IMG/VR virus record: IMGVR_UViG_3300033143_001962
Coordinates: 1-64,000 of that record
Strand: one strand, 5' to 3'
Source of the DNA: a virus
Length of the DNA: 64,000 bases
Part shown: positions 1 through 64,000 of the stretch, piece after piece
Position numbering within the stretch: position 1 is the stretch's first letter
How the letters are laid out: each line of letters starts with the position of its first letter
Made by a program: the position numbers and the translations under genes
Notes under the pieces: generated by a model
The model's input: the letters and a program-made list of their open reading frames with translations, nothing else
Database searches by the model: none
What the model was told of the DNA's origin: nothing

Positions 1-271
1 CATTAAATTGTATACCAACTGATAAGCCTGTGCCACGGTCAATATCGATGCCTGCTGTGCCCTCTGTAATAGATGATCCAGTTTCGCCAGCATTTAAAAC
101 GATAGTATTATCTGTAATTACAGTGTTGGTTGATTCTACTGACGTCTGTGTGCCAGAAACTATTAAATCACCATCTATTGTAATACCACCTTCGGCACGT
201 AACACAATACCATCAGTGACACCGACTGTTTCTATTGTGTAATTGCCTTTAATTCGTTTGTTTAAGCTCAT
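1..271 (-). CDS. Virion structural protein, N-terminal part (runs off window)
   Basis: The minus-strand frame opens with ATG at 271 and stays open to the window edge, giving 90 residues of the N-terminus. The start MSLNKRIKGNY, followed by a stretch with VLNAGE, resembles short tail-fibre or virion proteins of marine T4-like phages; this is family memory, not a search. A GGAG Shine-Dalgarno lies about 9 nt upstream and a CATAAATA late-promoter box at 293-300, so late expression is expected. The rest of the gene lies outside the window. Confidence 0.7.
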   Translation of the reverse strand, partial: MSLNKRIKGNYTIETVGVTDGIVLRAEGGITIDGDLIVSGTQTSVESTNTVITDNTIVLNAGETGSSITEGTAGIDIDRGTGLSVGIQFN

Positions 272-284
272 TTAAGTTGCTCCG

Positions 285-857
285 TTATACGTTATTTATG
301 TGTTTTAAAAATTCATCTGTAGACATTATTTCAACATTTTTGTAATTCTTTATATTATCAACTGCGTTAGTATCCGATCCAGTTACTATCGTAAAGTGTA
401 TACCTTTATTGTGCTTAATTATGGTGTTGATTTGATGATGCCAATTGCCACCGTAGGTTGCTGGGTCTGTTGATTTCTTGTAGTACGGAGTGTCTGCAAA
501 TACGTTGTTAAATTTATCGCCTGTGCTACCAAAGTCAAATCCAAACAAGTACAAGTTCGTATGCCCGTGCAAGATAGCTAATTGTACAGCATTTGATCCG
601 CTGCTCCAATTTGCGTATGGTTGTTTAAGTTTGAAAGCACCTTTGTCTGAATACGGATTGCGGGTGTAAAATATATTATCGTGGCCGTAGCCTGTCATTT
701 GTATTAAATGTGCATGATCTGAGTCTGCTGCTACTAATACATCTGGTGTGATTTCAGTATGGATAGAGTTGCATCCGTACAAATTACCTTTGTTCTTAAC
801 TGTATGTAAGCAAATAGGTTGTCTGCTTATTCCGTTTCCTGCAATATATGCCGTCAT
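285..857 (-). CDS. Conserved phage protein, possibly DUF115/sialyltransferase-like fold
   Basis: 190 residues. It starts with a glycine-rich turn (AGNGIS) and then has YGCNS, LVAADSDHA and a GSNAVQLAILHGHTNLYLFG stretch. That order resembles the Rossmann-like motif-2 glycosyltransferase-related proteins (DUF115 / MptE-like) that also occur as unassigned genes in T4-like phages. No catalytic assignment can be made from sequence alone. It lies between two virion genes on the same strand and may act on glycans. Confidence is high that it is a gene and low for the fold. Confidence 0.6.
   Translation of the reverse strand: MTAYIAGNGISRQPICLHTVKNKGNLYGCNSIHTEITPDVLVAADSDHAHLIQMTGYGHDNIFYTRNPYSDKGAFKLKQPYANWSSGSNAVQLAILHGHTNLYLFGFDFGSTGDKFNNVFADTPYYKKSTDPATYGGNWHHQINTIIKHNKGIHFTIVTGSDTNAVDNIKNYKNVEIMSTDEFLKHINNV
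293..300 (-). promoter_or_regulatory. T4-type late promoter box (CATAAATA)
   Basis: CATAAATA on the minus strand, about 20 nt upstream of the start at 271. It matches the T4 late promoter consensus TATAAATA in 7 of 8 positions and precedes a virion gene. Confidence 0.55.
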
Positions 858-921
858 TAAAAAACCCCTTATACTGTAATTATCAATATAAGAGGTTAGT
901 TAAAATTTAATTAAAAATTAT

Positions 922-1515
922 TTAGATACCGAAAGCATCACCTGCGTCATCAGCTGTTGCAATGACTGTGCCATCACCTAGCGGAGTAACATCATTCATA
1001 GTGAATACTGTATCAGCTACGCTATCTGCTGCACCAAGTAATACAAAGTTAGTTGTACCAGGTACAACAATCTTGTACTCAACACCTTCTACACCTGCTG
1101 TTACATTAATGATATTAGTTGGATCACCAGCTTCTTCTGCTTCTGCTGCACCATCTGTAGTTGAATCACTGAAGTTCCATTTGATGCTATCATTTGCGTC
1201 AGCAATATCATATACATTACCTGCGCCATCACCTAATGTTACTTTGCGAGCTGCTATCTTAATAATACGTTTAACCGTAGTATCATCTAACTTCATTGAT
1301 ATTGACATTTCATTATCAGATAATGAAGCTGCATCAACGTCAACTAAGTAACAATCAGCTTCAGTAGTGCCATCTGAACAACGGAACTCCTTAGTTGCTA
1401 ATTGCTTAACAATCCAGCCATCTACAGATGCCGAGCCGTTGTAAAATTGTACTTTAAGTTCGTTGCCACCAGCTGTTGGTGCTCCGAAAAATCGTTTGTT
1501 TAGAGGTCTTCCCAT
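922..1515 (-). CDS. Small acidic virion protein, 'MGRPLNKRFFG' family
   Basis: 197 residues, acidic, rich in A, D, T and G and without membrane segments. The N-terminus MGRPLNKRFFG is characteristic of an uncharacterised structural protein I recall from marine T4-like phages. The sequence reads as beta-rich, as in decoration or fibre proteins. It has a clear AAAGGAG ribosome-binding site and a GATAAATA late box at 1598-1605, so it is probably a separately transcribed late virion gene. The exact position in the particle is unknown. Confidence 0.65.
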   Translation of the reverse strand: MGRPLNKRFFGAPTAGGNELKVQFYNGSASVDGWIVKQLATKEFRCSDGTTEADCYLVDVDAASLSDNEMSISMKLDDTTVKRIIKIAARKVTLGDGAGNVYDIADANDSIKWNFSDSTTDGAAEAEEAGDPTNIINVTAGVEGVEYKIVVPGTTNFVLLGAADSVADTVFTMNDVTPLGDGTVIATADDAGDAFGI

Positions 1516-1597
1516 TTTAAAATTCTCCTTTGTTTAAGAATTGCCGTTCTAAGGCTACGCGGTTGGTTCCGCATAAACTAGCTTATTCTAGCACTCT

Positions 1598-1605
1598 TAT
1601 TTATC
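1598..1605 (-). promoter_or_regulatory. T4-type late promoter box (GATAAATA)
   Basis: GATAAATA on the minus strand at the 3' end of the SGNH hydrolase gene. It gives an untranslated leader of roughly 75 nt for the gene starting at 1515. Confidence 0.5.
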
Positions 1606-2443
1606 AAGTTTCAGCATTTGGGTTGGCAATTAAGTTATCAATAATTCCTAATGATTCATTGAAGAAATGATCTGCTACCCGTTCATGCCAATCTGAATCA
1701 GGATGCATTCCATCTCGTGCGCCTGTGTTCATTACAAAAGGATTGTTGTCTTGCATTTGGTGCTGTATTAGTGTTTCAACTACCGGGTTGCAGAAGAATG
1801 ACGAGTAGTGGCTGTGGAACATCGTTCTCAAAAAACTTAAATTTTTTCTAAAATTAAATAACAAGTAGTCTTCATCTACAAGTTGTTTCGGAAAGCCTGA
1901 ATCTTCAATGGCAGTCTGGATTATTTTTCCATCGTTGTGTTCGTACGGTAATTCTAAACGTGTAATTGGTGGCCAGTACACAAAGACTAAGTGAGGCTTT
2001 AAGTCTGCATCGACTTTGTAAATAGTACGAGTAACATAATCAGAACTTGCGCCGCTTGTGGATAGATTATACGCTACTACAGACTGCGTGGTATAATCTG
2101 CTATTTTTTGTTTTAACTTATTAGCCCAAATTTCATGCTGATCAACACCAACACCAACTGACATACTACACCCTACGATAAGAATTCTAAAGGCCGCTTC
2201 ATCGTAAAAACTATCTGATCTAAAGCCGTGCTCGTTAAATGTGTACTTGATATCTTTTTCGTACTGTGCGTTCTCAGGCGTGTCAGTATCCAACCAATCC
2301 ACTGTCATGTTAGGCGGATACATGTTACTTGTTGGTAGTTCCTTATCCCATGCTGTCCTTGCGCTTGTATTGTAAAGCCGTTCCCTTTGCTTCCAGGTCA
2401 TACTTTTTTCACCGGGCTTCCAAAATACAATATCACCGGCCAT
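1604..2443 (-). CDS. SGNH/GDSL-type hydrolase or acyltransferase-like protein
   Basis: 279 residues from the ATG at 2443; an in-frame GTG at 2455 is the alternative. A 'FNEHGFRSDSF' lead-in is followed by the block-I-like ILIVGCSMSVGVGV with the probable nucleophile Ser93, an N-L-S-T-S-G-A block near residue 126, and a C-terminal D-x-x-H arrangement in HPDSDWH. This order fits SGNH esterases and polysaccharide O-acetyltransferase-type enzymes, and the GFR lead-in is typical of the latter. The likely target is an ester on host or virion glycan. The start region overlaps the preceding membrane miniprotein by 46 bp in another frame. Confidence 0.7.
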   Translation of the reverse strand: MAGDIVFWKPGEKSMTWKQRERLYNTSARTAWDKELPTSNMYPPNMTVDWLDTDTPENAQYEKDIKYTFNEHGFRSDSFYDEAAFRILIVGCSMSVGVGVDQHEIWANKLKQKIADYTTQSVVAYNLSTSGASSDYVTRTIYKVDADLKPHLVFVYWPPITRLELPYEHNDGKIIQTAIEDSGFPKQLVDEDYLLFNFRKNLSFLRTMFHSHYSSFFCNPVVETLIQHQMQDNNPFVMNTGARDGMHPDSDWHERVADHFFNESLGIIDNLIANPNAET

Positions 2444-2577
2444 GCTAATGCCCACGCTATTAATCGTATTATGTAATTTATAATGCTACTTGAAACACCA
2501 GACGTGTGTTGAATATACACCCAACATACTGCACCAATCACACAATACAGTAAAACAAAAATATCTATTTCAATCAT
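2398..2577 (-). CDS. Membrane miniprotein, 59 residues
   Basis: A minus-strand frame from ATG at 2577 to TGA at 2398 encodes 59 residues. A hydrophobic N-terminal segment (IFVLLYCVIGAVCWVYI) and a second one (IIRLIAWALAWPVILYF) predict two membrane spans, followed by a basic tail PVKKV. The start overlaps the previous stop as ATGA, the standard coupling in this gene block, and the 3' end overlaps the SGNH gene start. Such a protein could be an inner-membrane factor (lysis or superinfection related), but the sequence does not show which. Confidence 0.65.
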   Translation of the reverse strand: MIEIDIFVLLYCVIGAVCWVYIQHTSGVSSSIINYIIRLIAWALAWPVILYFGSPVKKV

Positions 2578-2924
2578 CGCACGTTCGGCTGTGGGTGTGG
2601 TAGACGTTCCGGTTGTGCTATCGTGTTGTATATAATTGTTAACCAGTGCTTATCTGAATTCTCAATAACATTACCAGTTTCGTCTAAGTAACCGGGTTGT
2701 ACTTCTTCGGTCATTTTATTAATAACGTCACATGGTACTGCCAGTGTGTCATTACCACTGTTGTAATAATTTATCATTTCCATCACGGTATCGTGATCGT
2801 ACTTGCCTGCGGCTTCTGTTCTAAAACAGTATCCAGCATTTTTTGGATTCCATAATGTAATATACGGGTCTTCTTCTTTAGTGTGCTTTACGCTTACTAT
2901 GTAGTACTTACTTATGTTTTTCAT
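2574..2924 (-). CDS. Conserved hypothetical phage protein ('YIT-W-P-AGY')
   Basis: 116 residues. It starts YYIVSVKHT and contains PYITLWNPKNAGYCFRTEAAG, a pattern I recognise from short uncharacterised proteins of many phages and prophages that carry IT.W.P...GY and an AG.Y segment. It lacks the W-x-K-L element of its neighbours. It is coupled to the next gene by ATGA and overlaps the previous gene by 17 bp. Function unknown. Confidence 0.65.
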   Translation of the reverse strand: MKNISKYYIVSVKHTKEEDPYITLWNPKNAGYCFRTEAAGKYDHDTVMEMINYYNSGNDTLAVPCDVINKMTEEVQPGYLDETGNVIENSDKHWLTIIYNTIAQPERLPHPQPNVR

Positions 2925-3156
2925 TTGCTAGGCCTTTTAGTTGTTCAATCAACTCTTTATCAAGTTCTTCTCGGATTCCAATGGCTAATTCTCTTGCCAT
3001 GAAGTCTTGGAATGTTTCTGTTGGCGCTCCATGTTGTAATCTGTGCCATACCTTTTCTTCTTCGGTCATGCCCGCTTCGTCATCAGAAGGCATTATGTCT
3101 GTACCTCTGATATCCCAATTAGCCATTAGTGGGTTAGCTGGTTTTTTATTAGTCAC
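2908..3156 (-). CDS. Small W-x-R-L protein carrying a gp23 helix-like segment
   Basis: 82 residues. Around residues 30-41 is EEEKVWHRLQ, the recurring W-x-[KR]-L element of this block. The C-terminal LAIGIREELDKELIEQLKGLA aligns without gaps to gp23 residues 198-218 of this same phage: identities include L, A, I, E, D, E, L, L and A, and most other positions are conservative. A 21-residue helical match alone is only suggestive, but two other proteins in the cassette carry different gp23 pieces. It overlaps both neighbours. Expected to be soluble, charged and helical. Confidence 0.65.
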   Translation of the reverse strand: MTNKKPANPLMANWDIRGTDIMPSDDEAGMTEEEKVWHRLQHGAPTETFQDFMARELAIGIREELDKELIEQLKGLANEKHK

Positions 3157-3454
3157 TCATCTTTCCTCTTAATTCGCTTCTGCGTCCTGATATTATAATT
3201 AAATTATTACTTTTTGCAAAGTCCATTAAATGTTTGTACATTCCAGGCGCTTCTTCTTCGAGTCTATCGTCGATACATAATCCTGATGCACTGTGCTCGT
3301 CTACGAAACACGGGTGTACGTACTTGTGATATTGCATACGTTTATTAGCTCCGAATGATGCGGCGGTTCCTGCTAATCGTTTACACCAATCGCTTGGTCT
3401 GAACTTTTTACCTTCTGTAGTTATTCCTACTATTAATTTTGTCGGGTCTGGCAT
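3149..3454 (-). CDS. DUF3579-like protein
   Basis: 101 residues. IVGITTEGKKFRPSDWCKRL, then a conserved middle with CFVDEHSASGLCIDDRL, and a late FAKSNNL segment follow the pattern of the DUF3579 family as I know it from beta- and gamma-proteobacteria (…TxDGxxFRPSDWxERL…FAxxNxL). Length is close to a full domain. It is one of the few genes in the block that looks like a complete bacterial protein rather than a phage-specific module. Biochemical role unknown. An AGGA ribosome-binding site precedes the ATG. Confidence 0.6.
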   Translation of the reverse strand: MPDPTKLIVGITTEGKKFRPSDWCKRLAGTAASFGANKRMQYHKYVHPCFVDEHSASGLCIDDRLEEEAPGMYKHLMDFAKSNNLIIISGRRSELRGKMSD

Positions 3455-3474
3455 TTTAATCCTAAATGTTTCTG

Positions 3475-3666
3475 CTATTTAGCCCCGGATAATAACTTCC
3501 AATCTTTTCCATCATACGTCCACATGTCATCCGAACTGTGATCGAAGTAGATGCTGCCGGCTATAGGTTTAGCAAGCGGGTCACTAGTGAATTTTGGACC
3601 AGTGTATTTTAATCTATCCCAGACTTCTTGCTGCTCTTTAGTTAATTGTGGTGTACGTACTGACAT
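3475..3666 (-). CDS. W-x-R-L protein with a tail-fibre repeat unit
   Basis: 63 residues from ATG at 3666, chosen because GGAG lies 9 nt upstream; a longer in-frame extension to 3822 overlaps the previous gene and is unlikely. Residues 10-20 carry EQQEVWDRLKY. Residues 37-61 (starting GSIYFD, ending LLSG) match the two-copy unit of this phage's tail-fibre-like protein at 52847-54340 (GQLWFDS…VFNG and GDMWFDT…VYDG): G-x-[ILM]-[WY]-F-D-x5-[LM]-x-x-[YF]-[DN]-G-x-x-[FW]. Such units are widespread in phage tail proteins, so ancestry could be another tail gene. Confidence 0.6.
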   Translation of the reverse strand: MSVRTPQLTKEQQEVWDRLKYTGPKFTSDPLAKPIAGSIYFDHSSDDMWTYDGKDWKLLSGAK

Positions 3667-3961
3667 GCAAGTCTGCTCCGTCAGGTGGAGTTGATTTGAA
3701 CTGTATGGTAGTTGTTGCATTACTTTCAATACTGTAATCAAGTTTATGGCGTAGTTTGCAGCCGTCTTTAAAGACTTCGAATCGCACCTTCTCCAATGTA
3801 AGTGATGGTAATGCAAATACATCGCCCCAACCGTTACCTGTGAAGTGGTTTACACTTATTAGCCGGTCGCTAGCCTGCCTTAGTATATTCCACATTTCCT
3901 TTTTAGACTTAAATGCTTTTGTTATTGTTTTCTTAGGAAGTTTCATTTTAGTCTGCGCCAC
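3638..3961 (-). CDS. W-x-x-L protein with a giant-baseplate-protein-like repeat
   Basis: 107 residues. A basic N-terminus leads to KKEMWNILRQ, a variant of the W-x-[KR]-L element. The C-terminal half (V-x-F-E-V-F-K-D-G…DYSIES…IQFKSTPPDGADLHVSTY) has the same pattern as the repeats of the 4342-residue protein encoded at 39102-52130, for example one with AIDGNIQRPRYDYTLAGNVL. It overlaps the preceding gene by 19 bp and the following one by 29 bp. Function unknown; a repeat unit expressed alone is the visible feature. Confidence 0.6.
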   Translation of the reverse strand: MAQTKMKLPKKTITKAFKSKKEMWNILRQASDRLISVNHFTGNGWGDVFALPSLTLEKVRFEVFKDGCKLRHKLDYSIESNATTTIQFKSTPPDGADLHVSTYTTIN

Positions 3962-4218
3962 ATTTCCCTTTTGTGATTCTCTTTACGCTCAGCTTTATTT
4001 CTTACATGCACAAAACGTTTATGCTCTACTATCTCATCTAAGTACGGGCAGTTAAACGCAATTTTATCTATGTCATAACTTTGCCCTACTGCTTGACAGG
4101 AGGTAGCAATGTACACACCATCTTGTGATCCGTCAGGCGAGCAGGCATCAATCTCCCACTCAATGTACTCCTGGCATTGTTTATTCCAGCAAAATTCGTT
4201 AAAGACTATGTCAGACAT
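3943..4218 (-). CDS. Cys-rich NEFC-family protein ending in W-x-R-L
   Basis: 91 residues from ATG at 4218, which overlaps the previous stop. The order NEFCWNKQC…EWE…SCQAVGQSYDI…NCP resembles small cysteine-rich bacterial proteins that may bind a metal. The protein ends REMWRRLK, placing the W-x-R-L element at the very C-terminus. Paralogous to the genes at 4211-4522 and 4959-5234. The longer in-frame extension to 4344 is rejected because it runs through the upstream gene. Confidence 0.65.
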   Translation of the reverse strand: MSDIVFNEFCWNKQCQEYIEWEIDACSPDGSQDGVYIATSCQAVGQSYDIDKIAFNCPYLDEIVEHKRFVHVRNKAERKENHKREMWRRLK

Positions 4219-4522
4219 ATTGTAGTATCCTCCAAATCTTTTCCTTTTTCTTTTGCTTCTGCTCTTCTGCCCATTCCTTTTCAAACAGAAATTTTGCGCG
4301 GGCGTTAGTAACATGCCAATCAACCATACCTTGCAAATGCACACAATTATGCGGGTACGTAGGAATGTTTTCGTCGTTGTCTAAGATCTTAGAGCATGAT
4401 GCATATTCAACAGTGGACACATGAGTTATAAAACCATCTTCCATAATTAATTCTTCGCCGTACTCACTATAGCACTCGCACTCAAAATGATCTCTGCAAA
4501 GTTCGTACCAATTATAACTCAT
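4211..4522 (-). CDS. Cys-rich NEFC-family paralog ending in W-x-I-L
   Basis: 103 residues starting MSYNWYELCRDHFECEC, related to NEFC…C at 3943-4218, with later SC and NCVHL positions matching the SC…NCP of its paralogs. The C-terminus KKKEKIWRILQYV is a variant of the shared W element. The start overlaps the previous stop as ATGA. Probable metal-binding small protein; partner unknown. Confidence 0.6.
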   Translation of the reverse strand: MSYNWYELCRDHFECECYSEYGEELIMEDGFITHVSTVEYASCSKILDNDENIPTYPHNCVHLQGMVDWHVTNARAKFLFEKEWAEEQKQKKKEKIWRILQYV

Positions 4523-4731
4523 TTTAATTTATCCTCAGGGATGGACATTGCATCGTGTATCCTCTGCATGTACTGTTCTCTGAATTTATGCATCGTTGGC
4601 TGCACTGCTGTTTTAATAACATCTATATCTATATCTGCCCATCTATGCCAGCCAGTCTTAGGCTTGTTATCACCTTTAAGCTTATCCCACATTATCCACT
4701 TAGCTGTCTTTGTTTTCTTCGTCTTTTTCAT
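4519..4731 (-). CDS. W-x-K-L protein with 'GDN-P-K-TGW' linker
   Basis: 70 residues from ATG at 4731. A lysine-rich start runs into IMWDKLKGDNKPKTGWHRWAD; the same W-[DN]-K-L-x-GDN-x-P-K-TGW linker occurs in the P-loop protein at 6000-6311, so the two share their N-terminal module but not their C-terminal parts. The rest is a charged helical segment I do not recognise. It overlaps the gp23-fragment gene upstream by 32 bp. An in-frame extension to 4800 is unlikely. Confidence 0.6.
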   Translation of the reverse strand: MKKTKKTKTAKWIMWDKLKGDNKPKTGWHRWADIDIDVIKTAVQPTMHKFREQYMQRIHDAMSIPEDKLK

Positions 4732-4969
4732 ATTCTGCTCTGGCTTGTGCAAACTGTTTGTTAGTAATCGGGAGGCCGTGTATCGTCCCGTAAATATCAT
4801 CGTCAGACATTGGCTGTATGCCTACTATATCATTTGCTAATAGTGTTGGCATTACCTTTCTAATCATTGGTATCACTATACTATCAAACCCGGGCTTGTG
4901 TACTTTCTTCAAAGCCCTGAATGTTTTTTGTGCGTCACTTATTGTCTTTTTAGTTAGTTTAAAAGACAT
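4700..4969 (-). CDS. Small protein carrying an N-terminal segment of capsid protein gp23
   Basis: 89 residues. Residues 30-55 align without gaps to residues 59-84 of this phage's gp23: 15 of 26 are identical (P, I-R, VMPT, AN, VG, QPMS) and nearly all others conservative (RKVMPTLLAND against RRVMPTVIANE). The IHGL that follows matches IHTL of gp23. The N-terminal part has KTFRALKKV, a Phe variant of the W-x-K-L element. It is a free-standing gene in the early small-gene block, far from gp23 and not a broken copy of it. Confidence 0.75.
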   Translation of the reverse strand: MSFKLTKKTISDAQKTFRALKKVHKPGFDSIVIPMIRKVMPTLLANDIVGIQPMSDDDIYGTIHGLPITNKQFAQARAEYEKDEENKDS

Positions 4970-5234
4970 CTATGTACACCGGCATGTTGTTGATCCTTTT
5001 TAAGCTCTTTTCGGGCTCTAATAATTTCTTCCACATCATATCTTTTTTCTTTGCTTCATGCTTTGCTTTCTTAATATCTTCCATGTGTGGGCAATTTTCC
5101 GCTATCTTTAAAATATTAAATGTAATCTTGCTGGTGCCGATGCTGCATGTTATACACCTACCTACTTGCATTTTAATATCAGCGAAGTGCTTACACTCCT
5201 TTGCTCTGCAAAATTCGTTAAAGTTATACGCCAT
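4959..5234 (-). CDS. Cys-rich NEFC-family paralog with W-x-K-L near the C-terminus
   Basis: 91 residues from ATG at 5234, chosen because MAYNFNEFC then lines up with MSYNWYELC of its paralog; ATG at 5243 is the alternative. Cysteines fall in NEFCRAKEC, then CITC, then AENCPHME, as in 3943-4218. KKDMMWKKLLEPE is the W element, here followed by about 17 more residues. Likely metal-binding; function unknown. Confidence 0.6.
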   Translation of the reverse strand: MAYNFNEFCRAKECKHFADIKMQVGRCITCSIGTSKITFNILKIAENCPHMEDIKKAKHEAKKKDMMWKKLLEPEKSLKRINNMPVYIDVF

Positions 5235-5457
5235 TCCTATCATTATACACTTGATTGAGCAATGGTTCTACACCTTTGGATACATCGCGTATAACGCCAG
5301 GGTAGAATGAACTAATATCGTAATCGACTATATGCACACCTGGTTTCATTACGTGTCCTGTCTGTGACAGACGTTTCCACATTGCATCTTGCTCGCGTTT
5401 TAATTGCTTGCGCAAGCCGTTGCGTATTTTACGTTTAGTAATTTCTATTGCATTCAT
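5224..5457 (-). CDS. W-x-R-L protein with a family-B DNA polymerase motif A segment
   Basis: 77 residues. A basic helix leads to EQDAMWKRLSQTG. Then HIVDYDISSFYPGVIRDVSKG follows the motif A pattern of family-B polymerases (D-x-x-S-[LF]-Y-P-x-[IV]-I), which in T4 gp43 reads D-L-T-S-L-Y-P-S-I-I-R. The final segment V-x-P…QVYNDRNG is reminiscent of a downstream gp43 segment (VP…KVFNQRK). At 77 residues it cannot polymerise. The start overlaps the previous stop as ATGA. No polymerase gene is in the window for direct comparison. Confidence 0.6.
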   Translation of the reverse strand: MNAIEITKRKIRNGLRKQLKREQDAMWKRLSQTGHVMKPGVHIVDYDISSFYPGVIRDVSKGVEPLLNQVYNDRNGV

Positions 5458-5585
5458 TTATCATCTGGCTCGTTGAATATTATTTTAGCATTTTGGTAAT
5501 CTACCTGAAGCGGTATATACGGGCAATATATATAACCTGCGTTTACCTCTACTTCCACTGGAACGAATTTTAATTTGTCCCACAT
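5454..5585 (-). CDS. 43-residue W-x-K-L protein carrying a C-terminal gp23 motif
   Basis: ATG at 5585 with AAGGA just upstream gives 43 residues starting MWDKLKFVP; a TTG at 5618 would add 11. Residues 18-24 are YCPYIPL, identical to gp23 residues 338-344 of this phage (also YCPYIPL), and the downstream V/I-rich strand is similar in character. The stop overlaps the next start as ATGA, the same coupling as its neighbours, which supports it as a real gene despite its size. Confidence 0.65.
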   Translation of the reverse strand: MWDKLKFVPVEVEVNAGYIYCPYIPLQVDYQNAKIIFNEPDDK

Positions 5586-5601
5586 TATTTCCTTATCTGT
5601 T

Positions 5602-6003
5602 TTATTCGTGTTGTCCAAACTCTACTCTCTCGGCCATATTTTTCTTAATTTGATTCTGACGGTTCATATTATGAATTGTTCTAGCAAACGATGAGCGACA
5701 TAATACTGTTAAATACGAATACGCATTGCTACTCTTAGTTTCATCGTATCTGTGATAGTACCGTAACATATTAGTAATTGCGTCTTGTATTAAGTCCTCA
5801 GCGTATGTAAACGATTGAAAATTTTTCCTAGTTAATTCTTTCTCTGCTAAATGTACAAGGTACTTTGCTAAGTTGCCAGTCGTTTGTTTAATCAGTTTCG
5901 AGTGACGTATTGCTTCGCGTAACTCTGCGTTGGTTGTGATCTCAACTTGGTTGTACCATGGTGCTTTTAACTTACGCCAAAATAATTTTTGTTCTTTGTT
6001 CAT
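5602..6003 (-). CDS. gp55-like sigma-factor paralog with N-terminal W-x-K-L
   Basis: 133 residues starting EQKLFWRKLKAPW after MNK. The rest aligns along its length with this phage's gp55 (28673-29653): TTGNLAKYL against TTGNLAMMY, then TYAEDLIQDA against TYNDEMQGQA, ETKSSNAYSYLTVLCRSSF against EMKSQNPFAYYTAAVTNSF. These are the sigma-2-like region and flanking helices. It lacks the long N-terminal and insert regions of gp55 (326 residues). It could compete with or replace gp55 on RNA polymerase at an early stage. ATGA coupling to the previous gene. Confidence 0.75.
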   Translation of the reverse strand: MNKEQKLFWRKLKAPWYNQVEITTNAELREAIRHSKLIKQTTGNLAKYLVHLAEKELTRKNFQSFTYAEDLIQDAITNMLRYYHRYDETKSSNAYSYLTVLCRSSFARTIHNMNRQNQIKKNMAERVEFGQHE

Positions 6004-6311
6004 ACAGAAGACGATTCAAAGTCTATTAGAATGGGGCTGTTTTTAGTACGTACTGCCCGGCCAAGACTCTGGAAAGCGATCATACTTTTCCCTACACCAG
6101 ACTGTGCTGTGAATCCATTTATGAAGCTACGGTTAATACCGTGCATGAAGTTTGATGCTTCTGCAAGATTCCGCCAACCTGTTTTCTTAGGTGTATTATC
6201 GCCACTAAGCTTGTTCCATATTTGCGAGGGTGTGCCGTGTATCTTTTCAAACTGCTTACGTTTGCCGTTTGCTATCTTACGTTTATTAATCTGTACTTTA
6301 CTTTCTTTCAT
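6000..6311 (-). CDS. W-x-K-L protein with a truncated P-loop RecA-like segment
   Basis: 103 residues. PSQIWNKLSGDNTPKKTGW is the shared module and linker also seen at 4519-4731. It is followed by GFTAQSGVGKSMIAFQSL, a Walker A loop (G-x-x-x-x-GKS), and PILIDFESS, which has the position of the second strand of RecA/UvsX-type ATPases. The chain stops there, so no Walker B or DNA-binding loops are present and ATP hydrolysis is unlikely. It looks like the front third of a RecA-like core. ATGA overlaps on both sides. Confidence 0.65.
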   Translation of the reverse strand: MKESKVQINKRKIANGKRKQFEKIHGTPSQIWNKLSGDNTPKKTGWRNLAEASNFMHGINRSFINGFTAQSGVGKSMIAFQSLGRAVRTKNSPILIDFESSSV

Positions 6312-6463
6312 CGTGGTCCTGTATTCTTTGTTGGCTGTTTCATCGACAAAAATATACTAGATAGTAATTTCCATTCTTTCTGTGCTTCGGTGAGTGGAGG
6401 AGTGCTTAACTTCTTCCACATTTCGTGCTGTTCTCTTTCTTCTTTTGTTTTAAATATTTTCAC
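6308..6463 (-). CDS. Small W-x-K-L protein, 51 residues
   Basis: GTG start at 6463 with AGGA upstream gives 51 residues: a charged helix, then QHEMWKKLSTPPLTEAQKEW and a basic tail. A longer in-frame reading to 6526 would run through the upstream gene and has no ribosome-binding site. The segment after the W element is not recognised. It overlaps the upstream gene by 14 bp and the downstream gene by ATGA. Confidence 0.55.
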   Translation of the reverse strand: MKIFKTKEEREQHEMWKKLSTPPLTEAQKEWKLLSSIFLSMKQPTKNTGPR

Positions 6464-6743
6464 GGTGCTTCCTGAGTTTTGCTTTTGCTTGTACCCGTGT
6501 ACTAAAATCCGTAGATTCCACATCACGCATCAAATTTGCCAGTGCATCCCTTTCTTGTGCTAATCGTTTTTCTTCTTCGTAGTCAACATCAGCAGACATC
6601 ATTCGTGCTCTAATTCTGACAGACATATCCTGATCTTTACATAATAAATCCAAGTGCTTGCGGGTATGGATTAGCTCAATCTTTTCTTCTTGCGTCAGTG
6701 CTGAAATACGTAGCACATCAAATAAGTCTGTTTCAGTTGTCAT
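6450..6743 (-). CDS. Helical 'LTQ-EK' family protein
   Basis: 97 residues, strongly helical and charged. DLFDVLRISALTQEEK and RKHLDLLCKDQDMSVRIRARM match the gene at 8065-8349 (DLFTIIKLNALTQYEK; NKHLDYFENDDDSEVRRYARK), so the two are paralogs; the D-x-S/E-V-R-x-R/Y-A-R repeat is HEAT-like. No W-x-K-L element. It overlaps its upstream neighbour by 11 bp. Function unknown. Confidence 0.6.
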   Translation of the reverse strand: MTTETDLFDVLRISALTQEEKIELIHTRKHLDLLCKDQDMSVRIRARMMSADVDYEEEKRLAQERDALANLMRDVESTDFSTRVQAKAKLRKHRENI

Positions 6744-6900
6744 ATAACGTTTTCTTCTTGCCCATTGTTGCCATTAAGTACGATCTGACTAGATAATTAT
6801 CTTGTACCGCGAAGTTAGGATCAATCCAATATGACTCAACGGCATGCTGAATGCTTCCGTACTTTAATTTTAAAAATGTTACCACTTGTTCAATTTCCAT
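6733..6900 (-). CDS. LKYGS-family small protein
   Basis: 55 residues from ATG at 6900 to TGA at 6733. VVTFLKLKYGSIQHAVESYW carries the family signature ([LF]-x-L-K-Y-G-S-x-x-x-A-x-x-x-[WY]). It is the first gene behind the promoter at 6950-6979 and heads the long cassette that runs down to about 1.6 kb. Function unknown. Confidence 0.65.
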   Translation of the reverse strand: MEIEQVVTFLKLKYGSIQHAVESYWIDPNFAVQDNYLVRSYLMATMGKKKTLYDN

Positions 6901-6949
6901 TTCTAATCGCCAATAGCCGCTTGTTTATGAGGTTGCGCTTTTAAGCTAC

Positions 6950-6979
6950 ATAATAACATTTTATGTTATAAAAAGTCAA
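6950..6979 (-). promoter_or_regulatory. Sigma70-type early promoter
   Basis: TTGACT (6979-6974) and TTATTA (6956-6951) separated by 17 nt, or TATTAT with 18 nt. It is one of a set of near-identical promoters in this block and lies 50 nt upstream of the gene starting at 6900. Confidence 0.65.
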
Positions 6980-6986
6980 GTATTTG

Positions 6987-7328
6987 CTAAACATCATTTG
7001 CCAAAATTGCTGTGGCTGATGGCTTTATGCGTTTACGATCGTTGTCGTACTGAGCTGTAGCAATTTCAATACTGCTTAAATGTTTTAATAATGAGTGGAG
7101 TTTTTTATCTTCGTTGCCTAACTTTGACCACATAATGTCTTTGCTGAACAAGGTGCGAATCGCGTTAACGTTTGTTTCAATTCTTTCTAACCTGCCATTG
7201 AACTCGCCTACGTTTCCATTGTGCTGCCGGACCGTGTGTGCGAGCTTAGTTTTCAACCCCGAAATTTCATCGTCTTTGTCACGGAGTTGTTGTTGCAGGT
7301 CTCTAATTAAATTCTTCTTAGCTGTCAT
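6987..7328 (-). CDS. Coiled-coil protein with W-x-K-L
   Basis: 113 residues. Residues 1-60 have heptad-like leucine/isoleucine spacing (IRDLQQQLRDKDDEISGLK), predicting a coiled coil and oligomer. KDIMWSKLGNED is the shared W element near the middle. The C-terminal 40 residues are unassigned. It has its own promoter at 7381-7409 and an AGGTGA ribosome-binding site. Confidence 0.65.
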   Translation of the reverse strand: MTAKKNLIRDLQQQLRDKDDEISGLKTKLAHTVRQHNGNVGEFNGRLERIETNVNAIRTLFSKDIMWSKLGNEDKKLHSLLKHLSSIEIATAQYDNDRKRIKPSATAILANDV

Positions 7329-7380
7329 AAATCACCTAAATGTTATCAATACTACGCTTTCTTACTACGACTACGAGCTA

Positions 7381-7409
7381 AGTATAACATTTTTTGGTGC
7401 AGAAGTCAA
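7381..7409 (-). promoter_or_regulatory. Sigma70-type early promoter
   Basis: TTGACT (7409-7404), 17 nt spacer, TATACT (7386-7381), followed by TAG. It drives the coiled-coil gene at 6987-7328. The -35 box overlaps the stop codon of the upstream LKYGS gene. Confidence 0.75.
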
Positions 7410-7582
7410 GCTTTTCGCTTATTTAGGTTAATAAAGTTGTAATTATTGTATTGTTCTTTGGAGTACAGTAGGAGTGCTTTGTGTTCGTCGTTGGATAGAT
7501 TGATATCATTGTTGACCCAAAGGTCGAATGCGTTTGTCATGCTGCCGTACTTGAGAATTAGAAAGGTTTTTGCCTGGTCCAT
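7406..7582 (-). CDS. LKYGS-family small protein
   Basis: 58 residues from ATG at 7582. KTFLILKYGSMTNAFDLWVN is a near-consensus copy of the family. The C-terminus NLNKRKA ends on a TGA that is part of the next gene's -35 box. Its own promoter is at 7635-7663, so it is a single-gene transcription unit. Confidence 0.65.
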   Translation of the reverse strand: MDQAKTFLILKYGSMTNAFDLWVNNDINLSNDEHKALLLYSKEQYNNYNFINLNKRKA

Positions 7583-7634
7583 AGTAAATATTTACCATAG
7601 TACGGCTTTTTACGTGGGGGCGCTTTTGACCCTA

Positions 7635-7663
7635 AGTATAACGTTTTGTTATTTAAAAGTCAA
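7635..7663 (-). promoter_or_regulatory. Sigma70-type early promoter
   Basis: TTGACT (7663-7658), 17 nt, TATACT (7640-7635), then TAG. Same layout as 7381-7409; it overlaps the end of the gene at 7660-7869. Confidence 0.75.
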
Positions 7664-7869
7664 GTTTTTATTAGCAGTTTGAAGAACATTGCGTCTTGCT
7701 CTTGCTCAAACCAGAAGACTGGGGCGGTGTACTGATATATAAATTTGCCAGTGGTGTGCTTGCTGCACCATGCGGATAGTTCTAATAGATTATTTTTACT
7801 ATGTGTGAATGATACTTTATACCATGTGTTTCTATCAAAGGCATCGTAACATTCTTGATTCTTTTTCAT
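7660..7869 (-). CDS. Small protein with degenerate W element (EQDAMFFKLL)
   Basis: 69 residues. The sequence around FWFEQEQDAMFFKLLIKT repeats the EQDAM[WF]x[KR]L pattern of 5224-5457 with Phe in place of Trp. The preceding FIYQYTAPVFWFE resembles short phage proteins with a 'fwFe..DA..FkL' ending, so here the element may belong to an older family. Function unknown. Confidence 0.55.
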   Translation of the reverse strand: MKKNQECYDAFDRNTWYKVSFTHSKNNLLELSAWCSKHTTGKFIYQYTAPVFWFEQEQDAMFFKLLIKT

Positions 7870-8072
7870 CGGAAGTTATTTATTTTTTTCAGTATATCAA
7901 GCAACTCCGGAATGTCCGGGTGTAAGTCCGGATCAATGCTATCCAGCCAGTGCTTGAACTCTTGGTCGTATTTTTGTATATTGATTTCTTTAATGAGCTC
8001 TAATTTCTGCTCGGTGGTTAAATACTCTTTGGTTAATCTATGCCACAGTTCTTTCTTTTCTTCTTCACTCAC
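7866..8072 (-). CDS. Small W-x-R-L helical protein
   Basis: 68 residues. EEEKKELWHRLTKEYLTTEQ puts the W element right at the N-terminus, followed by LELIKEINIQKYDQEF, weakly similar to the LTQ-EK helical family. Acidic and helical. The start overlaps the previous stop codon region. Function unknown. Confidence 0.6.
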   Translation of the reverse strand: MSEEEKKELWHRLTKEYLTTEQKLELIKEINIQKYDQEFKHWLDSIDPDLHPDIPELLDILKKINNFR

Positions 8073-8349
8073 TTTGCCATCCTAGCGTTTTAAGTTGTTT
8101 GTTTATTCTAACGTACTCTTGTTTATGCTTTTGCTTTCTTGCGTATCTTCTAACTTCACTATCATCATCGTTTTCAAAATAATCTAAGTGCTTGTTACTA
8201 GCAATGCATAACATCTTTTCGTACTGAGTGAGGGCGTTTAATTTTATAATTGTGAATAAATCTTCCATAGCTATGTCTGTGTTTTTGCGCTTGGGCAACT
8301 CACTTCGTGCCTTGCGTTCTCTCTGTAAGTTACAGTCGAACCTACTCAC
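8065..8349 (-). CDS. Helical 'LTQ-EK' family protein
   Basis: 94 residues from GTG at 8349, which has AAGGAG upstream at close spacing; ATG at 8268 (67 residues) is an alternative that would match the start of its paralog at 6450-6743 better. LNALTQYEK and DDDSEVRRYARKQK are the paralogous blocks. It is the first gene behind the promoter at 8374-8403. Function unknown. Confidence 0.55.
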   Translation of the reverse strand: MSRFDCNLQRERKARSELPKRKNTDIAMEDLFTIIKLNALTQYEKMLCIASNKHLDYFENDDDSEVRRYARKQKHKQEYVRINKQLKTLGWQSE

Positions 8350-8373
8350 CAAGCTCCTTGCTTTCGCAGACTA

Positions 8374-8403
8374 AGCATAACATATTTTAGAGGCAAAAGT
8401 CAA
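8374..8403 (-). promoter_or_regulatory. Sigma70-type early promoter
   Basis: TTGACT (8403-8398), 18 nt, TATGCT (8379-8374), then TAG. It drives the three-gene cassette 8065-8349, 7866-8072, 7660-7869. Confidence 0.65.
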
Positions 8404-8418
8404 CCGAGGTTTGCCAAA

Positions 8419-8859
8419 CTAAACGTTGTCGTTTTCATGTAGGCGTGTGTATAATGATAGTGCTAAATCAAATTGCATAATATGTGACATTATCCAGGGA
8501 CGGATTATCGATACTAAGTAGTATCCCATAACTTTTGGATTATGCGATAACTGTGATGTGTCAGCAACTTGATGACGTATATCATTGTGTGATTCTTTGT
8601 GACAATCGGCTGCTAATTTAGGAAATCCAATTCTATGCATTAGTGCTTCTTCGTGTTCTAAATGTGTGTCAACGTAGTCAACTAGCTCATCGTAGTACTG
8701 CTGAATGTGCTCTATTGTTGGGTCATCGTGTGTAATTTCGTTAATAATATTATTGCATAATTTAAACAGATTTCGGTGTTCGTTATCTATTTGTAAGTCG
8801 CCTGTTTCAAGGTCAGGTTGCCATTCTAACGGCGTTAGATTATCGGATTGTGGGGTCAT
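8419..8859 (-). CDS. Bacteriohemerythrin
   Basis: 146 residues, the normal length of single-domain bacterial hemerythrins, which bind O2 at a diiron site. All seven expected ligands are visible in the right order: His28 (DNEHRNLF), His66 and Glu70 (THLEHEE), His87 and His91 (HKESH), His126 and Asp131 (HIMQFD), within the W…L…G…ID.EH / EE.LM…GFP / W…HI…D framework. There is no signal peptide, so it is cytosolic in the host. It has its own promoter at 8892-8920. A phage copy may buffer or sense oxygen or scavenge iron or NO; that role is inference. Confidence 0.92.
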   Translation of the reverse strand: MTPQSDNLTPLEWQPDLETGDLQIDNEHRNLFKLCNNIINEITHDDPTIEHIQQYYDELVDYVDTHLEHEEALMHRIGFPKLAADCHKESHNDIRHQVADTSQLSHNPKVMGYYLVSIIRPWIMSHIMQFDLALSLYTRLHENDNV

Positions 8860-8891
8860 TGTATAGTCCTATTTTAAGTTAGCTATTAGTA

Positions 8892-8920
8892 ATTGTAGCA
8901 CGGAATCGCACCAAAGTCTA
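8892..8920 (-). promoter_or_regulatory. Sigma70-type promoter of the hemerythrin gene
   Basis: TAGACT (8920-8915), 17 nt, TACAAT (8897-8892), 33 nt upstream of the hemerythrin ATG. It is slightly different from the TTGACT/TATACT set, so regulation may be distinct. Confidence 0.65.
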
Positions 8921-8942
8921 GTAGTTTTTTATTTATCGTGTT

Positions 8943-9089
8943 TCATTTTAATGCAAAAAATTCGTTAAGCATATTGAATTCTGCTACTGGCATTTTAGCG
9001 ACTGCTGACCAATTCATCATCATATCATATGCTTTTTGTTGTGATCCGTACTTAATAACAATGAATGATTTTATTTCTTCAGTACTCAT
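8943..9089 (-). CDS. LKYGS-family small protein
   Basis: 48 residues from ATG at 9089, which overlaps the upstream stop by 11 bp; a longer frame to 9137 is less likely. KSFIVIKYGSQQKAYDMMMNW is the family block. Last gene of the LKYGS cassette. Function unknown. Confidence 0.6.
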   Translation of the reverse strand: MSTEEIKSFIVIKYGSQQKAYDMMMNWSAVAKMPVAEFNMLNEFFALK

Positions 9090-9261
9090 AAGTGTACGCT
9101 CCTGTTCGGCGATTATTGTCTTTTGCCCATTGTGCAATCAGATCTGATTCTTCTTGTGTAAATGAGGTATCATCAAATTTATACATCCATTCTTCATAAG
9201 CAAGTATCATACTACCGTACTTTAGTACAAGAATTAGTTCAGTGTCTTTACCCGTTTTCAT
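9079..9261 (-). CDS. LKYGS-family small protein
   Basis: 60 residues. ELILVLKYGSMILAYEEWMY is the family block, followed by an acidic SFTQEESDLIAQWA helix similar to the FTEDEQCMIVGYA of 11086-11277. Overlaps both neighbours. Function unknown. Confidence 0.65.
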   Translation of the reverse strand: MKTGKDTELILVLKYGSMILAYEEWMYKFDDTSFTQEESDLIAQWAKDNNRRTGAYTYEY

Positions 9262-9403
9262 CTGACCACCATTCCATAAATTCAGTTAGCATTGCGTCGA
9301 GATCTGTACCTAAATCGTCACCTGTAAAATTACAATACACCATTACAATGTCATCATTGGACCCGTAACGTAATCTTAAATATGTTAGTACCGCTGGATT
9401 CAT
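9248..9403 (-). CDS. LKYGS-family small protein, divergent
   Basis: 51 residues from ATG at 9403 to TAA at 9248. LTYLRLRYGSNDDIVMVYCN keeps the core (L-R-Y-G-S) but has lost the Ala of the second half. The tail EFMEWWSDENG is acidic. It fills an apparent gap between 9261 and 9400 with the usual start/stop overlaps. Confidence 0.6.
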   Translation of the reverse strand: MNPAVLTYLRLRYGSNDDIVMVYCNFTGDDLGTDLDAMLTEFMEWWSDENG

Positions 9404-9618
9404 GCTTTTAACTTTGCCCACATGTACAATCTATTAATTTCTTCGTCAAACTCAGGTGTGCGTATCGTGTACCCTTTGCCGTTAATTCTATACTGGTAAT
9501 TATCAAAATCGTAAGTCTTAGGTGCAGAGACTCTGTAGTGTCTGACCCAGAACAATGTGCCATTTAAGCATTCGTATACTACATCACGTTGGTGCATTAT
9601 AACCGAGACACTATTCAT
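9400..9618 (-). CDS. 'RINGxxY' family protein ending in W-x-K-L
   Basis: 72 residues. YQYRINGKGYTIRTPEFDEEI followed by YMWAKLKA at the C-terminus. It shares the [FY]-x-[IV]-[NK]-G-x-x-Y-x5-[EA][FY] block with 9933-10124, 10117-10311 and 11277-11516. Overlaps both neighbours by a few bases. Function unknown. Confidence 0.65.
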   Translation of the reverse strand: MNSVSVIMHQRDVVYECLNGTLFWVRHYRVSAPKTYDFDNYQYRINGKGYTIRTPEFDEEINRLYMWAKLKA

Positions 9619-9940
9619 CTTTCTTCTCCGGGACGTGGTCTACTACTAATCTAAGTTCATGCATTGTTAAACGTGTGTACATACCAGGTGGTAGATTTAT
9701 CCAGTAATGATATGCATTAAACACTGACCCGTACTTCCAAATTAGTACCATCTCGGCGTTATCTTTAGTAACATCCAATGTCTCCAGGCAGCCCTGTTCG
9801 CACCATAAATTTAATAGTGGTGGTACATTTTCAACTGTTCTGACTCCTGGCATGTTAACTGCTACTTCAAACGCTGTGATCACTTCTCCGATTGAAGAGT
9901 ACTTAAGTGACAGGAATACTTGCTGTTCATCTTCAGTCAC
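9611..9940 (-). CDS. Tandem (two-domain) LKYGS protein
   Basis: 109 residues made of two family units: VFLSLKYSSIGEVITAFEVA near the N-terminus and MVLIWKYGSVFNAYHYWINL after residue 60. Its length is about twice that of single-unit relatives, pointing to an in-frame fusion of adjacent copies. Overlaps neighbours on both sides. Function unknown. Confidence 0.7.
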   Translation of the reverse strand: MTEDEQQVFLSLKYSSIGEVITAFEVAVNMPGVRTVENVPPLLNLWCEQGCLETLDVTKDNAEMVLIWKYGSVFNAYHYWINLPPGMYTRLTMHELRLVVDHVPEKKDE

Positions 9941-10124
9941 TTAGCTTCTCCCACACACGTTCTTTCTTACGTTCTTCATAAAATGCTTTTCTGTACTCAA
10001 GTGTATTTTCACTGTACAGTACATCGTTAATACGAAGTGTAACCCAGCTTTGTGAAATTGCACTTTGTCGTAGCGTACTGCATACTTGCGCAAATTTACC
10101 ACTGCTTAATTCAATTTCAATCAC
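9933..10124 (-). CDS. 'RINGxxY' family protein ending in W-x-K-L
   Basis: 63 residues. WVTLRINDVLYSENTLEYR matches the family block, and the chain ends ERVWEKLSD, almost identical to the ending EIWQKLSD of the gene directly upstream, so these two are close paralogs in tandem. Function unknown. Confidence 0.65.
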   Translation of the reverse strand: MIEIELSSGKFAQVCSTLRQSAISQSWVTLRINDVLYSENTLEYRKAFYEERKKERVWEKLSD

Positions 10125-10311
10125 TTAGCTTCTGCCATATCTCTGCTTTTTCAATAAATTCTGTTGCTGCTCGTCTAAATGCGTACGAATCTTTTTTGTA
10201 AATAACACCTTTAATTCTGAACGTGTGCCACGCAAAATTAGGATTCTTTAAACGTGGCACATTAGCCTTCACCCAATACCCGCAGTACTTTTCTCTATAA
10301 TGTGCTTTCAT
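10117..10311 (-). CDS. 'RINGxxY' family protein ending in W-x-K-L
   Basis: 64 residues. A basic start, then FRIKGVIYKKDSYAFRRA and the terminal EKAEIWQKLSD. Tandem paralog of 9933-10124, overlapping it by 8 bp. Function unknown. Confidence 0.65.
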   Translation of the reverse strand: MKAHYREKYCGYWVKANVPRLKNPNFAWHTFRIKGVIYKKDSYAFRRAATEFIEKAEIWQKLSD

Positions 10312-10320
10312 ACCCGCCTA

Positions 10321-10497
10321 CTAATAGTTGTGCTCTTGCTGAACAAATCGATAATACCAATCTAACATCTCGTGTCGTTGTACTGTAGTAAACAAATCAT
10401 AATCGCTTCGTAAGTCGCCGTCACGCATTGCGTCGTAAGCGTTAGCCATGCTCCCGTACTTTAATATTAAGAATGTTCTAGTCTTTTCAGGACTCAT
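10321..10497 (-). CDS. LKYGS-family small protein
   Basis: 58 residues from ATG at 10497 to TAG at 10321. RTFLILKYGSMANAYDAMRD is closest to the family consensus. It overlaps the stop of the upstream gene by 11 bp, like the other members. Function unknown. Confidence 0.65.
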   Translation of the reverse strand: MSPEKTRTFLILKYGSMANAYDAMRDGDLRSDYDLFTTVQRHEMLDWYYRFVQQEHNY

Positions 10498-10696
10498 TGT
10501 ACAATTCCTTTATGAAGAAGTCAAGCATCAATTCTTCTTGTTGATTAACATTCATTAAATGGTATGCTATCTGGTCTCCGAATTCAAGCGAGTCATGAAA
10601 CGCATCAGCTAACTGTTCTAAGCCGCCGTGTTTAAGTGCTAAGAATGTGTATTCCTCGGTTGTTATAAAATCATCAAGTTCAACGGTTTCAGTCAT
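10487..10696 (-). CDS. LKYGS-family protein, divergent (LKHGG)
   Basis: 69 residues. EEYTFLALKHGGLEQLADAF is a diverged family block after a 13-residue acidic extension. The protein is strongly acidic overall. It lies in register between two canonical members. Confidence 0.6.
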   Translation of the reverse strand: MTETVELDDFITTEEYTFLALKHGGLEQLADAFHDSLEFGDQIAYHLMNVNQQEELMLDFFIKELYNES

Positions 10697-10697
10697 T

Positions 10698-10886
10698 TTA
10701 ATCCCACATGTACCTGCGTCTGTTCAATTCACTGTCAGTTGCGTAGTAAAAGTAATTGTTCATTATTGTGTAGTCATCCGGCACTTGCTTTCCAACAACG
10801 GTACTAGTATTCATAAAGACTTGATAGGCTTTGTACACCGTACCGTACTTTAAAATTAAATAAGATTTAGTTGCTGCGTAGTTCAT
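10698..10886 (-). CDS. LKYGS-family protein ending in RYMWD
   Basis: 62 residues. KSYLILKYGTVYKAYQVFMN is the family block. The C-terminus RRRYMWD stops right after what looks like the beginning of a W-x-K-L element (MWDKL elsewhere), so the two modules may have been joined here and truncated. Function unknown. Confidence 0.6.
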   Translation of the reverse strand: MNYAATKSYLILKYGTVYKAYQVFMNTSTVVGKQVPDDYTIMNNYFYYATDSELNRRRYMWD

Positions 10887-11086
10887 AATATGATCTTCTG
10901 TACACGTTCAGGAATTATTAAATCACCTTGTTCCTTTTTAGATTTAATATGCGATTGAATAAAGCTTAGTAATTTGTAGTAGTCTGGATCACTGTCGAGT
11001 CCTAGTGATCGCAATGCACTGTACCTAGAAAAGATATGTGCTACGCTTCCATATTTAAGCATAAGGAATGTGTCTTCAGAATTCAT
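10883..11086 (-). CDS. LKYGS-family small protein
   Basis: 67 residues. DTFLMLKYGSVAHIFSRYSA is the family block; the remainder is basic (HIKSKKEQGD). The start overlaps the upstream TAA/ATG junction by one base at 11086. Function unknown. Confidence 0.65.
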   Translation of the reverse strand: MNSEDTFLMLKYGSVAHIFSRYSALRSLGLDSDPDYYKLLSFIQSHIKSKKEQGDLIIPERVQKIIL

Positions 11087-11277
11087 TAAATTAAATCCAT
11101 TGCATATTCCATTGCAGATTTAGTTCTTATCGCAAGATGGTGTGCCCAAGCATACCCTACTATCATGCATTGTTCATCTTCTGTAAAATCAGCATCCCAA
11201 TCATCAGATATGTTATAAGCATCAATGGCATTTTCCATGCTACCGTACTTTAATATTAAGAATGTTTTAATTGGCAT
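11086..11277 (-). CDS. LKYGS-family small protein
   Basis: 63 residues. IKTFLILKYGSMENAIDAYN is the family block, followed by a FTEDEQCMIVGYAWA helix shared with 9079-9261. Second gene of the cassette. Function unknown. Confidence 0.65.
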   Translation of the reverse strand: MPIKTFLILKYGSMENAIDAYNISDDWDADFTEDEQCMIVGYAWAHHLAIRTKSAMEYAMDLI

Positions 11278-11516
11278 TATGATTTACCGTACACTGTGGT
11301 AATTGTAGGGGCAAATACCCCATTCAATGCTGCCCAAGCTTCTAATGGTTTTACTACTTCATCGAACTCATCGGATGGTTTTTCATATATAAACCCATTT
11401 ATTTTAAAGTCAAACCTCTTAAAATTGTACTGGCGATCAGCCATTATTGTTGACTCTCTCCATACGCTGTCAAAGATTTCTCTATTTTTTGAGTACAAAA
11501 TGTCCTGATTAGCCAT
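11277..11516 (-). CDS. 'RINGxxY' family protein with degenerate W element
   Basis: 79 residues from ATG at 11516, the first start after the promoter. FDFKINGFIYEKPSDEFDEV is the family block; LEAWAALNG occupies the place of the W-x-K-L element. It leads the cassette that runs down to 8943. An in-frame extension to 11654 crosses the promoter and is rejected. Confidence 0.65.
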   Translation of the reverse strand: MANQDILYSKNREIFDSVWRESTIMADRQYNFKRFDFKINGFIYEKPSDEFDEVVKPLEAWAALNGVFAPTITTVYGKS

Positions 11517-11546
11517 GGTTATTACCCTTCTGAACGAATATAATGT

Positions 11547-11575
11547 AGTGTAACAGGTTATTTTGGGAAAGTCAA
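11547..11575 (-). promoter_or_regulatory. Sigma70-type early promoter
   Basis: TTGACT (11575-11570), 17 nt, TACACT (11552-11547), 31 nt upstream of the ATG at 11516. It reads the 13-gene LKYGS/RINGxxY cassette. Confidence 0.7.
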
Positions 11576-11608
11576 GCTTTTGATAGGCACTCATTAATAA
11601 ATATATTA

Positions 11609-12091
11609 GTGAACTACTTAATACTAATTGACGTTTGGGGACGATTGTCAACACCGTTAGAGATCATTTGTAAAACTAATATAGCATTATTAATATCTGA
11701 TGTCTCAGACAATCCAAATTGGAAAATAATATATCAGGATTTTGATCCTGATATCGATCCTAAAATTCAGCACGTTTGCAACAATTCAAATAATGCAATA
11801 CCCGAGCACGATTGGGCTAATTTAAAATTAGATTCAAAAGACATAGTGTACTTTGCTGGGTTTCATGCTAATCACTGTTTGTTTGAGAAACCGTTAGGTA
11901 TTGATAATCTATTAAGTTTGCACCCTGCTCAAGAATTTTTTGTGTTATCCGACCTAACATGTGGGCTGAATCAACACACTCCTGTACCTATCAGTGACTT
12001 ATCTATTATTAATTTCAATAATGATTATAGTGTAAAAATGAACATGCGGCGCGCAATGCTGCTCGATAATTTACTTAGTATACAAATTTAA
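11609..12091 (+). CDS. Lone plus-strand protein, possibly isochorismatase-like
   Basis: 160 residues. YLILIDVWG at the N-terminus, then DIVYFAGFHANHCLFEKPLG and EFFVLSDLTCGL, resembles the order of isochorismatase-type cysteine hydrolases (early Asp, then G-x-x-x-x-x-C and a following Asp). The usual lysine and full fold length (about 180-200 residues) are not clearly present, so this is tentative. It stands alone, divergent from the small-gene cassette and convergent with gp23, and ends at a strong hairpin terminator. No clear promoter was found. Confidence 0.5.
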   Translation: MNYLILIDVWGRLSTPLEIICKTNIALLISDVSDNPNWKIIYQDFDPDIDPKIQHVCNNSNNAIPEHDWANLKLDSKDIVYFAGFHANHCLFEKPLGIDNLLSLHPAQEFFVLSDLTCGLNQHTPVPISDLSIINFNNDYSVKMNMRRAMLLDNLLSIQI

Positions 12092-12095
12092 GTCA

Positions 12096-12123
12096 AAAAA
12101 AAGCACTCCGAAGAGTGCTTTTT
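12096..12123 (+). terminator. Bidirectional Rho-independent terminator
   Basis: Stem AAGCACTC / GAGTGCTT with a CGAA loop, flanked by an A-run on the left and a T-run on the right. It sits between the convergent gene 11609-12091 and gp23 and works in both directions. Confidence 0.85.
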
Positions 12124-12146
12124 AGATATTGCTTTACTACCTGGTC

Positions 12147-13337
12147 TTAGCTGAAAGACAAGTTGCTTACGCTGATTTCGCCTAAGTAATCACCAGCATT
12201 ACCAAAAGATGATGCAGTGTTAGTGAGTTCCACGTAACCATAACGTGTCATGAAGCTTACAACTGGTTCGAACGTAGACGGATCTAAAACAACGCCTGAG
12301 CTCATTAAAGGAATGTAAGGGCAGTAGAACGCTGGAGCGTCTGCTTCACTTGAACCTTTATAACCAATAAGTACCGGAGTACTATCAGCAGCATATGAAT
12401 CAACATATACTTTCATAGCACTGTTTAATGTACCAACTAACTTAGTGTTAGTAGGAGCTTCAAAAGTACCTTCAGTTGTACGTGCAAATGCAGATGTAGT
12501 AGCTGATTGTAATACTGTTAATGCAGCTGGACTAACAACGGCATAGTTACCTGCGCCACGACGTGTACGTTGTGCGATAAGGTTAGCAGTACGGTTAACT
12601 AATACAGCAAGTGCCGCATGTTCATCACCTACGAATGTAGCAGTACCAGATACAGCAGCTTGATCGTAGTTGAATTCAGTTGACGCTAAAGAACGTAAAG
12701 ATAATAAAATCTCTTGATCGATTTCAGCGGTAATTTCTTGTGCTAATGCAGCCATGATTTCAGCTTCGACATCAATGCCGTGCATTGATTGTGCATCTTG
12801 AGCAGCTTCAAAAGTCCAACGCGCTTGTAACTTACGTGTCTTCGCTTCAACAGCTTGCTTTAAGATTTGAACGGAAATGTTACGACCGCCTTCACCTTCC
12901 ATTTGCGCTGTAGCAGCACCACGGTAGTCAGTCTGTGTAGCACCAACGCCTGCAGAGTATGCTTGAGCAATTTTGAAAGGACTTAACGCTTCATCACCAG
13001 CTGTAGTTGGTGTACCAGCAGCAGATGTATCGTTCATTGTTGAACCGTAACGTACACGTAAAGTATGGATCTGGCTTACTGGACCAGACATTGGTTGAAC
13101 ACCTACTAATTCGTTTGCAATTACCGTAGGCATTACACGTCGAATTACTGGTAAAATTACACGGTTTAATGTTGCAACGTTACCAGCGGCAGTAGCGCCA
13201 CTTGTAGCAGATTCTGCTAAGTGGTTACGAGTGTTTTCTAGGATTACGCCCATTGTAGAACGTTTAGTACCGTCTAGACCTTCAAGCAATGCTTCTTTAG
13301 TCTCTCCCCAACGGCCTTCTAATAGTGCTTGTGACAT
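12147..13337 (-). CDS. 23: Major capsid protein gp23
   Basis: 396 residues of the T4 gp23 family, the shell subunit. Recognisable blocks are RVMPTVIANELVGVQPMSGP (residues 67-86), the helix LAQEITAEIDQEILLSLRS at 198-216, and YCPYIPL at 338-344. It is shorter than T4 gp23 (521), as expected for marine relatives with a reduced insertion domain. The N-terminal helical stretch is probably removed by the gp21 protease. Last gene of the head operon 20-21-22-23, before the bidirectional terminator. Three small proteins upstream in the genome carry separate pieces of it. Confidence 0.97.
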   Translation of the reverse strand: MSQALLEGRWGETKEALLEGLDGTKRSTMGVILENTRNHLAESATSGATAAGNVATLNRVILPVIRRVMPTVIANELVGVQPMSGPVSQIHTLRVRYGSTMNDTSAAGTPTTAGDEALSPFKIAQAYSAGVGATQTDYRGAATAQMEGEGGRNISVQILKQAVEAKTRKLQARWTFEAAQDAQSMHGIDVEAEIMAALAQEITAEIDQEILLSLRSLASTEFNYDQAAVSGTATFVGDEHAALAVLVNRTANLIAQRTRRGAGNYAVVSPAALTVLQSATTSAFARTTEGTFEAPTNTKLVGTLNSAMKVYVDSYAADSTPVLIGYKGSSEADAPAFYCPYIPLMSSGVVLDPSTFEPVVSFMTRYGYVELTNTASSFGNAGDYLGEISVSNLSFS

Positions 13338-13359
13338 ATCTAATTTTCTCCTGTTTAGA

Positions 13360-14454
13360 TTATAGCCCTGCTAACTTTTTAATGTCGATTACATTTGTAT
13401 CTTCATTTTTGTTAACAGCTTTATCACCAGTTACTGCAACGCGACTTTCTGTAACTACTTTACGTTTCTTAGGCGTAGTAGCTTCGATTGTTTTATTGGC
13501 AAGTACCGCTGGTAAATATTTTTCGAAAGTTTTATTCAAACGCGAAGTTTGAACGTTTTCGAGTAAATCCTGCATAACTACACGTTTGTCATCGTTGAGT
13601 GGACCTAACAAATCAGCTAATGTATCAGCACGTTTGTTATTTTCTGTAATTACTTTAATTTCATTATCTTTGCTTTCTGTAAGCTTTTGTAGTTTTGTAG
13701 CAATAACAACAGACTCTTTAATTTCTGTTTTCTGTGCTGCAACTTGATCCTTTAGCTTACGGATTTCTGCATTTTCGTTTAAGTGAGTACTTGTAAATTC
13801 ACTTGAGAACGCTTCAAATATTGTACGACCAAATGCGTTTTCACGCGCTGATTTAATATCTTCTTGTAATGCAGTTAGTTCAGATGACAGTTTTAACTTA
13901 ACATGGTTTTTAACTTTCGCAGCAGATTCTGTTACAAAGCGACTCTTAAGTGCTTTGAGTTGATCACGTGCTTCTGCAACTAGCTTAACCTTAGTATCAA
14001 CTAAGTCTTGCTTGTCTTGTGCAAATTCACGTATTTCTGTTGCTAACTTCTTAGAAACAAATTTTTCAATTGATTCTAAACCTTCGTTTTGCTTTTTGCG
14101 GTCATTGCGTAGTTCTTTAATTTCTTCAGCTAACTTAGCTGTCATGAAGTTATTAAACTTAGCACCACTCTCTGACATTTTCTTAATGAACTTAACACGA
14201 TCTTCTGCTAATGCAGATTTCTCTTCTTTAAATTCAACAATTTCAGAGTGCAAACCTTCGGTAACCATTTTGTCAAGAGCTTCAACCATCACTTTCTTAT
14301 CATGATCATAACGCTGTGCAAATTCTTCACGTAATTCAGTACGTAACTCTTCACGGGCTTCATTTAATTTTGAATCCCAAGCTTCCATAATTTCTGAATG
14401 TGTGTCTTCATTGATAACATTACTATCAAGCAACTGTTTGATTGCTTCTAACAT
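13360..14454 (-). CDS. 22: Prohead scaffolding core protein gp22
   Basis: 364 residues, almost entirely charged helix with long heptad patterns (REELRTELREEFAQRYD; KLVAEARDQLKALKSRF), typical of gp22, which forms the core inside the prohead and is then degraded by gp21. It lies directly between gp21 and gp23 with short gaps, as in T4. Longer than T4 gp22 (269). AGGAG ribosome-binding site. Confidence 0.88.
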   Translation of the reverse strand: MLEAIKQLLDSNVINEDTHSEIMEAWDSKLNEAREELRTELREEFAQRYDHDKKVMVEALDKMVTEGLHSEIVEFKEEKSALAEDRVKFIKKMSESGAKFNNFMTAKLAEEIKELRNDRKKQNEGLESIEKFVSKKLATEIREFAQDKQDLVDTKVKLVAEARDQLKALKSRFVTESAAKVKNHVKLKLSSELTALQEDIKSARENAFGRTIFEAFSSEFTSTHLNENAEIRKLKDQVAAQKTEIKESVVIATKLQKLTESKDNEIKVITENNKRADTLADLLGPLNDDKRVVMQDLLENVQTSRLNKTFEKYLPAVLANKTIEATTPKKRKVVTESRVAVTGDKAVNKNEDTNVIDIKKLAGL

Positions 14455-14465
14455 ATTTCAGTCTC

Positions 14466-15098
14466 CTAAATTTTAAGATCTTTGATAAACTTCATTACTT
14501 CAGTCTTCAAATATCTTTGTACACGTTTGTCCGTACTAGCTTCTTCTGCTATACCTAACATTTTAAGTCCGCCATTAAAATTCATAATGCCTTCGTATAT
14601 TGCTGTAGGGTACGCTTCAGGCGCACTAGGTTGGGCAACTATATCAACAGTGATTATTTCGAAATCACTGACGTGTCCGTTGGCTTCGTTAACATTGCCG
14701 CTTCCGCGACTTGATACACCTAACTTAACACCTGCTTCAAGCATAGTTTGAATAACTGTTCCTGAAGGTGTTGGTAGTATCTTTAACTTGCCATAACCGT
14801 TTGCGCCTTCCATCCACATATCTGTAATCATGTGCGACACACGGTCTAAATTTATTTTCAAATCTTCTGGATGATCTATTTCGCCTAAGACGCTATAGCC
14901 ACCCTTGATTTGTTCTTTTAGTGTTTGTACTGCGGTTGATATTTCATTTACTGGATATACACGTTGGTTTGCATTACGTTGGTCTCCCTGTATGCAAATG
15001 CCTTTCATGTATAAGTCTTTGCCGCCTGTGTCGTTAGCTTCGTTTAAAAGCTCGACTCTAGCAGCATCAAAAGATAAATGTTCCTGTAAAATTCCCAT
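14466..15098 (-). CDS. 21: Prohead core protease gp21
   Basis: 210 residues of the T4 gp21 (S77) protease family, which matures the head by cleaving scaffold and capsid proteins. Seen: YMKGICIQGDQRNANQRVYP, then GEIDHPED with probable catalytic His76, and GVSSRGSGN with Ser129/130. Length matches T4 gp21 (212). Position between the acidic core protein and gp22 fits. Confidence 0.93.
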   Translation of the reverse strand: MGILQEHLSFDAARVELLNEANDTGGKDLYMKGICIQGDQRNANQRVYPVNEISTAVQTLKEQIKGGYSVLGEIDHPEDLKINLDRVSHMITDMWMEGANGYGKLKILPTPSGTVIQTMLEAGVKLGVSSRGSGNVNEANGHVSDFEIITVDIVAQPSAPEAYPTAIYEGIMNFNGGLKMLGIAEEASTDKRVQRYLKTEVMKFIKDLKI

Positions 15099-15105
15099 CG
15101 TAGTA

Positions 15106-15900
15106 TTAAGAACCGCTTAAGCTTTTCTTATTAACACCAGCATCTTCGCCCTTCTTCTTAGGCTCAGTTACTTTGCTTTCGTTTGGCTCAGTTGTACCAT
15201 CGCCTGGCTTAACACTAGGTGTTGCAACATTACCTTCTTCACCAGTTGTTTGGTGTGGCTTAGCTACTGCTCCAAGACCTTTCTTACCGCTGTTATCAGC
15301 GTTAACTGTAGTCTTGTTAGTACCTTCGCTTTCAGTGCTGTTTGAAATACCTTTAGTTACTTTAGTTAAAGCAACGTTTTCGTTAAAACCTTCAAGTTCT
15401 GGTTCCATACCCATGTCACCACCCATTTCAGCGTCCATACCCATGTCATCGCCCATTTCTGGTTCCATGCCCATTTCGTCGCCCATGCCTTCATCACCAC
15501 CCATCATTGAGTCGAATTCAGCCATTAATGAATCTAATTGATCTTCTAAATCAACTACACGGTCTTCTAATTCTGCGTCTTCTTCGTCGCCTGCAACGTG
15601 ATCCATTTCATGTGAATCCATATCACCTGAATCATCAAAGTCATTATGACTTTCGCCAGCTTCGTCACCAATTTCAGGTGCCATCATATCGTCGTCTTCT
15701 GCTTCACTCATACCTTCTTCATCAGCTGCAATGTCGTTGACTAATTCGTCAGCTTGATCACCACCAAAGTTATCTTGGTCCATAAGTGACTCATAAATGT
15801 CACGAGATTTTTCAACTACGATTTCGTGGAAGAGGTCCGAAGCTTTTGCTTCTTCTTCATTGATAACGTACTCAATTAATTTTTCAAATTTATTACTCAT
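15106..15900 (-). CDS. Acidic prohead-core/virion protein (gp67/68 slot)
   Basis: 264 residues, extremely acidic. A Met/Asp/Glu/Gly-rich repeat region (units such as MGDEMGMEPEMGDDMGMD) at about residues 130-170 is followed by ENVALTKVTKGISNS and a Ser/Thr/Lys-rich tail ending NKKSLSGS. The last part resembles a protein found upstream of gp21 in marine T4-like phages. By position it replaces T4 gp67/gp68, internal core proteins. AGGAG ribosome-binding site 8 nt before the ATG. Confidence 0.65.
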   Translation of the reverse strand: MSNKFEKLIEYVINEEEAKASDLFHEIVVEKSRDIYESLMDQDNFGGDQADELVNDIAADEEGMSEAEDDDMMAPEIGDEAGESHNDFDDSGDMDSHEMDHVAGDEEDAELEDRVVDLEDQLDSLMAEFDSMMGGDEGMGDEMGMEPEMGDDMGMDAEMGGDMGMEPELEGFNENVALTKVTKGISNSTESEGTNKTTVNADNSGKKGLGAVAKPHQTTGEEGNVATPSVKPGDGTTEPNESKVTEPKKKGEDAGVNKKSLSGS

Positions 15901-16006
15901 TCTTAAATCTCCTAAAAGTATACTTTCTATGACTGTATTTAATAGCTAAAGTCTAAAAGTACGTATTTAATAGGAGAAAAGGTGTGAAAAGGTATATCTT
16001 TTGTGA

Positions 16007-16028
16007 AATCTACTAGAAATAGTAGATT
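16007..16028. promoter_or_regulatory. Perfect 9-bp hairpin with GAAA/TTTC loop
   Basis: AATCTACTA-GAAA-TAGTAGATT overlaps the stop codon of the gene at 16027-16323. It is a perfect 9-bp stem with a GNRA loop on the plus strand (TTTC on minus). No T-run follows on the minus strand, so it may be an mRNA 3'-end stabiliser or processing site rather than a strong terminator. Confidence 0.5.
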
Positions 16029-16323
16029 ATTGTTGTGCTTCTACTTCCGCTGCAAGTGCCTGTGGATCGCCACTTACTAAAATTATTTGGCCGTTAACTT
16101 GGAATTCTCTGACGCCGCGCTCTATCGGAAAGTCAAATACAGATGATGAATCGAAGCCGTACTTCTCATCAAAGTGTGCCATTGCTGTGTCGTTATGTGT
16201 ATCAAGTTCTTCTATACTAACACCGTCAAATACATATAAAATTCTACTTTCACCGTATTCATTTAACGATTCGATACGCTGCATTGATTCTGTTAATTTC
16301 TTAAGTTGGTCTAGCTCTTTCAT
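16027..16323 (-). CDS. Head-cluster small protein
   Basis: 98 residues: a leucine-rich helical N-terminus (LDQLKKLTESMQRIESLNEY) and a beta-type C-terminal part (REFQVNGQIILVSGD). Located between gp20 and the acidic core protein, directly adjoining its upstream neighbour. It may be a core component or assembly factor; I do not recognise the family. Confidence 0.6.
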   Translation of the reverse strand: MKELDQLKKLTESMQRIESLNEYGESRILYVFDGVSIEELDTHNDTAMAHFDEKYGFDSSSVFDFPIERGVREFQVNGQIILVSGDPQALAAEVEAQQ

Positions 16324-16550
16324 TAGAAAGGTTCTCCCATATCTACTTCGCCCTCTGCTGGAGCTCCATATTGTTTTTGGATTGACGTAAGCTTTGCTTC
16401 TTTTTCATACTCTCGTATATCATTCATCTTTCTTAATTTATTAATTTGCTTTAATGTAAGACGTGTTTGACGTAAGGCATACTTAGTAGACTCGTCGTCT
16501 TCTAAACTTTGCATGCCTGGTATGTGTTGCTCTACTTCGTTAATAATCAT
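16323..16550 (-). CDS. Head-cluster small helical protein (gp67/68 slot)
   Basis: 75 residues, helical and charged (LRQTRLTLKQINKLRKMNDI), with a proline-containing acidic tail APAEGEVDMGEPF. Located immediately after portal gp20. A CATAAATA late box lies at 16563-16556, only a few bases before the ATG, so any transcript from it would be nearly leaderless; otherwise the gene is read from the gp20 promoter. Confidence 0.6.
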   Translation of the reverse strand: MIINEVEQHIPGMQSLEDDESTKYALRQTRLTLKQINKLRKMNDIREYEKEAKLTSIQKQYGAPAEGEVDMGEPF

Positions 16551-16558
16551 AATACTAT

Positions 16559-18259
16559 TTATGGTAAGTCAACATCTACAGTATCAGGACCTTCTGCGTC
16601 CATACTGTCCATGTCTTCCATGTCTTCCATATCTTCGAAGTCACTCATGTCGCCTAAGTCGCCATCCATACCGCCCGGACTAACACCTACGCCACGTAAA
16701 TCAGATCCACTAGTGCCGCCCTCTTCGTCGTCTACAGCATTTTCTTCGCGCCATAGTTCTTCGTTCTCTGTCATTTCTTCTTCAGTTAAACCTAAGTAAC
16801 GTTTAAGTGCGAAGCGTTTAGACATATAAGGTATGTCCGCTGTACTGCCGAAGTTACCTAAACGTGCAGTATCAAGCTCACTTTGTCGGTAGCTTGCAAA
16901 GTTCTGTGGGTTATTAAACTTAATATCAAATAAGCCTGCGTCAATGTTAAAGCCTCTCCAGCGTAAAAACATCTTAAACTCTTCGTTTAATTGTGTTACA
17001 AGTACGTTTTGTAAGCGTTCGCAGTACTGGTTAAATCTAAATTCTTGTATTAATGCGCCAGTACCACCATCTTGTTTAGTAGTTTGATCTGCGCTGTCGT
17101 CTGGGCCGCTTGGCAAGTAACTGCTAGGTACACGTAAGCCACGTGCCATTTTGTTGTTAAAGTAACGTAAGTCATCTATCTCACTTAAGTTTTGTCCACC
17201 CGGTAATGTATCTACTGTAGAGCCACGTCCGTCTGCATCCTTAGGGAAGAAGTAATCTTCATTCATTGATATAGGATTATAGCTTGCATCAAGCATATTC
17301 TGCCCACCGCCGTTCTGTGTAGGTATACGTCGTTGATGCATTTCATTCTTAATACGTTCCACAAAGCCCATAGCTAAGTGACTAGGCATATTACCAGTAT
17401 CAATGTTAAACACTCTACGTTCTGGTGCGCGTTGGATACGATAAATTAATATAGCATCTTCTAATAATTCTTTTTGTTTATACACTTTAAACACTTGTTC
17501 AAGTATACTTTGTCCAAATGGCCAGTTATAATCCATGCCTTCTGTTAAGCTTAAGTGCATAATATGAGCAGCATCAATAGCTACTTCTTGTTGATTAAGA
17601 CTAAAACGTCCATGACTTCCGCCGTCTTGATTTGGAATTGTGTACGATTGTGGTGCAGTGGCGCCTTGCCCTGGTGCTCCGTTTTGGAAATCACTTGTTG
17701 TCTTTGCGGCTACTGTTAAGTTCTCAAAGTTAGGGTTAATGTCTTGTATAATGTACTGCTCTGGCTTTTTACCTTCACTTTCATTTACAATAACTCTTGT
17801 TACTTTATTAGTTTCAATCCAAAATAGTTTAAATGTTTCTGGATCACGGATAAACACTTGGTCTCCGTATTTAATAGAGTTACGGAATACTTTAAAGATA
17901 CGCTTGTCGAACTCGTTAAGCTTAACCCATTGTGTTAACTGTTCAGCTAGTATTTTAACTTCGTTGTCTGTAGGTTTTTCACTGTAGCTTATTTCAAATG
18001 CAGTTTTGTTTTGTTCATTTTGTTGTGTACTGAACTCAGCAATAATATCTAAACATGCATTGATTTCGCTGTCCATATCCATTGTCTCGTACTGATTGTA
18101 ACGTTCAATACGATTAGGGTGCCCAGTGTACACTTCCGGTAATGTGTTCTTGTAGTTTTGAAAACCAAAGTTCTTACCGTCGGGTCCGTGACTCGCTCCG
18201 CTTATTGGGCTCATCATTCCTGTTGTGTCTGCTACTTTGAAATACTTTTTCCATGCCAT
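16559..18259 (-). CDS. 20: Portal vertex protein gp20
   Basis: 566 residues (T4: 524) of the T4-type portal family, the dodecamer at the DNA entry vertex. Signature blocks: EDAILIYRIQRAPERRVF, then IDTGNMP and GRGSTVDTLPGGQNLSEIDD, and LRVPSSYL. The C-terminus is very acidic with Asp/Met repeats (EDMEDMEDMDSM). First gene of the head operon, behind TATAAATA at 18281-18288. Confidence 0.96.
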   Translation of the reverse strand: MAWKKYFKVADTTGMMSPISGASHGPDGKNFGFQNYKNTLPEVYTGHPNRIERYNQYETMDMDSEINACLDIIAEFSTQQNEQNKTAFEISYSEKPTDNEVKILAEQLTQWVKLNEFDKRIFKVFRNSIKYGDQVFIRDPETFKLFWIETNKVTRVIVNESEGKKPEQYIIQDINPNFENLTVAAKTTSDFQNGAPGQGATAPQSYTIPNQDGGSHGRFSLNQQEVAIDAAHIMHLSLTEGMDYNWPFGQSILEQVFKVYKQKELLEDAILIYRIQRAPERRVFNIDTGNMPSHLAMGFVERIKNEMHQRRIPTQNGGGQNMLDASYNPISMNEDYFFPKDADGRGSTVDTLPGGQNLSEIDDLRYFNNKMARGLRVPSSYLPSGPDDSADQTTKQDGGTGALIQEFRFNQYCERLQNVLVTQLNEEFKMFLRWRGFNIDAGLFDIKFNNPQNFASYRQSELDTARLGNFGSTADIPYMSKRFALKRYLGLTEEEMTENEELWREENAVDDEEGGTSGSDLRGVGVSPGGMDGDLGDMSDFEDMEDMEDMDSMDAEGPDTVDVDLP

Positions 18260-18280
18260 GTTATAATGTTCTCTTTATGC

Positions 18281-18288
18281 TATTTATA
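18281..18288 (-). promoter_or_regulatory. T4-type late promoter (TATAAATA) of the head operon
   Basis: An exact TATAAATA on the minus strand, 22 nt before the portal start. Expected to be read by gp55-RNA polymerase. Confidence 0.75.
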
Positions 18289-18322
18289 GGTTCTATTGCT
18301 TTGGTTGTTAAATTGTTAACCG

Positions 18323-20350
18323 TTATGAGTTTGTGTTGTCTTTAATCTTGCGTAACATATCAAGCTTTTTACTAATATCGCCTAGTAGTGCCCGCATTGC
18401 TGATTGTTCACCAAATTCAGCTGCTGAAATAGCTCTCCCGCCATCACTGTCGGCTTTATTATGAGCACGTTGCATTTCTATCCATTCAGCTTTTACTTTT
18501 TCTTGCTGTGCTGCTAAGTCGGTTGTATTTGCTGCGAGTGGTTGTTGTTTTTCTCTCGCTTTAACAAAGGATGCTGATTTTGTTTTTGTTACATTAGCTC
18601 GTTTAATATCGTTCTTAGCATTAGTAATAGCATTTTTCGTTAACCATTTGTCTAACCCACTTTCTGTAAACAAATCTTTTTTGTATTGTTCAATTTCTGC
18701 TTTTTTATTTTTTATTTTTAAGTCGTTTACTTTAATTCGTAACTTGTGTGCTGTTAATTGCCCGGCTTTTAATTTTTTCTCATCGGCTGCTACTAAGTTT
18801 CTCAACTCTTCTTTTAAACTTTCCGGTGCGTCTGGATTAGCTATTGCATTCTCAAGTTTCTTTCTATTGCTTTTTAAATTTGATTTAGTGTCAGCATTTG
18901 TGCCTGTGACCGCTTTAAGTGAGCCAGCAGTACCGGGTGAATCATGCGCCCATTCATTAATCTTACCTGTAATTAGCTCTAATGCACCCGCGAACTTGTT
19001 TAAGCCGGTTATAACAATACCACTGTCCATAAACATACTGTTCATATTAGCGGTAGCTTGTTGTAATGTCGTCATTGTCTTTACTATGTCTTTAGTAGCT
19101 TTATCAGCACCTTTACCTTGTGCATCACGCTGTTTAACTATGTCTTCGTACTCTAATAAATTCCTACCAGCTGTATTAGCAAGCTCAGCAAAGTTAATGA
19201 ACGGTGAGTCTGAACCTAATATTTTAGCAAGACTTTGATGCATCCCGCCAGTCTTGGCAAGTTCTTTAGCTTTTATAGTTACACCATTAATTGCTTTAGC
19301 TTGTGCTTCAGCAGCTTGTTTAGTAGTCATATCATTCTTTTTAAACTGTTTCAATGATGCTACAATGGTCTCGCCCATTGATGACTTGTATACTTTTTGT
19401 GCTGCGGCAGTGTTAATATATCCAGCTGCGATATCAGCTGCGCCTTGTGCAAGCTCAGGGGATTTCGTACGTAAGGTAGTAACAAAATCACTCATTGCGT
19501 TAGAAGCTGCAAGACCGTACTTAGATTGATGTTCGTTTAATGTTGCTCTGAATCTTGCGTCTGACATGTTTGATTCACGTTGTTTCTGCAATTCTTTTCT
19601 ACTAACACCAGACAGTTTAGCAATAGTATCTAATTCATATGCATAACGTTTAGTGCCTTGTATTATTTCTTCTTGTGACATTTGTGAACGCATGCCTAAC
19701 TTTCGTTGCATTACCTGGAAGTCAACAGATGCTTCGCCTATTTCAGCAATGCTGAAACCTAAGTTACGCATAGCTTGACCTTCAGCACCTTTCATTTCTT
19801 TCATTGTCGTGGTAAATGTTTTGCCACCTTTTAACGCAGAACTAGACAAGTACGATAAATTCTCTGAGTTTTCTTGTAGTAATTTTGAGTAAGTAGCAAG
19901 TGGTATTCCTGCTTTCTTAATATCTTTAGCTAATCCTGTTATACCTTCAGCACCCATTTGGCCAGCTTCACTTAACTGTTGGAAGTTATCAAAACCTGCT
20001 TGTATCTGCCCTATAGAAAATGTTGCTAACTCTTGCGCAGCTTCGCCTAGACCACTAAACACATCACCAAGTAATGGAATCTTACCAAGTAAGCCTGTTA
20101 TAGCGCCTATTGTAGCGTTAATGACAGGTGTTAAGTCGTTAAAGTTACCTGTACTTTTATCAACAGCCTTTGCTGAGTCTTTAAACCCTTTTGCTACTTC
20201 GCCTGTTGCGGTTCCGAATGTTTTAACTACCTTGCCTGAAGTTGTTACAGCAAGCTTGAACTTAATCATCTCTTCTACTGTAATTTTACCGGCATCAGCC
20301 AGCTCTTGCATGTGTTCAAACCATTCTTCTTCTGATCTTTCGTCTGCCAT
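18323..20350 (-). CDS. Tail tape-measure-like / baseplate hub protein
   Basis: 675 residues. It starts with an acidic segment, then a hydrophobic Gly/Ile/Leu region (ITGLLGKIPLLGDVFSGLGEAA, near residue 85), long helical Ala/Lys-rich parts and a Lys/Asn-rich C-terminus. This composition and a size above T4 gp29 (590) fit a tape-measure protein that sets tail length. It is encoded beside portal gp20 and opposite gp26 rather than next to gp48/54. The assignment rests on composition and context. Confidence 0.55.
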   Translation of the reverse strand: MADERSEEEWFEHMQELADAGKITVEEMIKFKLAVTTSGKVVKTFGTATGEVAKGFKDSAKAVDKSTGNFNDLTPVINATIGAITGLLGKIPLLGDVFSGLGEAAQELATFSIGQIQAGFDNFQQLSEAGQMGAEGITGLAKDIKKAGIPLATYSKLLQENSENLSYLSSSALKGGKTFTTTMKEMKGAEGQAMRNLGFSIAEIGEASVDFQVMQRKLGMRSQMSQEEIIQGTKRYAYELDTIAKLSGVSRKELQKQRESNMSDARFRATLNEHQSKYGLAASNAMSDFVTTLRTKSPELAQGAADIAAGYINTAAAQKVYKSSMGETIVASLKQFKKNDMTTKQAAEAQAKAINGVTIKAKELAKTGGMHQSLAKILGSDSPFINFAELANTAGRNLLEYEDIVKQRDAQGKGADKATKDIVKTMTTLQQATANMNSMFMDSGIVITGLNKFAGALELITGKINEWAHDSPGTAGSLKAVTGTNADTKSNLKSNRKKLENAIANPDAPESLKEELRNLVAADEKKLKAGQLTAHKLRIKVNDLKIKNKKAEIEQYKKDLFTESGLDKWLTKNAITNAKNDIKRANVTKTKSASFVKAREKQQPLAANTTDLAAQQEKVKAEWIEMQRAHNKADSDGGRAISAAEFGEQSAMRALLGDISKKLDMLRKIKDNTNS

Positions 20351-20388
20351 TTTAAATCCTAAAATAATATTGGGTTATAACTCCCAAG

Positions 20389-20396
20389 TATAAATA
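20389..20396 (+). promoter_or_regulatory. T4-type late promoter (TATAAATA) for gp26
   Basis: An exact TATAAATA, 28 nt before the ATG at 20424. It lies almost back-to-back with a minus-strand box at 20406-20413. Confidence 0.75.
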
Positions 20397-20405
20397 CGTT
20401 TATAC

Positions 20406-20413
20406 TATTTATG
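20406..20413 (-). promoter_or_regulatory. T4-type late promoter box (CATAAATA), divergent
   Basis: CATAAATA on the minus strand, 56 nt upstream of the tape-measure-like gene start at 20350. Its initiation region crosses that of the plus-strand box at 20389-20396. Confidence 0.55.
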
Positions 20414-20423
20414 AGAAAAGATT

Positions 20424-21263
20424 ATGAGTGAAAATCCTTTAAAGCAATATTTTAGAACAGCAGCGATACATTTAGATTTACCGTCAAAAGGTAAGTTCTA
20501 CCCAGATGACACTTTAGAAATGCCCGAGACAGGTGAAGTTGAAGTGTTTCCTATGACAGCGTTAGATGAAATAACATACAAAACACCAGACGCATTATTT
20601 AACGGTTCAGCCGTAGTTGATGTTATACAAAGCTGTATACCTGCAATTAAAAATGCATGGGAGATGCCCATTATAGATTTAACTGCGGTACTAACTGCAA
20701 TCAGAATTGCAAGTTTCGGACATCAAATTGACATCGAAACTAAATGTCCTGAGTGCGGTGAGAAGAGTGATTATGGTCTTGATTTACGCAATGTACTTGA
20801 TTCTGTTACTCCACCTGATTACTCTAAATCACTTAGTATTGGTGATCTTAAAATTATGTACAAGCCAATGTCGTACAGAGACTTAAACGAAAATAGTAAA
20901 TTACAATTCGAAGAAGCAAAGATAGAACAGTTACTTGTTACAGATGAAGCCGAAATGAGTAATGAGGAACAGTTAAAAATTATGTCTGATGCATTTAAAA
21001 AAGTATCTTTATATACATTAACTGCATTATCTAATAATATTAGTAAAATCATTACACCAGACGTGACAGTCTCCGACAACGAACACATTGTTGAATTCTT
21101 AGAAAACTGCGAACGTGATAGGTTTAAGCTTATTAAGAAAGAAGTTACTGACAGTCAGTCTGACAGTATTATAAAACCGTTACATATTAAATGCATCAAA
21201 TGTGAACATGAATACGATGAACCGTTCACTTTGGATATGTCATCTTTTTTCGCGCAAGACTAG
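20424..21263 (+). CDS. 26: Baseplate hub assembly protein gp26-like
   Basis: 279 residues. The block starting NPLKQYFR, with LPSKGKFYP, FPMTALDEI and KTPDALFNG, is the signature of the T4 gp26-type base plate protein family. Two Cys pairs, CPEC at 108-111 and CIKC near residue 256, suggest a zinc site. It contributes to hub assembly. Late promoter directly upstream; followed 5 nt later by its usual small companion gene. Confidence 0.85.
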   Translation: MSENPLKQYFRTAAIHLDLPSKGKFYPDDTLEMPETGEVEVFPMTALDEITYKTPDALFNGSAVVDVIQSCIPAIKNAWEMPIIDLTAVLTAIRIASFGHQIDIETKCPECGEKSDYGLDLRNVLDSVTPPDYSKSLSIGDLKIMYKPMSYRDLNENSKLQFEEAKIEQLLVTDEAEMSNEEQLKIMSDAFKKVSLYTLTALSNNISKIITPDVTVSDNEHIVEFLENCERDRFKLIKKEVTDSQSDSIIKPLHIKCIKCEHEYDEPFTLDMSSFFAQD

Positions 21264-21268
21264 TAATC

Positions 21269-21481
21269 TTGGATTCTGACGGTATTGAGGGGTACATCAA
21301 TCAATTGGAAGATGAAGTTAAAGACATTAAAAATTCAGCACTACAACTAACATGGGCTATGCGTGGCGGTGTGCAATATCACGACACACTTAACATGTGT
21401 TTTGACGAACGCAAAATGATAGCCGACATATCAAAAGAAAATCTAGAAGTTACTAAGAAGTCAGGGCTTCCGTTCTTTTAA
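21269..21481 (+). CDS. Conserved small gp26-companion protein
   Basis: 70 residues with a TTG start 5 nt after gp26. It begins MDSDGIEGYINQLEDEV, contains TWAMRGGVQY, and ends with E-N-L-E-V-T-K-K-S-G-L-P-F-F, an order I recognise from small proteins following gp26 in marine T4-like phages. A coupled baseplate assembly function is likely. The 3' end overlaps the convergent gene by 29 bp. Confidence 0.7.
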   Translation: MDSDGIEGYINQLEDEVKDIKNSALQLTWAMRGGVQYHDTLNMCFDERKMIADISKENLEVTKKSGLPFF

Positions 21482-21722
21482 GCAAGTCCTTACGTGTTTG
21501 CTTACCATCCTCCCAAGACACACACATAGCACCATCTAATATATTAGCTACTGCAATCTTCCTAGGAATCTGAATTACTTCATTATGTTCTACACAATAA
21601 AGTCTGTAATGATGACTTTTATCTTTGTACGTGAGCTCACGGTAGTAATGTGTGCAATTATCATTACACAAATGTTCTACTCGCTTTTCAAATCTAATGT
21701 AAAAGTCTTTGATGTTGCTCAT
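21453..21722 (-). CDS. Small putative zinc-binding protein
   Basis: 89 residues. C-x3-C (LCNDNC), then CVEH (C-x2-H) about 23 residues later, gives a possible zinc site; the rest is basic with a TRKDLLKR helix. It is the only protein gene downstream on the same strand of the structured RNA region, so it could be co-transcribed with it. Family not recognised. Confidence 0.55.
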   Translation of the reverse strand: MSNIKDFYIRFEKRVEHLCNDNCTHYYRELTYKDKSHHYRLYCVEHNEVIQIPRKIAVANILDGAMCVSWEDGKQTRKDLLKRTEALTS

Positions 21723-21740
21723 ACATGTACTTATCAGAAT

Positions 21741-22545
21741 TTAATGTCATGGCTATGAAATAATGTATTAAATGACTTAAGATCTAGCTGCGCAGATCTA
21801 TTCGTTTGTTTACTTCGTGAAACAAACTCATCTGTTTTCAGACTAATTAGTATAGATATTTTTGAAAGAGTAATTACTTAATGTATGATAGATGGAGCAC
21901 TTACTGATACTCGAACAGAGTCAGTGGCCATACTTCACCCACCCTAGGGTAAGTGAAAAAGAATTCGAACGTCCTCGTTAGTCCAAGTACATAAAATCTG
22001 ATCCCATGCGGAAATTCTAGCACAAGCCGTAAATCAAACCATGTTTCTACACGATAGGTATGTGTTACTGTTAAGTAACATGAAGGCGGTCGTCCTCAAA
22101 CCTTCTCATATCCCGACTCACACGACGGAACCCGTACACACCTCGTTGTAGTCACCAGCGTGTACTGAGTCGACGGTTGTATCTTTTTCACAGAGCCGTC
22201 ATCTTTTAGCCTAAACACTTATATCTCCCATATTGATTTATTTTCACAGTTAAACGCATTACATGGTAGGCGTATTGCATCATCGTCCTTTGGTAGGATA
22301 GTAACTGTTAATCCCGCTATTGCTCGGAACGTTTAGGTGTCCTTCTCATCATTTGGCTGAGGAAGTTTTACCGCGTGTAGTATCCGCCCCACGCAAAGGC
22401 TTTCAATAGTGTTTAGGCTAAAATCAATAAATTGCTGGTATGTATTGTGTCCCACATAACTTTTCCGTTATGCATTTCGCTGGGTGCGTATTTTGAGAAT
22501 AAGATTTTATAGAGTTTGCTCTCTTTATGTAACGTATGTGTTACA
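21741..22545 (-). ncRNA. Candidate large structured non-coding RNA (~800 nt)
   Basis: No supportable protein gene lies between 21723 and 22634. The stretch has many nested complementary segments: TTTTAGCCTAAACACT (22204-22219) pairs perfectly over 16 bp with 22408-22423; CGACTCA (22114) with TGAGTCG (22166), stacked on GTACAC (22134) / GTGTAC (22160); GTTTGTTT (21804) / AAACAAAC (21820); TGTTACT (22063) / AGTAACA (22074); ACAGTTA (22246) / TAACTGT (22302); CATAAC (22455) / GTTATG (22467); GCGTG (22373) / CACGC (22390); TGTAAC (22528) / GTTACA (22540). A minus-strand promoter at 22545-22572 supports minus orientation. Size, phage location and multi-helix design recall the GOLLD/ROOL class, but I could not match a named family. 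tmRNA and intron were considered and rejected. Confidence 0.65.
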
Positions 22546-22572
22546 TTATAGCATCTTCTGTACAAAATGCAA
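22545..22572 (-). promoter_or_regulatory. Sigma70-type promoter for the structured RNA
   Basis: TTGCAT (22572-22567), 16 nt, TATAAT (22550-22545). A perfect -10 and moderate -35, placed exactly at the right end of the hairpin-rich region; the first hairpin (22528-22545) begins at about the predicted start. Confidence 0.6.
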
Positions 22573-22621
22573 CTAATAAGTTACATTTAATGATATTTAT
22601 ATTATCAATTGTCTGTACAAA

Positions 22622-22629
22622 AATAAATA
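22622..22629 (+). promoter_or_regulatory. Late promoter box (AATAAATA) for endonuclease VII
   Basis: AATAAATA ends 6 nt before the ATG at 22635. Initiation 6-8 nt downstream would give a leaderless message; no Shine-Dalgarno is present. Confidence 0.45.
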
Positions 22630-22634
22630 CTAAC

Positions 22635-23165
22635 ATGGCATATATAGAGCTTAAAACAAAGGACATTAAAATCCTAAAAGAAAAACTCCACAAGCAAAAT
22701 GAAGGCATCTGCCCTTTGCTTGGTGTCCAAGTGCCACCTGAACAAATGGCATTAGATCATATACATAAGCTTAAGTCCGAAGACTACGCTGATGATAAAG
22801 GAACTATACGCAATGCTATAGAGTTCCGAGCTAATGCACTAGAAGGTAAAATAACAAATAATTGGAAACGTTATTACGGTGCTGATACTTCTAAGCACTT
22901 AACAGATCTTCCAACTTTCTTACGCAACCTTGCTGACTACTTAGAAGCTGGAGCTTACACAGAAGACGGAGATTTTTATATCCATCCTAGTGAAGTACCT
23001 AAACTTCCAAAAGTCAAAAAATCATCTTATAATAAAATGATTAAACTCTTCAAGATAAAATATCCCAAAAAGAAAGTACCACCTTATCCAAAATCTAAAA
23101 AATTAACTAAACTTATGGACAAGCTGTTTACTGAATTTGATATAACTGATTTTTATTACAGTTAA
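22635..23165 (+). CDS. 49: Recombination endonuclease VII-like (gp49), zinc-site-less
   Basis: 176 residues from ATG at 22635; earlier in-frame starts lack support. ICPLLGVQV followed by MALDHIHK (Asp41, His42, His44), a GTIRNA turn and ANALEGKITNNWKR match the Holliday-junction resolvase endonuclease VII core, with the catalytic D-H-x-H and Asn. The four zinc cysteines of T4 gp49 are reduced to a single Cys26. The C-terminal half (DLPTFLRNLADYL; Lys-rich tail) fits the rest of the family. Role: trimming branched DNA before packaging. Confidence 0.8.
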   Translation: MAYIELKTKDIKILKEKLHKQNEGICPLLGVQVPPEQMALDHIHKLKSEDYADDKGTIRNAIEFRANALEGKITNNWKRYYGADTSKHLTDLPTFLRNLADYLEAGAYTEDGDFYIHPSEVPKLPKVKKSSYNKMIKLFKIKYPKKKVPPYPKSKKLTKLMDKLFTEFDITDFYYS

Positions 23166-24146
23166 TCACCACTCGGTGATATGATTGATGTCACCGAGTT
23201 TTTCTTGTGTACATTTGTTCTTGCACTCCGACGATGTAAATAGTAATTCTTCGTACCAACTATCTAATTCTGTAATTGGTGTATTGTACAAATTTAACGC
23301 ATTACTTGTCCATGCATCGTTGTGTTCGTATCTATTAGCAACCCAGCAACACGGATAAAGCTCACCTCGGCTATTTAAAAATACACCCTTGTTACCAATA
23401 GAACATAAGCCGCTATTTGATGTTAATGCCGCAGCACGTTCTTTAAAGATTACTTTCAAGTCAGCGCCAGGTCTGACTTTATTAGTAATATAAGCTAACT
23501 CTCTTTCGTACCGTTTACTACTTGATAGTAAATTAGGATCAGTGGGTTTTAATTTATCGTCTTTTATCCACTTAGTACTTTTTGTTAGCTGGAATAAATC
23601 AAATTTATATTCTATAGCTAGATTTAATAAATCTTGTATGTTGTCTTGATTAAACTTAAAACCTATTGAGGCCCATACTTTATAAGTTGAGTTATTAACA
23701 CTAGTGAACGCATCAATCCCATCCATGATACCCGCCCAATCTGAATTAATGCGATACATCTTGTTTGAGGCATGATCGAATCCGTCAATACTCCAATGCA
23801 TTTCATCATTTTCATTAAGCACCTCACCAAGTGCTGTCCACCAATTCAGTGGTCTGTAGCTTCCGTTTGTTATAATAACAAACATAATGTCTGGGTTACA
23901 CGCCTTAAACCATTCAATGATTTGAATTAATTCAGTGGCATATATTGGATCACCGTCGTTACCGCATAACGTTATCTTCTTAATATTTTTAGCAACATTT
24001 GCACCTACCGTATCTTTAAAGAAATCTAGTGTTAGCTGCTTATTAAGCAACGACTCAGGCACCTCGGCCCTAGGACATCGCGGACACTGCAACGGACAAC
24101 GACTGCTTAGTTCTATATGCCAGTGGTCTAATGCTATACTAGTCAT
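23166..24146 (-). CDS. Radical SAM enzyme with SPASM-like C-terminus
   Basis: 326 residues from ATG at 24146, which overlaps the gp46 stop; an upstream start at 24173 is possible. CPLQCPRC (Cys17, 21, 24) is the C-x3-C-x2-C motif binding the 4Fe-4S cluster, and a glycine-rich TLCGNDGDP follows. The C-terminal GLCSIGNKG, ELYPCCW and SECKNKC cysteines form an auxiliary (SPASM/twitch) cluster site. Members modify peptides or nucleotides; the substrate is not evident. A second radical SAM enzyme lies at the right edge of the window. Confidence 0.85.
   Translation of the reverse strand: MTSIALDHWHIELSSRCPLQCPRCPRAEVPESLLNKQLTLDFFKDTVGANVAKNIKKITLCGNDGDPIYATELIQIIEWFKACNPDIMFVIITNGSYRPLNWWTALGEVLNENDEMHWSIDGFDHASNKMYRINSDWAGIMDGIDAFTSVNNSTYKVWASIGFKFNQDNIQDLLNLAIEYKFDLFQLTKSTKWIKDDKLKPTDPNLLSSSKRYERELAYITNKVRPGADLKVIFKERAAALTSNSGLCSIGNKGVFLNSRGELYPCCWVANRYEHNDAWTSNALNLYNTPITELDSWYEELLFTSSECKNKCTQEKLGDINHITEW
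23172..23203 (+). terminator. Terminator of endonuclease VII, inside the convergent gene
   Basis: CTCGGTGA (23172-23179) pairs with TCACCGAG (23191-23198) and is followed by TTTTTC. It terminates the plus-strand gene while encoding the last residues of the convergent radical SAM gene. Confidence 0.8.
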
Positions 24147-26154
24147 CGACGCCTTCGTATGATGTAAAGCCACCCTCTTTAATTACTTTAATTGTATTAT
24201 GCACACGACTTATTAGTTCGTCTTTGTGTGATACAAGCCATACAGACTTGTTACGCTCACGCGCCATACTCTTAAGTATTTTAATAGACGAATCAACGCC
24301 GTTAGCATCTAATCCATTGTCTAGTAGTTCGTCTACAAACAATAGGTTTATATGACTATATAGCGATTCCCATACATCTCTAAACGCCCAACTTAATGAT
24401 AATATTAAACGTGTACGCTCGCCACGACTTAAGTTATCAAAGTCTAACTCGCGGCCCATGTCGCTAATCTCTACAGTTAAGTCACTCATGAACCTAACTT
24501 GATGCGGTAATCCAATTTCGTCTAAGTAGTGTGTTAATCTATTGTTTAAGTAAGCTAAGTTCTGCTCTATAATCTTCTTACGTATAAAGCTATCCTTGCT
24601 TGTTAATAATTTAAGTAAGAATGCTTGATGTTCCTGCATTTCAGTTAATCGATTCATTTCATCGTAACTAACATCTTGTATACCACTGTCTTGCATAGTT
24701 TCAATCTGTGCAGTATATGGATCTGTTTCAAGTGCTGATACTTCTAACTGTGCTATTAATGTATTAAGTGAACTCTTGTGTTCGTGTGCTTCGTCAATAT
24801 CTTTATAAAAAGTTTTGAGTACTACAGGCTCTATGCGTGGCACTTCATCTTCAAATGGAACAGTAGGATCATCTTGTTTACTTACTGCCATCCCTTTAAC
24901 TTCAGGCGGCGATCCTAGCTCTGCAAGTTTTAATTTGTATTCATCTTCTTTAGTAGTGTTATCTGCTAACTGAGTACTGTAGTCAGTCATCTCAGTTTGC
25001 TTTGCAGTTATGTTTTCTTCTTGCTTTTCATCGTGTAGCTCTTGCCCGCATGAATGACACTTGTGGTCTACGAGTAAATCAATATCTTTTTGTAAGCCTT
25101 GCATTCTGCGTTCGCATTTTGTATTATCTGTTTCTAATTGCGTGATCCATTTGTTACAATCGAGTACTGCGGTATTGTATTCTGTTACTACTGCATCCTT
25201 AGATGCTTCTTCTGCGTCTATTACAGCATTGAACTTAGTTACTTTTTCTTTTTCAACGTGATATGCAGCCATAGCTACTTTGTGTGCTTCTTTGCTTGCG
25301 TCAGAGAGTGCGTACCACTCAGTCTTTGCATCTTCTCTTGCTTGCGTGTTGTCTTTGTGATTGCTAATTTCTTTTTCAATGTTTATGTCCATTAACTTAT
25401 TAATGGCCGTGCCAAGATTGGTGTCTTTTGTGTGTTTGTCAGTTTGCCACATTGTTTGTCTGTCTTGAAGATTCTCAATTTGCTCTTCAATGTGTAAATT
25501 AGACTTTAATATAGCACTTAGTAAGAACTCTTCTTCTTTTAAACCATCCTTTGTACTCTTGTTTGCAACTTTAAGTGCCTCTGCCTTCTCAGACAGTACA
25601 GTAATACCAAGTAGTTGTTCTATAATGTTCTTTTGATCGTTGTTACGCATTGATAAGAACGGTTCAGTGTACGTATTAAGTGCTACACTGTGCTTAAACA
25701 TATCGTGACTAAGATTTAGTAACTCTTCAATCTCTCGTTGCGTTTCTCTGTTCTCACCTTGTGCTTCATCACCTTCTGTATCTTCACCATTCTTATAAAA
25801 TTTTAATAAGTTTGGCTTACGACCGCGCTCGATTCTGTACTCAACATCATCAATGTCAAAGTCCACAGAAACAAGCATGTTCTTTTCATTTGTTTTGTTT
25901 ATTAGATTGTTAACACGAATCTTAGTAAGTGCATCACCGTAAAATGCATAACTTAATGCATTAATTAACGTAGTCTTACCAGTACCATTCTTACTGCCAT
26001 TAGCACCTAAGTCTAAGTTTTCACCTAGTACAAGTGTTAAGTCTTGTCTATCGAAATTTACTGCTTGTGTTGCATTACCAACACTCATAAAGTTTTTTAC
26101 TGTTAAATTCTTAATACGAATCAATCGAAATTCCTCATTAAATTTTCCTTCCAT
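24139..26154 (-). CDS. 46: Recombination endonuclease subunit gp46 (Rad50/SbcC-like)
   Basis: 671 residues from ATG at 26154; a TTG near 26124 with GAGGA upstream, overlapping the HNH stop, would give the more usual N-terminus IRIKNLTVKNFMS. Walker A ANGSKNGTGKT (51-61), a zinc-hook CHSCG in the middle of a long coiled coil, then NLSRGERTRLILSLSWAF (ABC signature) and LLFVDELLDNGLD (Walker B). With gp47 it resects DNA ends for recombination-dependent replication. It is separated from gp47 by an HNH gene insertion. Confidence 0.95.
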   Translation of the reverse strand: MEGKFNEEFRLIRIKNLTVKNFMSVGNATQAVNFDRQDLTLVLGENLDLGANGSKNGTGKTTLINALSYAFYGDALTKIRVNNLINKTNEKNMLVSVDFDIDDVEYRIERGRKPNLLKFYKNGEDTEGDEAQGENRETQREIEELLNLSHDMFKHSVALNTYTEPFLSMRNNDQKNIIEQLLGITVLSEKAEALKVANKSTKDGLKEEEFLLSAILKSNLHIEEQIENLQDRQTMWQTDKHTKDTNLGTAINKLMDINIEKEISNHKDNTQAREDAKTEWYALSDASKEAHKVAMAAYHVEKEKVTKFNAVIDAEEASKDAVVTEYNTAVLDCNKWITQLETDNTKCERRMQGLQKDIDLLVDHKCHSCGQELHDEKQEENITAKQTEMTDYSTQLADNTTKEDEYKLKLAELGSPPEVKGMAVSKQDDPTVPFEDEVPRIEPVVLKTFYKDIDEAHEHKSSLNTLIAQLEVSALETDPYTAQIETMQDSGIQDVSYDEMNRLTEMQEHQAFLLKLLTSKDSFIRKKIIEQNLAYLNNRLTHYLDEIGLPHQVRFMSDLTVEISDMGRELDFDNLSRGERTRLILSLSWAFRDVWESLYSHINLLFVDELLDNGLDANGVDSSIKILKSMARERNKSVWLVSHKDELISRVHNTIKVIKEGGFTSYEGVDD

Positions 26155-26726
26155 GGCAGCATTCTTAGGTTGCTTACCGCTGATGCATCTTCTACACTCA
26201 TACCTTTTTCAAAACATTCTTTTATTGTTTTGATATGATCTAACTGCCATCCACCTTCTACACCACATAACGTTCTTGGGTAATTTTGTGGGTTAATTAT
26301 TTTCTTGTGTACATTATACACTTTTCCGCTCAGTCCGTGTACCTTTCTGGCATATTTTGTATATTCCTTAATATTAGGGTTTCTTATTTTTCTTGACCCT
26401 AATCCTTTTGCAGCAACATTATTTGTTTTTTGCTGACACGAGTGCGAACAATACTTCTTTTTCAGCTTAATCATAACTTCAAATGTAGTTGTGCAATCCG
26501 GGTTAATGCATTCTCTAGTTTCACGAGGCAGTTTATTAGATCTTGTTGCTCTAGATCTACCTGTCATTGCTTTTGACTGGTTGCCTTTAATTCCCAACGC
26601 ATATCTTTTATTTCTTACTGTGCCTTCTCTGAGTCTCAACTTTTCAGCAATTTCACGCACACTTTTAGTTGTATCGTGTAATAAATTAATTTCTTCGTCG
26701 GTCCAGTTATGTGGTTTTATCATCAT
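26121..26726 (-). CDS. Free-standing HNH homing endonuclease
   Basis: 201 residues. N-terminal helix-turn-helix (WTDEEINLLHDTTKSVREIA…LREGTVRNKR), a zinc-binding C…C…CSHSC segment, and a C-terminal HNH core: WQLDHIKTIKECFEKGMS and AVSNLRMLPWKENLM. It lies between gp47 and gp46, a typical insertion site for mobile intergenic endonucleases of T4-like phages. The start sits at the edge of a GNRA-capped hairpin that would control translation. Confidence 0.88.
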   Translation of the reverse strand: MMIKPHNWTDEEINLLHDTTKSVREIAEKLRLREGTVRNKRYALGIKGNQSKAMTGRSRATRSNKLPRETRECINPDCTTTFEVMIKLKKKYCSHSCQQKTNNVAAKGLGSRKIRNPNIKEYTKYARKVHGLSGKVYNVHKKIINPQNYPRTLCGVEGGWQLDHIKTIKECFEKGMSVEDASAVSNLRMLPWKENLMRNFD

Positions 26727-26750
26727 AATATTAAGTCTCCTTAATATTAT
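26725..26750 (-). promoter_or_regulatory. Hairpin sequestering the HNH ribosome-binding site
   Basis: On the minus strand ATAATATTAAG-GAGA-CTTAATATTAT forms a perfect 11-bp stem with a GAGA loop. AAGGAG, the Shine-Dalgarno, is in the stem/loop, and the ATG at 26726 starts at the 3' end of the stem. Confidence 0.7.
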
Positions 26751-26783
26751 TTACCGTTTTACTGCTTAATCGTTAAGGTTAAT

Positions 26784-27797
26784 CTATAAATTGTTGTAAA
26801 TTTCCATTAGTAATGCAGGCTTGTAGAAATCACTTTCAATTGCTGTGATTTGCTCGCTTATAATAGTATCTACACTATTAAAGGATACTTCTGCATTATT
26901 GTCTTGTTCGAACTCGCCATCTTTAACAGGAATTAAACTTATTTCACGTAAGTTGTATTTCTTATTAAACGTTTCTTTGATAAAGTTTGCTTCTTCATAA
27001 CTTACGTCGATATCTAAGTTAACTTTAAGTGACATGCCCGGTGAAAGTAGTTCGTCACCTTTATCGATTAGCTCGCTTAGGTTTACTACCCTGTATAAGG
27101 GTTGATCTGGCCACGAATGGAATGTCGGTTCTTTATCCCATTCGAGAACCATAGCACCACGTTTATCATCACCAGCATCGGCGAAGTTATGCGGAAAGCA
27201 ATTACCAATGTATGTAACATTGCCACGTTCTTGTCGCATATGAAAGTGCCCACTGAACACTTGTTCAACGTTAGCCATTTGATCTGCATTTACGGTACCA
27301 CTGTCAGGCATTTCAACCAAAGCATTCATTTTAAAATGCGGTAGTTCGAAATGACCGAACATATACTTGGCTTTAATCTTCGTTAATTTTTTATAATCAT
27401 CGCCCACCAACCAAGGAACAATGGCAACATCATCTTGCTTAAACCAGTCATTACATATTGTAATATTCGGTAAATGTTTTGCCCATTCAATCCCGTGAAT
27501 GTCACGTTTATCTCTATAGTAAAGATCATGATTCCCAGGTATAAAGTAAAAGTTTTCAAATGCATCGTTAAGTTTCTCCAGACTTCTCAAACTGAAGTTA
27601 AGAGTCTGGAGATTAATAGACGCGCGGTGGTGATGCCAATCGCCTAAGAATAGGCCTGTTTCACAGCCTTGTTCTTTTGCAGTAGCTATAGCAAAGTCTA
27701 CGAAAGCTTCACAATCCTCATTGTGCCGCTGACTATTGCTTTTTAAACCGAAATGTATATCTGTAAATATTAGTGCTTTATTAAATAGGTTACTCAT
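26784..27797 (-). CDS. 47: Recombination endonuclease subunit gp47 (Mre11/SbcD-like)
   Basis: 337 residues from ATG at 27797 (AAAGGAGC upstream). Metallophosphoesterase motifs in order: FTDIHFG (Asp13, His15), FLGDWHHH, PGNHD, and the histidine pair in SGHFHMRQ. It forms the nuclease partner of gp46. T4 gp47 is 339 residues. Overlaps the upstream gene by 8 bp. Confidence 0.95.
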   Translation of the reverse strand: MSNLFNKALIFTDIHFGLKSNSQRHNEDCEAFVDFAIATAKEQGCETGLFLGDWHHHRASINLQTLNFSLRSLEKLNDAFENFYFIPGNHDLYYRDKRDIHGIEWAKHLPNITICNDWFKQDDVAIVPWLVGDDYKKLTKIKAKYMFGHFELPHFKMNALVEMPDSGTVNADQMANVEQVFSGHFHMRQERGNVTYIGNCFPHNFADAGDDKRGAMVLEWDKEPTFHSWPDQPLYRVVNLSELIDKGDELLSPGMSLKVNLDIDVSYEEANFIKETFNKKYNLREISLIPVKDGEFEQDNNAEVSFNSVDTIISEQITAIESDFYKPALLMEIYNNL

Positions 27798-28686
27798 GAA
27801 GCTCCTTTGGGTATGTATATGTCCATAATTCTGTTGTTGTTTTGGGAAAGTCGTCACCAATGTCATTACATCTTAATTCGAGATTTAATTCTTCTCTAAG
27901 ATATTTTTGTATGTATGCTTCGTCGTATACGGTACTGTCGTCTGGCATGTTGCAATTAATGTGTTTAGTAAAGTTATCTAAGAACAGTGCTATATCTTTG
28001 TCCTTATTAAGGTGCTTTTGTAAGCTTAACATTTCATTGTGATTTGTCATTATAGTGTCGTAACTTTCGGTTACGTCGAAGTTAAGTTCACGCGCTAACC
28101 GCATTAATGTATTTTTAAAATCAAATAATAAATCTTTGATGTTGATTTCAATACACTTGTCCTTGCTATTATATTCGCCAACTGAATTTACGCCTTTGAT
28201 AAATTCTTTATAACTGTAAAATTCTCGCATGTTTGCAACTTTTGAAAAATCCTCATCATTGATTTCTTTTCTATGCTGGTCTATTAGATATCTGTCATGA
28301 ACTTTATCGTGCTTGTTGTTGCGAATTAATAAATGCATGTCTGCGTCGGATCTAATTAATATACCTTTGACAACTTTTGATAAAATGTAATCAACACTTT
28401 CACCAGCACTCGAATCGGTTAAGTCACGCTCGTCATTAAATACATGATGCATTCGGAAAAACGGAAGTGTGTCTGGCCCGTGTACATGTTGCTCGAACGT
28501 AGGCATGTTAATCCTTGAGTTATATATTGTGAAATTTTTCTGCGTGTGAGAATTGCCATTCTTTCCCCACGGCAATTCCGGACTATCACAAAGCCCAATG
28601 CTGGTAAAATTGTTAAGTACCCAATAAAGATACGACCCGTATGCTCCAGGCTCGTATATTATAGGTATTGTTTTACTTTTTGTCAA
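27790..28686 (-). CDS. Putative sulfotransferase-like protein
   Basis: 298 residues. IIYEPGAYGSYLYWVLN at the N-terminus has the G-x-x-G-S/T-x-L layout of the PAPS-binding loop in sulfotransferases, and KGILIRSDADMHLLIRNN could hold the 3'-phosphate region. The match is weak. Located between gp55 and gp47, with 14 and 8 bp overlaps. It could modify host or virion surface carbohydrate. Fold assignment is low confidence. Confidence 0.45.
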   Translation of the reverse strand: MTKSKTIPIIYEPGAYGSYLYWVLNNFTSIGLCDSPELPWGKNGNSHTQKNFTIYNSRINMPTFEQHVHGPDTLPFFRMHHVFNDERDLTDSSAGESVDYILSKVVKGILIRSDADMHLLIRNNKHDKVHDRYLIDQHRKEINDEDFSKVANMREFYSYKEFIKGVNSVGEYNSKDKCIEINIKDLLFDFKNTLMRLARELNFDVTESYDTIMTNHNEMLSLQKHLNKDKDIALFLDNFTKHINCNMPDDSTVYDEAYIQKYLREELNLELRCNDIGDDFPKTTTELWTYTYPKELHE

Positions 28687-29653
28687 GTTTCTCGTCTGTT
28701 AAATGTTTGTCGTCTGAGTTGTCATTACTAAACTGTCTAGTCCAGCTAGGAGTTAGTCCGTTAGCTTCTAAAATGTCATCACGTATGTTCTGCATCTTCT
28801 TCTCGATGTTTAGTACCCTGGTAAAGCTGTTAGTAACTGCGGCAGTGTAGTACGCAAATGGATTTTGTGATTTCATTTCATTAAACTGTAGTCCAATTTG
28901 ACTAAGCTGTAATAAAGCTTGCCCTTGCATCTCATCATTGTAAGTATAACCACGCCAGTTACTGCGCGTTCCGTAACGTTCGCATAACTTCATGTACATC
29001 ATTGCTAAGTTGCCAGTCGTCCGCCCGTGATCTTTATTAAATGCACCAGTTTCTAAATCACCTTTCCAATGACTCTTACCTACTAGCTGTACTGCCATAG
29101 CATTATCGCCTTCCATAGCAAACCCGTGGTCTGCTAACTTTGAAACACGGTAGTGATAAAATGCAGGAAAGCCACAACGCATAGGAATCATTTCTACTTC
29201 GAGCCCAGTGCCGTCTAGTAACTCTAATTCATCGTCGTTTAATAAATCATCAAACACTGCATTAGCTTTTGCCTGCTTAGCCGCTTTAGCAGTAGCAGCT
29301 TTTGATTTCTTTTTAGGTACAAGTGGAATGTGTTCTGTAGTCATTACTCTGTAAACTACATCTTCTAATTTGATATCTTCTAATTCGGTGGGAATGTCAA
29401 GCTTTGTTAAGCGTGTTGCCCTTGCCTGTCTGCCAAGTAGTGTAACCGGTACGTCTTCCATGATGGGCTTTCCATCTTTGTCTTTGCTTACTTCGACATT
29501 TTGTGTACCCCAAATGTCCGATAAGTTTTCTACTATGAAGTCTTGTTGATTGTCTTCTACTTTGTCCAGAAAAGAACAGTATGAAATTTTACTTAAGTGT
29601 ATCTCTTTCAACATATCCTTGTTATTTAAATAATTCTTTTTACGTTTAGCCAT
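28673..29653 (-). CDS. 55: Late-transcription sigma factor gp55
   Basis: 326 residues from ATG at 29653 (AAGGAG 6 nt upstream). It starts MAKRKKNYLNNKDMLKEI; the sigma-2-like domain has TTGNLAMMYMKLCERYG, YTYNDEMQGQALLQL and NPFAYYTAAVTNSFTRVL, then IEKKMQNIRDDILEANGL. It directs host RNA polymerase to TATAAATA-type promoters. Longer than T4 gp55 (185) owing to N-terminal and basic inserts (VPKKKSKAATAKAAKQAK). A strong sigma70 promoter precedes it, fitting early/middle expression. Confidence 0.9.
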   Translation of the reverse strand: MAKRKKNYLNNKDMLKEIHLSKISYCSFLDKVEDNQQDFIVENLSDIWGTQNVEVSKDKDGKPIMEDVPVTLLGRQARATRLTKLDIPTELEDIKLEDVVYRVMTTEHIPLVPKKKSKAATAKAAKQAKANAVFDDLLNDDELELLDGTGLEVEMIPMRCGFPAFYHYRVSKLADHGFAMEGDNAMAVQLVGKSHWKGDLETGAFNKDHGRTTGNLAMMYMKLCERYGTRSNWRGYTYNDEMQGQALLQLSQIGLQFNEMKSQNPFAYYTAAVTNSFTRVLNIEKKMQNIRDDILEANGLTPSWTRQFSNDNSDDKHLTDEKLDKK

Positions 29654-29681
29654 ACATCTCCTTGTAGCTTTAGATTTAACT

Positions 29682-29709
29682 ATTATAGCACATAAGCATA
29701 ATAAGTCAA
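29682..29709 (-). promoter_or_regulatory. Sigma70-type promoter of gp55
   Basis: TTGACT (29709-29704), 16 nt, TATAAT (29687-29682), 28 nt before the ATG. The same -35 hexamer occurs in the small-gene cassettes. Confidence 0.75.
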
Positions 29710-29743
29710 CCATAATTTATTATATTGGGTTATAATATGTACT

Positions 29744-29751
29744 CATAAATA
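29744..29751 (+). promoter_or_regulatory. Late promoter box (CATAAATA) of the baseplate operon
   Basis: CATAAATA, 22 nt before the ATG at 29774, with GGAAAG as ribosome-binding site. It faces away from the gp55 promoter, so this interval is the early/late switch point. Confidence 0.65.
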
Positions 29752-29773
29752 CGTTAAACAGGAAAGTAAGTTA

Positions 29774-30601
29774 ATGGCAGATTCAATTAAAACTATAGCG
29801 GCAGCAGCGGCAGCAGAAGCACGTAAATTAAAATCAGCAACCCTGCAACAATACGCAGTGGATGAACAGAAAAAGGAAAAAGATTGGCGTGTACGATTAC
29901 ATCTGGCACCAGGTGCTGATTACTTGTATAAATCAGACAATCCTGGAATACTAGCCCCGCTTAAGGCGACAGACGGCCTTATATTTCCTTATACTCCTGA
30001 GATAGCAGTTCAGTACAATGCTAACTACCAGAACTACGAGTTAACTCACAGTAACTACAAAGGTTATTTTTATCAAGGCAGTAAGGTAGAAAATTTAATT
30101 ATAACAGCAACATTCACAGCACAGGATAGAGCAGAAGCCAACTACATGTTAGCAGCAATGCACTTCTTACGTAGTGCAACTAAAATGTTTTATGGTCAAG
30201 ACGATAGCAAGCGTGGAGTTCCGCCCCCAATATTATTCTTAACAGGCTTAGGCGAATTTCAATTTAAAAATCACCCATGTGCATTAACAATGGTGAACTA
30301 CAACTTAGAAACAGATGTGGATTATATCGCAGCAGGCTCTATGCAAACACCACCACCTCGCAAGACTAGCACTAGTGCCAGAGTGAATAAATCATTAGCG
30401 AAAGGTGCCAGAATTATTACAGGTCGGTCCGAACCAGAAGCTAACGATCCGATAGAAGTACACGACGATGTTACTTATGTGCCTACTAAGATAATAATAA
30501 ACTTCACAGCTATTCCGATACAAACACGAGATCAAGTTAGCAACGAGTTCAGCTTAGAAAAATATGCAAGTGGTGAACTACTTAAGAAAGGATTTTGGTA
30601 A
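29774..30601 (+). CDS. Baseplate tail-tube initiator-like protein (gp54/gp48 class)
   Basis: 275 residues. An Ala-rich start, then WRVRLHLAPGADYLY, GLIFPYTPEIAVQYNANY, FTAQDRAEANYMLAAMHFLR and KMFYGQDD, an order I know from the tail-tube initiator/baseplate proteins of marine T4-like and other myophages. It caps the baseplate and nucleates the tube. First gene of the long late baseplate operon; its TAA overlaps the next ATG. Confidence 0.7.
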   Translation: MADSIKTIAAAAAAEARKLKSATLQQYAVDEQKKEKDWRVRLHLAPGADYLYKSDNPGILAPLKATDGLIFPYTPEIAVQYNANYQNYELTHSNYKGYFYQGSKVENLIITATFTAQDRAEANYMLAAMHFLRSATKMFYGQDDSKRGVPPPILFLTGLGEFQFKNHPCALTMVNYNLETDVDYIAAGSMQTPPPRKTSTSARVNKSLAKGARIITGRSEPEANDPIEVHDDVTYVPTKIIINFTAIPIQTRDQVSNEFSLEKYASGELLKKGFW

Positions 30602-30897
30602 TGAGTTACAAGAATTCAAGTGCGTACAGTAATACAGGTATCAGTGATTACTATTTAGATTTAATGGTAAACAGGTCAATACCGAAGTTATCCGACGATA
30701 CTATTTTTACAATTACAGAAACGTATAACATGCGCCCAGACTTATTAGCGTATGATGTGTACGGTGATGCAGACTTGTGGTGGGTATTTGCTCAACGCAA
30801 TCCAGACACATTAAAAAATCCGTTAATTGATTTTAAACCAGGTACTGATATTTTTGTACCGCAGATAGCAACATTGCGCACAGTGCTAGGAATTTAA
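30601..30897 (+). CDS. 53: Baseplate wedge protein gp53-like
   Basis: 98 residues from ATG at 30601, overlapping the previous stop. YDVYGDADLWWVFAQRNPDT, then PLIDFKPGTDIFVP is the LysM-like signature of gp53-type wedge proteins. Shorter than T4 gp53 (196), as in many relatives. Confidence 0.8.
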   Translation: MSYKNSSAYSNTGISDYYLDLMVNRSIPKLSDDTIFTITETYNMRPDLLAYDVYGDADLWWVFAQRNPDTLKNPLIDFKPGTDIFVPQIATLRTVLGI

Positions 30898-30898
30898 T

Positions 30899-33034
30899 AT
30901 GGCTGACTTTGAACCGTTACCTAATAAGTTTAAGAAGTTTAATAACTTCACTTATTCTGTATCTATATACATTCAATCTCCCGCACATTATGCAGACATG
31001 ATTAATAGTGTCGATGGCTACACGGATCTGAGTAGGCTAACTTTACTCTTACAAAGTGGTGGTATAACTAATAGCACACTCGGAGCAAAGCGTAGCAGGC
31101 ATTTTAAAAATGACTTTTATATAAACGACATACAAATAGAAAGTTTAATAAGTGGCACAGCCACCGGCAGTCCGAGTAACTCGTACGAATTGAACTTTAC
31201 AGTTACAGAACCAATGGGGTTAACATTCCTTGAAAGCTTAAACAATGCAGTACAAGAATATAATCAGGAATTAGGGTACGCAGATGGTGAGGTCAACTTC
31301 GTAGCACAAACATACTTAATGGTAGTCCGTTTTTATGGCTATGACAAGGATGGTAATATCCAAACAGGCGACAGTATCGAAACGTCAGACGCAGATGCCT
31401 CAGTTGAAAAATATATTCCGTTTATGTTTAGTAACATTACATTTACAATGGAAGCAGCACAGGTTGTATATAGGTGTGAAGCGGTATGCCCGCAATCACA
31501 TATAGCAAACGATAAAGCACATGGAGTTATACAGAAGACAATCGGACTGAAAGGTGCAACCCTTGCAGATTTACTGTCTTCTAATAGCTCTACAAGTTTA
31601 AAAACAGTATTAAATGATCACCAAAAGCAACTAAAGAAAAACCACATGTTCACTCATGTAGACAGTTATGATTTTGAATTTGACAAAAAAGGCGGCGCCC
31701 TGGCTATAGCTGAAATGAAACAGAAAGGCGCATTAGACGTAACCCGTAATGCTTCAAAAATAGATCCTACGACGATAATAAGTACAGCTGAGTTAGACAC
31801 AAAGGCACAAGCATTATCAGCACATGCAGGAACAAGCATAATTAAGTTCTTAGACACAGCAATACGTTCTAGCGACTACATACTGAGTCAGTTCACTGAG
31901 GTAGACGATCCGGCTGTCAAGGGCAAAAAGCATTATGTACAGAAGACTGAAGGCCCGCTGAAGTGGTTCAAAATACAACCAAGACTTAAAGCTGATGTTA
32001 ACAAGTACGATAAAAAACGCAACGACTTCGCGTATCACATTACATACGTTATATCAGAATACGATGTACCGAGTTTAGGTACAGTATCACCAGTGTTCGA
32101 CGGCGTTGATTGTTTTAAAGTACACAAGGAATACGACTTTTGGTTCACTGGTGCTAATACAGAAGTACTTGATTTTAGACAAGAGTACAATGCATTTTAT
32201 CTAACATCGTTTAGTAATTCGCATTCAGAGAATAAAACAGGCTCACAAGTAAACTTTAATAATTTAATAAGCAACACAACACGTACAGCAAACATAGCAA
32301 CTTCAAATCAAGTTGCTCGCGGTGGAACAAATGATAGCACACAACAATCAGCTAACGCGGCAAGTATATTATACTCACCTGCTGATCAAGCTAATGCAGA
32401 AATTGATATAGTTGGCGACCCAGATTGGATCTGTCAGAGTGAATTGTATTACGGTCCAGGTGAAGATAAGAATTATGGTCCAGTTATGAACGATGGGTCG
32501 ATTAATCCGAACGTGGCTGAAGTATTTTTTAGTATTAGTTTTAATACAGTAGTTGATTACGATTTAACGACAGGCTTAGCAGATACAAGACACAACGGCC
32601 AAACATTATCGCAATATAAATTAGTGTACAGAGCAAACCAGATAACTACACAATTACACGATGGACAGTTTAAGCAGAAGTTGTTAGGTACTATTATGTT
32701 TATACCTGATAGATGTACAGCCGGCACTAGTAACGGATCAGGTAACGGATCAGGTAACGGATCAGGTAACGGATCAGGTAACGGATCAGGTAACGGATCA
32801 GGTAACGGATCAGGTAACGGATCACAGGGAGTATCTATTAGAGCTACAGACACAGACGCAAAACCTGCTCCGGTACTTAGTAAGGTAGGTAAGTCTAATA
32901 AAATAACTAATACACCGAGTCTCGTCAGCAAAAGAACCGATCGCTCAGCGAAGGAAGCTCTTGACTTGAAAGGCAGTACAGTTACTCAAAGTGGCTCAGG
33001 CTTTGCAAACGAATTTGATGATGACCAAGGATAA
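30899..33034 (+). CDS. Large baseplate hub-region protein with GNGS repeat
   Basis: 711 residues. The N-terminus FTYSVSIYIQSPAHYADM and the mid-part VEKYIPFMFSNITFTMEA look like baseplate proteins of marine T4-like phages encoded between gp53 and gp5; by position it may take the gp27 hub role. Residues about 611-642 are eight GNGS units (12-bp DNA repeat). The C-terminus is a basic low-complexity tail. Exact baseplate position uncertain. Confidence 0.6.
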   Translation: MADFEPLPNKFKKFNNFTYSVSIYIQSPAHYADMINSVDGYTDLSRLTLLLQSGGITNSTLGAKRSRHFKNDFYINDIQIESLISGTATGSPSNSYELNFTVTEPMGLTFLESLNNAVQEYNQELGYADGEVNFVAQTYLMVVRFYGYDKDGNIQTGDSIETSDADASVEKYIPFMFSNITFTMEAAQVVYRCEAVCPQSHIANDKAHGVIQKTIGLKGATLADLLSSNSSTSLKTVLNDHQKQLKKNHMFTHVDSYDFEFDKKGGALAIAEMKQKGALDVTRNASKIDPTTIISTAELDTKAQALSAHAGTSIIKFLDTAIRSSDYILSQFTEVDDPAVKGKKHYVQKTEGPLKWFKIQPRLKADVNKYDKKRNDFAYHITYVISEYDVPSLGTVSPVFDGVDCFKVHKEYDFWFTGANTEVLDFRQEYNAFYLTSFSNSHSENKTGSQVNFNNLISNTTRTANIATSNQVARGGTNDSTQQSANAASILYSPADQANAEIDIVGDPDWICQSELYYGPGEDKNYGPVMNDGSINPNVAEVFFSISFNTVVDYDLTTGLADTRHNGQTLSQYKLVYRANQITTQLHDGQFKQKLLGTIMFIPDRCTAGTSNGSGNGSGNGSGNGSGNGSGNGSGNGSGNGSQGVSIRATDTDAKPAPVLSKVGKSNKITNTPSLVSKRTDRSAKEALDLKGSTVTQSGSGFANEFDDDQG
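32729..32824 (+). repeat. 12-bp tandem repeat, 8 copies (GNGS linker)
   Basis: Eight perfect 12-nt units of GGTAACGGATCA (the first differing at its first base) encode Gly-Asn-Gly-Ser repeats. Identical third positions in every copy indicate recent slippage expansion. Unit length keeps the frame, so copy number can vary without loss of the protein. Confidence 0.95.
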
Positions 33035-33037
33035 TAA

Positions 33038-34507
33038 ATGAGTGATATGAATTACAGTGGCAGTAGAAAGCCGGCAAAGAATTTTAATTTAGATAGAGGC
33101 GGCGCGATAGCGCACCCTGGTCCTTTTGTGGGAGTAGTTAAAGGTACAACAGACCCTACACATGCAGGACGTATACAAGTATGGATTAAAACATTCGGTA
33201 ATATAGCTACACAAGATAATGAAGCTGATTGGATATGGGCTAGGTACATGACTCCATTCTACGGCGTAACACCACATAAAACTTACGAAACAGTACAAAA
33301 TAATCACTTCGACGAAAACGGTCAGTCGTACGGTATGTGGATGGTAGCCCCTGATGTAGAAACAGAAGTTCTTGTTGTATTTGCCGAAGGCGATCCAGAT
33401 CAAGCGTTCTATATAGGCTGTATTCCAACTCCGATGATGAACCACTCTATTCCAGCAATGGGCGCAGTGCCTGCTAGCCGTGCTAAAATTAACACCGCGG
33501 CAGATACTGTAATAGTACAAGATTTGTTTGCAGATCAAATACCAGTGTCAGACATGGACAGATCAGAACGATCACTTAATAATCCAGACTACCTTAAATC
33601 AGAGAAGCCATTTTACAAGTACCTAACGTCTCAAATGGTTAACTCAGGATTAATAGCAGATACCTTACGTGGTCCTATTACAAGTAGTGCTCAGCGAGAA
33701 ACACCAAGTCGTGTGTTTGGCTTTAATACTCCAGGCCGCCCTGTGTATAATGTACCAATGGCAGATGACGAAGTTAGGCAAAAAATAGAAGACGACGTAG
33801 CCAACGACGTAGTAACTGATACTACTGTTCATTATAGAAAAGCAGGCCATAGTTTTGTAATGGACGATGGCGACATAGATACTGATAATAACTTAGTGCG
33901 TATTCGTACATCAAGTGGCCACCAAATAACTATGTGCGATGATGAAGGCAAAGAATTTATTTACATTACACATAGTAGTGGTAATTGCTGGATAGAGTTA
34001 GGCTCTGAAGGAACTATAGATGGATGGGCTGCGAACAGTGTTAACTTCCGTACAGGTGGTGACATAAACTTACACGCCGACAAAGACATTAACTTAAATG
34101 CCGGTGAGCAGATTAACTTGCGAGCAACTAAAGACATGACACTTGAAACAGATGCTAGTTTATTACTTACAGGTAAGACAGCAGTAACAGCATACAGTTC
34201 AGCAACTATAGGACTTAAGAGTGATGGTACAATAGCACTCGATGCAGGGAGCTCGGGATCGTTTAAAGCAGGTGCAGCAATGACTATTAAAGGCTCACGC
34301 GTAGGGTTAAATGATGGCTCGGCAGCATCAGTGACAGCACCACAGGCACTATCGCAAAATAGCTGGCCAGACACGTACGAAATACCAGACAAGGGCTGGT
34401 ACGAAGAAGCTGGTAAATTCAAAAGTATTGTTTCACGCGCAACAACTCATGAACCGTACTCAGGTCATGGTGCTGGTATTGCTAACCCTAAGAAGTCAGG
34501 TAGTTAA
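33038..34507 (+). CDS. 5: Baseplate central spike gp5-like, without lysozyme domain
   Basis: 489 residues. The OB-fold segment begins with GVVKGTTDPTHAGRIQVWI (around residue 30) and continues past APDVETEVLVVFAEGDPDQA. The C-terminal half is a triple-stranded beta-helix with INLHADKDINLNAGEQINLR-type repeats. A T4-type lysozyme domain is not visible between them. It forms the needle that pierces the cell envelope. Located between the hub-region protein and gp25. Confidence 0.85.
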   Translation: MSDMNYSGSRKPAKNFNLDRGGAIAHPGPFVGVVKGTTDPTHAGRIQVWIKTFGNIATQDNEADWIWARYMTPFYGVTPHKTYETVQNNHFDENGQSYGMWMVAPDVETEVLVVFAEGDPDQAFYIGCIPTPMMNHSIPAMGAVPASRAKINTAADTVIVQDLFADQIPVSDMDRSERSLNNPDYLKSEKPFYKYLTSQMVNSGLIADTLRGPITSSAQRETPSRVFGFNTPGRPVYNVPMADDEVRQKIEDDVANDVVTDTTVHYRKAGHSFVMDDGDIDTDNNLVRIRTSSGHQITMCDDEGKEFIYITHSSGNCWIELGSEGTIDGWAANSVNFRTGGDINLHADKDINLNAGEQINLRATKDMTLETDASLLLTGKTAVTAYSSATIGLKSDGTIALDAGSSGSFKAGAAMTIKGSRVGLNDGSAASVTAPQALSQNSWPDTYEIPDKGWYEEAGKFKSIVSRATTHEPYSGHGAGIANPKKSGS

Positions 34508-34509
34508 CA

Positions 34510-35274
34510 ATGTTAGAAGATAGAATATCTGAACTTGAAAGTGAAGTAGTACAAGCACCGATTAAAAAAGATGACGTGTTAAACGAAGCTGTGAAAAATT
34601 ATAATATAACAGAAGTGCAAGCACTTACAATAGAACAAGTGCTAGGTATCATTGCCTCGAGGGTGAAAGATGTTAATCAAGATACCGACGAAGTAACTGC
34701 TAGTAGTGTTGGATTATACGGACTACGCATTCCGCAATTACAAACAAGAATTGTAGTTAAACCGCATATAGCAAACGGTGATGCAAGTGTAATTTTAAAC
34801 GATTCGTCGGTGTTTACAGGCCGCGAAGGTATTACACATGTTAACGATATTCTCGATAACGAAAACGTACAAAATAAATTACTACAAGAAACAGCAACAT
34901 TTGTAATTAATAAACTAACACAAAGAAGTCTGTTAAACAATGAGGGTGCAGCTACTATGGCAGCGGTACTCGGAGCAGCAATGAAGTACAGTGTAGATGA
35001 AATTGCAAGTTGGATAAACGGTACAGATAATACAGATATAAATAAAGTAGCAAAGCAAGCACAATACGCATCAGCCCTAGTTGATCAAAAAGTAGCTGAT
35101 GAAATTGCTAAGATACAAGCAGGAACAAATGGTGCAGTAGTTGTAGTACCAACACGTAACACAGGCACTGTAGATGATAGAGCGTCTACTAAAATGATGA
35201 ACGCAATGATAAACAACAAAGCAGATCCTGTAGAATCAAGTTACGTAGAAAAAGATGATGAGGAATATTTCTAA
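34510..35274 (+). CDS. Baseplate-cluster protein of unknown role
   Basis: 254 residues starting MLEDRISELESEVVQ (short coiled coil), with SVGLYGLRIPQLQTRI in the middle and an acidic end KDDEEYF. It lies between gp5 and gp25; the stop overlaps the gp25 start. Probably virion or assembly related by context only. Confidence 0.55.
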   Translation: MLEDRISELESEVVQAPIKKDDVLNEAVKNYNITEVQALTIEQVLGIIASRVKDVNQDTDEVTASSVGLYGLRIPQLQTRIVVKPHIANGDASVILNDSSVFTGREGITHVNDILDNENVQNKLLQETATFVINKLTQRSLLNNEGAATMAAVLGAAMKYSVDEIASWINGTDNTDINKVAKQAQYASALVDQKVADEIAKIQAGTNGAVVVVPTRNTGTVDDRASTKMMNAMINNKADPVESSYVEKDDEEYF

Positions 35275-35648
35275 TGCCGAATTTTATAGGCTTTAATACA
35301 ATAGGACAAGATAAGAAGTTCACACTAACTGATTATGAGTTAATTAAACGTGATTTATTAAATGCATTTAGTATAAGGTTAGGCACAATGCCAGGACGGC
35401 CTGAGGTTGGTTCGAAAATATGGGAAATGGTATATGATCCGAACGATGACATCTTAAAGCGTGAAATTGAAAATGAAATCACCCGCATTATTAACACAGA
35501 TCCACGCGCTGAGTTACAGTCTATACGTGTTACCCAAACACATAACACCGTGAACGCAGAAACAAAAGTTCTAATAGCACCGGATTCAAGTACTGAAACA
35601 CTGTACTTTATATTTAACACGGACACCCAAACAGTAACAGCACAATAA
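35274..35648 (+). CDS. 25: Baseplate wedge protein gp25
   Basis: 124 residues of the gp25 family, present in all contractile tails. GFNTIGQDKKFTLTDYELIK, then RLGTMPGRPEVGSKIWEMVYD and the EITRIINTDPRAELQ block are clear. T4 gp25 is 132 residues. It forms the core wedge bundle with gp6 and gp7. Confidence 0.93.
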   Translation: MPNFIGFNTIGQDKKFTLTDYELIKRDLLNAFSIRLGTMPGRPEVGSKIWEMVYDPNDDILKREIENEITRIINTDPRAELQSIRVTQTHNTVNAETKVLIAPDSSTETLYFIFNTDTQTVTAQ

Positions 35649-35669
35649 ACTGCATACATTATAGTTCAC

Positions 35670-35677
35670 CATAAATA
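35670..35677 (+). promoter_or_regulatory. Late promoter box (CATAAATA) of gp6
   Basis: CATAAATA, 29 nt before the gp6 ATG at 35706; AAGGGA is the ribosome-binding site. It gives gp6 and the giant gene an extra late start. Confidence 0.6.
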
Positions 35678-35705
35678 CAAACAATAGTATTTAAGGGAAA
35701 ATATA

Positions 35706-38700
35706 ATGGCTACAACTACACGTCAAACGGCAATCTTCGGTACAGAGGATTGGAAAAAGCTTTATAAAACATATAAAGAAGCTGACTTCCAAAGTTATAA
35801 CTTTGAGACCATTCGTAAAACAATGGTTGACTACTTACGTCAACACCACCCAGAAAGTTTTAACGATTTTACAGAGAGTTCAGAGTACGTTGCAATTTTA
35901 AACGTAATGGCATTTATGGGCCAATCACTTGCTTTCCGCTCAGACTTAAACACTCGTGAAAACTTCTTAGATACAGCAGAACGACGTGATAGTGTTACAA
36001 ACCTTGCTAAACTAGTAGGGTATACACCAAAGCGTAACGATGCAGCAAGTGGCTATTTAAAAGTACAATCAGTAACTACAACAGAAAACATCACTGACTA
36101 CAATCGCGTTAATCTCTCTAACGTAACAGTACGCTGGAACGATAAAACAAATGACGATTGGCAAGAACAATTTAGTACAGTACTTAATGCTGCATTAATT
36201 GATTCGCAAAAAATCGGCCAGCCGGGACGTAGCGCAGATGTAGTTGGAATTAAAACAGACGAGTACGCTATTAACATGACAGCAGGCTTTTTGCCAGTAG
36301 TTCCATTTAATGCATCAGTAAGTGGTTCACAAATGGACTTTGAACTTGTTAATGCTTCATCAGTGAACAAAAATTATATTTACGAACCAGCACCAAAAGC
36401 TGATGCTAAAATTAACTTATTGTTCCGCAATGATAATAATGGTTATGCAAGCGGTAGCACAGGTTACTTTTTCCACTTTAAGCAAGGTTCATTACAGACA
36501 CAAGACTTTACACTAAGCGAGCGTATTGCAAATCATTCAGTTGAATTTGATACAGACGGTGTTAATAATAGTGACGTGTGGTTATTTAAAGTTGATGCAG
36601 AAAATGCAGTAGTAACAGATGAATGGACTGAAGTAGAAAACATTTACGCATCTAATAACTCACAACTTGATACAGAAGATAGAAAGTTCTTTAGTGTTAC
36701 AAGCAGAGCAGCAGATCAAGTTACACTTAACTTTGGCGATGGCGTGTTTAGTGATATCCCAGTAGGTACATATCGTTCTTACTTACGTGAGAGTAACGGT
36801 CTTGAGTACGTTATCAACGCAGAAGAATTACAAAACATTGATGTTAGCTTAAGCTACACAAGCAGAACTGGACGTCCAGAAACAATTACATTTACACTTA
36901 GTTTAACGACTCCAATTACTAATGCTAAGAATAGAGAAAGCTTAGACGATATTAAACGCCGCGCACCAGCACGTTTCTACACACAGAACAGAATGGTAAA
37001 CGGCGAAGATTATAACAACTTCCCTTACACTGCATACAGCTCGATTATTAAAAGCAAAGCAGTTAACAGAACAAACATAGGCGCAAGTCGCTATTTAGAT
37101 TTAGTTGATCCTACTGGCAAGTACAGTAGCATTAACACATACGCAAGCGATGGATTAATTTATAAAGACGAGAGCTTGAAGTCATTTAACTTCACGTTCA
37201 ATGATAAGAATGACATTGATTTAGTATTCCGTAATAAAGTAGAACCACTACTTGCTTCACGCGGCACTATACAATTTTACTACGAGAACTACAGTAGAAT
37301 TGACATGTCATCAATTGATATACAGTGGAGTCAGAGTACTACTATAACAAATGAAACGACCGGCTTCTTTAAGAACTCATCGGATGCTCCGCTTAGTATA
37401 GGGTCATTTGTTAACGATAATAGAGAGTACTTAATTCCTAATGCACTTATTAAATTTATTGCTCCAAACGGGTATCACTTTAACGCAACTAACAAATTAG
37501 TACCAGGTACAGTAGTAACACCAGAAGATAAAGATGAAATTTGGGCAACTATTGTTTCGGTAGATACAGACGGAACAAATCAAGGTGTTGGTAATTATGA
37601 AGACGGAACAGGTCCAGTTACATTAAATCAGTTTGTGCCAACTGAAGCAATCCCGGCAGAAATTATTCCAGTGTTTAGCACAGACTTACCAGTTGCACTT
37701 GAGCAAGAAATGTTAGCGCAAGTAGAATTGTTACGTAACTTTGGCATTAGATTTGATCACTTAACAAATACATGGTACATTATTGCAGCAGATGATTTAG
37801 ATGCACAAGGTGACTTTAGCTTAGATAACGCAGGATCAACTAATAACGTAAATGAAGATGCGAGTTGGATAGTACGCTTTATTAGTACACCACAAGGCTA
37901 CGAAGTATCAGGAAGAGTCTTACAGTACTTCTTCTCAAGTGTACTTGAAACACGTTTCTTCTTTGATGATAGCAGACAAATATTTGATCCAAGAACTGGC
38001 AAGGTAGTAAACGACTTTATTAAAGTACTTAAAACAAATAGTAAGCCAGACAATAACGAACCACTGGCTGGTGATATCATTATGGATATTATAGATCAAA
38101 GTGTAGAGACTGATGGCTATGTAAACGATTACAAAGTAGAAATAAGCTTTACTGATAGTGATAAAGACGGCATCGCAGATGACCCGGATTACTTTAATAC
38201 TTTAGTTAATGCAGAAGTAGATAGTACTCGTAAAAACGTGTACTTCCAAAGTACTGTAGATTTTGATAACTTAGAACGTTACCTGCCTATTGCGTCAGAC
38301 ACTGTTAATGCAGAGTACGCAACAGAAGCAGACATTGCTTTAGTTAAAACAGAAAACGTAAACGGTCAAATATTTTATGCTTATACAGATGATGCATTTT
38401 ACGAATTAGTAGTTGACGGTATAGACCGCAGCATAGTTTTACGTACAGACTACAATGCACAAACAGGACGTGATAAATTACACTTCCAATATAAACATAA
38501 TAGTCCAGAAACAAGACGTATTAATCCAAGTGTTACAAACATTATAGATATCTTTGTTGTTACTGCTAGTTACTATGAAGCGTTCACTCGCTACATTCAA
38601 GACAATACGAATACAGTTGAAAAACCGATCGTACCAACAACAGATGAGCTAACAGTACAGTACGAGAAGTTACAAGATAGTAAAATGGTTAGTGATAATG

Positions 38701-39098
38701 TTGTTATGAATAGTGTTAAGTTTAAAGCACTGTTCGGAGATAAAGCAGACGATAATTTACAAGCATATATAAAAGTAGTGAAACTTAATAATGTTGTAAC
38801 AAGTGATAGTGAAATTAAAAGTAATGTTATTTCAGCTATTAACGAGTACTTCGATATTGATAACTGGGACTTCGGTGATACATTCTTCTTCAGTGAACTT
38901 AGCGCATACTTACATAGTAAGCTTGGTGACGTTGTAGGATCTATTGTTATTATTCCTAAGGATCCACTTAAAACATTTGGTGATTTATATGAAATTAAAT
39001 CAGCACCGCATGAGATATTTGTAAGTGCGGCAACAGTTAACGATGTAAATATAATCGATGCTTTAACAGTAAGCAAGTTACAGAACGGAGCGGTATAA
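35706..39098 (+). CDS. 6: Baseplate wedge protein gp6-like
   Basis: 1130 residues (T4 gp6: 660). The N-terminus with DFQSYNFETIRKTMVDYLRQ, then NVMAFMGQSLAFRSDLNTRE, LAKLVGYTPK and a FGDGVFSDIPVGTYR block fit the gp6/gpJ family of baseplate wedge proteins. The C-terminal half adds beta-rich material not found in T4. It forms the iris ring of the baseplate with gp25 and gp7. Confidence 0.87.
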   Translation: MATTTRQTAIFGTEDWKKLYKTYKEADFQSYNFETIRKTMVDYLRQHHPESFNDFTESSEYVAILNVMAFMGQSLAFRSDLNTRENFLDTAERRDSVTNLAKLVGYTPKRNDAASGYLKVQSVTTTENITDYNRVNLSNVTVRWNDKTNDDWQEQFSTVLNAALIDSQKIGQPGRSADVVGIKTDEYAINMTAGFLPVVPFNASVSGSQMDFELVNASSVNKNYIYEPAPKADAKINLLFRNDNNGYASGSTGYFFHFKQGSLQTQDFTLSERIANHSVEFDTDGVNNSDVWLFKVDAENAVVTDEWTEVENIYASNNSQLDTEDRKFFSVTSRAADQVTLNFGDGVFSDIPVGTYRSYLRESNGLEYVINAEELQNIDVSLSYTSRTGRPETITFTLSLTTPITNAKNRESLDDIKRRAPARFYTQNRMVNGEDYNNFPYTAYSSIIKSKAVNRTNIGASRYLDLVDPTGKYSSINTYASDGLIYKDESLKSFNFTFNDKNDIDLVFRNKVEPLLASRGTIQFYYENYSRIDMSSIDIQWSQSTTITNETTGFFKNSSDAPLSIGSFVNDNREYLIPNALIKFIAPNGYHFNATNKLVPGTVVTPEDKDEIWATIVSVDTDGTNQGVGNYEDGTGPVTLNQFVPTEAIPAEIIPVFSTDLPVALEQEMLAQVELLRNFGIRFDHLTNTWYIIAADDLDAQGDFSLDNAGSTNNVNEDASWIVRFISTPQGYEVSGRVLQYFFSSVLETRFFFDDSRQIFDPRTGKVVNDFIKVLKTNSKPDNNEPLAGDIIMDIIDQSVETDGYVNDYKVEISFTDSDKDGIADDPDYFNTLVNAEVDSTRKNVYFQSTVDFDNLERYLPIASDTVNAEYATEADIALVKTENVNGQIFYAYTDDAFYELVVDGIDRSIVLRTDYNAQTGRDKLHFQYKHNSPETRRINPSVTNIIDIFVVTASYYEAFTRYIQDNTNTVEKPIVPTTDELTVQYEKLQDSKMVSDNVVMNSVKFKALFGDKADDNLQAYIKVVKLNNVVTSDSEIKSNVISAINEYFDIDNWDFGDTFFFSELSAYLHSKLGDVVGSIVIIPKDPLKTFGDLYEIKSAPHEIFVSAATVNDVNIIDALTVSKLQNGAV

Positions 39099-39101
39099 CA
39101 A

Positions 39102-42100
39102 ATGGCAAGAATTCGTAGTGTAGATTTTTTACCTGAAATCTTTCAAACAGAGACTAACAAAAAGTTCTTGAACTCAACTCTTGATCAATTAATTCAAGAG
39201 CCAAAGTTTAAAGAAGTACAAGGTTACATCGGACGTAGGAATGCACCTGGTGCAACGCCAACTGATGGCTATGTACTAGAACCTACAGCTGATCGTACTA
39301 ACTATCAACTTGAACCGGGCGTGACATTTAAAGATAGCGATGGCAAGACAATTGATGCTCTATCTTACTTAGGACTTATTAACGGACTTAAGGCTGCAGG
39401 CGCGAATGTTGATAATCACGATCGTTTATTCCGTAGTGAGACATACAGTTGGAGTCCGTTTATAGACTTTGATAAATTTGTTAACTACTCACAGTATTTT
39501 TGGTTACCGGCTGGCCCAGATAGCGTAGACGTAGGCGAACTTGCTGACGGCGTACTGTTAACTAACGACTTTAACATGGAGCAAGAAGAAGATACATACA
39601 GCGTAGAAGACTACAGTATCGACAATCCAATCATTACAGTAGCACGTGGTGGCGAATATACATTTAATGTTAATCAACCAGGACAAGAGTTCTTTATACA
39701 AGCACAACCAGGTGCCGACGGTACCATGCCATGGGCTGCAAACATTAGTTCACGTGACGTACTTGGTGTTAGCAACAACGGCGAAGACAGCGGCGCAGTA
39801 CAATTTAACGTACCGCAAAGTAACGCACAAGACTTCTACCATAACTTAACAAGCATAGGTGATGTTGATTTAGCAACCTCAGTACGCATGGATGAGATTG
39901 CAGATCAATTATTAGATGATGTCGGTGAACACTTAGGCATACAAAACATCAACAACAATACTATTGTATTTTTAAATGATCAACTAGGCGATGCAGTCGA
40001 CTTAGGTTGGATCAATAATGGAATCCCACTGACAACATTAGCAGAACGTTATCAAGTTTTTAAAATCGTTCTCGAAGACGTCGCAGGCGATGTGTATGTT
40101 AGACTAAACCCTTACCAACTTGTAAATAACTTAGAAAAGTTTACAGTACAGTACGGTAACGAACACAGTAACAAGACATTTTATAAAACTCAACAAGGTG
40201 TGTTTAAAGAGATGCCAATTTTAACAGCATCATTGACTACACTGTACTATCAAGATTCATCACACCCGGATCGCTTTGGTGTTATAAACATAGTCGATGC
40301 AAATGAATCTCCTACACTTAATATAAGTGATATACTTGGCAGAACAGATTACACTAGCGCAAATGCAGTGGTGTTTACTAATGGATTAAAAGTTAAATTC
40401 CGCGGCAACACAAACCCAGCAGAGTACAGCGACAATGAGTACTTCGTTGAAGGCGTAGGCACTGCTATTAAGTTAGTCGCTGTCAGCGATTTAATAATAC
40501 CAGAAGCGTATGCTAAGAGTACGACAGCACCATGGGATACTAGCCCATTTGATTCAGCAGGACTCGATGGAACATTAAATGCCCCACTTGATCAAGACTA
40601 CATCACAATTAACAGATCAAGCATTGATAGAAACGCTTGGTCGCGTAGTAACAGATGGTTCCACATTGATGTAATTACTAAGACAGCAGAATATAATAAC
40701 GTTGTACTAGACTTAGATAATAACGACAGAGCAGACAGACCCGTAATAGAGTTTGATGCAGACTTACGTTTATTTAATTACGGCACTAACGGTAAGGATA
40801 GTATTAACATAGTAGACACTACAGAAGTAGATGCACTTTCAAACGTTAATGACGAAGAAAGCTATACTATAGACGGATATAACTTAGTAGAAGGATCACG
40901 GGTTGTTTTCGCAGCAGATGCGGATTTATCAGTGCGTAATAAAATTTATGTTGTTGAACTAGTTGACTTAAACAACAACGGCACAGAGACTATAAACTTA
41001 ACTCTTGCAGAAGATAGCGAAAGTGAAAACAATGACGTTGTACTTGTTACTAACGGATTAACACAACAAGGCGCAGTGTTTACATTTACTAATAATGTAT
41101 GGGTACAATCACAACAAAAAGAATCAGTTAATCAAGCTCCATTGTTTGATGTGTTTGATACAGCTGGTACCTCACTCAGTGATTTACAAGCATATCCAAG
41201 TACTTCATTTGCAGGTACTAAGGCATTTAGTTATGCAGAAGGAACTGGTCTTAAAGATAAAGTCTTAGGCTTTCCATTAAAGTACTTAAACATTGATAAC
41301 TTAGGTGACATCGTTTTCGAGAACAACCTTTACACTGATACGTTTATTTACGTAGAGAACAGTGTATCAAAAGACAATAGCCCGGTTGGCGATGGTTACT
41401 TAAGAAAGTACAGCACACGAGAAGAATACACAAATGAAATTGGTTGGTCTAAGACAGTTGAAGAATCGTACTTAGCACAAATTTTAAACTTCGAGTACAC
41501 AGGTGCAGCACTTGAATTAGATGTATTACCTAAGGTAGGATTGAGTATACCAGCTGTACATATTACTATTAACAACGAATTTATTAACCCTTCAGACTAC
41601 ACAGTAACTGATAACGTTATTACATGTTCGAATATTATTGCAGAAATAGGCGATACTATCACTGTTAATGTTATAAGTGACGAAGTAAGTAAATTAGGTT
41701 ATTACGAAATTCCAAGTAATATAGCAAGCAACATGTTTAATGAAAATACAGATTTGCTTACACTAGGTACAATCCGTAATCACTTTAATAACTTATCACA
41801 ACATATCTTAGACATTGATGGTGATGTAAACGGTGCAAACAACTTACGTGACTTAGGCGACATAAGCCGTTACGGTAATTTAATTGTACAGCAATCAGCA
41901 CCACTGGCACTTGCAGCAATGTTTATGCGCAACAAAGAATATAACTTCTTTAGTGCTACAGAGTTCAATGCAAGACAATACGAGAAATTTAAAAACCAAT
42001 TAATGGATTGGGTTAGTAAGAACGAAGTATACGGAATGGATGCAGGCGAAGTACTTGATGCCGCATTGAAAGAATTAAATGCTAACAAGCACGTAGACGG

Positions 42101-45100
42101 AAGTTTTTACTGGAGCGACATGCTTGCGACAGGTGAAGACTTCGAAGCAACAGAGTACGGTATTACTGCTATAAGCACAAATACTTTTACAACTCTTTAC
42201 TCGTACAATTACACAAGCGCAAATAGTAAAGCATTATTAGTGTACGTAAACAATGAACTACTAACTAAAGATGCAGAATACACAGTAGCGAATGATGGCC
42301 CACGTATTGAAATTTTAACTACTCTAGACGTAGGCGACATTGTTACTATAAAAGAATACAACACAACAGTTGGTTCAGGTATACCAAGTACACCTACTAA
42401 AATGGGAATGTACCCTAAGTTCAAACCAGAGCTGTACACAGATAACACATACGTTAAACCAACAGATGTTATCAGAGGACACGACGGTAGTGTTACAGTA
42501 GCGCACGGCGACTTCAGTGATGATGTTTTACTTGAATTTGAAAAACGTGTTTATAATAACATTAAAGTTAATGCTGAGATACCACTATTGTACAGTGATG
42601 TACAAGGTGGACAATTCCGCTTCACAGATTACACTGACGCTGAAATCAATCAAGTACTTGCTCCTAGCTTATTAAGCTGGTTAGGTTGGAACAGAATTGA
42701 TTACAAAACACAAGACTACAATAAGCTAGAAAGTAAAACATGGAACTACAGTTCGGCACAATGTAAAGAAGGCGACAAAGTAGCTAAAGGAAACTGGCGC
42801 GGAATTTATAACTGCTTCTACGACACAGATGCACCACATGAACGCCCGTGGGAAATGCTTGGTCTAACAGAGCAGCCAACGTGGTGGAAAAATAGATACG
42901 GCCCTGCACCTTATACAGCAGGTAACTTAGTACTATGGGACGACTTAGAAATTGGCTTAATTAAAGAGCCAGGTAACGAACGCATAGCAGAAAGATTTGT
43001 GCGCCCAGGATTAACAAACGTACTTCCTGTAGACGGTGAAGGCAAATTGTTAATGCCGCTTGATACAGTAATATCAGATTACACTGAATATGACTTTAAG
43101 AAGTCTTGGGCACTAGGCGATCACGGTCCAGCAGAAACAGCATGGCGTAAGTCAAGCGCGTTCCCTTATGCTGTACAGACTTTATTAGCATTAACTAAGC
43201 CTGCGCAGTACTTCAGCTTAATGGCAGACAGAGATAGATACACTTACAACACAGATTTTAATCAGTACTTGTACGATGAAAGACATAGAATTGATTCACG
43301 TAAGGTAGAGATACTTGAAGAAGATACATTTAAACATAGTTACATAAATTGGATTGTAGATTATAATAAGCATTACGGTTATAACTCATCTGAGAAACTA
43401 AAAGAAGATATGAGCAACTTAGGTGTTAGCTTAATGCACCACATGGCTTCATTTACAGATAAGAACAGCTTACGTATATTTACAGATAAGAGTTCCCCGG
43501 ATAGCACTAATAGTAGTTTATTACTACCAGACGAAAGTTACAACTTATTAATGTACAAGAATCAACCATTCGACGAGATTATATACTCATCTGTCATTGT
43601 ACAAAAAACAGAAGATGGCTATTCAGTGTCAGGTAACAGTGCAACGAACCCGTACTTTAAAATATTTGCAAGTGAGCCAACAGGACAGTTTAAAACTATT
43701 ACGGTAGGACGTACAGAGCGTACATCGACATCTGTTAATGTACCGAAAGACTTCACAGAAGAAGTCGTGTTTATCCCTTATGGTCACGTATTTAGAAGCA
43801 GACAAGCAGTAGCAGACTTTATCGTAAGCTATAACAAGTACTTAGTAGCACAAGGTTTGCAGTTCAATGACGCAGTAGGTACTATACAAGTTGATTGGGA
43901 AGAAATGGTTAAGGAGTTTATTTACTGGACTGACCAAGGCTGGTCAACAGGCAGTGTAGTTAATTTAAACCCATCAGCAAGCACATTAGAATTCGAACGT
44001 GAGTTAGTACTTGTAGACGACTTAAACAATTTAGAATTAAACGAACAACCACTGGATCAAAACCGCGAGCCATTACAATCCGGCGATTATGTTGTTGATA
44101 GAATTGATAATAACTTTAAAATTAGAATGTTAAACAATAACGTTATAAGTTACTTGAAGTTTAACTTAACTAACTTCGAACATTTATTAGTACTTGATAA
44201 CGTAAGTATCTTTAACGACTTAATGTACGATCCGGTTACTGGTGTTAGACAACATCGTGTTAAACTTTCTGGTTTTGCAACATATGATTGGAACGGCCAA
44301 CTTGATGCGCAAGGCTTCTTATACAACGACGATAACGTAGTTGAATGGAGCCAAACTAATAGCTACAACACAGGTGATATTGTTAAGTTTAAAAACTCGT
44401 ACTGGAGTGCAGCAGAAAAGCTACAACCAGCAGCAGAGTTTGATTTTAGTAAGTGGGTCAAGACTAATTACAATGATATTAAGAAAGGCTTGTTACCTAA
44501 TATTGCAACGAAAGCAGACCAACAACTTGATTTCTATAATAATAAAACAGCTAACTTAGAAAGTGATGTTGATTTAATGGCACTTGGCTTAACAGGCTTC
44601 AGAGCGCGTGATTACTTACGTGCATTAGATTTACATGACATAAGTCAAGCACACATATACAGTGACATGATACAGTCTAAGGGAACAGCAGATAGCTTGA
44701 ACTTATTCCAAGATGTTATACTTAACAACGAAGTTGTTGATTACGAAATATACGAAAACTGGGCAATTAAACGTGCAGAGTTCGGTGCGAGTAGTAGCAG
44801 AAGTTACATTGAATTACAATTAGATGAAACGTTCCACACAAGCAATCCGAGTATTGTAGAAGTTGTTAATGCAACCATTGACGCAGAATTTGGCGACCAA
44901 ACAATTACAACGGCAAACATATACAAGCAAAGCGAAAAGAACATAGATAAAAACATACTACCAACTAACGGTGATAAGAATTTAGATACTATGCTACCAT
45001 CAGCAGGTTTTGTTAACCCAGACGATGTAGATATTGCTATATTTGAATTAGCTGACTTCCCTGAAGTGACAGATGTCATTGATGGTACACTTGTATGGGT

Positions 45101-48100
45101 TGCTAAAGATACAGTAACAGATTGGAATGTGTACAGAGCATTTGAATTAGAAGCAGTGATAACAGATGTGCTTGATAACTTAGACGGTTCACTTACATTA
45201 ATATTTGATACTGAACACGGACTAGCAGCAAGTGAAATTTTAGTAGTACAAAATGTTGATGCAGCATTAGTAGATGGCACACATATTATAAGCTCAGTGA
45301 CTGATGACTTTAAAGTTGTTATCCCGGGCGAGTTAGCACAGAATCAAACTACTATAGATGATGTTACAGGAACAGCATTAAAGTTCCTATCAGTGCGCAT
45401 GGAAAATCCAAGCAGCATTGCAGGCTCATTTGTTGATAACAGATTATTTGCAACGGATACTGTATGGATTAACGAATACAATAGTAAAGGTGCAGTGTAC
45501 GAAAAGTCAAGTCCATTTACACCAGTGGTGTCTTACATTAGCCCAGAAGAAGAAGCTAATTCGGAGTACGGTTATGACGTAGTACAAGGTTATAACGGCG
45601 CTGGCATGATGGTAAGTGATCCGGCTATTAATACAAAAGGACAAGTGTTCTGCTTTGACAAATTTGGATCAGCCGATTATATATTAAATCAAGTACTTAA
45701 ACTTAGATCTACAGAAGTAGCACGTTATGGTGAATCACTTGCGATGTCTGAGGAATGGGCAGTAATTGGTGCACCGGGCGACGGAGCATCTATACCAGGT
45801 GTTGCAGTACTAGTATCACGTGATAAGGTTAAAGGATTGTTTAATGAAATTCAAGTTATGACTCATCCTGACGCTACTAACGCAACTCTACTAGATACAG
45901 AATTCGGTAAGAATGTTACATTAAGTACAGATGAGAATTGGTTGTACGTAAGCGAACCTAATGCAAACAAAGTTCACTCGTATCAAAAAGTAGAACATCA
46001 AGCACAAACTATTGCAACAACAATGGACGGAATTACCCAGAATATTTTTGTAGAAGATGTTATTAAAGCTGATACAAAGAATGAATTGTCGGTGACGTTA
46101 GATGGCAACTTACTTTCAACAGCAGAGTACGAATACGACGGAACAAATGTAGTATTTGATGTTACGCCAGCAGATGGTGTTATTGCCCGCGTGTCACGCT
46201 TAGACTCGAATGTGTTTGACGGTAACGGCTCAGCTCAATTCACAATAAACAATGTTTATGCATTGAATGGAATTGATTCTATTAGAGTAGCAATTGATGG
46301 CAATATACAACGTCCGCGATATGATTACACACTAGCAGGTAACGTGTTAACATTTACAACAGCACCTGACTTAGGTACTAATAATATAGTAGTTACAGTT
46401 GATACACATTTTGCTTATGTGAGCACTATTGCAGAAGCAAGTGGTGACTTCAGTACAGCAGTTGATGCAACGACAGATAGCAGTCACATTATAATTACAG
46501 CACCAGCAGATGACAAAGCATATATTTACGATAGAGTTGTTGAACGTTTTGTAGTACACAAAGATGATGCTCTATTAGAACCAATTACGTTTACCCTTAA
46601 TCCTATCGCAGGTAGAACTGTGAGCGGTAATGTATTTGTAAATGGTGTGAAGCAAATTAAAGAAGGATTCAATGTAAACCCTAATTACAGTGTAAGTGGT
46701 AATACAATTACATTTATAACAGACAATGTAAAAGTCGGCGACTTCGTTGATGTTGATACAACTGAATTTAAAGAAATACAAACATTAACAGGCCCAGCAG
46801 GTTCAAGCTTTGGTAACGATGTAAGTATTTGTAAGTCTAAGTGCTCTATATACTTCGGCGCTGAAAATGATAACGACGGCGAAGGTAGTGTTGTGCGCTA
46901 TGTTAACAAAACAAGAATGTACGGTATTATACAAAGTACAATACAGGACTTAACAGTTAGTGTAGGTGATAGTTTACGTGTCAATAATGTTGAGATCGTA
47001 TTTACAGGAACAACAATAGACCAAGTAGCACAAGATGTCAACGATGCTGCAATACCGAATGTTATTGCAAGTGTTAACGATGGTTACTTAATAATCGAAC
47101 TTAAGAACAAAACAATTACATCGATTGCTAACAAGTTAGACGTATTGCCTGGCAAAGGTACTACAATGGCATCGCTTGGCTTACAATCTTACTACAATGG
47201 ACAAACAATTACAAGTCCGCAACCAGCTGCTGGAGCACATTTTGGTAGCTCGGTGCAAATTGACTTAAACTTAAATCAATTAATTGTAGCAGCGGTAAAT
47301 GGGCCGATTGCATACGGCGCAGACACAACTGAAGTTCTCGCAGATACAACAGCGTATACAGCAGACATGGCATCAACAGGTGTAGTTTATACATACGATT
47401 TACTACCTGACGCAACAGAGTTTAGTGAAGGCAAATTAGTATTTGGCCAACAAGTTATAGATGATAAGATGGTAACTACCGGACTGTTTGGTAATGCCGT
47501 AAGCTTAGTAGACGGTACACTAGTTGTTGCATCAATTGCTTACGACACAGACACGTTAACTGATGTAGGGCGAGTTGCTATATTTGAAAATAAAGAAAAC
47601 AAGTTAAGCTGGAATGCAATTAAAACAGAAAAAGACATTGTTGATGTTAGCTTAATTAACTCAGTATTCATTTACAACAATGAAACGTTTGCTGTTGAGC
47701 AGTACCTAGATTACATCGATCCACTTAACGGTAAGATACTTGGTGTAGCTAAACAGAATATAGATTACATAGAAACAAAAGAACCAACAGTGTATGGCAG
47801 CGACTTCACAGGTGCATTATGGGGCAAACAACAAGTTGGACAAATGTGGTGGGATATTAGTACATGTAGATTTGTTGATTATAATCAAAACGATAGTGTA
47901 CAAGCAAGCAAGCTATGGGGCAAAATGTACCCAGGTAGCAGTGTTGATGTTTATCAATGGATTGAAAGTGATGTGACACCAGACTTATACGACGGCGCAG
48001 GTACAGTGTACGATGTAACTAAATTTGTTACAATGTCAGAAATAAACAATAGCGGTATTATACAAAATACTTATTACTACTGGGTTAAAGGTGTTAATGC

Positions 48101-51100
48101 AGTAGATACAAACGCTCACAAAACTTTAAGTGCAGACGCAGTAGCTCAGTACATTGAATCACCAATTAGCTCAGGCATAGCGTACTGTGCATTAATTGAT
48201 CAAAACATTGTAGGGCTGTATAACTGTAAAGAAATTATCAACAGCACTAAGTCAGTACTACATATTGAATACGATAAGATTAAAAATGATAACAATGTAT
48301 TCCACGAGTACAGCTTATTAAGAGAAAACTTTGCCAATGACTTCTTACCAGATGGGCTGTACAAAAAGTTCCAAGACAGCTTATGTGGCGTTGATAGCTT
48401 AGGCAATAAAGTACCGGATGTTAACTTAAGTTATAGTGATAGATTTGGTATTGATTTTAGACCACGTAAGTCTATGTTCATTGATAAGTTTGCAGCTCTG
48501 ACAAGTTATTTAGAGCGTGTTAATGCTATAATGAAATTAAGCACTATTGCAGAGTCTAGGGTTTATCCTTTACTTAATAGTGAAGAGCCTATCCCTGCGC
48601 AAGCATCAGGTGCATGGGATGAAAAAGTATTTAATACAGAAGAACTATCGTTCCAGGACTTAAACATTGTTCCAGCAGGGCACACGTACTTACTTGAAAC
48701 AGATAGTAATAGTAACGGCTTATGGGCAATTTACGAAGTAACAGCCACCAAGACTTTACAATTAAAACGTGTGCAAAGTTATGACACTAAACGTTTTTGG
48801 AGTACTGAGAATTGGTACGCAGAAGACTTTAGTCCGTTTACTAAATCGGATTATGTTGTAGGCACTTATGCAGAATTAGCAGCAATAGACGCAGCTAACA
48901 ACGCAGTGGCTAAAGTACTTGAGAACAGTGTTAACAAGTGGGAAATATACAGATACGAAACTGATACATGGGTACGTGTTGCGTTAGAAAGCGGAACTAT
49001 ACAGTTCAATGAACGTTTATGGAATTATGACTTAGGACGTTACGGTTGGGATACAGAAGTATTTGATGCACAATACAACGATGAAGAACCAGTAATTGAA
49101 TTAAGAAAAATTATTCAATCAATTAACGAAGAAATATTAATTGGTGACTTAGCAGTGGAACGTAACAAAGCGTTCATGTCAATGTTTAATTACATATTGT
49201 CGGAGCAACCACATGTTGATTGGTTGTACAAGACAAGTTTAATTGATGTGAATCACAGAGTACGTAGCTTAAGTCAATATGCAGTATACCAGAAAGATAA
49301 CCAAGACTACTTAGCAGATTACATCAAGGAAGCTAAGCCTTATCATACTAAGATTAAAGACTTATTACTTAGCTATGACGGCAACGATGTATTTGATGGC
49401 TCACTGACTGACTTTGATTGTCCAGCAGTGTACAGCGATGAGTACAATAAATTTATTAGCCCGATCTTAGATGATGGTGCTATCCTTACAACAGACGTAA
49501 GCAATGTACTTGCAGATGATGCACAATGGCAAACAAGCCCATGGGCTGAATGGTACAACAACTACAGATTAAATATCAGTGAAGTTGAAATAGTTAACCC
49601 AGGTAGTGGATATACATTTGCTCCTACTGTTACTGTTACAGGTGACTGTGTAAATCCTGCAGAGCTTATTGCAGTGGTATCAGGCACAGGCGAAATTAAA
49701 GAAATAGAAATTGTTAAAGCAGGCTGCGGATACATTAGCGCACCAATTATTACAATAGAAGGTGGTAACGGCAACGGCGCTACTGCATTAGCTATTACAG
49801 GTAACAACGTAGTCAGAACGCTAAACACTACTATTAAGTACGATAGGTACGAATACGAGTCAAACGTAGTAGAGTGGGAAGCACTAACTGAGTACACCGA
49901 AGACCAATTAGTACGTGTTAACAATGCAGTATATAAAGTGCTTACAACAGAAGAAAGTGCAGAAACATTTAACCCAGCATTACATGAGTTAGTTGATATC
50001 GAAACCTTAAGTGGTATTGATAGAACAACAGGCTACTATGTGAGTGATGTTAACAACCCAGGACTAGACTTATCATTATTAATTAATGGCATTGCATACC
50101 CGGGTGTTGAAGTTGACAGTGTACACTTTGCACAATCACTTGACTCAGTAGGTCCAGAAGGCTTACCGACGTACAGTGAAGAAATAATAGATACAATTTA
50201 CGAGAGCGCGTTCTTAGATACTTACTTAGGCACAACGCCTATAGATATTAATATAGACGGCGGTATGTTCATTGATACATATCACTCACATGCACCGGAC
50301 GAATTAGTTCCAGGTGCAATGTTTGATACACTTGATATTAAAGTGTTTAGTCGCCCTGGCTCAGACTACAACAATGATGGACATGGGTTTGATATACAAA
50401 GCGTAACGAATACAGCAAGTGGAACAACAGGCACGTTTAGCTTTGATGCCGCAGCAAATCACGCAATTGAGCTTGTAGTTGTTAATTTAACAACAGGAGC
50501 AACATTGTACGAAGGTGCAAATTACAGCATTAACTGGACTGACAAGACAGTAGAAGTTACTAGCGGTATTGTACAGGGTGATGAAGTTAAGATATTTGTT
50601 TATGAAATTGGCGGTGGCAATCAGTTGTACAGAGCTACAATGACAGGCGATGAAGCTAATAATACATTTACTGTACCGGCTAAACTGGACGAAATATATA
50701 ATATTGTAATGTTTGCCAATGGTGTTGAACTTACTAACGTAACAACAACCCCAATTAATAATCAGTCATCACTTGTTACTATAACAGGCACTTTACAAGC
50801 AGATGCATTTGTTACTGTTACGGTATTTGGATTTAATATTCCGCAGCGCGACGAAAGCTACCCAGTTACACAAACGTTTATATATGGTACTGATGCACTT
50901 GAAATGGACGTTGATGCATTGACTGGTAAGAACAGACATAACGCTATTGTTGAAGTAAACGGCTTACGTTTACAGCCAGAAGAAGGTGTGCGTAGTATTG
51001 CAAATGGAATAAACACAACGTTCTTATTGCCACAAGGCGGCAATTACAGTCATGACTTAGTTGCAGATAATGAAGTGTCTGTATATGTTAACGATGTGTT

Positions 51101-52130
51101 ACTTGCGAATGGAATTGATTACACATTAAGCCCAGCAGCTCCACAAGCTGCAAGATACGGCACAGCGAAGTACGGTACAGCATTGTATTATAATAGCACC
51201 GGGAACTTTATCCCGCGTTATGTAATATTAAACACTGCACCAGTTGATGGTCAGAAAGTAGAAGTATTTGTTAGTCACGAAACAGCATACGAATTTGATG
51301 TTAACACATTAATATTAGATGCAGCACCAACTAACGGTGATATTGTAGCAGTAACAACATTTAAAGATGTTAGAGAACTTGATATACTAACAGAAGTATA
51401 TGTTGGCCCAACACAAATCGAAGAAGCACAGTTAGACTTGTACGATACAGAAGGTTACGATACACTTGCTTTTGATTTAACATCAGGTGTAGACGTAGAT
51501 GTAAATGTATTCCGAAGCAGTAAGATTGCACTAGCAAATACAAATAGACTATGGGTAACATTAAACGGTGAACGTTTAGCAGCTGGCGAAGATTATAGAA
51601 TTGAGAACACTAACGAGTTAGTACTTACAATTCCAGTAATATCTGAGACAGATGTTGTAGCCGTAACTAGTATTACTGATAGTATTATTACAGATGGTTC
51701 AGAGTTCCGTATATTTAAAGATATGCGTGACAGTGTTGGTATGTACAAAATCTCAGATACTACAACTACAGAATTAATACAAGATTTAAACATAGCAGAC
51801 GACATAATACATGTACGTGATGCAAGTGTACTAGGACAGCCGAATCTAGCTATTGCTAAGTTTGGTATATTAACTATTAACGGTGAGCGCATTACATACA
51901 GAGAACGCGACTTACTTAACAATACGGTTAGTGGGTTACGTCGTGGTACAGCTGGCACAGGTGCAGCAGATTTGCACAGTGCAGATGACAGAGCTTACGA
52001 TATTAGTTCTAAGAGTTTTGTACAATGGGATTATGATAGAATATGGTACGCTGTAGGTGATGGCGAAGCGTCAAATGGAATTCCGTTACAGGACCAAGCG
52101 ACGATACCTGCTTTATTCATTAAAAAGTAA
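39102..52130 (+). CDS. Giant baseplate/tail structural protein (gp7 position), 4342 residues
   Basis: 13 kb, by far the largest gene. N-terminus: ARIRSVDFLPEIFQTETN and SPFIDFDKFVNYSQYFWLP, as in large wedge-region proteins of marine T4-like phages; it follows gp6 where gp7 lies in T4 (1032 residues). At least eight beta repeats of the type V-x-[VL]-[ND]-[GN]…DY[ST]…[IV]-x-F…P…[DG] occur (near residues 816, 1046, 2326, 2393, 2506, 3866, 3993, 4149). FG-GAP-like units (RYGESLAMSEEWAVIGAPG; FGNDVSICKSKCSIYFGAE; LFGNAVSLVDGTLVVAS) around residues 2200-2820 suggest an integrin-type beta-propeller. The C-terminus holds NGERITYRERDLLNNTVSGL. It probably combines the wedge and fibre functions of several T4 genes. 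Confidence 0.8.
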   Translation: MARIRSVDFLPEIFQTETNKKFLNSTLDQLIQEPKFKEVQGYIGRRNAPGATPTDGYVLEPTADRTNYQLEPGVTFKDSDGKTIDALSYLGLINGLKAAGANVDNHDRLFRSETYSWSPFIDFDKFVNYSQYFWLPAGPDSVDVGELADGVLLTNDFNMEQEEDTYSVEDYSIDNPIITVARGGEYTFNVNQPGQEFFIQAQPGADGTMPWAANISSRDVLGVSNNGEDSGAVQFNVPQSNAQDFYHNLTSIGDVDLATSVRMDEIADQLLDDVGEHLGIQNINNNTIVFLNDQLGDAVDLGWINNGIPLTTLAERYQVFKIVLEDVAGDVYVRLNPYQLVNNLEKFTVQYGNEHSNKTFYKTQQGVFKEMPILTASLTTLYYQDSSHPDRFGVINIVDANESPTLNISDILGRTDYTSANAVVFTNGLKVKFRGNTNPAEYSDNEYFVEGVGTAIKLVAVSDLIIPEAYAKSTTAPWDTSPFDSAGLDGTLNAPLDQDYITINRSSIDRNAWSRSNRWFHIDVITKTAEYNNVVLDLDNNDRADRPVIEFDADLRLFNYGTNGKDSINIVDTTEVDALSNVNDEESYTIDGYNLVEGSRVVFAADADLSVRNKIYVVELVDLNNNGTETINLTLAEDSESENNDVVLVTNGLTQQGAVFTFTNNVWVQSQQKESVNQAPLFDVFDTAGTSLSDLQAYPSTSFAGTKAFSYAEGTGLKDKVLGFPLKYLNIDNLGDIVFENNLYTDTFIYVENSVSKDNSPVGDGYLRKYSTREEYTNEIGWSKTVEESYLAQILNFEYTGAALELDVLPKVGLSIPAVHITINNEFINPSDYTVTDNVITCSNIIAEIGDTITVNVISDEVSKLGYYEIPSNIASNMFNENTDLLTLGTIRNHFNNLSQHILDIDGDVNGANNLRDLGDISRYGNLIVQQSAPLALAAMFMRNKEYNFFSATEFNARQYEKFKNQLMDWVSKNEVYGMDAGEVLDAALKELNANKHVDGSFYWSDMLATGEDFEATEYGITAISTNTFTTLYSYNYTSANSKALLVYVNNELLTKDAEYTVANDGPRIEILTTLDVGDIVTIKEYNTTVGSGIPSTPTKMGMYPKFKPELYTDNTYVKPTDVIRGHDGSVTVAHGDFSDDVLLEFEKRVYNNIKVNAEIPLLYSDVQGGQFRFTDYTDAEINQVLAPSLLSWLGWNRIDYKTQDYNKLESKTWNYSSAQCKEGDKVAKGNWRGIYNCFYDTDAPHERPWEMLGLTEQPTWWKNRYGPAPYTAGNLVLWDDLEIGLIKEPGNERIAERFVRPGLTNVLPVDGEGKLLMPLDTVISDYTEYDFKKSWALGDHGPAETAWRKSSAFPYAVQTLLALTKPAQYFSLMADRDRYTYNTDFNQYLYDERHRIDSRKVEILEEDTFKHSYINWIVDYNKHYGYNSSEKLKEDMSNLGVSLMHHMASFTDKNSLRIFTDKSSPDSTNSSLLLPDESYNLLMYKNQPFDEIIYSSVIVQKTEDGYSVSGNSATNPYFKIFASEPTGQFKTITVGRTERTSTSVNVPKDFTEEVVFIPYGHVFRSRQAVADFIVSYNKYLVAQGLQFNDAVGTIQVDWEEMVKEFIYWTDQGWSTGSVVNLNPSASTLEFERELVLVDDLNNLELNEQPLDQNREPLQSGDYVVDRIDNNFKIRMLNNNVISYLKFNLTNFEHLLVLDNVSIFNDLMYDPVTGVRQHRVKLSGFATYDWNGQLDAQGFLYNDDNVVEWSQTNSYNTGDIVKFKNSYWSAAEKLQPAAEFDFSKWVKTNYNDIKKGLLPNIATKADQQLDFYNNKTANLESDVDLMALGLTGFRARDYLRALDLHDISQAHIYSDMIQSKGTADSLNLFQDVILNNEVVDYEIYENWAIKRAEFGASSSRSYIELQLDETFHTSNPSIVEVVNATIDAEFGDQTITTANIYKQSEKNIDKNILPTNGDKNLDTMLPSAGFVNPDDVDIAIFELADFPEVTDVIDGTLVWVAKDTVTDWNVYRAFELEAVITDVLDNLDGSLTLIFDTEHGLAASEILVVQNVDAALVDGTHIISSVTDDFKVVIPGELAQNQTTIDDVTGTALKFLSVRMENPSSIAGSFVDNRLFATDTVWINEYNSKGAVYEKSSPFTPVVSYISPEEEANSEYGYDVVQGYNGAGMMVSDPAINTKGQVFCFDKFGSADYILNQVLKLRSTEVARYGESLAMSEEWAVIGAPGDGASIPGVAVLVSRDKVKGLFNEIQVMTHPDATNATLLDTEFGKNVTLSTDENWLYVSEPNANKVHSYQKVEHQAQTIATTMDGITQNIFVEDVIKADTKNELSVTLDGNLLSTAEYEYDGTNVVFDVTPADGVIARVSRLDSNVFDGNGSAQFTINNVYALNGIDSIRVAIDGNIQRPRYDYTLAGNVLTFTTAPDLGTNNIVVTVDTHFAYVSTIAEASGDFSTAVDATTDSSHIIITAPADDKAYIYDRVVERFVVHKDDALLEPITFTLNPIAGRTVSGNVFVNGVKQIKEGFNVNPNYSVSGNTITFITDNVKVGDFVDVDTTEFKEIQTLTGPAGSSFGNDVSICKSKCSIYFGAENDNDGEGSVVRYVNKTRMYGIIQSTIQDLTVSVGDSLRVNNVEIVFTGTTIDQVAQDVNDAAIPNVIASVNDGYLIIELKNKTITSIANKLDVLPGKGTTMASLGLQSYYNGQTITSPQPAAGAHFGSSVQIDLNLNQLIVAAVNGPIAYGADTTEVLADTTAYTADMASTGVVYTYDLLPDATEFSEGKLVFGQQVIDDKMVTTGLFGNAVSLVDGTLVVASIAYDTDTLTDVGRVAIFENKENKLSWNAIKTEKDIVDVSLINSVFIYNNETFAVEQYLDYIDPLNGKILGVAKQNIDYIETKEPTVYGSDFTGALWGKQQVGQMWWDISTCRFVDYNQNDSVQASKLWGKMYPGSSVDVYQWIESDVTPDLYDGAGTVYDVTKFVTMSEINNSGIIQNTYYYWVKGVNAVDTNAHKTLSADAVAQYIESPISSGIAYCALIDQNIVGLYNCKEIINSTKSVLHIEYDKIKNDNNVFHEYSLLRENFANDFLPDGLYKKFQDSLCGVDSLGNKVPDVNLSYSDRFGIDFRPRKSMFIDKFAALTSYLERVNAIMKLSTIAESRVYPLLNSEEPIPAQASGAWDEKVFNTEELSFQDLNIVPAGHTYLLETDSNSNGLWAIYEVTATKTLQLKRVQSYDTKRFWSTENWYAEDFSPFTKSDYVVGTYAELAAIDAANNAVAKVLENSVNKWEIYRYETDTWVRVALESGTIQFNERLWNYDLGRYGWDTEVFDAQYNDEEPVIELRKIIQSINEEILIGDLAVERNKAFMSMFNYILSEQPHVDWLYKTSLIDVNHRVRSLSQYAVYQKDNQDYLADYIKEAKPYHTKIKDLLLSYDGNDVFDGSLTDFDCPAVYSDEYNKFISPILDDGAILTTDVSNVLADDAQWQTSPWAEWYNNYRLNISEVEIVNPGSGYTFAPTVTVTGDCVNPAELIAVVSGTGEIKEIEIVKAGCGYISAPIITIEGGNGNGATALAITGNNVVRTLNTTIKYDRYEYESNVVEWEALTEYTEDQLVRVNNAVYKVLTTEESAETFNPALHELVDIETLSGIDRTTGYYVSDVNNPGLDLSLLINGIAYPGVEVDSVHFAQSLDSVGPEGLPTYSEEIIDTIYESAFLDTYLGTTPIDINIDGGMFIDTYHSHAPDELVPGAMFDTLDIKVFSRPGSDYNNDGHGFDIQSVTNTASGTTGTFSFDAAANHAIELVVVNLTTGATLYEGANYSINWTDKTVEVTSGIVQGDEVKIFVYEIGGGNQLYRATMTGDEANNTFTVPAKLDEIYNIVMFANGVELTNVTTTPINNQSSLVTITGTLQADAFVTVTVFGFNIPQRDESYPVTQTFIYGTDALEMDVDALTGKNRHNAIVEVNGLRLQPEEGVRSIANGINTTFLLPQGGNYSHDLVADNEVSVYVNDVLLANGIDYTLSPAAPQAARYGTAKYGTALYYNSTGNFIPRYVILNTAPVDGQKVEVFVSHETAYEFDVNTLILDAAPTNGDIVAVTTFKDVRELDILTEVYVGPTQIEEAQLDLYDTEGYDTLAFDLTSGVDVDVNVFRSSKIALANTNRLWVTLNGERLAAGEDYRIENTNELVLTIPVISETDVVAVTSITDSIITDGSEFRIFKDMRDSVGMYKISDTTTTELIQDLNIADDIIHVRDASVLGQPNLAIAKFGILTINGERITYRERDLLNNTVSGLRRGTAGTGAADLHSADDRAYDISSKSFVQWDYDRIWYAVGDGEASNGIPLQDQATIPALFIKK

Positions 52131-52145
52131 GCAGTTAATGATTTG

Positions 52146-52153
52146 GATAAATA
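52146..52153 (+). promoter_or_regulatory. Late promoter box (GATAAATA)
   Basis: GATAAATA ends 9 nt before the ATG at 52163, so its transcript would have little or no leader. Confidence 0.5.
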
Positions 52154-52162
52154 ATAGCAATT

Positions 52163-52813
52163 ATGCAAGACGATAAAAAACAAGAGAGTACAGAAGAAGT
52201 GAAAAAACCAAACGAACAAAGCGGCGTACAGGTTACAGGTCACATTAAAATTACTGATCCTGTCACAGGCGAAGTAATACTTGACAAACGCAACGCTATT
52301 CATTATGAAAACTTCAGTGAGTCACTGGCTAATAGCTTGTCCAATAAGAATGTTGGGCAAATATATCAAATGTCATTTGGCAACGGCGGCACAAGTGTTG
52401 ATCCTACAGGCGTAATTACTTACTTGCCTGCTAACTCAACAGGTCAGAACGCTGATTTGTACAATCAAACATATTCAAAAGTAGTTGACGATAGTTCAAC
52501 TGCTAATACAGATACTTCAAGAAACAATTTAACAGTTATTCATACTAGTGGTAAGGTTTACACTGATATACTAGTTAGTTGCTTACTTGATTATGGTGAG
52601 CCATCAGGACAACAAGCGTTCGATAATAGTACGCAACTTGATGGAGAGTTTGTATTTGATGAACTTGGCTTAAAGAGCTGGTACGGAAGTGCCGAGGATT
52701 TGAAATTAATCACTCATGTAGTTTTCCACCCAGTGCAAAAGTCCTTGAACAGACAAATACAAATAGATTATACAGTTCGCATCCAGACGTTGACGAACTT
52801 GTCAACAACTTAA
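52163..52813 (+). CDS. Conserved baseplate/fibre-region protein
   Basis: 216 residues. A charged start, then GVQVTGHIKITDPVTGEV, KRNAIHYENFS, MSFGNGG and VITYLPANSTGQNADLYNQT. I recognise this order from proteins downstream of the large wedge genes in marine T4-like phages; likely a virion component of the baseplate periphery or fibre attachment. No enzyme motif. Confidence 0.7.
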   Translation: MQDDKKQESTEEVKKPNEQSGVQVTGHIKITDPVTGEVILDKRNAIHYENFSESLANSLSNKNVGQIYQMSFGNGGTSVDPTGVITYLPANSTGQNADLYNQTYSKVVDDSSTANTDTSRNNLTVIHTSGKVYTDILVSCLLDYGEPSGQQAFDNSTQLDGEFVFDELGLKSWYGSAEDLKLITHVVFHPVQKSLNRQIQIDYTVRIQTLTNLSTT

Positions 52814-52816
52814 AAT

Positions 52817-52824
52817 GATAAATA
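52817..52824 (+). promoter_or_regulatory. Late promoter box (GATAAATA)
   Basis: GATAAATA, 23 nt before the ATG at 52847, with GGAG as ribosome-binding site. Confidence 0.6.
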
Positions 52825-52846
52825 AAGCTAATATACGGAGCAATCG

Positions 52847-54340
52847 ATGGCTTATACAATAAACAAAACAGATGGTTCTATCTTCGCAACAGTATCGGAT
52901 GGAACAATCAATACAGACAGTAGTGTTACTGTCATTGGTAAAAACTACGCTGGTTACGGCGAATTTTTAGGTGAAAACTTTTTACGCCTTTTAGAAAACG
53001 GTTCAAATGCGGCAGCACCAGCTAACCCATTACAGGGCCAGCTATGGTTTGATTCAGCAGCAGGTTTACTTAAAGTATTTAACGGTACAACATTTAAGAA
53101 CTTAGGCGCAGCGGCAGCAGACAGTGTTGCTCCACCAAGTAATGTAACAGGCGACATGTGGTTTGACACAGTTAACTCACAGTTAAACGTTTATGATGGA
53201 GCTGACTTTATATTAGTTGGTCCAGCATTTACAGCAGGCACAGGTACTTCTGGCGCCATTGTTGATACTATCCAAGATAGTTTAGCAGTTGATCACGTTG
53301 TAATTAAATTATACGCAGAAGACGACATTGTAGCTATTGTAAGCAAAGACACAGAATTTACAATTGGTACACCACTGCCAGGTTTCGCAACAACAATTAC
53401 TCCAGGTGTTCAATTAGCATCAACAGTAAACGGTGAGATTCCAACGTTTATCGGTCAAGCTACAGATTCACAATTATTAGACGGTATCGACAGCACAGGC
53501 TTTATTAGTGCTACTACTGATGACACTACAACAGGAACAATTGGCATTTTAAATGACAACGGTTTAACAGTTGGCGCAGATAGCGATGCAAAGATTACAG
53601 TAAGTGGCACAAATGTTACAGTTGGTAATACAACATTAGACGGAGACTTGATTTTACAAGTTAACGATGGAGGCGTACCAACTGACGTTATAACAATAGA
53701 TGGCGCGACAGGTAGAGCAACAGTAGCAGCACCACTTACTGCAAACGATGTAGCTAACAAAGATTATATCGATACTGCAATAACAGCAGCCGTTGATCCT
53801 GTTACAGGTACTGCATTACTTAAAGATGGTAGCAATGATGTCACTGGCGTTATTAACCCAGCAGCAGATAATGCAACAGATTTCGGTGAAGTAGCAAAAC
53901 GTTGGGCAACAGTACATGCAGTAACATTTAGCGGTAAAGCTACGACAGCACAGTACGCGGATTTGGCGGAACGCTTTGAAGCAGATGCTACAATGGTTCC
54001 AGGCACAGTAGTTGAGTTAGGCGGTATAGCAGAAATTACAGCTTCGGTAAGTGATTTATCAAGTGAAGTGTTTGGTGTTATAAGTACTAATGCAGCGTTC
54101 TTAATGAACTCAGACGCAGGCACAAATGAAACGCATCCACCAGTAGCAATGAGCGGTAGAGTACCGGTCAGAGTTATTGGAACGATAAATAAAGGACAGC
54201 GTTTAGTGTCGGCAGGCGACGGCTTAGCCAGAGCAGCTACACTAGAAGAAATTAACTCTTTCAATGTAATCGGAAGAGCACTAGAAAGTAAAACAACAAG
54301 CGGCGAAGGTGTAATTGAAGCATTCGTAACCGTTAACTAA
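52847..54340 (+). CDS. Tail-fibre-like protein with chaperone-type C-terminus
   Basis: 497 residues. Two N-terminal units, GQLWFDS…VFNG (64-87) and GDMWFDT…VYDG (102-125), are the phage-tail 'W-F-D' repeat. The middle is beta-rich. The C-terminus AQYADLAERFEADATMVPGT, then VFGVIST and GRVPVRVIGTINKGQRLVSA is the conserved end of many marine phage fibres, probably an intramolecular chaperone or peptidase-like domain. Likely a host-contact protein. The early small protein at 3475-3666 repeats its first unit. Confidence 0.8.
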   Translation: MAYTINKTDGSIFATVSDGTINTDSSVTVIGKNYAGYGEFLGENFLRLLENGSNAAAPANPLQGQLWFDSAAGLLKVFNGTTFKNLGAAAADSVAPPSNVTGDMWFDTVNSQLNVYDGADFILVGPAFTAGTGTSGAIVDTIQDSLAVDHVVIKLYAEDDIVAIVSKDTEFTIGTPLPGFATTITPGVQLASTVNGEIPTFIGQATDSQLLDGIDSTGFISATTDDTTTGTIGILNDNGLTVGADSDAKITVSGTNVTVGNTTLDGDLILQVNDGGVPTDVITIDGATGRATVAAPLTANDVANKDYIDTAITAAVDPVTGTALLKDGSNDVTGVINPAADNATDFGEVAKRWATVHAVTFSGKATTAQYADLAERFEADATMVPGTVVELGGIAEITASVSDLSSEVFGVISTNAAFLMNSDAGTNETHPPVAMSGRVPVRVIGTINKGQRLVSAGDGLARAATLEEINSFNVIGRALESKTTSGEGVIEAFVTVN

Positions 54341-54361
54341 TTAAACAGGAATTTTTAAAAC

Positions 54362-55282
54362 ATGGCTTATACATCGGGCAACACAATATTAGATGACGAG
54401 TACAACAGCTTTGCAGCAAGTGTGAACGCAGTTATGTCGACAGGTAGTGGCGAAGGCGGTTACGGGCAAGGTGCAGTGTCTACAGTATCAGCAGGTACTA
54501 TAGTGTCAGCAGCACAATGGGCAACATTGCTAAACAAAATTAGCTCAGCAGCGTCGCATCAAGGTTCTAGTATTACAGGTATTGCTAACCCAGTAACAAC
54601 AGATACTATTACAGCAGAAGCAGCACTTACTAGTAACATTTCGACTATCGGAACTAACAAGAAAAACGCAGCGGCAAGTGGTACAGCTATCACAGCTGGT
54701 GGCACTTCGTCAACTACAGCATCATGGACTACAACACGCGCAACAACACAGCGCGTAACATTTGGCAGTACTGAACAAAGACGTTTCTTTTTCAACGCAG
54801 GTGGACGTATTACGATTTCGTTCTCGCGTACTGGCGGAACAGCACATGCTAAAAATACAGGTTGGACAGATTTATGTACAGCTTGCGGCACAATTAACTT
54901 AACTGGTGGTAGTGCAGCTAAAACAATAGCAGCGGTATCATACACAGGTCTTTCAAAGAAAGGCGGAAGCGGCACAGTGTCTATACTAAACACAGGTACA
55001 GGTGAAGAAGATTTAACTGGTACGTTAGTAACTCATTTCAGACAGTACGATGCATCTGCAAATTATACAGCAAATCGAATCGATCTTGCGCTTGCTGATG
55101 GTGCAGCAACTATTGACATCAGAACAACATTCATTGATGATGCTGCTGACGAACCTGAAGATCCAAGCCTTGATATAGTAGATGGCACTTTAACTTGTAC
55201 AGTAACAGTAGTTCCACCAAGTACTGCTAATTTATCTAGCACTTGGGGCACACCTAGTATTAGTACTACTGAAGCACTATAA
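54362..55282 (+). CDS. Virion/fibre-associated structural protein
   Basis: 306 residues, low in charge and very rich in Thr, Ser, Ala and Gly. It begins with DDEYNSFAASVNAVM, later has STEQRRFFFNAGGRITISFS and GWTDLCTACGTINLTGG, ending with a beta-rich VDGTLTCTVTVVPP. The N-terminal pattern occurs in marine myophage structural proteins next to fibres. The last gene before a terminator. No enzymatic motif. Confidence 0.65.
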   Translation: MAYTSGNTILDDEYNSFAASVNAVMSTGSGEGGYGQGAVSTVSAGTIVSAAQWATLLNKISSAASHQGSSITGIANPVTTDTITAEAALTSNISTIGTNKKNAAASGTAITAGGTSSTTASWTTTRATTQRVTFGSTEQRRFFFNAGGRITISFSRTGGTAHAKNTGWTDLCTACGTINLTGGSAAKTIAAVSYTGLSKKGGSGTVSILNTGTGEEDLTGTLVTHFRQYDASANYTANRIDLALADGAATIDIRTTFIDDAADEPEDPSLDIVDGTLTCTVTVVPPSTANLSSTWGTPSISTTEAL

Positions 55283-55303
55283 CATTTTGGTACAATCCAA
55301 TTA

Positions 55304-55328
55304 AGTAAGGGGCTTTTGCCCCTTTACT
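55304..55328 (+). terminator. Rho-independent terminator of the late tail operon
   Basis: AAGGGGC-TTTT-GCCCCTT stem followed by a T-rich run, 26 nt after the stop of the previous gene. Confidence 0.85.
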
Positions 55329-55351
55329 TTTGACTTCTTTTTTGCTATAAT
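55323..55351 (+). promoter_or_regulatory. Sigma70-type promoter of the modification island
   Basis: TTTACT (55323-55328), 17 nt, TATAAT (55346-55351). Initiation is predicted at about 55358, the first base of the ATG, so the message would be leaderless. Confidence 0.6.
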
Positions 55352-55357
55352 TAGCAG

Positions 55358-55666
55358 ATGAAAGATAAACTCAAAAACGTCCGCCAGCACTTCGATCACG
55401 ATGCTGCAAAACAAATACTCAAAGAAAAGTACGAAGCCAAAATGCTATTTGCAGCTTTCGAAGGCATGTGGAAAGCAGGTCCAGAATTAATTAATACACT
55501 CAAAATTGAAATTACTGGTTGCTATGCAAACATGGTATTAATTGACGAGTACGGTAATCCATGTAGCGTTAAGAGAATGGAATTATTATCATTGGCTCAA
55601 CAACGTTGGAAAGAACAAATGAATGGTTGGCACAAAGAATTTGAAGAGTTGCAAAGTAAACGATGA
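55358..55666 (+). CDS. Small conserved hypothetical protein
   Basis: 102 residues, helical, with KNVRQHFDHDAAKQILKEKY and AAFEGMWKAGPELINTLK, and a C-terminal LAQQRWKEQMNGWHKEFEEL helix. First gene of the right-hand island, and its stop overlaps the next start as ATGA. No Shine-Dalgarno. Family not recognised. Confidence 0.6.
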   Translation: MKDKLKNVRQHFDHDAAKQILKEKYEAKMLFAAFEGMWKAGPELINTLKIEITGCYANMVLIDEYGNPCSVKRMELLSLAQQRWKEQMNGWHKEFEELQSKR

Positions 55667-56478
55667 GTAGAGGCGTACTAATATTTGCGTTTAACAATAA
55701 AACGTTAGACTACTTTAAGCAAGCAGTCTGGGTAGCTGATAGAGTACAGCGATTCCTTAACCTTCCAACAACTATTGTTACTGACGAAGCAAGCTTAAGC
55801 ACAAAAACAGAGCACAATGTTATTATTAAAGAAGTACACGTTATGTCTAAACGTGTATTTGATGTTAGTAAAGGATCACAGTCTGATTTTTGGTTTAATG
55901 CTAATCGCTTCCAAGCATACGATCTTACGCCGTACGACGAAACTATAGTAATTGATAGTGACTACATTGTTAGCAGCGATCAACTTAATTTATTATTTGA
56001 TTCGCCACATGACTTCTTATGTCATAGAGATGTGTACGATGTGTCTAATAGAAATAGCTTAAGTGGGGATTGCACATTTGGTAAGGTGCAAATGCCGCAC
56101 TACTGGGCTACTGTCTTATTCTTCCGCGAGTCAGCTCTTGCAGAAGACATGTTTGAGCTAATAGAAATGATTAAAGAGAATTGGAAATTTTATAGTCAGT
56201 TGTATCAGTTCACTGGAGCATTGTTCCGTAATGACTTTGCAGTTAGTATAGCACTGTCTATTGTTTACGGGCATAGATTACATGCTATTCCTACTATACC
56301 GTGGAACTTGCCTACAGCGGTAACAGATATAGAAGCTACGCAAATAGATGATACAACATTTGAATTAACGTACGAGAAGCACTACAGGAATAAGAAACGT
56401 CCTATGAAAACAATTATTAAAGATCAAGACTTACACTTGTTTAATAAGGTAGCGTTAGAGGCAATGATAGATGCATAA
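55663..56478 (+). CDS. GT-A-type glycosyltransferase-like protein
   Basis: 271 residues. ETIVIDSDYIVSSDQ (D-x-D at 98-100) is a metal-binding motif of nucleotide-sugar transferases; the preceding RFQAYDLTPYDETIVIDSD is arranged as in GT8-like enzymes. WATVLFFRESALAEDM follows. It would transfer a sugar to DNA, protein or host glycan; acceptor unknown. Overlaps its neighbours by a few bases. Confidence 0.7.
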   Translation: MSRGVLIFAFNNKTLDYFKQAVWVADRVQRFLNLPTTIVTDEASLSTKTEHNVIIKEVHVMSKRVFDVSKGSQSDFWFNANRFQAYDLTPYDETIVIDSDYIVSSDQLNLLFDSPHDFLCHRDVYDVSNRNSLSGDCTFGKVQMPHYWATVLFFRESALAEDMFELIEMIKENWKFYSQLYQFTGALFRNDFAVSIALSIVYGHRLHAIPTIPWNLPTAVTDIEATQIDDTTFELTYEKHYRNKKRPMKTIIKDQDLHLFNKVALEAMIDA

Positions 56479-57307
56479 GTTAGACCCAAACGGTTACTTA
56501 ATAGTAGCAACTAACACAGATGATGTAGACTACATTGATTGTGCGGTTGCATGTGCGCGTAGTATTAGATTGCACACACCAGACGCTAAGATATGCTTAT
56601 TAACTACTAGCGATGTGAAATTGGTCGCACATACAGTATTTGATTACATTAAGTTATTTCCGTACCCAGTCAATAAAGAAAATCCATTTGCAAACGATTG
56701 GCAAATATACCACGCAAGTCCATTCCGTGAAACGATTAAAATAGAAGCGGATATGATTATCCCGCATAGTATCGAACATTGGTTTAGTATGCTTAGACAC
56801 AAAGATGTTGTACTAACACTTGGAGCAAGGAACTACAAAAATGAAAAAACAAATGAAAGACATTATAGAAAAATATTTGATGCAAATAATTTACCTGACG
56901 TATATAATGCGATTACTTACTGGCGCGTAAGTCAAACAGCACATGACTTCTTTGCGTTAGTTAAGCATTTATTTGATGCATGGCCAGACGTGCAGCAGCA
57001 AATTAAATTAGGCAGTACTGACATTGGCACTACAGATTTAGTGTACGCAATAGCGGCAAGGTCTATGGGTGTAGAAAAAGTAACTTTGCCAGAAACATCA
57101 TATCCTACGCTTATACATATGAAAGGAAGGATAAATAAGCTTGTAGGCGAAGACTGGACAAAAGAATGCGTTTACGAATTCGATAAATCAAACATTCGTA
57201 TTAACACTATCGATCAACAATATCCCTTTCATTACCAAGTCAAAGAATTTAGCAAGGAATTAAACAAATATTATGACGAACTTCTTCAAAGCCCTGAGCC
57301 AAGTTAA
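56471..57307 (+). CDS. Glycosyltransferase-like protein (GT8-type)
   Basis: 278 residues. YLIVATNTDDVDYIDCAVAC, then IKIEADMIIPHS with E-A-D at 92-94 in place of D-x-D, and ITYWRVSQTAHDFF. The layout is similar to the previous gene, suggesting two related transferases. Acts in the cytosol by absence of membrane or signal segments. Confidence 0.65.
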   Translation: MHKLDPNGYLIVATNTDDVDYIDCAVACARSIRLHTPDAKICLLTTSDVKLVAHTVFDYIKLFPYPVNKENPFANDWQIYHASPFRETIKIEADMIIPHSIEHWFSMLRHKDVVLTLGARNYKNEKTNERHYRKIFDANNLPDVYNAITYWRVSQTAHDFFALVKHLFDAWPDVQQQIKLGSTDIGTTDLVYAIAARSMGVEKVTLPETSYPTLIHMKGRINKLVGEDWTKECVYEFDKSNIRINTIDQQYPFHYQVKEFSKELNKYYDELLQSPEPS

Positions 57308-57596
57308 CGAGCCAGTCTATCAAAAAATAGAATTTAGGCTGTACTACGACGACGAAAATAAGCCAACGTTCTACACCATGGAAGAACTTGAAGGCAATTA
57401 CATTAACATAACAGCACTAGAGTTTGCAGAAGGCAGGCAAGATGTAGTTATCAAAGATGGCAAAATTAAACGTGTTAGTGGTATAAGCATAGGTAAATTA
57501 GTACCATCGCAGGATGGATATGGCACACTACGAGACGATGTCAGTATAGTAGGATTAGAAACATTATGGAGTATGAAAACGTATGAGAACGATTAA
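57273..57596 (+). CDS. Hypothetical protein of the modification island
   Basis: 107 residues. KIEFRLYYDDENKPTFYTME and YINITALEFAEGRQDV are beta-type. It overlaps the upstream gene by 35 bp and the downstream one by 14. Resembles short uncharacterised proteins often found in marine T4-like phages; function unknown. Confidence 0.6.
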   Translation: MTNFFKALSQVNEPVYQKIEFRLYYDDENKPTFYTMEELEGNYINITALEFAEGRQDVVIKDGKIKRVSGISIGKLVPSQDGYGTLRDDVSIVGLETLWSMKTYEND

Positions 57597-57834
57597 AATA
57601 AAGAAAGCATTCACTGAAGACTTAGTGCCAGTGGTAAAAATAATATTCGATGATCAAGAAGCATCAGCGACATGGAAGCCACACATTGTTGAAGATATGG
57701 AAAAGTATCACCCTGGGATTGATGTCACGGACGAAATTGTAAAGGCTCTAGTTGGAGAGTTAGATTTTGAATTTACATTAACTGAAGATGAAAAGGTTAT
57801 GTGTTTGGAAAAATTATCAGAAACCTTTAAATGA
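57583..57834 (+). CDS. Small acidic hypothetical protein
   Basis: 83 residues. VPVVKIIFDDQEASATWKPH and an acidic C-terminal helix ending LEKLSETFK. Overlaps the neighbours on both sides (ATGA to the next gene). No recognisable family. Confidence 0.55.
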   Translation: MRTIKIKKAFTEDLVPVVKIIFDDQEASATWKPHIVEDMEKYHPGIDVTDEIVKALVGELDFEFTLTEDEKVMCLEKLSETFK

Positions 57835-58769
57835 GTGAATACAGCATGGACATAGCTGATATGGACGTTGTTTATCTTAGTTACGACGAGCCGCAGAAAG
57901 AAGAGTTCTGGGTTAAGATTAAAAACATGGTGCCATGGGCAGTACGTGTAGACGGAGTTAAAGGCAGCGACGCAGCACATAAAGCCGCAGCTGATGCAAG
58001 TCAAACAGATCGCTTCGTTCTAATAGATGGCGACAACATGCCAGACTTAGACTTCTTTAATCAGTCTATAAATTTTGTAGACGCTGATTACGAAAAAGCA
58101 GTATTCCGTTGGAGAGCACGTAACGAAATAAATGGCTTAATGTACGGCAACGGTGGACTTAGTTGTTGGACTAAAGAGTTTATATACAACATGAAAACAC
58201 ACGAGGCGAGTGAAGGCGATGATGAAACCGATGTCGAATTTTGTTTCGATCCTAATTACTGGGCTATGCATGATTGTTTCAGTACTACTTTTCCTAATGG
58301 CAGTCAGTACCAAGCATGGCGTGCCGGTTTCAGAGAAGGCGTTAAAATGTGTCTTATTAAGGGCACTAAGCCGAGCATTATAGAATTTAAAGATCAAGTA
58401 CATAAGCGTAACATGGATAACCTAAGCATTTGGCATAATATAGGGCTAGACGTAAAGAACGGCGAATGGGCCATAGCAGGAGCAAGACAAGGTACGTACA
58501 TGACTATGCTAGACGACACGTGGGATTATAAAGACGTACAAGACTTCGATAAAGTAGAAGAAATTTACAATACAAGTGTACGTGGATTTAATGCTGAAGG
58601 CTTAATGGATGATATAGGTGACGAGCTTGAAGCACAATTAGACATGACTATATTGCTACCAGACACCGCTAACAGTAGATTCTTTAAGCATCATTACAAA
58701 GCTAACTTTCATAATAAAGGTATCGGCGTTAAAGAAATTGATGTCATACGGGAGCAAGAAGGATGGTAA
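57831..58769 (+). CDS. Glycosyltransferase-like protein (GT2/GT-A type)
   Basis: 312 residues. MDVVYLSYDEPQKEEFW, then RVDGVKGSDAAHKAAADASQ and RFVLIDGDNMPD with D-x-D at 66-68: the order of a GT-A fold with metal-binding DGD. FRWRARNEINGLMYGNGGLS follows. Third transferase of the island. Its stop is nested in the start of the first oxygenase gene. Confidence 0.7.
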   Translation: MSEYSMDIADMDVVYLSYDEPQKEEFWVKIKNMVPWAVRVDGVKGSDAAHKAAADASQTDRFVLIDGDNMPDLDFFNQSINFVDADYEKAVFRWRARNEINGLMYGNGGLSCWTKEFIYNMKTHEASEGDDETDVEFCFDPNYWAMHDCFSTTFPNGSQYQAWRAGFREGVKMCLIKGTKPSIIEFKDQVHKRNMDNLSIWHNIGLDVKNGEWAIAGARQGTYMTMLDDTWDYKDVQDFDKVEEIYNTSVRGFNAEGLMDDIGDELEAQLDMTILLPDTANSRFFKHHYKANFHNKGIGVKEIDVIREQEGW

Positions 58770-59323
58770 GTTGGCTAGACACAAACATATCTTTTAATAA
58801 TGCATTGTCAGATAACGGCCACAAATTAATCAATAAATTAATGATACAGTCACTTAGTGAGTCAGAAGGGAAGATGGACAAGTATTATTTTGACGATGTT
58901 GATTTTGTCAATGAAGCATGGCTTAACTCTCTTAAAGATGCAGGATTGTATCCGTATGTTGCTCTAGCAGTATATCGACGCGAAGGTGCACACGGTTTAG
59001 AATTTGCACATACTGATTCACTTACTACGTATGCGGCCTTAAATTGGGTAGAGTGTACAGGACTAAGTGAAATGGTATGGTACACCCCAACAAAAGACCC
59101 GACAATGATTGAAGCAATAGATACATTAGTATACGAACACGATGACCTAATAGAGATAGATAGTAAGGACATTCATGGTGATAATATGACACTAGTTCAA
59201 ACGAATATACCTCACGACGTCCGCCGTGACGGTGCAGCTCGTCTGACAATTAGTGTACGTTTCCGCAACGGATGGCAATCTTGGGAAGAAGCAGTAGAAT
59301 TTTTTAAAGGTAATAACTTATGA
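58763..59323 (+). CDS. 2-oxoglutarate/Fe(II)-oxygenase-like protein 1
   Basis: 186 residues. FAHTDS (His83, Asp85), the distal NIPHDV (His151) and RLTISVRF (Arg166) form the H-x-D…H…R pattern of 2OG/Fe(II) dioxygenases, on a double-stranded beta-helix-like sequence. WYTPTKD follows SEMV, as in its three paralogs. It probably hydroxylates an amino acid, peptide or sugar. Overlaps the next gene by ATGA. Confidence 0.75.
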   Translation: MVSWLDTNISFNNALSDNGHKLINKLMIQSLSESEGKMDKYYFDDVDFVNEAWLNSLKDAGLYPYVALAVYRREGAHGLEFAHTDSLTTYAALNWVECTGLSEMVWYTPTKDPTMIEAIDTLVYEHDDLIEIDSKDIHGDNMTLVQTNIPHDVRRDGAARLTISVRFRNGWQSWEEAVEFFKGNNL

Positions 59324-59934
59324 ACCCGTATTACGCAACAACAAATATAGATTTTATGAACGGTATCTCAAATTACGGCGCAGAAGAAATTAGACGCTTA
59401 GACGCTGAGAGTATAACTAACCCGGAACAATTCTCAATTGAGAAGTACTTCATTGATTACGATGATAAAGAAAAGAACTTCCTGACACTTGAATGGAAAG
59501 ACAAACTAGTAGCAGCAGGTCTAGAGCCGTATTACGCTTTGGTGTTTGTTAGACAAAACACAGAACACAATAATGCAGACGGCCCGCACGTTGACGCACA
59601 GCCCGACGGTATATTCACAGCATTAAATTATGCGCATTGTTTAGGTGAAGAGAAAATGGTTTGGTACAAGGCGAATGAAACAGTTACAGACCTTAGTAAG
59701 GTGCCAGTACATGATACGCTGCCTTATATACAGTACGAAAAAAGTAAAGTCCGTGAAGTCGCATCAGCACCTACAGCAAGCCGTGGAAGCTTAATGTCGT
59801 TAGTGCGAACAGACATTCCGCATGACATTATTATTAAAGGTAACAGCAGACGCTTGTCAGTTAGCTTGCGCTTTCACAATAAATTTAAAGATTGGGAAGA
59901 AGCAGTAGAATTTTTTAAAGGTATTAAAATATGA
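59320..59934 (+). CDS. 2-oxoglutarate/Fe(II)-oxygenase-like protein 2
   Basis: 204 residues. GPHVDA (His90, Asp92), DIPHDI (His168) and RLSVSLRF (Arg184). Ending WEEAVEFFKGIKI is almost the same as WEEAVEFFKGNNL of the previous gene, so this is a recent tandem duplicate. ATGA overlaps on both sides. Confidence 0.75.
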   Translation: MNPYYATTNIDFMNGISNYGAEEIRRLDAESITNPEQFSIEKYFIDYDDKEKNFLTLEWKDKLVAAGLEPYYALVFVRQNTEHNNADGPHVDAQPDGIFTALNYAHCLGEEKMVWYKANETVTDLSKVPVHDTLPYIQYEKSKVREVASAPTASRGSLMSLVRTDIPHDIIIKGNSRRLSVSLRFHNKFKDWEEAVEFFKGIKI

Positions 59935-60566
59935 TATACAATAACAACGGTAAACACTTAATGATAATTGGCTTCAATGCAAGCACAATTACACAAGAGA
60001 TAACGTACATGTTTGAAGAAGGCATTATGCGTGGTGATGCACCTGGTCTTAATTTTGATGTTATTACACCTGACGAATTCTTTAAGATTGGCCAGAAGGA
60101 AGTATTCCAGTACCTTGTTATGTTTAACAAAGATCAGAAAGTACGTAAAGACGTTATAGATACAATAAACTGCGAAGGTTTAAATTGTGTTAGTGCAGTA
60201 CATCATACAGCCTGGATGCCAGCAAATGCATACATTGGCAAAGGAACAGTTATAGGTCCATTTGCATCATTGTACCAGCATACTAAACTAGGAGACCACG
60301 TTGTCTTAGAAGCATACAGTATGGTAGGACATCACTCAGAGGTTGGAGACAATGTGCATATACGTCCTAATGTAATGATATCTGGCAATGTAACAATAGG
60401 TGATAATTGTATGATCAACTCGCGGAGTACAGTACTTGAAGGTTATAGTATTTGCGACGGAGTAGCATTAGGGGCAATGACTTGTGTGCGTAAGCATATA
60501 ACAGAGTCCGGTATATACTTGGGTACAAGTGCTAAACGTGTTGGTGAATTTGCTGATGCGACTTGA
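59931..60566 (+). CDS. Hexapeptide-repeat acyltransferase (NeuD/PglD-like)
   Basis: 211 residues. The N-terminal part holds HLMIIGFNAS, a nucleotide-type fold start; from residue 95 there is a left-handed beta-helix: AYIGKGTVIGPFASLYQHTK, VGHHSEVGDNVHIRPNVMIS and GNVTIGDNCMINSRS. The His pair in GHHSEVGDN is the usual catalytic site. It would acetylate an amino sugar, in line with the neighbouring transferases. Confidence 0.85.
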   Translation: MIYNNNGKHLMIIGFNASTITQEITYMFEEGIMRGDAPGLNFDVITPDEFFKIGQKEVFQYLVMFNKDQKVRKDVIDTINCEGLNCVSAVHHTAWMPANAYIGKGTVIGPFASLYQHTKLGDHVVLEAYSMVGHHSEVGDNVHIRPNVMISGNVTIGDNCMINSRSTVLEGYSICDGVALGAMTCVRKHITESGIYLGTSAKRVGEFADAT

Positions 60567-61536
60567 GATACAAAAACATATCGGCAATGACGAGTTAGTT
60601 GATACAACTACATTAATTATTTCAATAATTGACATCATGCACGAGCACGGTGAAATCACAATGGTAACCGATGAGGTATTTTCAGCTGTTAACACTGGCT
60701 TCGTTGATGTACTAGATAAACTAATCCGGCACTATAATTGGGACAGGAAAAAGATTACACTCGAGTATGTTAATAGAAAAGAAATGGAAACTATTACGCA
60801 ATTTAATGCCGTGATGTTCTCGGATTTTAAGTCTGGTACATTAGCCGGTAGTCGCACATTTGATGTTCCTACATCGTTACCGTGGAATAAGGAAATGGAT
60901 TTTGGTATGTTTATTGGTCGGCTTAATTTTACAAGACTGTGCGCATTGGATAGTTACCGGAATTTTAAATATAAAGAATTTGGCATCACGTCGATGAATC
61001 AGGCACCTTACGAGGATTCCGTTAACGATAAGTTTATCTTACAATATTTAAAAGCCACAGATACGAAGTGGGCAGACATAAAGGATCTCCAGCCGTACAG
61101 CGATCTCGGCGAAGTAATAAAGCCACCTATAATTCCACCCGCAAGTTTAATAGGATGGGAGAAGGTATACGAAAAAATAGCAATTGAAATCATATGCGAA
61201 ACTAATGATTCGTACGGTAATATGGCTATTACTGAAAAGTTTCTCAGGTGTTGTTTGTATAAGCGACCATTTTTATTAATAGGCAGCCCGGGTATTCTGC
61301 TTAGTTTAAAAACCGATTACTGGCATACTGATGAGAAACCGAGATTCTTTGAGGATGTAATACCATTGAACTATGATAACTTATACGGCAAGGAACGAGT
61401 GGACGCCGTGTTTGATTTACTTGCTAATTTAATTAGTACAGGTAAAATTAATACAATACTTGAAGATTGCAAAGAAGACATTGAACACAATTTCAAGATA
61501 GTAAGTGAAAACATACAAGGATTATCAAATGCATAG
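60556..61536 (+). CDS. Glycan-related transferase-like protein
   Basis: 326 residues from ATG at 60556; 60529 is possible. ITEKFLRCCLYKRPFLLIGS near residue 230 recalls the C-terminal 'ITEK-R…KPF…G' block of exostosin/fucosyltransferase-type enzymes. No other motifs are evident. It overlaps the acyltransferase by 11 bp. The assignment is weak. Confidence 0.5.
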   Translation: MRLEIQKHIGNDELVDTTTLIISIIDIMHEHGEITMVTDEVFSAVNTGFVDVLDKLIRHYNWDRKKITLEYVNRKEMETITQFNAVMFSDFKSGTLAGSRTFDVPTSLPWNKEMDFGMFIGRLNFTRLCALDSYRNFKYKEFGITSMNQAPYEDSVNDKFILQYLKATDTKWADIKDLQPYSDLGEVIKPPIIPPASLIGWEKVYEKIAIEIICETNDSYGNMAITEKFLRCCLYKRPFLLIGSPGILLSLKTDYWHTDEKPRFFEDVIPLNYDNLYGKERVDAVFDLLANLISTGKINTILEDCKEDIEHNFKIVSENIQGLSNA

Positions 61537-62128
61537 CAACAACTTACCAGACTGGTATAAAACAGAAATAGTATTTAGTGAGCAGTTCTCACTTAGTGAG
61601 TTTGGACACGAAGCAGTAAAAACAATGAAAGAACGTGCAGAAAAAGAATACGTGTGTCACGTAGTATATGAAGAAGACACACGTATCTTTAGTGACAGTT
61701 GGTTGCAGTACCTTGCAGAATTTGGACTACATCCTACAAGTGTGCTAATTATATGTAGGCTATCCCAAGCCCAACACCCACACGCACATTTAGATAAGTC
61801 ACTGGGCATACATGATAGCGGAGCACTTAATTGGGTAGAAGATAATAACGATGACAGCGAAATGATATGGTACGAGATGCCAGCATTAGATGTTGACCGT
61901 TACGACTTTGAAAGCGATCCACGCTATACTAATTTTAGAAGCGAGCAGTTAACAGAACGTTCTCGTGCTACACTTGGCGGTAGCGATAATATGGCATTAG
62001 TCAGAACAGACATTCCGCATAATATTATAATGGGTGACGTGCCTAGGCTGGCTGTTAGTGTACGCTTTAGTGAAGGTGAGTACACATGGGCAGAGTCCGT
62101 AGAAAGAATGAAGGAGTACATAGTATGA
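61529..62128 (+). CDS. 2-oxoglutarate/Fe(II)-oxygenase-like protein 3
   Basis: 199 residues from ATG at 61529 (AAGGA 8 nt upstream); a GTG at 61505 is less likely. HAHLDK (His87, Asp89), DIPHNI (His164), RLAVSVRF (Arg179), with SEMIWYEMPAL between. Coupled to the next gene by ATGA. Confidence 0.75.
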   Translation: MHSNNLPDWYKTEIVFSEQFSLSEFGHEAVKTMKERAEKEYVCHVVYEEDTRIFSDSWLQYLAEFGLHPTSVLIICRLSQAQHPHAHLDKSLGIHDSGALNWVEDNNDDSEMIWYEMPALDVDRYDFESDPRYTNFRSEQLTERSRATLGGSDNMALVRTDIPHNIIMGDVPRLAVSVRFSEGEYTWAESVERMKEYIV

Positions 62129-62718
62129 GTGAATGTATGCACAGAACAAACATAAGTTTTAAAGGCGCGCTATCCGAGTTAGGTGGAATAGAAATAAATC
62201 GTATCAGGCGACTAGTTGACAAAAAAACATTCCATCATCAAAAGTTTATATTAGATAAAGAAAAGATATTTACAGATGAATGGATGCAGTACGTACATGA
62301 TAAGTTAGGAATGACTCCTACTACTGCAATGGCATTTTGTCGTAACCCGCACGTACAATTAGGCGCAGCACATATAGATGGCGGCCGAGACCGTGAAATA
62401 TTTATGGGTCTGAATTGGGTGCAAGGCGAAGACGATAGTGAAATGATATGGTACGACATGCCCGACGTACTCAACGATATGCTTGAAGATGAATATGTTA
62501 AGTACTGGACGTTCCCAGAAGATGAATACGACTTAAAAGAAATACATAGAGAGTGTGTTGGCAATAGTGATAACTTAGCACTTGTACGCGCAGACATACC
62601 GCATGATGTTATTATGGGAGACAAACAACGTTTCGGGTTTACAATACGTTTCTGGAAAGACTACGAAAGTTGGGATGATGTTGTAGAACAATTTAAGGAC
62701 GTTATAGTTGAAGAGTAA
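62125..62718 (+). CDS. 2-oxoglutarate/Fe(II)-oxygenase-like protein 4
   Basis: 197 residues from ATG at 62125 (AAGGAG 8 nt upstream). AAHIDG (His83, Asp85), DIPHDV (His160), RFGFTIRF (Arg175); SEMIWYDMPDV is shared with protein 3, so 3 and 4 form the second related pair. All Fe and 2OG ligands are kept. Confidence 0.75.
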   Translation: MSECMHRTNISFKGALSELGGIEINRIRRLVDKKTFHHQKFILDKEKIFTDEWMQYVHDKLGMTPTTAMAFCRNPHVQLGAAHIDGGRDREIFMGLNWVQGEDDSEMIWYDMPDVLNDMLEDEYVKYWTFPEDEYDLKEIHRECVGNSDNLALVRADIPHDVIMGDKQRFGFTIRFWKDYESWDDVVEQFKDVIVEE

Positions 62719-64000
62719 ATTTTTAACAGATGCAGAAAACATGAAGGAAAAGTTGGATACAGTATCTCCTTCATTTTGTTTAGCAAAGTGGAAGCAAGTA
62801 TCCTTGCACTTAACAAATGGCATGAATAACTCTTGCTACCATCCTCCATTGCATAAAATTAATGTAGACGATATAATAAAAGATCCAAGCGCACTACATA
62901 ATACAGCAGAAAAAGCTATAGCCAGAAAACAAATGGTGAGCGGCGAGCGACCCTCTGAATGTAGCTACTGTTGGGCAATGGAGGATAACGGTGAGTTAAG
63001 TGACAGGCATTACAGAAGTGGAGAACCATGGGCAGCACAGGACTTTGATACAATAGTCGCAAACCCAGAAGCTTCTGTAACGCCATCGTATGTAGAGGTT
63101 AATTTTAACCACTCATGTAACTTAGCTTGCTCTTATTGCAGCCCACAATTTTCGAGTACGTGGGGGGTTGAAGCAAGAAAGTTCGGAGCTTACCCTACTT
63201 CAACTCCACATAACGATCCTGCTTATTTTGCAGGTAATCGTAAACCAATTCCTAATCGCGAATACAATCCATACGTAGAAGCATTTTGGAAATGGTGGCC
63301 CGAGCTTTACAAAGACTTAGTACATTTCCGCATGACAGGCGGCGAACCATTACAAGATAAAAATACTTACAAAGTCTTTGATTATGTTTTGGAAAATCCA
63401 AAACCTGATTTACATTTGAATGTAACTTCAAACCTGTCTGTAGATCAGAAGCTGTGGGACAAATATTTAGGGTACGTTAAGCAATTAACTACTGGCAAGA
63501 TTGAACACTTCATGCAGTACGTATCAGTAGACACATGGGGTGAACAAGCAGAGTACATACGGCACGGGTTAGACTTTGATTTACTTTGGAAACGAGTAGA
63601 CCAGTACTTGACAGAAGTGCCTGAGTACTGTAGTATTACATTTATAATTACTATGAATAACTTGTCGATATACAGTTTGGATAAGTTAATGGAAGGCATC
63701 TTAGAGTTGCGTAAGAAGCACAGTAAAACATATCAGCGTGTATGGTTTGATACTCCAGTCTTGCGTACACCAGAATGGCAGAGCTTACAAATTCTGCCAG
63801 AGTACTATGCAACTAAGTTGATGGATATAAAAGAATTCATGATAGACAACGCGGAGACAGCTGATGAGCTGTATCATGGATTCAAAGATTATGAAATACA
63901 ACGTATGAGCAGAGACATAGCTTGGATGAGACAAGGAACTGATAACGTGGAACAAAAGAAAGCGGACTTTTATCGCTTCTTTAACGAAGCAGACAAACGT
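62708..64000 (+). CDS. Radical SAM enzyme (twitch/SPASM type), 3' end outside window
   Basis: Open from TTG at 62708 (AAGGA 8 nt upstream) to the window end, 431 residues; ATG at 62740 is the alternative. SCNLACSYC (Cys137, 141, 144) is the cluster motif, FRMTGGEPL the SAM-binding GGE. The N-terminal PSECSYCWAMEDNGELSDR resembles the CW.E…G..S.R region of radical SAM proteins in marine T4-like phages. Substrate unknown; neighbours suggest peptide or sugar modification. Confidence 0.85.
   Translation, partial: MKSKFLTDAENMKEKLDTVSPSFCLAKWKQVSLHLTNGMNNSCYHPPLHKINVDDIIKDPSALHNTAEKAIARKQMVSGERPSECSYCWAMEDNGELSDRHYRSGEPWAAQDFDTIVANPEASVTPSYVEVNFNHSCNLACSYCSPQFSSTWGVEARKFGAYPTSTPHNDPAYFAGNRKPIPNREYNPYVEAFWKWWPELYKDLVHFRMTGGEPLQDKNTYKVFDYVLENPKPDLHLNVTSNLSVDQKLWDKYLGYVKQLTTGKIEHFMQYVSVDTWGEQAEYIRHGLDFDLLWKRVDQYLTEVPEYCSITFIITMNNLSIYSLDKLMEGILELRKKHSKTYQRVWFDTPVLRTPEWQSLQILPEYYATKLMDIKEFMIDNAETADELYHGFKDYEIQRMSRDIAWMRQGTDNVEQKKADFYRFFNEADKR

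Follow-up and report, generated by a model that had tools for sequence, protein, structure and literature searches.

The closest described systems come from phage T4 and from the jumbo phage G. Among T4 proteins, Srd, Srh and Mrh have been listed as host sigma factor decoys (PMC3594737); these are small early proteins, thought to act as decoys, that resemble host sigma factors and share no module, and they do not belong to any set that covers capsid, sheath, polymerase and recombinase pieces. The Gol segment of T4 gp23 binds EF-Tu (domains II/III), acting as a separate peptide, and activates Lit (PMC3014915). The zinc-ribbon array of phage G is a lineage-specific small-protein expansion in a jumbo phage, and core-protein pieces on a repeated module are not reported there (PMC7824862). 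A literature search found no paper describing a pattern of a shared module joined to a core-protein piece.

The locus described here lies in a 64,000-nucleotide stretch of DNA (the window) from a 249.8 kb record of a PA5oct-like jumbo phage, and consists of small genes that overlap head to tail (Table 1). As in the phage G array, there are many copies of one small domain. The product of 5602–6003 resembles part of a sigma factor, as do Srd, Srh and Mrh, but the set is not restricted to sigma-like proteins and also includes segments of gp23, DNA polymerase and UvsX. The ~25-residue gp23 segment in 4700–4969 is the same as T4 Gol, although in T4 it lies inside full-length gp23 and here it has a small gene of its own. 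Relative to the gp23, gp43, gp55, UvsX and gp18 families, each piece is the homologue of a single segment, and because only 15–90 residues of each protein are present, the function of the parent is impossible for them. The gp23 pieces span 20–60 of ~395 positions and are not a full HK97-type capsid protein, an intact gp23 being encoded at 12147–13337; similarly, 5224–5457 holds motif A alone of polymerase motifs A, B, C and the exonuclease and is not a whole family-B polymerase, for which an intact gene is present at G000:214604–217375.

Table 1. Features of the cassette region, in window coordinates. Scores are from hhalign comparisons with 63 core families; null is the highest score among 700 random 45-aa windows.
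Positions	Strand	Feature	Evidence
2908..3156	-	VWHRL element and helix like gp23 ~191-212; borderline	hhalign 21.8, null 21.6
3475..3822 (likely start near 3669)	-	VWDRLK and tail repeat piece (GSIYFD...WTYDGKDW); borderline	hhalign 26.4
3638..3961	-	MWNIL small protein; assignment as tail unit unsupported	PHROG virion protein E=0.0084
3943..4344 (likely start 4218)	-	Small Cys-rich protein ending MWRRLK; paralogue of 4959-5243	sequence
4211..4522	-	Small protein, C-terminal IWRILQ; piece not recognised	
4519..4800 (likely start 4731)	-	Small protein, leader MWDKLKGDNKPKTGW common to 6000-6311; piece not recognised	
4700..4969	-	gp23 Gol segment (IVIPMIRKVMPTLLANDIVGIQPMS), no W-x-K-L	hhalign 66, E 1.5e-11; null maximum 21.6
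4959..5243	-	Small Cys-rich protein, MWKKL	
5224..5457	-	RKIRNGLRKQ...MWKRLSQTG leader and family-B polymerase motif A (DISSFYPG)	hhalign 35.9, null 25.0
5454..5618	-	MWDKLK element and gp23 YCPYIPL segment	hhalign 35.7, null 21.6
5602..6003	-	FWRKLK element and gp55 sigma region-2 piece	hhalign 63.6, null 23.2
6000..6311	-	RKIANGKRKQ...IWNKLSGDN leader and UvsX-like P-loop (GFTAQSGVGKS...ILIDFES)	hhalign 39.0 in register, null 21.8
6308..6526	-	Small protein, MWKKLS; piece not recognised	
6987..7328	-	Small protein, coiled-coil-like, MWSKL	
7381..7409	-	Sigma-70-like promoter match TTGACT-17-TATACT, upstream of cassette	sequence match
7660..7869	-	Member of F-x-L-[KR]-W domain family (WFEQEQDAMFFKL)	HMM E=5.8e-5 and alignment
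7866..8072	-	Small protein, LWHRL	
9400..9618	-	Small protein ending MWAKLKA; family also adjoins gp23 in L017	
9933..10124	-	Small protein ending VWEKLSD; C-terminal helix modelled, low confidence	
10117..10311	-	Small protein ending IWQKLSD	

Most of these proteins have in common a short W-x-[KR]-L element, which we scored as [MVILF]W.[KR]L in filtered small open reading frames. It is present in 16 of the 358 such frames of the record, against a shuffle expectation of 1.4 and a maximum of 5 in 200 shuffles, and in six other jumbo phages its count is what chance predicts. Within the cassette (2.9–10.4 kb) it occurs in 10 of 19 filtered frames where 0.08 are expected, a conservative count, as the filter removed some overlapping frames and the unfiltered listing has more. 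Five genes (3943–4344, 4211–4522, which has the variant form IWRIL, 4519–4800, 4959–5243 and 6308–6526) have the element and no supported core piece. One ~30-residue leader, of the pattern RKIxNGxRKQ...WxRLS, precedes motif A at 5224, the P-loop at 6000 and a gp23 piece in the relative L017, which bears out the proposal that one shared module is joined to different core pieces. An early-type promoter had also been proposed; sigma-70-like sites do exist upstream but are no commoner than in shuffled sequence, so that an early promoter ahead of the cassette, for example the match at 7381–7409, is no more than plausible.

The pieces were compared by hhalign with the 63 core families, using as a null random windows drawn from small open reading frames that lack a module. 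Five pieces are supported, each with the expected family ranked 1 of 63 and each scoring above all 700 random windows. Four of these proteins combine the element with a piece, namely of polymerase motif A, gp23, gp55 and a UvsX-like P-loop, whereas the fifth, with the gp23 Gol segment, lacks the element. The original prediction counted at least seven combined products; four are firm and two more are borderline. Of its three gp23 pieces, the YCPYIPL and Gol segments stand, and the helix in 2908–3156, with gp23 as the top-ranked family, is borderline. The Gol segment aligns with T4 gp23 residues ~93–122 and matches Pfam Gp23 (E=1.2e-8). The gp55-like piece, intact over ~86 residues, matches the late sigma family phrog_234 (E=7.9e-22), the phage's own gp55 (1.6e-10) and Sigma70_r2 (E 4e-5), and the UvsX assignment of the P-loop was likewise upheld. 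The polymerase alignment is in register at the motif A columns and 5224–5457 is the best of 3441 small open reading frames for the polB profile; the motif A pieces are not listed in a Pfam polymerase scan and were recovered solely by profile-profile comparison and ranking. The predicted tail repeat units fared less well, since 3475–3822 scarcely exceeds the null maximum of 26.3 for tail family f33 and 3638–3961 has no hhalign support as a tail unit among the 63 families. Many module-bearing members have no recognisable piece.

Pieces of the same core proteins are also present in other jumbo phages, namely the isolate Phosso and three relatives from IMG/VR, where they are fused to different shared modules: one is a C-terminal 'DAWEKYQ' helix, the other a small domain with F-x-L-[KR]-W at its end. 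In Phosso, a Sinorhizobium phage with S. meliloti as laboratory host, the gp23 Gol segment is joined to the DAWEKYQ module (record positions 182176–182855) and the C-terminal gp23 segment to the F-x-L-W module (113923–114303). Segments of gp23 (Gol, middle and C-terminal) are found in G000, G001, G002, G004, L017 and Phosso, and motif A pieces in G000, G001 and G002. The YCPYIPL segment of 5454–5618 occurs in Phosso on a different module, the tail repeat piece of 3475–3822 recurs on another module in G002, G004 and Phosso, and the Gol piece is joined to different modules in G002 and G004. Gol as a separate small gene is known in three module contexts. Core pieces are 26-fold enriched among module-bearing proteins (9/149 versus 8/3292, p=7.6e-9), and a reversed-sequence control gave zero hits at the enrichment threshold. 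The sheath piece in G000 is C-terminal, and an N-terminal sheath piece at G000:66582–66839 was not significant by hhalign; in the T6SS sheath, which is homologous, an inter-subunit handshake is made by the terminal strands (PMC5807055). Not every search extended the pattern. We found no relatives in IMG/VR of single window proteins (the polymerase, gp55, Cys-rich and sheath pieces), the L017 fusion as a query matched only itself, and no fusion turned up in isolates queried with the polymerase fusions of G002 and the window. On these sequence comparisons we regard the architecture of a module joined to a core piece as real and recurrent.

The pieces match the core proteins at the protein level and not at synonymous sites. 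At identical residues the codons of pieces and parent genes agree in 34 of 76 cases, where 33.0 are expected for unrelated genes, and in related cassettes omega is ~0.1–0.3 in most pieces; most are under purifying selection (omega 0.22–0.33), the Gol pair being uninformative. The genes are thus not broken copies, as had been predicted, and recent duplication or gene debris is excluded by the codon statistics and the selection in relatives. As predicted, such genes are conserved in related phages, but relatives of the window genes themselves are too distant for dN/dS. The pieces evolve faster than the modules and are gained and lost; a G004 homologue, for example, keeps the module (69% identity) and lacks motif A. 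Catalytic motifs are still recognisable although flanks and synonymous sites have diverged. The window Gol piece is identical to its own gp23 at 15 of 25 positions, and the G004 piece resembles the gp23s of other T4-like phages more closely than that of its own phage.

The reading that we favor, at a probability of roughly 45%, is that these small proteins are competitive decoys or poisons of the complexes to which the parent proteins belong. Each would consist of a shared module and a short mimic of a conserved core-protein segment, with the mimic and the full-length protein competing for the same partner, or the mimic capping assembly of the full-length protein, and the module gathering all members at one common site or partner. 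RNA polymerase would then be the target for which the gp55 region 2 piece competes, and EF-Tu the protein bound by the Gol segment, in the manner of the T4 peptide; assembly would be poisoned by the gp23 and sheath pieces and replication disturbed by those of the P-loop and polymerase. The targets are most likely the machinery of co-infecting T4-like phages, or alternatively the phage's own machinery, for timing. A broader formulation, in which interchangeable docking modules, each presenting a mimic of one conserved segment of the core machinery common to T4-like phages, form a hitherto unrecognised protein arsenal of jumbo T4-like phages for trans-dominant exclusion of co-infecting relatives or for decoying host factors that recognise this machinery, is a possibility that we advance tentatively. 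Motif A and the NrdA active-site strand sit poorly with simple competition because both are buried catalytic segments and not interaction surfaces. The window pieces are not clearly nearer to a competitor's protein than to the phage's own. Self-inhibition would also have to be explained.

It is unlikely, though deserving of serious attention, that only the shared modules are functional and that illegitimate recombination joined to them pieces of genes, the phage's own or foreign, whose later recruitment involved no mimicry of the parent protein. In favour of such captured fragments, module-bearing proteins mostly lack a recognisable piece, conserved segments are easier to recognise, and the pieces change faster than the modules and are gained and lost. 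Against it, separate lineages have the same segments on modules that are unrelated, the catalytic motifs have persisted, as they would not in relaxed sequence, and gp23 226–300 segments, as conserved as Gol, are never found among the pieces.

Rather improbable is the proposal that the pieces occupy host immune sensors of conserved phage proteins, such as capsid, portal and polymerase, without triggering them. The parents of the pieces are indeed the most conserved proteins, the capsid with its Lit-activating Gol segment among them, and the quickly diverging tandem paralogues suit an arms race; phage capsid proteins are known immune triggers (PMC9712102). But the Gol peptide alone suffices to activate Lit, and an early copy would trigger the sensor and not block it. 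Known immune sensors mostly read folded proteins, whereas most pieces have only 20–50 residues, and ten cassette-region proteins gave no match to PADLOC profiles. We give little credence to the possibility that some members are ordinary regulators, with the gp55-like protein a truncated second sigma or an anti-sigma factor and the rest unrelated proteins sharing a docking motif; the length and intactness of the gp55-like piece would fit, but the 20–40-residue gp23, polymerase and UvsX pieces in the same array are left unexplained. A DNA-level function (homing-endonuclease or CRISPR target decoys, or recombination templates) or fresh core-gene duplication is most improbable. Motif A, the P-loop and NrdA motifs are classic intein and intron insertion sites, but the random synonymous agreement and the retention of reading frames and purifying selection in relatives exclude DNA-level decoys or homing sites. 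Virion cargo is weakly disfavoured, the inspected PA5oct members having no mass-spectrometry note.

Jumbo phages have hundreds of small genes that are mostly unexplained, and the combination of a shared module with a core-protein piece offers a rule, readable from sequence, by which the piece names the likely target of each gene. If these proteins are decoys, conflict between phages, or between phage and host, would have a new form, and the pieces would be peptide inhibitors, already made, of capsid assembly, transcription and replication; even with another function, the repeated appearance of the same core segments on modules unrelated to one another demands explanation.

As for the modules themselves, the F-x-L-[KR]-W domain has no module match in Pfam or PHROG, and a Foldseek comparison of it with the PDB gave a best E of 1.6, with only a weak eIF1-like resemblance. 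Its structure model is nevertheless confident (pLDDT 81), and in the model of the 9933–10124 family, which is of low confidence (pLDDT 66), the C-terminal W-x-K-L element is predicted to form a helix.

The cassette of small, head-to-tail overlapping minus-strand genes downstream of gp23 had been proposed to encode proteins combining a short W-x-[KR]-L element with a piece of a core phage protein. Each window segment was compared by hhalign with all profiles of 63 core families made from seven jumbo phage genomes; among 700 random 45-residue windows drawn from module-less small ORFs, the highest score was 21.6–25.0 for the gp23, gp55, UvsX and polymerase families, and 26.3 for the tail family with one genuine fragment left out. 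Five pieces exceed this null, whereas a gp23 helix and a tail repeat lie at its maximum and a further claimed piece is unsupported. The combination of element and piece holds for the polymerase, gp55 and UvsX pieces and for the gp23 piece at 5454–5618, but not for the gp23 piece at 4700–4969, which lacks W-x-K-L.

Features of the window and of the whole record (G000 coordinates); scores are hhalign unless stated
Feature	Position	Score	Remark
gp23, intact	12147-13337
gp55, intact	28673-29713
gp23 piece	4700-4969	66	gp23 rank 1
gp55 piece	5602-6003	64	gp55 rank 1
UvsX piece	6000-6311	39	UvsX rank 1
Polymerase piece	5224-5457	36	polymerase rank 1; exactly at motif A
gp23 piece	5454-5618	36	gp23 rank 1
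gp23 helix	2908-3156	21.8	at null maximum
Tail repeat	3475-3822	26.4	at null maximum
Claimed piece	3638-3961		unsupported against 63 families
Third clear gp23 piece	G000:156721-156921	37	beyond window; with VWNKLK
Tail-sheath C-terminus	G000:71306-71641	E about 1e-12	with VWDRLK
F-x-L-R-W protein	G000:66582-66839		N-terminus MPLVSPSVTVREV
DAWEKYQxxLKL arrays	G000:104008-105903, 211753-212869		small proteins ending in the element
LKYGSxxxAxxxW family	6733-6900, 7406-7582, 8943-9137, 9611-9940		small proteins
DUF3579, complete	3149-3454	Pfam E=1.4e-25	in cassette; no W-x-K-L
Bacteriohemerythrin-like	8419-8859		by-eye pattern only
Tail-region protein	30899-33034		pure GSGN repeat close to C-terminus
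Glycosyltransferase-, oxygenase-, radical-SAM/SPASM-like genes	55663-64000, G000:65240-72966		long run, by eye

The W-x-[KR]-L element is real: [MVILF]W.[KR]L occurs in 16/358 filtered G000 small ORFs (1.4 expected) and 10/19 filtered cassette ORFs (0.08 expected), and at chance frequency in six other jumbo phages. It lies close to the N-terminus, mid-protein, or at the extreme C-terminus (MWAKLKA, VWEKLSD, IWQKLSD), and therefore behaves like a short linear motif. A longer leader, RKIxNGxRKQ...WxRLS, is common to the polymerase and UvsX piece proteins and the related short contig L017. The LKYGSxxxAxxxW family, which also adjoins gp23 in L017, is possibly a further shared module.

G000, an IMG/VR virus record of 249,797 bases (the window being bases 1–64000), represents a jumbo myovirus of T4 type. 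Its portal shares about 50% identity with those of Pseudomonas phages PA5oct and Callisto, and also resembles those of Agrobacterium phage Atu_ph07 and Sinorhizobium phage Phosso. No UvsX match was found in the record despite the UvsX-like piece, and gp41 and NrdA are likewise absent from its core-family lists; the record may be incomplete.

The architecture of module plus core piece is not confined to one phage. Scanning all six frames with the gp23 profile identified free-standing small genes that carry gp23 pieces in G000, in the jumbo phage relatives G001, G002 and G004, and in the isolate Phosso, drawn from three segments: Gol (profile ~4–62), mid (~124–193) and C-terminal (~304–354). The sole match elsewhere is unconvincing (E=0.03), and residues 226–300 are equally conserved yet yielded no pieces. 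The G001, G002 and G004 pieces are joined to another module: a domain with F-x-[LM]-[KR]-W at its end, present in 113 small ORFs across seven genomes. G002 has about twenty such genes consecutively, some of which carry motif A (DISSMYPS) or P-loop pieces, and in one G004 protein the domain is preceded by a P-loop and by an active-site strand of NrdA (SNLCKEI); pooled P-loop pieces match gp41 at 92% probability, and the strand matches NrdA at the correct columns (81%). In Phosso a third module, a DAWEKYQ-like helix at the C-terminus, carries a Gol piece, and an F-x-L-type module carries a gp23 C-terminal piece. The tail repeat is on W-x-K-L in G000 and on the DAWEKYQ module in G002, G004 and Phosso; the G000 DAWEKYQxxLKL arrays have this same gp23- and tail-carrying module. 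In L017, whose gp23 is 89% identical to that of the window, W-x-K-L genes immediately follow gp23, and one gene of this contig fuses the W-x-K-L leader to a gp23 mid-segment.

Among 3441 small ORFs, partial core matches (E<=1e-3; contig ends and split neighbours excluded) were found in 9/149 proteins with a shared module vs 8/3292 without (odds ratio 26, p=7.6e-9), although the related G001, G002 and G004 are partly non-independent; reversed sequences gave zero matches at this threshold. In the G001–G002 comparison, the motif A protein has an omega of 0.10 (0.22 in the piece, 0 in the module), the P-loop protein 0.17 (0.25 in the piece) and the gp23-mid protein 0.21 (0.33 in the piece, 0.08 in the module); changes in the Gol pair are too few to be informative. 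Residues shared by G000 pieces and parent genes use identical codons at 34/76 positions vs 33.0 expected, and the similarity is therefore old and maintained at the protein level. Modules and pieces are separable in evolution: in G004, the motif A protein's homologue retains the module (69%) without motif A, and the Gol piece is all that the Gol proteins of G002 and G004 have in common. The Gol pieces found in G000, G002 and G004 match each other at 17/25 residues vs 12–15/25 for their own or related gp23, and that of G004 is up to 67% identical to cyanophage and Rhizobium phage gp23 vs 52% to its own; the Gol piece may thus have moved between phages.

These genes demonstrably have a modular architecture, reuse core segments and are constrained at the protein level. 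The pieces would act by mimicry of parent-protein segments, and we tentatively favor (probability about 0.45) competitive decoys or poisons of core-protein complexes, most plausibly those of co-infecting T4-like phages. Three pieces suggest partners: gp55 region 2, gp23 Gol and the sheath terminus. Region 2 is the RNA-polymerase-binding portion of the sigma factor. The small early T4 proteins Srd, Srh and Mrh are listed as sigma decoys (PMC3594737), the T4 Gol segment binds EF-Tu (PMC3014915), and termini of the homologous type VI sheath form an inter-subunit handshake (PMC5807055). The main weakness of the competition model is that motif A and the NrdA strand, as buried catalytic segments, fit it poorly. 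That captured fragments were recruited without any mimicry is doubtful, decoys of immune sensors are unlikely, and a collection of independent regulators is quite improbable. No account of cassettes of this kind turned up in the literature searched, but as most subscription papers lie outside it, this is not proof of novelty.

AlphaFold gives a confident model of the F-x-L-[KR]-W domain (pLDDT 81), in which the order strand-strand-helix-strand-strand-helix ends in the helix that bears the signature; no solved fold matches it. Pfam, PHROG and PADLOC gave no informative match. The N-terminus of the G000 F-x-L-R-W protein resembles that of the tail sheath, without statistical support. Small module-bearing genes are also interspersed among some of the glycosyltransferase-, oxygenase- and radical-SAM/SPASM-like genes.

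Follow-up and report, generated by a model that had tools for sequence, protein, structure and literature searches.

The 64-kb window analysed here, meaning the whole stretch of DNA under study, is the start of a virus contig (C1) of 249,797 bases. Its gp23 is 67-70% identical at the DNA level to those of Pseudomonas phage PA5oct and Vibrio phage 2.275.O, which makes the phage a jumbo T4-like phage. Downstream of gp23, between 2.9 and 10.3 kb, lies a cluster of small overlapping genes on the minus strand, within which no late promoter (TATAAATA) was detected. In the cassettes of this cluster, a short, mostly helical tag carrying W-x-[KR]-L is fused to part of one of the core phage proteins, in many cases a highly conserved part. 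In the following list, L117, L118 and L012 denote related uncultivated phages, and the KRK tag is the N-terminal tag described below for the 77-residue protein.

2908-3156, minus strand: cassette with VWHRL and a weak gp23 helix piece (clade gp23 HMM, E 0.32)
3475-3822, minus strand: cassette with VWDRLK and a tail-fibre-like piece (E 0.027 to the phage's own 52832-54337, plus strand)
3638-3961, minus strand: cassette with MWNIL and a virion-protein-like piece (phrog_11431, 0.0084), by eye like L118:5352-5624
3943-4224, minus strand: Cys-rich protein ending in MWRRLK
4211-4522, minus strand: Cys-rich protein ending in IWRILQYV, with an L117 orthologue (35%)
4519-4731, minus strand: MWDKL protein, with a SGDN/KGDN..TGW stretch common to 6000-6311
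4700-4969, minus strand: cassette with a gp23 N-part (IVIPMIRKVMPTLLANDIVGIQPMS) after a degenerate tag (TFRALKKVHKP)
4959-5243, minus strand: Cys-rich protein (C-x4-C, C-x2-C) with MMWKKL, conserved in L117 and L118 by alignment
5224-5457, minus strand: cassette of 77 residues with ATG start, KRK tag, MWKRL, linker and polymerase motif A piece
5281-5328, minus strand: gp43 motif A of the 77-residue protein, VDYDISSFYPGVIRDV, residues 44-59, as aligned to the phage's own gp43
5368-5382, minus strand: MWKRL tag motif of the 77-residue protein, residues 26-30
5454-5618, minus strand: cassette with MWDKL and a gp23 C-part (NAGYIYCPYIPL)
5602-6003, minus strand: cassette with FWRKL and a gp55 late sigma core (phrog_234, 7.9e-22)
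6000-6311, minus strand: cassette with KRK tag, IWNKL, RecA-like Walker A (QSGVGKS) and LIDFES, included in the KRK alignment
6308-6526, minus strand: MWKKLS protein
6733-11277, minus strand: LKYGS family, about 10 small proteins interspersed in the cluster
6987-7328, minus strand: MWSKL protein, with an orthologue in L117
7866-8072, minus strand: LWHRL protein, with an orthologue in L117
9400-10311, minus strand: three proteins, with MWAKLKA at the end (9400-9618), VWEKLSD (9933-10124) and IWQKLSD (10117-10311)
12147-13337, minus strand: full-length gp23 (PF07068, 8.7e-97), upstream of the small-gene cluster
28673-29713, minus strand: full-length gp55 (phrog_234, 2e-22)
C1:214.6-217.4 kb, outside the window on the same contig: full-length gp43 polymerase

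A hemerythrin-domain protein (8419-8859, minus strand, PF01814, 5.2e-13) and a DUF3579 protein (3149-3454, minus strand, PF12112, 1.4e-25) also lie inside the cluster.

The ATG of the 77-residue gene shares 4 nt with the upstream stop codon and the following gene overlaps it by 11 nt, overlaps which look as in a coupled operon. The protein begins with the KRK tag (residues 7-18, TKRKIRNGLRKQ) and MWKRL, and after the linker residues 38-70 form the polymerase motif A piece, the motif itself being D47-I-S-S-F-Y-P53. The sequence-only reading had recognised a family-B motif A in this protein, and indeed both the open reading frame and the peptide are present and the alignment to gp43 extends over 35 residues; it had missed that the polymerase piece makes up only the C-terminal half. 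What it took for the next conserved gp43 region, EPLLNQV, does align to ETIMGQL of gp43, though this still belongs to the neighbourhood of motif A.

The comparison with the phage's own gp43, which that reading had proposed, gave 34% identity over 35 residues in register at motif A (pairwise E 3e-4), the aligned stretch of residues 38-70 reading KPGVH--IVDYDISSFYPGVIRDVSKGVEPLLNQV. In a search among the phage's own proteins gp43 was matched at E 0.016, with comparable values reached by shuffled queries. No polymerase family match was obtained among the Pfam and PHROGs profiles, so a profile match beyond the ten-residue motif, likewise proposed, came not from general profiles but from the clade gp43 HMM, which covers residues 40-72 (33 residues) at E 0.046; refutation for lack of such a match is thus avoided only in part. 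The polymerase of Vibrio phage 2.275.O shows 40% identity over 35 residues (E 0.009), and a tblastn search against 50,697 phages hit a DNA polymerase gene in nine of 12 weak matches (E 0.7-10). Cluster frames of eight phages, 22,262 residues in all, contain the pattern D..S[LF]YP three times, with 0.011 occurrences expected by shuffling; besides the one in the 77-residue protein, L117 and L118 have one each in their related clusters, in motif A cassettes that are orthologues, and thus two non-independent occurrences, and in which only the D..SLYP core is alike. The 77-residue protein hence has the family-B motif A with its flanks, in comparisons that are singly borderline and with a motif that recurs. 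Taken alone, the gp43 match would be borderline, fair but unproven without context; the genomic context makes the polymerase likeness convincing in our view. The missing Pfam or PHROG match, the borderline value of every single comparison and the restriction of the L117 and L118 likeness to the D..SLYP core would all agree with a chance resemblance, which we nevertheless regard as very improbable in view of the excess of the motif over expectation, the prevalence of polymerases among the weak phage matches and the other core pieces borne by the neighbouring genes.

That the protein cannot be an enzyme, as had been claimed, is borne out by its size of only 77 residues and by the lack of an exonuclease domain, motifs B and C, palm and fingers. 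AlphaFold2 placed helices at residues 3-32 (the tag) and 53-74, separated by a poorly defined linker, with a pLDDT of 73 and a pTM of 0.36; as the model has no polymerase-like fold, catalysis is practically excluded. The whole protein has no homologues in IMG/VR. Its N-terminal half is a tag common to carriers of gp23 and Walker A pieces, and the earlier suggestion of a clamp binder, palm mimic or polymerase inhibitor therefore accounts for a single gene of a set, while mimicry or inhibition in a general sense may hold.

The full-length gp23 represents the family of origin of four to five pieces. The piece at 4700-4969 matches PF07068 (1.2e-8) and phrog_138 (9e-9), is 54% identical to the phage's own gp23 over 28 aa and corresponds to about residues 95-118 of T4 gp23, or about 91-124 in the wider placement; that at 5454-5618 shares nine of 14 residues with positions 331-344 of the own gp23 (pairwise E 4e-5; Vibrio gp23, E 9e-4). 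The mini-gp55 at 5602-6003 is 29% identical to the own full gp55 over 86 aa, and the Walker A cassette at 6000-6311 shows 25% identity over 55 residues to a RecA/UvsX-like protein of G042 (pairwise E 0.003); no RecA or DnaB parents were found in the phage's own contig, which may be incomplete. Orthologues in L117 exist for 2908-3156 (L117:12201-12419, 34%, phrog_138 0.016) and 3475-3822 (36%, itself matching a tail-fibre family at 0.018), and the proteins at 9400-10311 have a similar pair in L012. Several tagged genes have no recognisable core piece. Across the whole set, the pieces comprise the N-terminal, middle and C-terminal parts of gp23, gp43 motif A, the Walker A regions of RecA and DnaB, the gp55 core and the C-terminus of the tail sheath.

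The motif [MIVLF]W.[KRI]L is found in 17 of 32 cluster frames compared with two of 298 frames elsewhere in the window, at the start, in the middle or at the end of the proteins. Its codons vary between genes, and it is therefore selected as protein; the same free variation rules out a DNA-level motif such as a recombination site or promoter. An origin of the tag as a gp43 exonuclease fragment, suggested by LWDKL in the phage's own gp43, is unlikely, since gp43 of the relatives mostly has LWGQ there. A Trp-Lys cyclophane of the radical SAM peptide type was also considered, with radical SAM genes in the vicinity, but W-x-[KR] is not kept strictly and W is missing from the LKYGS proteins. LKYGS may possibly be a variant of the W.KL tag, with VWNRLKYGM at C1:197.8 kb linking both motifs; the alignment of this family was too diverse to serve as a collection query.

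As a predictive test, a stricter DNA pattern of the W tag was run over the whole genome of the phage and gave four matches outside the cluster. One lies in a 111-aa open reading frame at C1:71.3 kb, the remainder of which is a tail sheath C-terminal domain (phrog_10581, 9.1e-12; phrog_23, 1.1e-11; PF17482, 6.9e-5), and another, at 156.9 kb, belongs to a gp23 middle piece (PF07068, 0.0016). The content of the third is unrecognised, with an orthologue in G042, and the fourth is a chance match in a radical-SAM-like protein. With core pieces in two of four matches, the tag thus predicts such pieces. Two genes that are radical-SAM-like by sequence (L097:5078-6265 and 7641-8966) adjoin the phage's own tail-sheath cassette.

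The operon is present in at least six further uncultivated phages. L012, with a gp23 89% identical to ours, has the same kind of cluster, including a protein that carries the N-terminal tag of the 77-residue protein and ends in a gp23-like piece. Scanning IMG/VR with a DNA pattern for R-K-I-x-N-G-x-R-K-Q led to further phages, and in the resulting alignment of nine KRK-tagged proteins from seven loci, the 77-residue protein among them, R, K, I, N, G, R, K, Q, W and L are invariant; in eight of the nine a core piece (gp23 middle or C, gp43, Walker A) follows the tag, the exception being L121:17392-17601. The clusters of L117 (a 344-kb contig) and L118 contain polymerase motif A cassettes, EVWEKLKHVPQPKGSTFDNDISSLYPSMM and KVWKRLKHVATPFLADMDVNSLYPWQ, respectively, which bear another tag, so that the polymerase piece occurs on two tag types in three phages. 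Both these cassettes (L117:7465-7917 and L118:4632-4829) end in NVTIK[IV]LK after motif A, resembling the gp23 strand NISVQILKQ, and possibly hold two core pieces each. L117 and L118 also encode one Walker A cassette each, that of L117 resembling a DnaB-like helicase (phrog_19, 4.8e-5), a mini-gp55 and several gp23 pieces. A radical SAM gene (L117:8965-10005, PF04055, 2.4e-5) lies in the L117 cluster.

Over 299 cluster frames, the clade gp23 HMM found matches in seven clusters, the best reversed control reaching 0.23; ten matches with E < 2e-3 came from the window, L117, L118, L120, L121 and L122. A PF07068 search among 50 records revealed extra short gp23 pieces in six. Mini-gp55 genes were found in four phages and, among the records tested, only cluster-bearing ones have a second gp55 copy, G043 (a partial contig) showing the mini alone. 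In L120, a 374-kb relative, about 33 consecutive tiny genes at 6700-17000 on the minus strand end in F.LRWA/S, an ending present in 33 of 54 frames versus four of 49 on the opposite strand. One gene of this array carries a gp23 N piece (PF07068, 9e-7), another a Walker-A-like sequence with no database match, and one gene that was tested had no match in cultured phages. Since gp23 N pieces occur both in the W-tag clusters and in the L120 array, there are at least two unlike tags. No tag-bearing homologues were found in cultured phages or GTDB genomes, no such cluster is present next to gp23 in Vibrio phage 2.275.O, and the annotation of PA5oct next to gp23 contains no comparable run of small genes.

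Identity to L117 amounts, for the window phage, to 92% in gp23, 77% in gp55 and 55-64% in the flanking genes, and mostly to 31-48% in the cassettes, whose divergence is much faster than that of the parent genes. In the tree, all four mini-gp55 fall into a single group on very long branches (100/99 support, with a long-branch warning), and therefore appear to be an old lineage and not fresh copies. The nearest gp23 of the gp23 pieces is in most cases that of their own clade.

From its anatomy, we conclude with high confidence that the 77-residue protein is a member of a conserved operon of tagged core-protein fragments. Whether this operon is a fast-evolving tagged library of jumbo T4-like phages, acting in trans against immune sensors or rivals with the W tag recruiting a common effector, we consider an evenly balanced matter. 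Among the readings of its function, our first and still tentative choice is that the cassettes may be decoys for defence sensors of core phage proteins. The pieces would display those core-protein surfaces by which bacterial defence proteins are triggered on infection, the common tag would pass the complex to one shared partner, be it a phage hub, a chaperone or a protease, and the sensors would be soaked up before the real core proteins accumulate; the fast divergence of the pieces would then reflect an arms race. This choice rests on precedents: the Gol peptide of T4, which comes from the first quarter of gp23 and is the best conserved region of that protein, binds EF-Tu and acts as an activator of the Lit protease (PMC3014915), CapRel is activated by a capsid protein (PMC9712102) and DSR2 by a tail tube protein (PMC11087589). 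It has its difficulties as well. As Lit responds to the Gol peptide in its free form, a gp23 N piece left unaltered might set off the sensor instead of quenching it; many pieces are too short to fold independently; and after divergence, conserved stretches could simply be all that stays recognisable.

Somewhat doubtful, in our opinion, is a role as dominant-negative or regulatory pieces, which, by insertion or competition, would disturb capsid, replisome, late transcription or tail assembly of related phages in a co-infection or time the phage's own steps. The pieces do derive from parts that assemble with partners, those of gp23 mostly lie nearest to gp23 of their own clade, and the mini-gp55, in which the sigma core is largely retained, could be a competitor for RNA polymerase or the clamp; yet the phage's own gp23 and gp43 would be hit too, isolated motif A and Walker A pieces have no polymerase or helicase assembly surfaces, and the common tag would be left unexplained. 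We think it unlikely that the pieces are idle relics which recombination has dropped into a small-gene hotspot behind gp23, with operon and motif kept for other reasons. Overlapping small genes reshuffled between phages, the fast evolution of the pieces and the short conserved stretches, as the last to be recognisable, would suit such an origin, but in a relic the most conserved motif should not be the one part retained, four phages have the old mini-gp55 lineage in intact form, D..S[LF]YP is retained in three, and the same type of gp23 piece is found on two different tags. More unlikely still are docking adaptors, whose piece would attach to capsid, tail or replisome of the phage itself while the W tag brings an accessory partner: one tag on many different pieces follows an adaptor logic and the location downstream of gp23 suits a head-related role, but in the parent enzymes the catalytic motifs, motif A and Walker A, lie buried and are poor docking surfaces.

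Bacterial defences recognise core phage proteins, and countermeasures made from pieces of the same proteins are apparently undescribed. In the open-licence literature we found no description of a phage decoy made of its own core fragments, and as far as found there, tagged fragments of a phage's own core proteins would be an undescribed genetic device. The operon lists candidate surfaces, namely the gp23 N-region, motif A, the helicase/recombinase P-loop, the sigma core and the sheath C-terminus, and by naming them may be used to find unknown sensors, while the W tag provides a search key that, used blind, led to two more core pieces elsewhere in this phage's genome.

In comparison with the family-B gp43 of T4-likes (PF00136), DxxS[LF]YP and about 33 flanking residues of the 77-residue protein align with the phage's own gp43, but exonuclease, fingers and motifs B/C are missing and the piece is fused to an unrelated tag. 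The mini-gp55 matches positions 26-126 of the profile of the T4 late sigma gp55 (phrog_234); it has 133 aa compared with 300-345 aa in the clade, carries its own W tag and represents an old, fast lineage beside the full-length copy. The Gol region is represented in gp23 N pieces of five loci, 4700-4969 and four relatives, which span about residues 91-128 of T4 gp23, and is absent from the 77-residue protein; unlike in T4, it forms a separate small protein with another tag, the likeness being one of sequence. CapRel and DSR2 sense the same kinds of protein, capsid and tail, as the pieces encoded here, but they are host genes, whereas the cassettes are genes of the phage.

Follow-up and report, generated by a model that had tools for sequence, protein, structure and literature searches.

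A gene for a hemerythrin in the genome of a very large phage raises two questions, namely whether the gene truly belongs to the phage and what its product may do in the infected cell. The gene lies at positions 8419–8859 (minus strand) of a 64,000-nucleotide stretch of DNA, hereafter the window, which is part of the 249,797-bp record (G000) of a T4-like jumbo phage, and it is the single hemerythrin gene of that record.

Family assignment, diiron site, and predicted fold

The open reading frame is intact, with 146 codons, an ATG start, and an AGGA ribosome-binding site. Its product was placed among the bacteriohemerythrins by three profile models, scoring 87.8 bits with NF033749 (bacteriohemerythrin; curated cut-off, 84), 84.7 bits with TIGR02481 (hemerythrin domain; cut-off, 51.75), and 50.0 bits with PF01814 (cut-off, 25.3). 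All seven diiron ligands are present (H28, H66, E70, H87, H91, H126, and D131), comprising five His, one Glu, and one Asp whose order and spacing are canonical, and they were aligned in all rows of two alignments (A1 and A4), lining up with those of bacterial, archaeal, and other viral family members. Both the family and the complete ligand set had been proposed in a preliminary description of this DNA, and both were upheld. The presence of the full set, despite at most about one-third of the residues matching any bacterial relative, suggests that the metal site has been under selection, as judged from these comparisons. The binding of O2 is not readable from the ligands alone, because an identical set can also be used to bind or sense NO.

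The AlphaFold2 model, obtained with the 25-row alignment A4, was a four-helix bundle with a mean pLDDT of 92.9 and helices at residues 22–43, 49–76, 81–104, and 108–142, so the predicted structure agrees with the antiparallel four-helix bundle of solved bacteriohemerythrins. The five best PDB matches of this model in Foldseek were all hemerythrins, with unrelated bundles clearly below them, although the E-values for the hemerythrins were modest (1e-3 to 1e-2); no convincing match was obtained in a viral structure library. The best match to the predicted fold was the hemerythrin-like domain of DcrH (PDB 2avk, 2awc, and 3waq), with TM scores of 0.78–0.80 (query) and 0.86–0.88 (target); DcrH-Hr is the sensory domain of a chemotaxis receptor, whereas the phage protein stands alone. 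The other matching protein, Methylococcus capsulatus Bhr (PDB 4xpw, 4xpx, and 4xpy; NF033749/TIGR02481), with TM scores of 0.72 (query) and 0.80 (target), is likewise a single-domain four-helix bundle with all seven ligands; the window protein differs from it in being phage-encoded and shares about 22% identity with it in the Foldseek alignment. Relative to most rows of A1, the window protein also has a short insertion before H87. Taken together, these data identify a single-domain bacteriohemerythrin of a well-known protein family that is ordinary as a protein and unusual in its location, a very large phage.

Genomic setting of the hemerythrin gene

Since many bacteria but few phages carry hemerythrins, we considered whether a bacterial gene had been wrongly joined to a phage contig during assembly. 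The gene lies in a variable accessory block of small phage genes (2456–12146, minus strand) downstream of the T4-type major capsid protein gene (12147–13337, minus strand), which flanks the block on the right and served as a phylogenetic anchor; the left flank is a GDSL-like gene (1604–2455, minus strand) with a Pfam match below the cut-off and 61% identity to its counterpart in the closest relative, a 6.1-kb contig termed L011. Among named phages, the capsid protein was closest to those of large Vibrio, Sinorhizobium, Pseudomonas, and Erwinia/Serratia phages (63–68% identity), and a related capsid protein is encoded by many IMG/VR records. Members of the same small-gene families lie on both sides of the hemerythrin gene, for example, the "KYGS" family at 9079–9261 and 7406–7582, and the gene shares the strand of its neighbors and their composition (37.4% G+C versus 36–38% in the surrounding stretches). 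No bacterial gene above about 35% identity was found, and promoters of the block's own type occur both upstream and downstream. The claim that the gene is phage-encoded therefore stands: it is physically inside the phage genome, as expected of an auxiliary metabolic gene, and contamination is very unlikely, because composition and strand agree with the neighbors and the promoter belongs to a repeated family; a chimeric assembly is strongly disfavored and, in our judgment, barely credible.

The preliminary description had also given the gene its own promoter, and a promoter-like site, TAGACT-17-TACAAT with TG before the −10 element, does occur at 8892–8920 (minus strand), about 30 bases upstream of the start codon. 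A site of the same family, TTGACT-18-TATGCT, lies just after the stop codon (8374–8403, minus strand). In the block, the pattern T[TA]GACTT-N12-16-TA[TC]NNT was found at six minus-strand sites (11575, 10524, 8920, 8403, 7663, and 7409) and one plus-strand site. When the sequence was resampled 500 times with an order-1 Markov model, such sites numbered 0.09 on average; the contrast with the six observed overstates the certainty, since the pattern was defined after the sites had been seen. The 8920 site (TAGACT) is a weaker one, and a generic sigma-70 scan of the region gave no overall excess (38 versus 35.6). Because one family site lies just upstream and another just downstream, the hemerythrin gene probably forms its own transcription unit, and the sigma-70 form of the block promoters suggests that they are early. 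The T4-type late promoter TATAAATA was also considered and was not enriched in the window (4 versus 8.45 expected). No co-operonic partner enzyme was found for the hemerythrin, the neighbors being small genes without known function, and the flanking gene at 8065–8352, used as a probe, retrieved no relatives.

Several features of the block's short open reading frames were observed in passing. Paralogues of 55–110 aa that start with "TFLILKYGSMxxAY" occur in about 10 copies around the hemerythrin gene (6733–6900, 7406–7582, 8943–9107, 9079–9261, 9248–9421, 9611–9940, and 10321–11277, minus strand), with more in L011 (3520–4200); the one copy tested (11086–11277) had no PHROG match. A W-[KR]-L tag (MWKKL, IWNKLS, or VWDRLK), at either protein end and often joined to unrelated sequence, recurs in many short frames in the window (2908–11654, minus strand) and is common to L011 (3039–4878). 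Short frames with fragments of core phage proteins were observed at 4959–6526 (minus strand), at 233130–233321 of the record (L111), at 4369–4878 of L011, and at 4839–5150 of L100, another viral locus. The fragment at 5602–6003 resembles the late sigma factor gp55 (E = 5e-10 to the phage's own protein at 28673–29713; PHROG late sigma, 7.9e-22). Marginal matches were a capsid C-terminal motif, YCPYIPL, at 5454–5618 (E = 0.006), a DNA polymerase-like stretch at 5224–5457 (E = 0.02), and two portal motifs at 233130–233321 of the record (E = 0.007), and a Walker-A/RecA-like stretch was noted by eye at 6000–6311. Pieces of the capsid protein are present in L100 as well (PHROG major head protein, 1.3e-12), with a weak case in L011. 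Such fragments might act as decoys or in a dominant-negative manner, or they might be duplicates in decay.

Distribution in phages and origin

The contig L011, with a capsid protein 89% identical to that of the phage, shares both flanking genes but has only about 2.6 kb between them; members of the KYGS and W-[KR]-L families recur in this interval, and the hemerythrin is missing. Because a relative with the same flanks is so reduced and without the gene, the block is a high-turnover accessory region of which the hemerythrin gene is a variable member. The absence of the gene from such a relative had been put forward as grounds for doubting its phage origin; we take it instead as the mark of a strain-specific accessory gene and not as evidence that the gene is non-phage. 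No hemerythrin was detected when 50 records encoding related capsids, many of them fragments, were searched with an HMM.

The supposed rarity of hemerythrins in phages is borne out by the annotated phage collection, where tblastn with the window protein gave no match among 50,697 phage records; it holds less well for IMG/VR, which contains about 10 other carriers. One degenerate-motif scan of IMG/VR retrieved 12 loci, 10 of them encoding hemerythrin-family proteins (L090, L092/L096, L094, L095/L097, L098, L099, L100, and L101; L096 is a near relative of L092), and several of these records exceed 150 kb. The encoded proteins belong to the same family and to other lineages, sharing 18–27% identity with the window protein (13% for L095), and in the alignment the C-terminal Asp ligand is missing from L095 and L097. 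No related full-length capsid gene was detected in these records. Matches to phrog_2, which we take to be the large terminase, were found in the records of L098 and L100; that of L092 has a weak Terminase_6N match below the cut-off, L095 lies near a long tail-fibre-like protein, and the other records are taken as viral on the authority of IMG/VR. In a quick tree, the viral hemerythrins fell in several places, mostly on long branches, suggesting that separate origins are likely, though not proven. No PHROG match bore a hemerythrin name, and no paper describing a phage-borne O2-carrier protein was found in the literature searched; as far as could be found, such proteins are not a recognized category of phage cargo. 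The nearest literature case concerns thaumarchaeal integrated elements, among whose COGs is a hemerythrin (PMC6563490).

A donor had been expected from a phylogeny with bacterial hemerythrins. The best bacterial identities to the window protein were about 28–35% in all searches: single-protein scans of viral and genome collections gave no relative, a motif-guided scan gave proteobacterial and other matches of mostly 25–33% identity, and a survey of 369 genomes across classes gave the same range, these genome surveys being samples and not exhaustive. The phylogeny was run and, with the best identity at about 31–35%, it placed the window protein, in the quick version of the tree, on a long branch (1.62 changes per site) without a supported (starred) partner group, and for these reasons we claim no donor.

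These distribution data bear on the main rival to a physiological role for the phage, namely that a functional gene entered a rapidly changing cassette block as a passenger and benefits the phage little, or only in particular host strains. The high variability of the block, the absence of the gene from L011 and the 50 related records, and the failure to find an orthologue are consistent with this explanation. However, the ligands and the predicted fold were kept on a long branch, the promoter belongs to the family of the phage block, and other large phages carry hemerythrins of other lineages, suggesting repeated usefulness. We therefore regard a passenger gene as possible and on the unlikely side.

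Possible roles in the infected cell

Buffering or delivery of O2 in the infected cell is the most likely reading of the phage hemerythrin, and we would give it about an even chance. This role is the best-supported guess because the phage also encodes NadA (Pfam, 255 bits), radical-SAM proteins (one at 33.4 bits; cut-off, 29.5), and a fatty acid desaturase (37.8 bits; cut-off, 29.7), all beyond the window and tens of kilobases from the hemerythrin gene. NadA (quinolinate synthase) and radical-SAM enzymes carry O2-sensitive Fe–S clusters, and desaturases consume O2. The gene for NadA lies in an NAD-synthesis cluster (record positions 110372, 112406, and 114001; L105), between NAMPT-like and NMN-adenylyltransferase-like frames recognized by eye; QueE-, QueD-, and GTP-cyclohydrolase-like frames and further radical-SAM/SPASM-like frames were likewise noted by eye beyond the window, of which the QueE-like one had no Pfam match at E ≤ 1e-4. 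The preliminary description had counted four 2OG oxygenases and two Fe–S radical-SAM enzymes in the window itself. The former are true paralogues, clustered at 58763–62718 (plus strand; 186–210 aa; 32–36% mutual identity), whose 2OG-Fe(II) oxygenase-like HxD...H...R pattern was seen by eye and which matched neither Pfam nor PHROG models at E ≤ 0.01; of the latter, the one gene checked fell below the Pfam cut-off (26.7 versus 29.5 bits). The better O2- or iron-linked partners are the NadA, desaturase, and above-cut-off radical-SAM proteins outside the window.

In the mechanism that we propose, the hemerythrin would be transcribed early by the host RNA polymerase, load two irons, and reversibly bind O2 in the infected cell. 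Such binding would reduce free O2, or buffer it, around the O2-labile Fe–S enzymes brought by the phage (NadA and radical-SAM proteins), and/or provide a local O2 reserve for its O2-dependent iron enzymes (the desaturase and the 2OG-oxygenase-like proteins), with a benefit mainly in hosts with low or fluctuating oxygen. Both activities have bacterial counterparts: HerA and HerB of Campylobacter jejuni protect Fe–S enzymes from O2 damage (PMC4257069), and a methanotroph bacteriohemerythrin has been proposed to bind O2 and deliver it to methane monooxygenase (PMC12607906). HerA and HerB are likewise small stand-alone diiron hemerythrins; they are bacterial and chromosomal, and their function has been tested in that bacterium. 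If functional, the phage hemerythrin would be a natural companion to those enzymes of the same phage that are O2-labile or require O2, and oxygen handling would join the host processes taken over by phages. A broader proposal is that large phages repeatedly acquired hemerythrins as oxygen-management genes, and that O2 control, protecting phage Fe–S enzymes or feeding oxygenases and desaturases, is a general overlooked strategy, for example, at oxic–anoxic boundaries; this is speculative, and we consider it rather unlikely.

Diiron hemerythrin sites bind several small ligands, and the site might instead scavenge NO or affect reactive-oxygen responses during infection. Hemerythrin-like proteins are reported to affect peroxide responses in mycobacteria (PMC4295536 and PMC4660385). 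However, no gene linked to NO or ROS was recognized beside the hemerythrin gene, and the YtfE/RIC iron–sulfur repair model was not among the NCBIfam matches of the window protein at E ≤ 1, making such a role improbable. We see only a slim chance that the protein is an O2-sensing input to c-di-GMP signaling by the phage, which encodes an EAL protein and a separate GGDEF-EAL protein (record positions 151884 and 171342; L107 and L108); in a plasmid survey, hemerythrin-like regions lay under genes annotated GGDEF and EAL (H24 and H47), but the phage hemerythrin is a lone 146-aa domain, about 140–165 kb from these genes in the record. Storage or delivery of iron for the several iron enzymes of the phage is very improbable, since hemerythrins hold two irons per monomer and form no ferritin-like cage, and two irons per 146-aa monomer make a poor store.

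Other metabolic genes of the phage were recorded. Two TctA permeases of tripartite tricarboxylate transporters are encoded at C1 positions 133391–134620 and 233580–234890 (131 and 299 bits; L106 and L111), each adjoining a possible binding-protein frame seen by eye, the one tested being without a Pfam match. No TctA was found in the 19 other virus records searched, and the matches in the phage collection were only 27–33% identical and mostly in short unannotated records. The host could not be called from these permeases, as their best plasmid matches (Alphaproteobacteria) were about 34–36% identical, which is too low. A PgaC-like glycosyltransferase was noted by eye at record position 101918 (L104). 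The phage also carries about 30 tRNA genes (L107:211–6028, L106, L104, and L109), 26 of which form a single 6-kb cluster. Among the tRNA genes is one for an apparent amber-suppressor-type tRNA with anticodon CTA, called as tRNA-Pyl, at L109:15221–15294.

Follow-up and report, generated by a model that had tools for sequence, protein, structure and literature searches.

What does a T4-like phage keep in a stretch of its genome where no protein gene can be found? The question is raised by positions 21741-22545 of the window that we analyzed, a 64-kb stretch of a 249,797-base virus record from a T4-like phage, for which an initial annotation had proposed a large structured RNA without giving a strand. 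That the region is free of protein genes was borne out, as the list of open reading frames (minimum 40 aa) has none longer than 40 aa wholly inside it. The gap is bounded by a gp26 gene and an endonuclease VII gene, with no convincing protein gene between the two, and its GC content (0.43-0.475 at 21900-22499) is higher than that of the flanks. The perfect 16-bp long-range complement that had been described, with 188 nt enclosed, proved exact; in 300 dinucleotide-preserving shuffles of the 841-nt region, the longest perfect inverted repeat was 7-12 bp. The numerous local helices also reported are present in the folds. Single-sequence folding is by itself mildly unusual, with a fold-energy z of -2.26 on the minus strand (0 of 20 shuffles equally good) and of -1.16 on the plus strand (2 of 20), and energy alone could not decide the question. 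The comparative evidence presented below supports a large RNA, encoded by a single-copy gene on the minus strand, whose features are collected in Table 1.

Across the 64-kb window, no Rfam model matched at its gathering score, GOLLD, ROOL, OLE and HEARO included, and none of these four is among the seven matches returned by a relaxed Rfam scan (E ≤ 10) of 21300-22800. ARAGORN and Rfam gave no match to a tmRNA, a group I or II intron or a tRNA (ARAGORN, 0 tRNA in the window), which leaves standing the proposal that the gap holds something other than a common intron or tmRNA.

Table 1. Features of the predicted RNA gene and of its neighbors (window coordinates)
Feature	Position	Strand	Basis or remark
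Noncoding RNA, predicted extent	21780..22588	-	Promoter-like motifs and conserved 3' hairpins; length ~760-810 nt
RNA 5' end, predicted	22588 if late promoter used, ~22538 if sigma-70-like site used	-	RNA 3' end would be the terminal hairpin
T4-late-type promoter motif TATAAATA	22594..22601	-	Points into RNA
Weak sigma-70-like site TTGCAT-16-TATAAT	22545..22572	-	By eye; absent from consensus scan list
5' hairpin TGTAACACATACGTTACA	22528..22545	-	Sequence, fold
P1, 16-bp long-range stem closing domain 1	22204..22423 (arms 22408-22423, 22204-22219)	-	L020: compensatory A-U to U-A and U-G wobble
Pseudoknot crossing P1	22231..22429: 22421-22429 (UAUUGAUUU) with 22231-22239 (AAAUCAAUA)	-	8-9 bp in 5/5 sequences examined; letters changed in L020
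Domain 1 core, divergent Polynucleobacter-1	22252..22399	-	RF01718 21.3 bits, full model length; covariation in 9 sequences
Domain 1 core elements	hairpins 22373-22394, 22342-22365, 22312-22329, 22253-22281; helix 22302-22308/22246-22252	-	
P2 hairpin of universal domain 2, GACGG-cucugugaaaaagauacaa-CCGUC	22172..22200	-	R3 match and covariation
P3 region	22115..22171: outer helix 22166-22171/22115-22120, inner hairpin 22134-22165	-	Sequence
P4-loop pseudoknot	22090..22125: 22122-22125 (UCGU) with 22090-22093 (ACGA)	-	Family columns 183-186/215-218 covary
P4 hairpin GAGAAGG...CCGCCUUC	22082..22107	-	99.5% paired over 43 sequences; covariation
P5 hairpin GUUACUUAACAGUAAC	22064..22079	-	Sequence
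Domain 3 hairpin UUCACUUACCCUAGGGUGGGUGAA	21934..21957	-	Family columns 291-299/304-312
Hairpin ACUGACUC...GAGUAUCAGU	21903..21925	-	Sequence
Penultimate 3' hairpin	21804..21827	-	Family columns 363-372/377-386
3'-terminal hairpin AGAUCU...AGAUCU	21780..21799	-	Family columns 387-394/398-405; covariation above tree null
Endonuclease VII gene (Holliday-junction resolvase slot), divergent from RNA	22635..23165	+	phrog_423 1.3e-20; Endonuclease_7 2.6e-4, just under cut-off
gp26 baseplate hub gene, strand opposite RNA	20424..21263	+	T4_baseplate 1.1e-16; phrog_150
gp46-like recombination endonuclease subunit	24139..26154	-	phrog_77 1.2e-97

The Predicted 5' Domain Is a Divergent Polynucleobacter-1

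The best of the seven relaxed matches is to Polynucleobacter-1 (RF01718), on the minus strand and over the full model (positions 1-141). Its score of 21.3 bits (E 0.028 for 901 bases) does not reach the gathering score of 37 bits and some pairs are non-standard, and the helices covary in homologs; a scan of the window's own record with RF01718 gave nothing at E ≤ 0.001. The hairpin order of domain 1 is identical to that of Polynucleobacter-1, with which it shares conserved letters. The conserved-letter pattern of Polynucleobacter-1 led to two contigs, L001 and L002, that are RF01718 members over the cut-off (88.1 and 86.7 bits), share the genomic slot and the gene order of the window, and continue from the RF01718 part into the same domain 2 as the window.

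We built covariance models for domain 1 (R1 and R2) and for domain 2 (R3). R1, seeded with five close relatives (the window, L004, L005, L019 and L020), matched L024 (1.8e-12), L023 (2.5e-10), L071 (5.2e-4), L083 (0.0018), L001 (0.0045) and L002 (0.02), and all six reach the RF01718 gathering score. R2, whose seed adds L023, L024, L071 and L083 and excludes L001 and L002, found 12 loci at E ≤ 4.5e-7 among 92 sources, including L001 (3.7e-7) and L002 (4.5e-7), with the next match at 0.043; among these 12, L085 duplicates the seed locus L083, and L063 and L065 are near-identical. Window-type domain 1 and RF01718 thus find each other in reciprocal model searches with R1 and R2, and on this comparison the 5' domain is a divergent Polynucleobacter-1. 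The earlier statement that no named family is matched accordingly fails for this domain and holds for GOLLD and ROOL as judged by the Rfam models. An alignment of domain 1 made with MAFFT (A6) was dropped, several of its helices being mispaired.

The likeness has its bounds, since RF01718 has 141 positions and the window RNA is about five times longer and scores below the cut-off, and most of the RNAs selected by a P2 motif (see below) leave too little space for domain 1. The spacing between nuclease gene and P2, estimated from midpoint distances, is ~100 nt in most of them. The Polynucleobacter-1 domain would therefore be accessory, because most motif-selected members have too little room upstream of P2. 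Marginal matches were obtained in L008 (RF01718 E 0.0019 in its record, R2 E 0.0075). Two endonuclease VII-type relatives (L008:4159-5000 and L010:4020-5000) have a gap of 840-980 nt with marginal or no model matches, and these gaps perhaps hold diverged RNA copies.

The Predicted RNA Occurs at a Constant Place in Uncultured Phages

Relatives of the endonuclease VII gave 16 loci, with a close RNA copy in L003, L004 and L005, and 80 more were taken from the 589 loci found with gp26. R3 was seeded with alignment A8, made of six other sequences and 37 of 57 representatives; of those excluded, five had long insertions and the remainder were dropped for size. The model matches the window at 22081-22211 with an E of 4.5e-19, the window being itself in the seed. 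A match was found in 57 of 76 gp26-selected loci, each time on the strand opposite gp26; this count omits the duplicate loci L026, L028, L085 and L088, includes eight loci of the R3 seed, and has near-identical pairs among the matches (L025/L027, L035/L036, L038/L040 and L063/L065). Of the 19 misses, 14 are loci whose DNA, by its length, extends less than 3.3 kb past gp26; in the other five (L057, L060, L062, L067 and L082), the downstream DNA is 3.3 kb or longer.

Searching with a gene-independent pattern, the P2 string GGCTNTGTGAAANAGATACAACC, we obtained matches in at least 119 viral contigs and in none of 84,980 genomes of bacteria and archaea; the pattern scans of prokaryote genome contigs gave 0 and 0, and so no copy in bacteria. 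By tblastn, the gene neighborhood of 80 of the at least 119 motif loci was counted. Where detected, gp26 is on the opposite strand and downstream of the RNA (52/52), gp46 is upstream (58/58), the portal gene has one relative orientation (36/36), and GIY-YIG (52/52) and RusA (16/16) nuclease genes are upstream on the strand of the RNA. These last two occupy elsewhere the slot filled by a divergent endonuclease VII gene in the window, L004 and L005, and in L002 the nuclease position holds a GIY-YIG gene, so that unrelated nucleases have apparently been exchanged at one place between phages. On the other side, we took the longest ORF with a start no more than 250 nt past the RNA; among 86 loci, it is convergent in 53, on the same strand in 22 and absent in 11. 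From these comparisons we conclude that the predicted RNA is wide-ranging in uncultured phage contigs, at a fixed genomic place.

Several observations concern the neighboring genes themselves. The nucleases of the gp26-gp46 slot lie at 22635-23165 in the window, at L002:11228-11656 and at L106:8039-8536. A radical SAM protein gene (23166-24173) adjoins gp46 in the window; of 80 motif loci, 16 have such a gene close to the RNA, in each case upstream and on the RNA's strand. In many phage records (H61-H95), the GIY-YIG relatives are labelled "NAD synthetase," which is likely a spread annotation error; a note in the phiM12 record names a GIY-YIG SegABCDEFG domain.

The central and 3' domains have no Rfam model match in the loci scanned, and the RNAs of the window, L001, L024 and L025 have no nucleotide match among 50,697 phage records. 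Five cultured jumbo phages with the same gene neighborhood (L105-L109) gave no significant match with R1, R2, R3 or Rfam; with R3 and filters off, the best slot scores were E 0.17 in GAP32 and E 1.2 in PA5oct, the rest being noise. Cultured phages with GIY-YIG relatives had no R3 match. Long unannotated gaps are present in the same gene slot of Phosso (L105:7233-8246), PA5oct (L106:6526-7188) and GAP32 (L109:6044-6847) and may hold diverged versions of the RNA. In PA5oct, a TTGACA...TATAAT-like string was read by eye near the start of the gap; a P2-like string, also seen by eye, is not claimed as homologous, the model search having given no significant match. In the literature searched, outside which most subscription journals and preprints lie, we found a single paper that names Polynucleobacter-1 and no description of the larger RNA.

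Covariation Supports the Fold and Fixes the Strand

In a model-fitted alignment of nine sequences, the covariation score of domain 1 is 0.552, compared with 0.215 for shuffled alignments (0/500) and at most 0.119 for slid partners; 28 of 42 pairs are changed on both sides and 96.1% of cells are paired. For domain 2, a plain MAFFT alignment of 43 sequences gives 0.320 vs. 0.119 (0/500), with slides of at most 0.128. P2 has two pairs that show all four Watson-Crick types and are paired in 43/43 sequences; the search pattern dictates its two inner pairs, and the free evidence comes from the outer pairs only. P4 is almost always paired in this family alignment (Table 1), and the outer helix of P3 is weaker (68%).

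A larger set was composed of 79 representatives of the 88 RNAs with full flanks, which came from the 101 distinct among 129 motif loci, and its 146,070 column pairs were compared with 12 simulations on a FastTree tree. The top covarying pairs fall in P2, in P4 and the helix around it, in the P4-loop pseudoknot, and in the terminal and penultimate hairpins. In the pseudoknot, columns 186/215 and 184/217 are above every simulated score, with 183/218 and 185/216 at E 0.17; the best pair of the domain 3 hairpin reaches E 0.08. Pairs 37-40/270-273 proposed by RNAalifold are not claimed, as they vary little. Over the listed helices, G-U occurs in 340 and A-C in 62 of 3,671 cells, which fixes the strand of the RNA and speaks against a cruciform in the DNA; at one pair of P4, 70 of 79 sequences have G-U. 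Homologs thus show strong covariation, the absence of which would have spoken against the initial proposal, and we conclude from the comparison that the predicted fold is that of an RNA read from the minus strand.

A Twin Motif and an Alternative Pairing

Two 5-nt motifs of the 3' domain (family columns 273-277 and 329-333) are identical to each other within 65 of 79 RNAs, and their letters vary between RNAs (AGAUG, GGAUG, ACAUG, AGAUA, GGAUA and others); the column pair 277/333 is above every simulated score. The row with the window's letters, GGACU and GUUCG, is one of the 14 in which the 5-mers differ. The identity could reflect an unseen pairing instead of an outside partner. A third, looser GAUGA-type copy precedes the twin motifs (family columns 255-261, 272-279 and 328-335).

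The same alignment has columns with the same base (191/308 and 192/309) and complementary columns (191/295 and 192/294), of which only 191/308 is above all simulated scores. Together, these relations mean that, in the domain 3 hairpin, the linker preceding P4 can take the place of the 3' strand and pair with the 5' strand. Both the linker pairing and the hairpin pairing are complete in 47 of 72 sequences, a count that excludes seven of the 79 rows, which have gaps.

Promoter Motifs

A promoter at the right end was the weakest part of the initial annotation. The sigma-70 scan gave four sites vs. 3.8 expected, no excess, and does not list the sigma-70-like site of Table 1. By its position, the well-placed TATAAATA, which we take to be the T4 late promoter consensus, is a more convincing candidate. 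Exact copies show no overall enrichment in the window (four vs. 5.4 expected); one lies 22 nt ahead of the portal gene, one 28 nt ahead of gp26, one on the 5' side of the RNA and one elsewhere. All five close relatives whose 5' flank is complete, a set that is not independent, have the motif, and in L004, L005, L019 and L020 it has the same orientation and lies 93-205 nt upstream of the core. None was seen in L008, L023 or L024, and only 2 of 81 motif-selected loci have one within 2.5 kb upstream, which is why late transcription is proposed for the window's lineage and not for most of the family. On these motifs, late expression of the RNA in this phage is somewhat probable. No intrinsic terminator was found.

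Discussion

We regard it as nearly certain that this locus encodes a structured RNA on the minus strand. Our reading as a whole, which we hold to be probable, is a single-copy, stand-alone gene for a trans-acting noncoding RNA of T4-like phages. The molecule would have three domains: at the 5' end, an accessory one with a divergent Polynucleobacter-1 fold, which the 16-bp stem closes and a pseudoknot crosses; in the center, a universal one made of P2, P3 and P4 with its loop pseudoknot; and at the 3' end, one whose last elements are two tandem hairpins. In the window's lineage, it would be transcribed late in infection from the TATAAATA promoter. It could then act in trans as a folded scaffold that binds one partner twice, since the twin motifs vary between phages yet match within most RNAs, as expected of two sites for one partner; such a two-site scaffold or assembly role is plausible, with the chances somewhat against it.

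That the RNA is independent and acts in trans, rather than as a leader or 3' UTR, is likely, because the RNA is retained where the resolvase gene differs in family and orientation and because the next ORF is mostly convergent. Weinberg et al. 2010 (PMC2864571) rated Polynucleobacter-1 as probably cis-regulatory (Table 1 of that paper: y for RNA, y for cis-reg, ? for switch), and a leader, riboswitch or 3' UTR controlling the adjacent nuclease gene or the next gene would suit the GIY-YIG and RusA genes found upstream on the same strand, the minority of loci in which a same-strand ORF follows, and the window's own 89-aa minus-strand ORF (limit 21722), which starts 58 nt past the terminal hairpin. 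However, the nuclease is divergent in the endonuclease VII lineage, the following ORF is convergent in most loci, and a multidomain RNA of 700-800 nt would make a large leader, so that we consider cis-regulation improbable. That the RNA serves the adjacent nuclease as a guide-like RNA or cofactor, as its position beside one of three nuclease families in most loci examined might suggest, is very unlikely: the RNA persists while the nuclease switches between families that are unrelated, we noticed no variable guide segment, and annotated cultured phages with related GIY-YIG genes (L229, L231-L234) have no comparable gap alongside. Recombination genes (gp46 and the resolvases) also adjoin, as might be expected if the symmetry were that of a cruciform, an origin, or a site for packaging or for a resolvase, and merely resembled RNA structure, but G-U is kept far more than A-C, the P4 pair that is mostly G-U would be a mismatch on the other strand, and pseudoknots and compensatory changes fit a single-stranded RNA; we give such a DNA-level element hardly any credence.

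GOLLD and ROOL RNAs often neighbor a tRNA island and form symmetric homo-oligomers. The proposed resemblance to this class stands as a likeness of kind and not of family, the window RNA having no Rfam match to either and no tRNA island. As described in PMC12286853, GOLLD is likewise large and phage-encoded, with a conserved 3' and a variable 5' part, and ROOL is likewise a large phage RNA with pseudoknots. Size, phage context, pseudoknots and the conserved and variable parts would all suit an RNA-only homo-oligomer, perhaps a cage, as would an alternative pairing complete on both sides in most sequences, which a domain swap would need; but this pairing could also represent a switch or an intermediate of folding, and we hold the homo-oligomer to be unlikely. 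Slightly less doubtful, yet still speculative, is a new RNA class that late in infection would assemble into a symmetric particle, of RNA only or of RNA and protein, in which the linker of one molecule would invade the domain 3 hairpin of another and the twin motifs would be identical docking sites, their letters co-evolving with one partner.

To our knowledge, large phage RNAs without a known function are few. Under our preferred reading of a trans-acting RNA, an orphan Rfam motif of 2010, Polynucleobacter-1, would become one optional domain of a large phage RNA whose genomic address is constant across many T4-like phages, all uncultured. As the secondary structure is firm and a pseudoknot, a twin motif and an alternative pairing have been located, structural work and searches for its partner can be designed at once.
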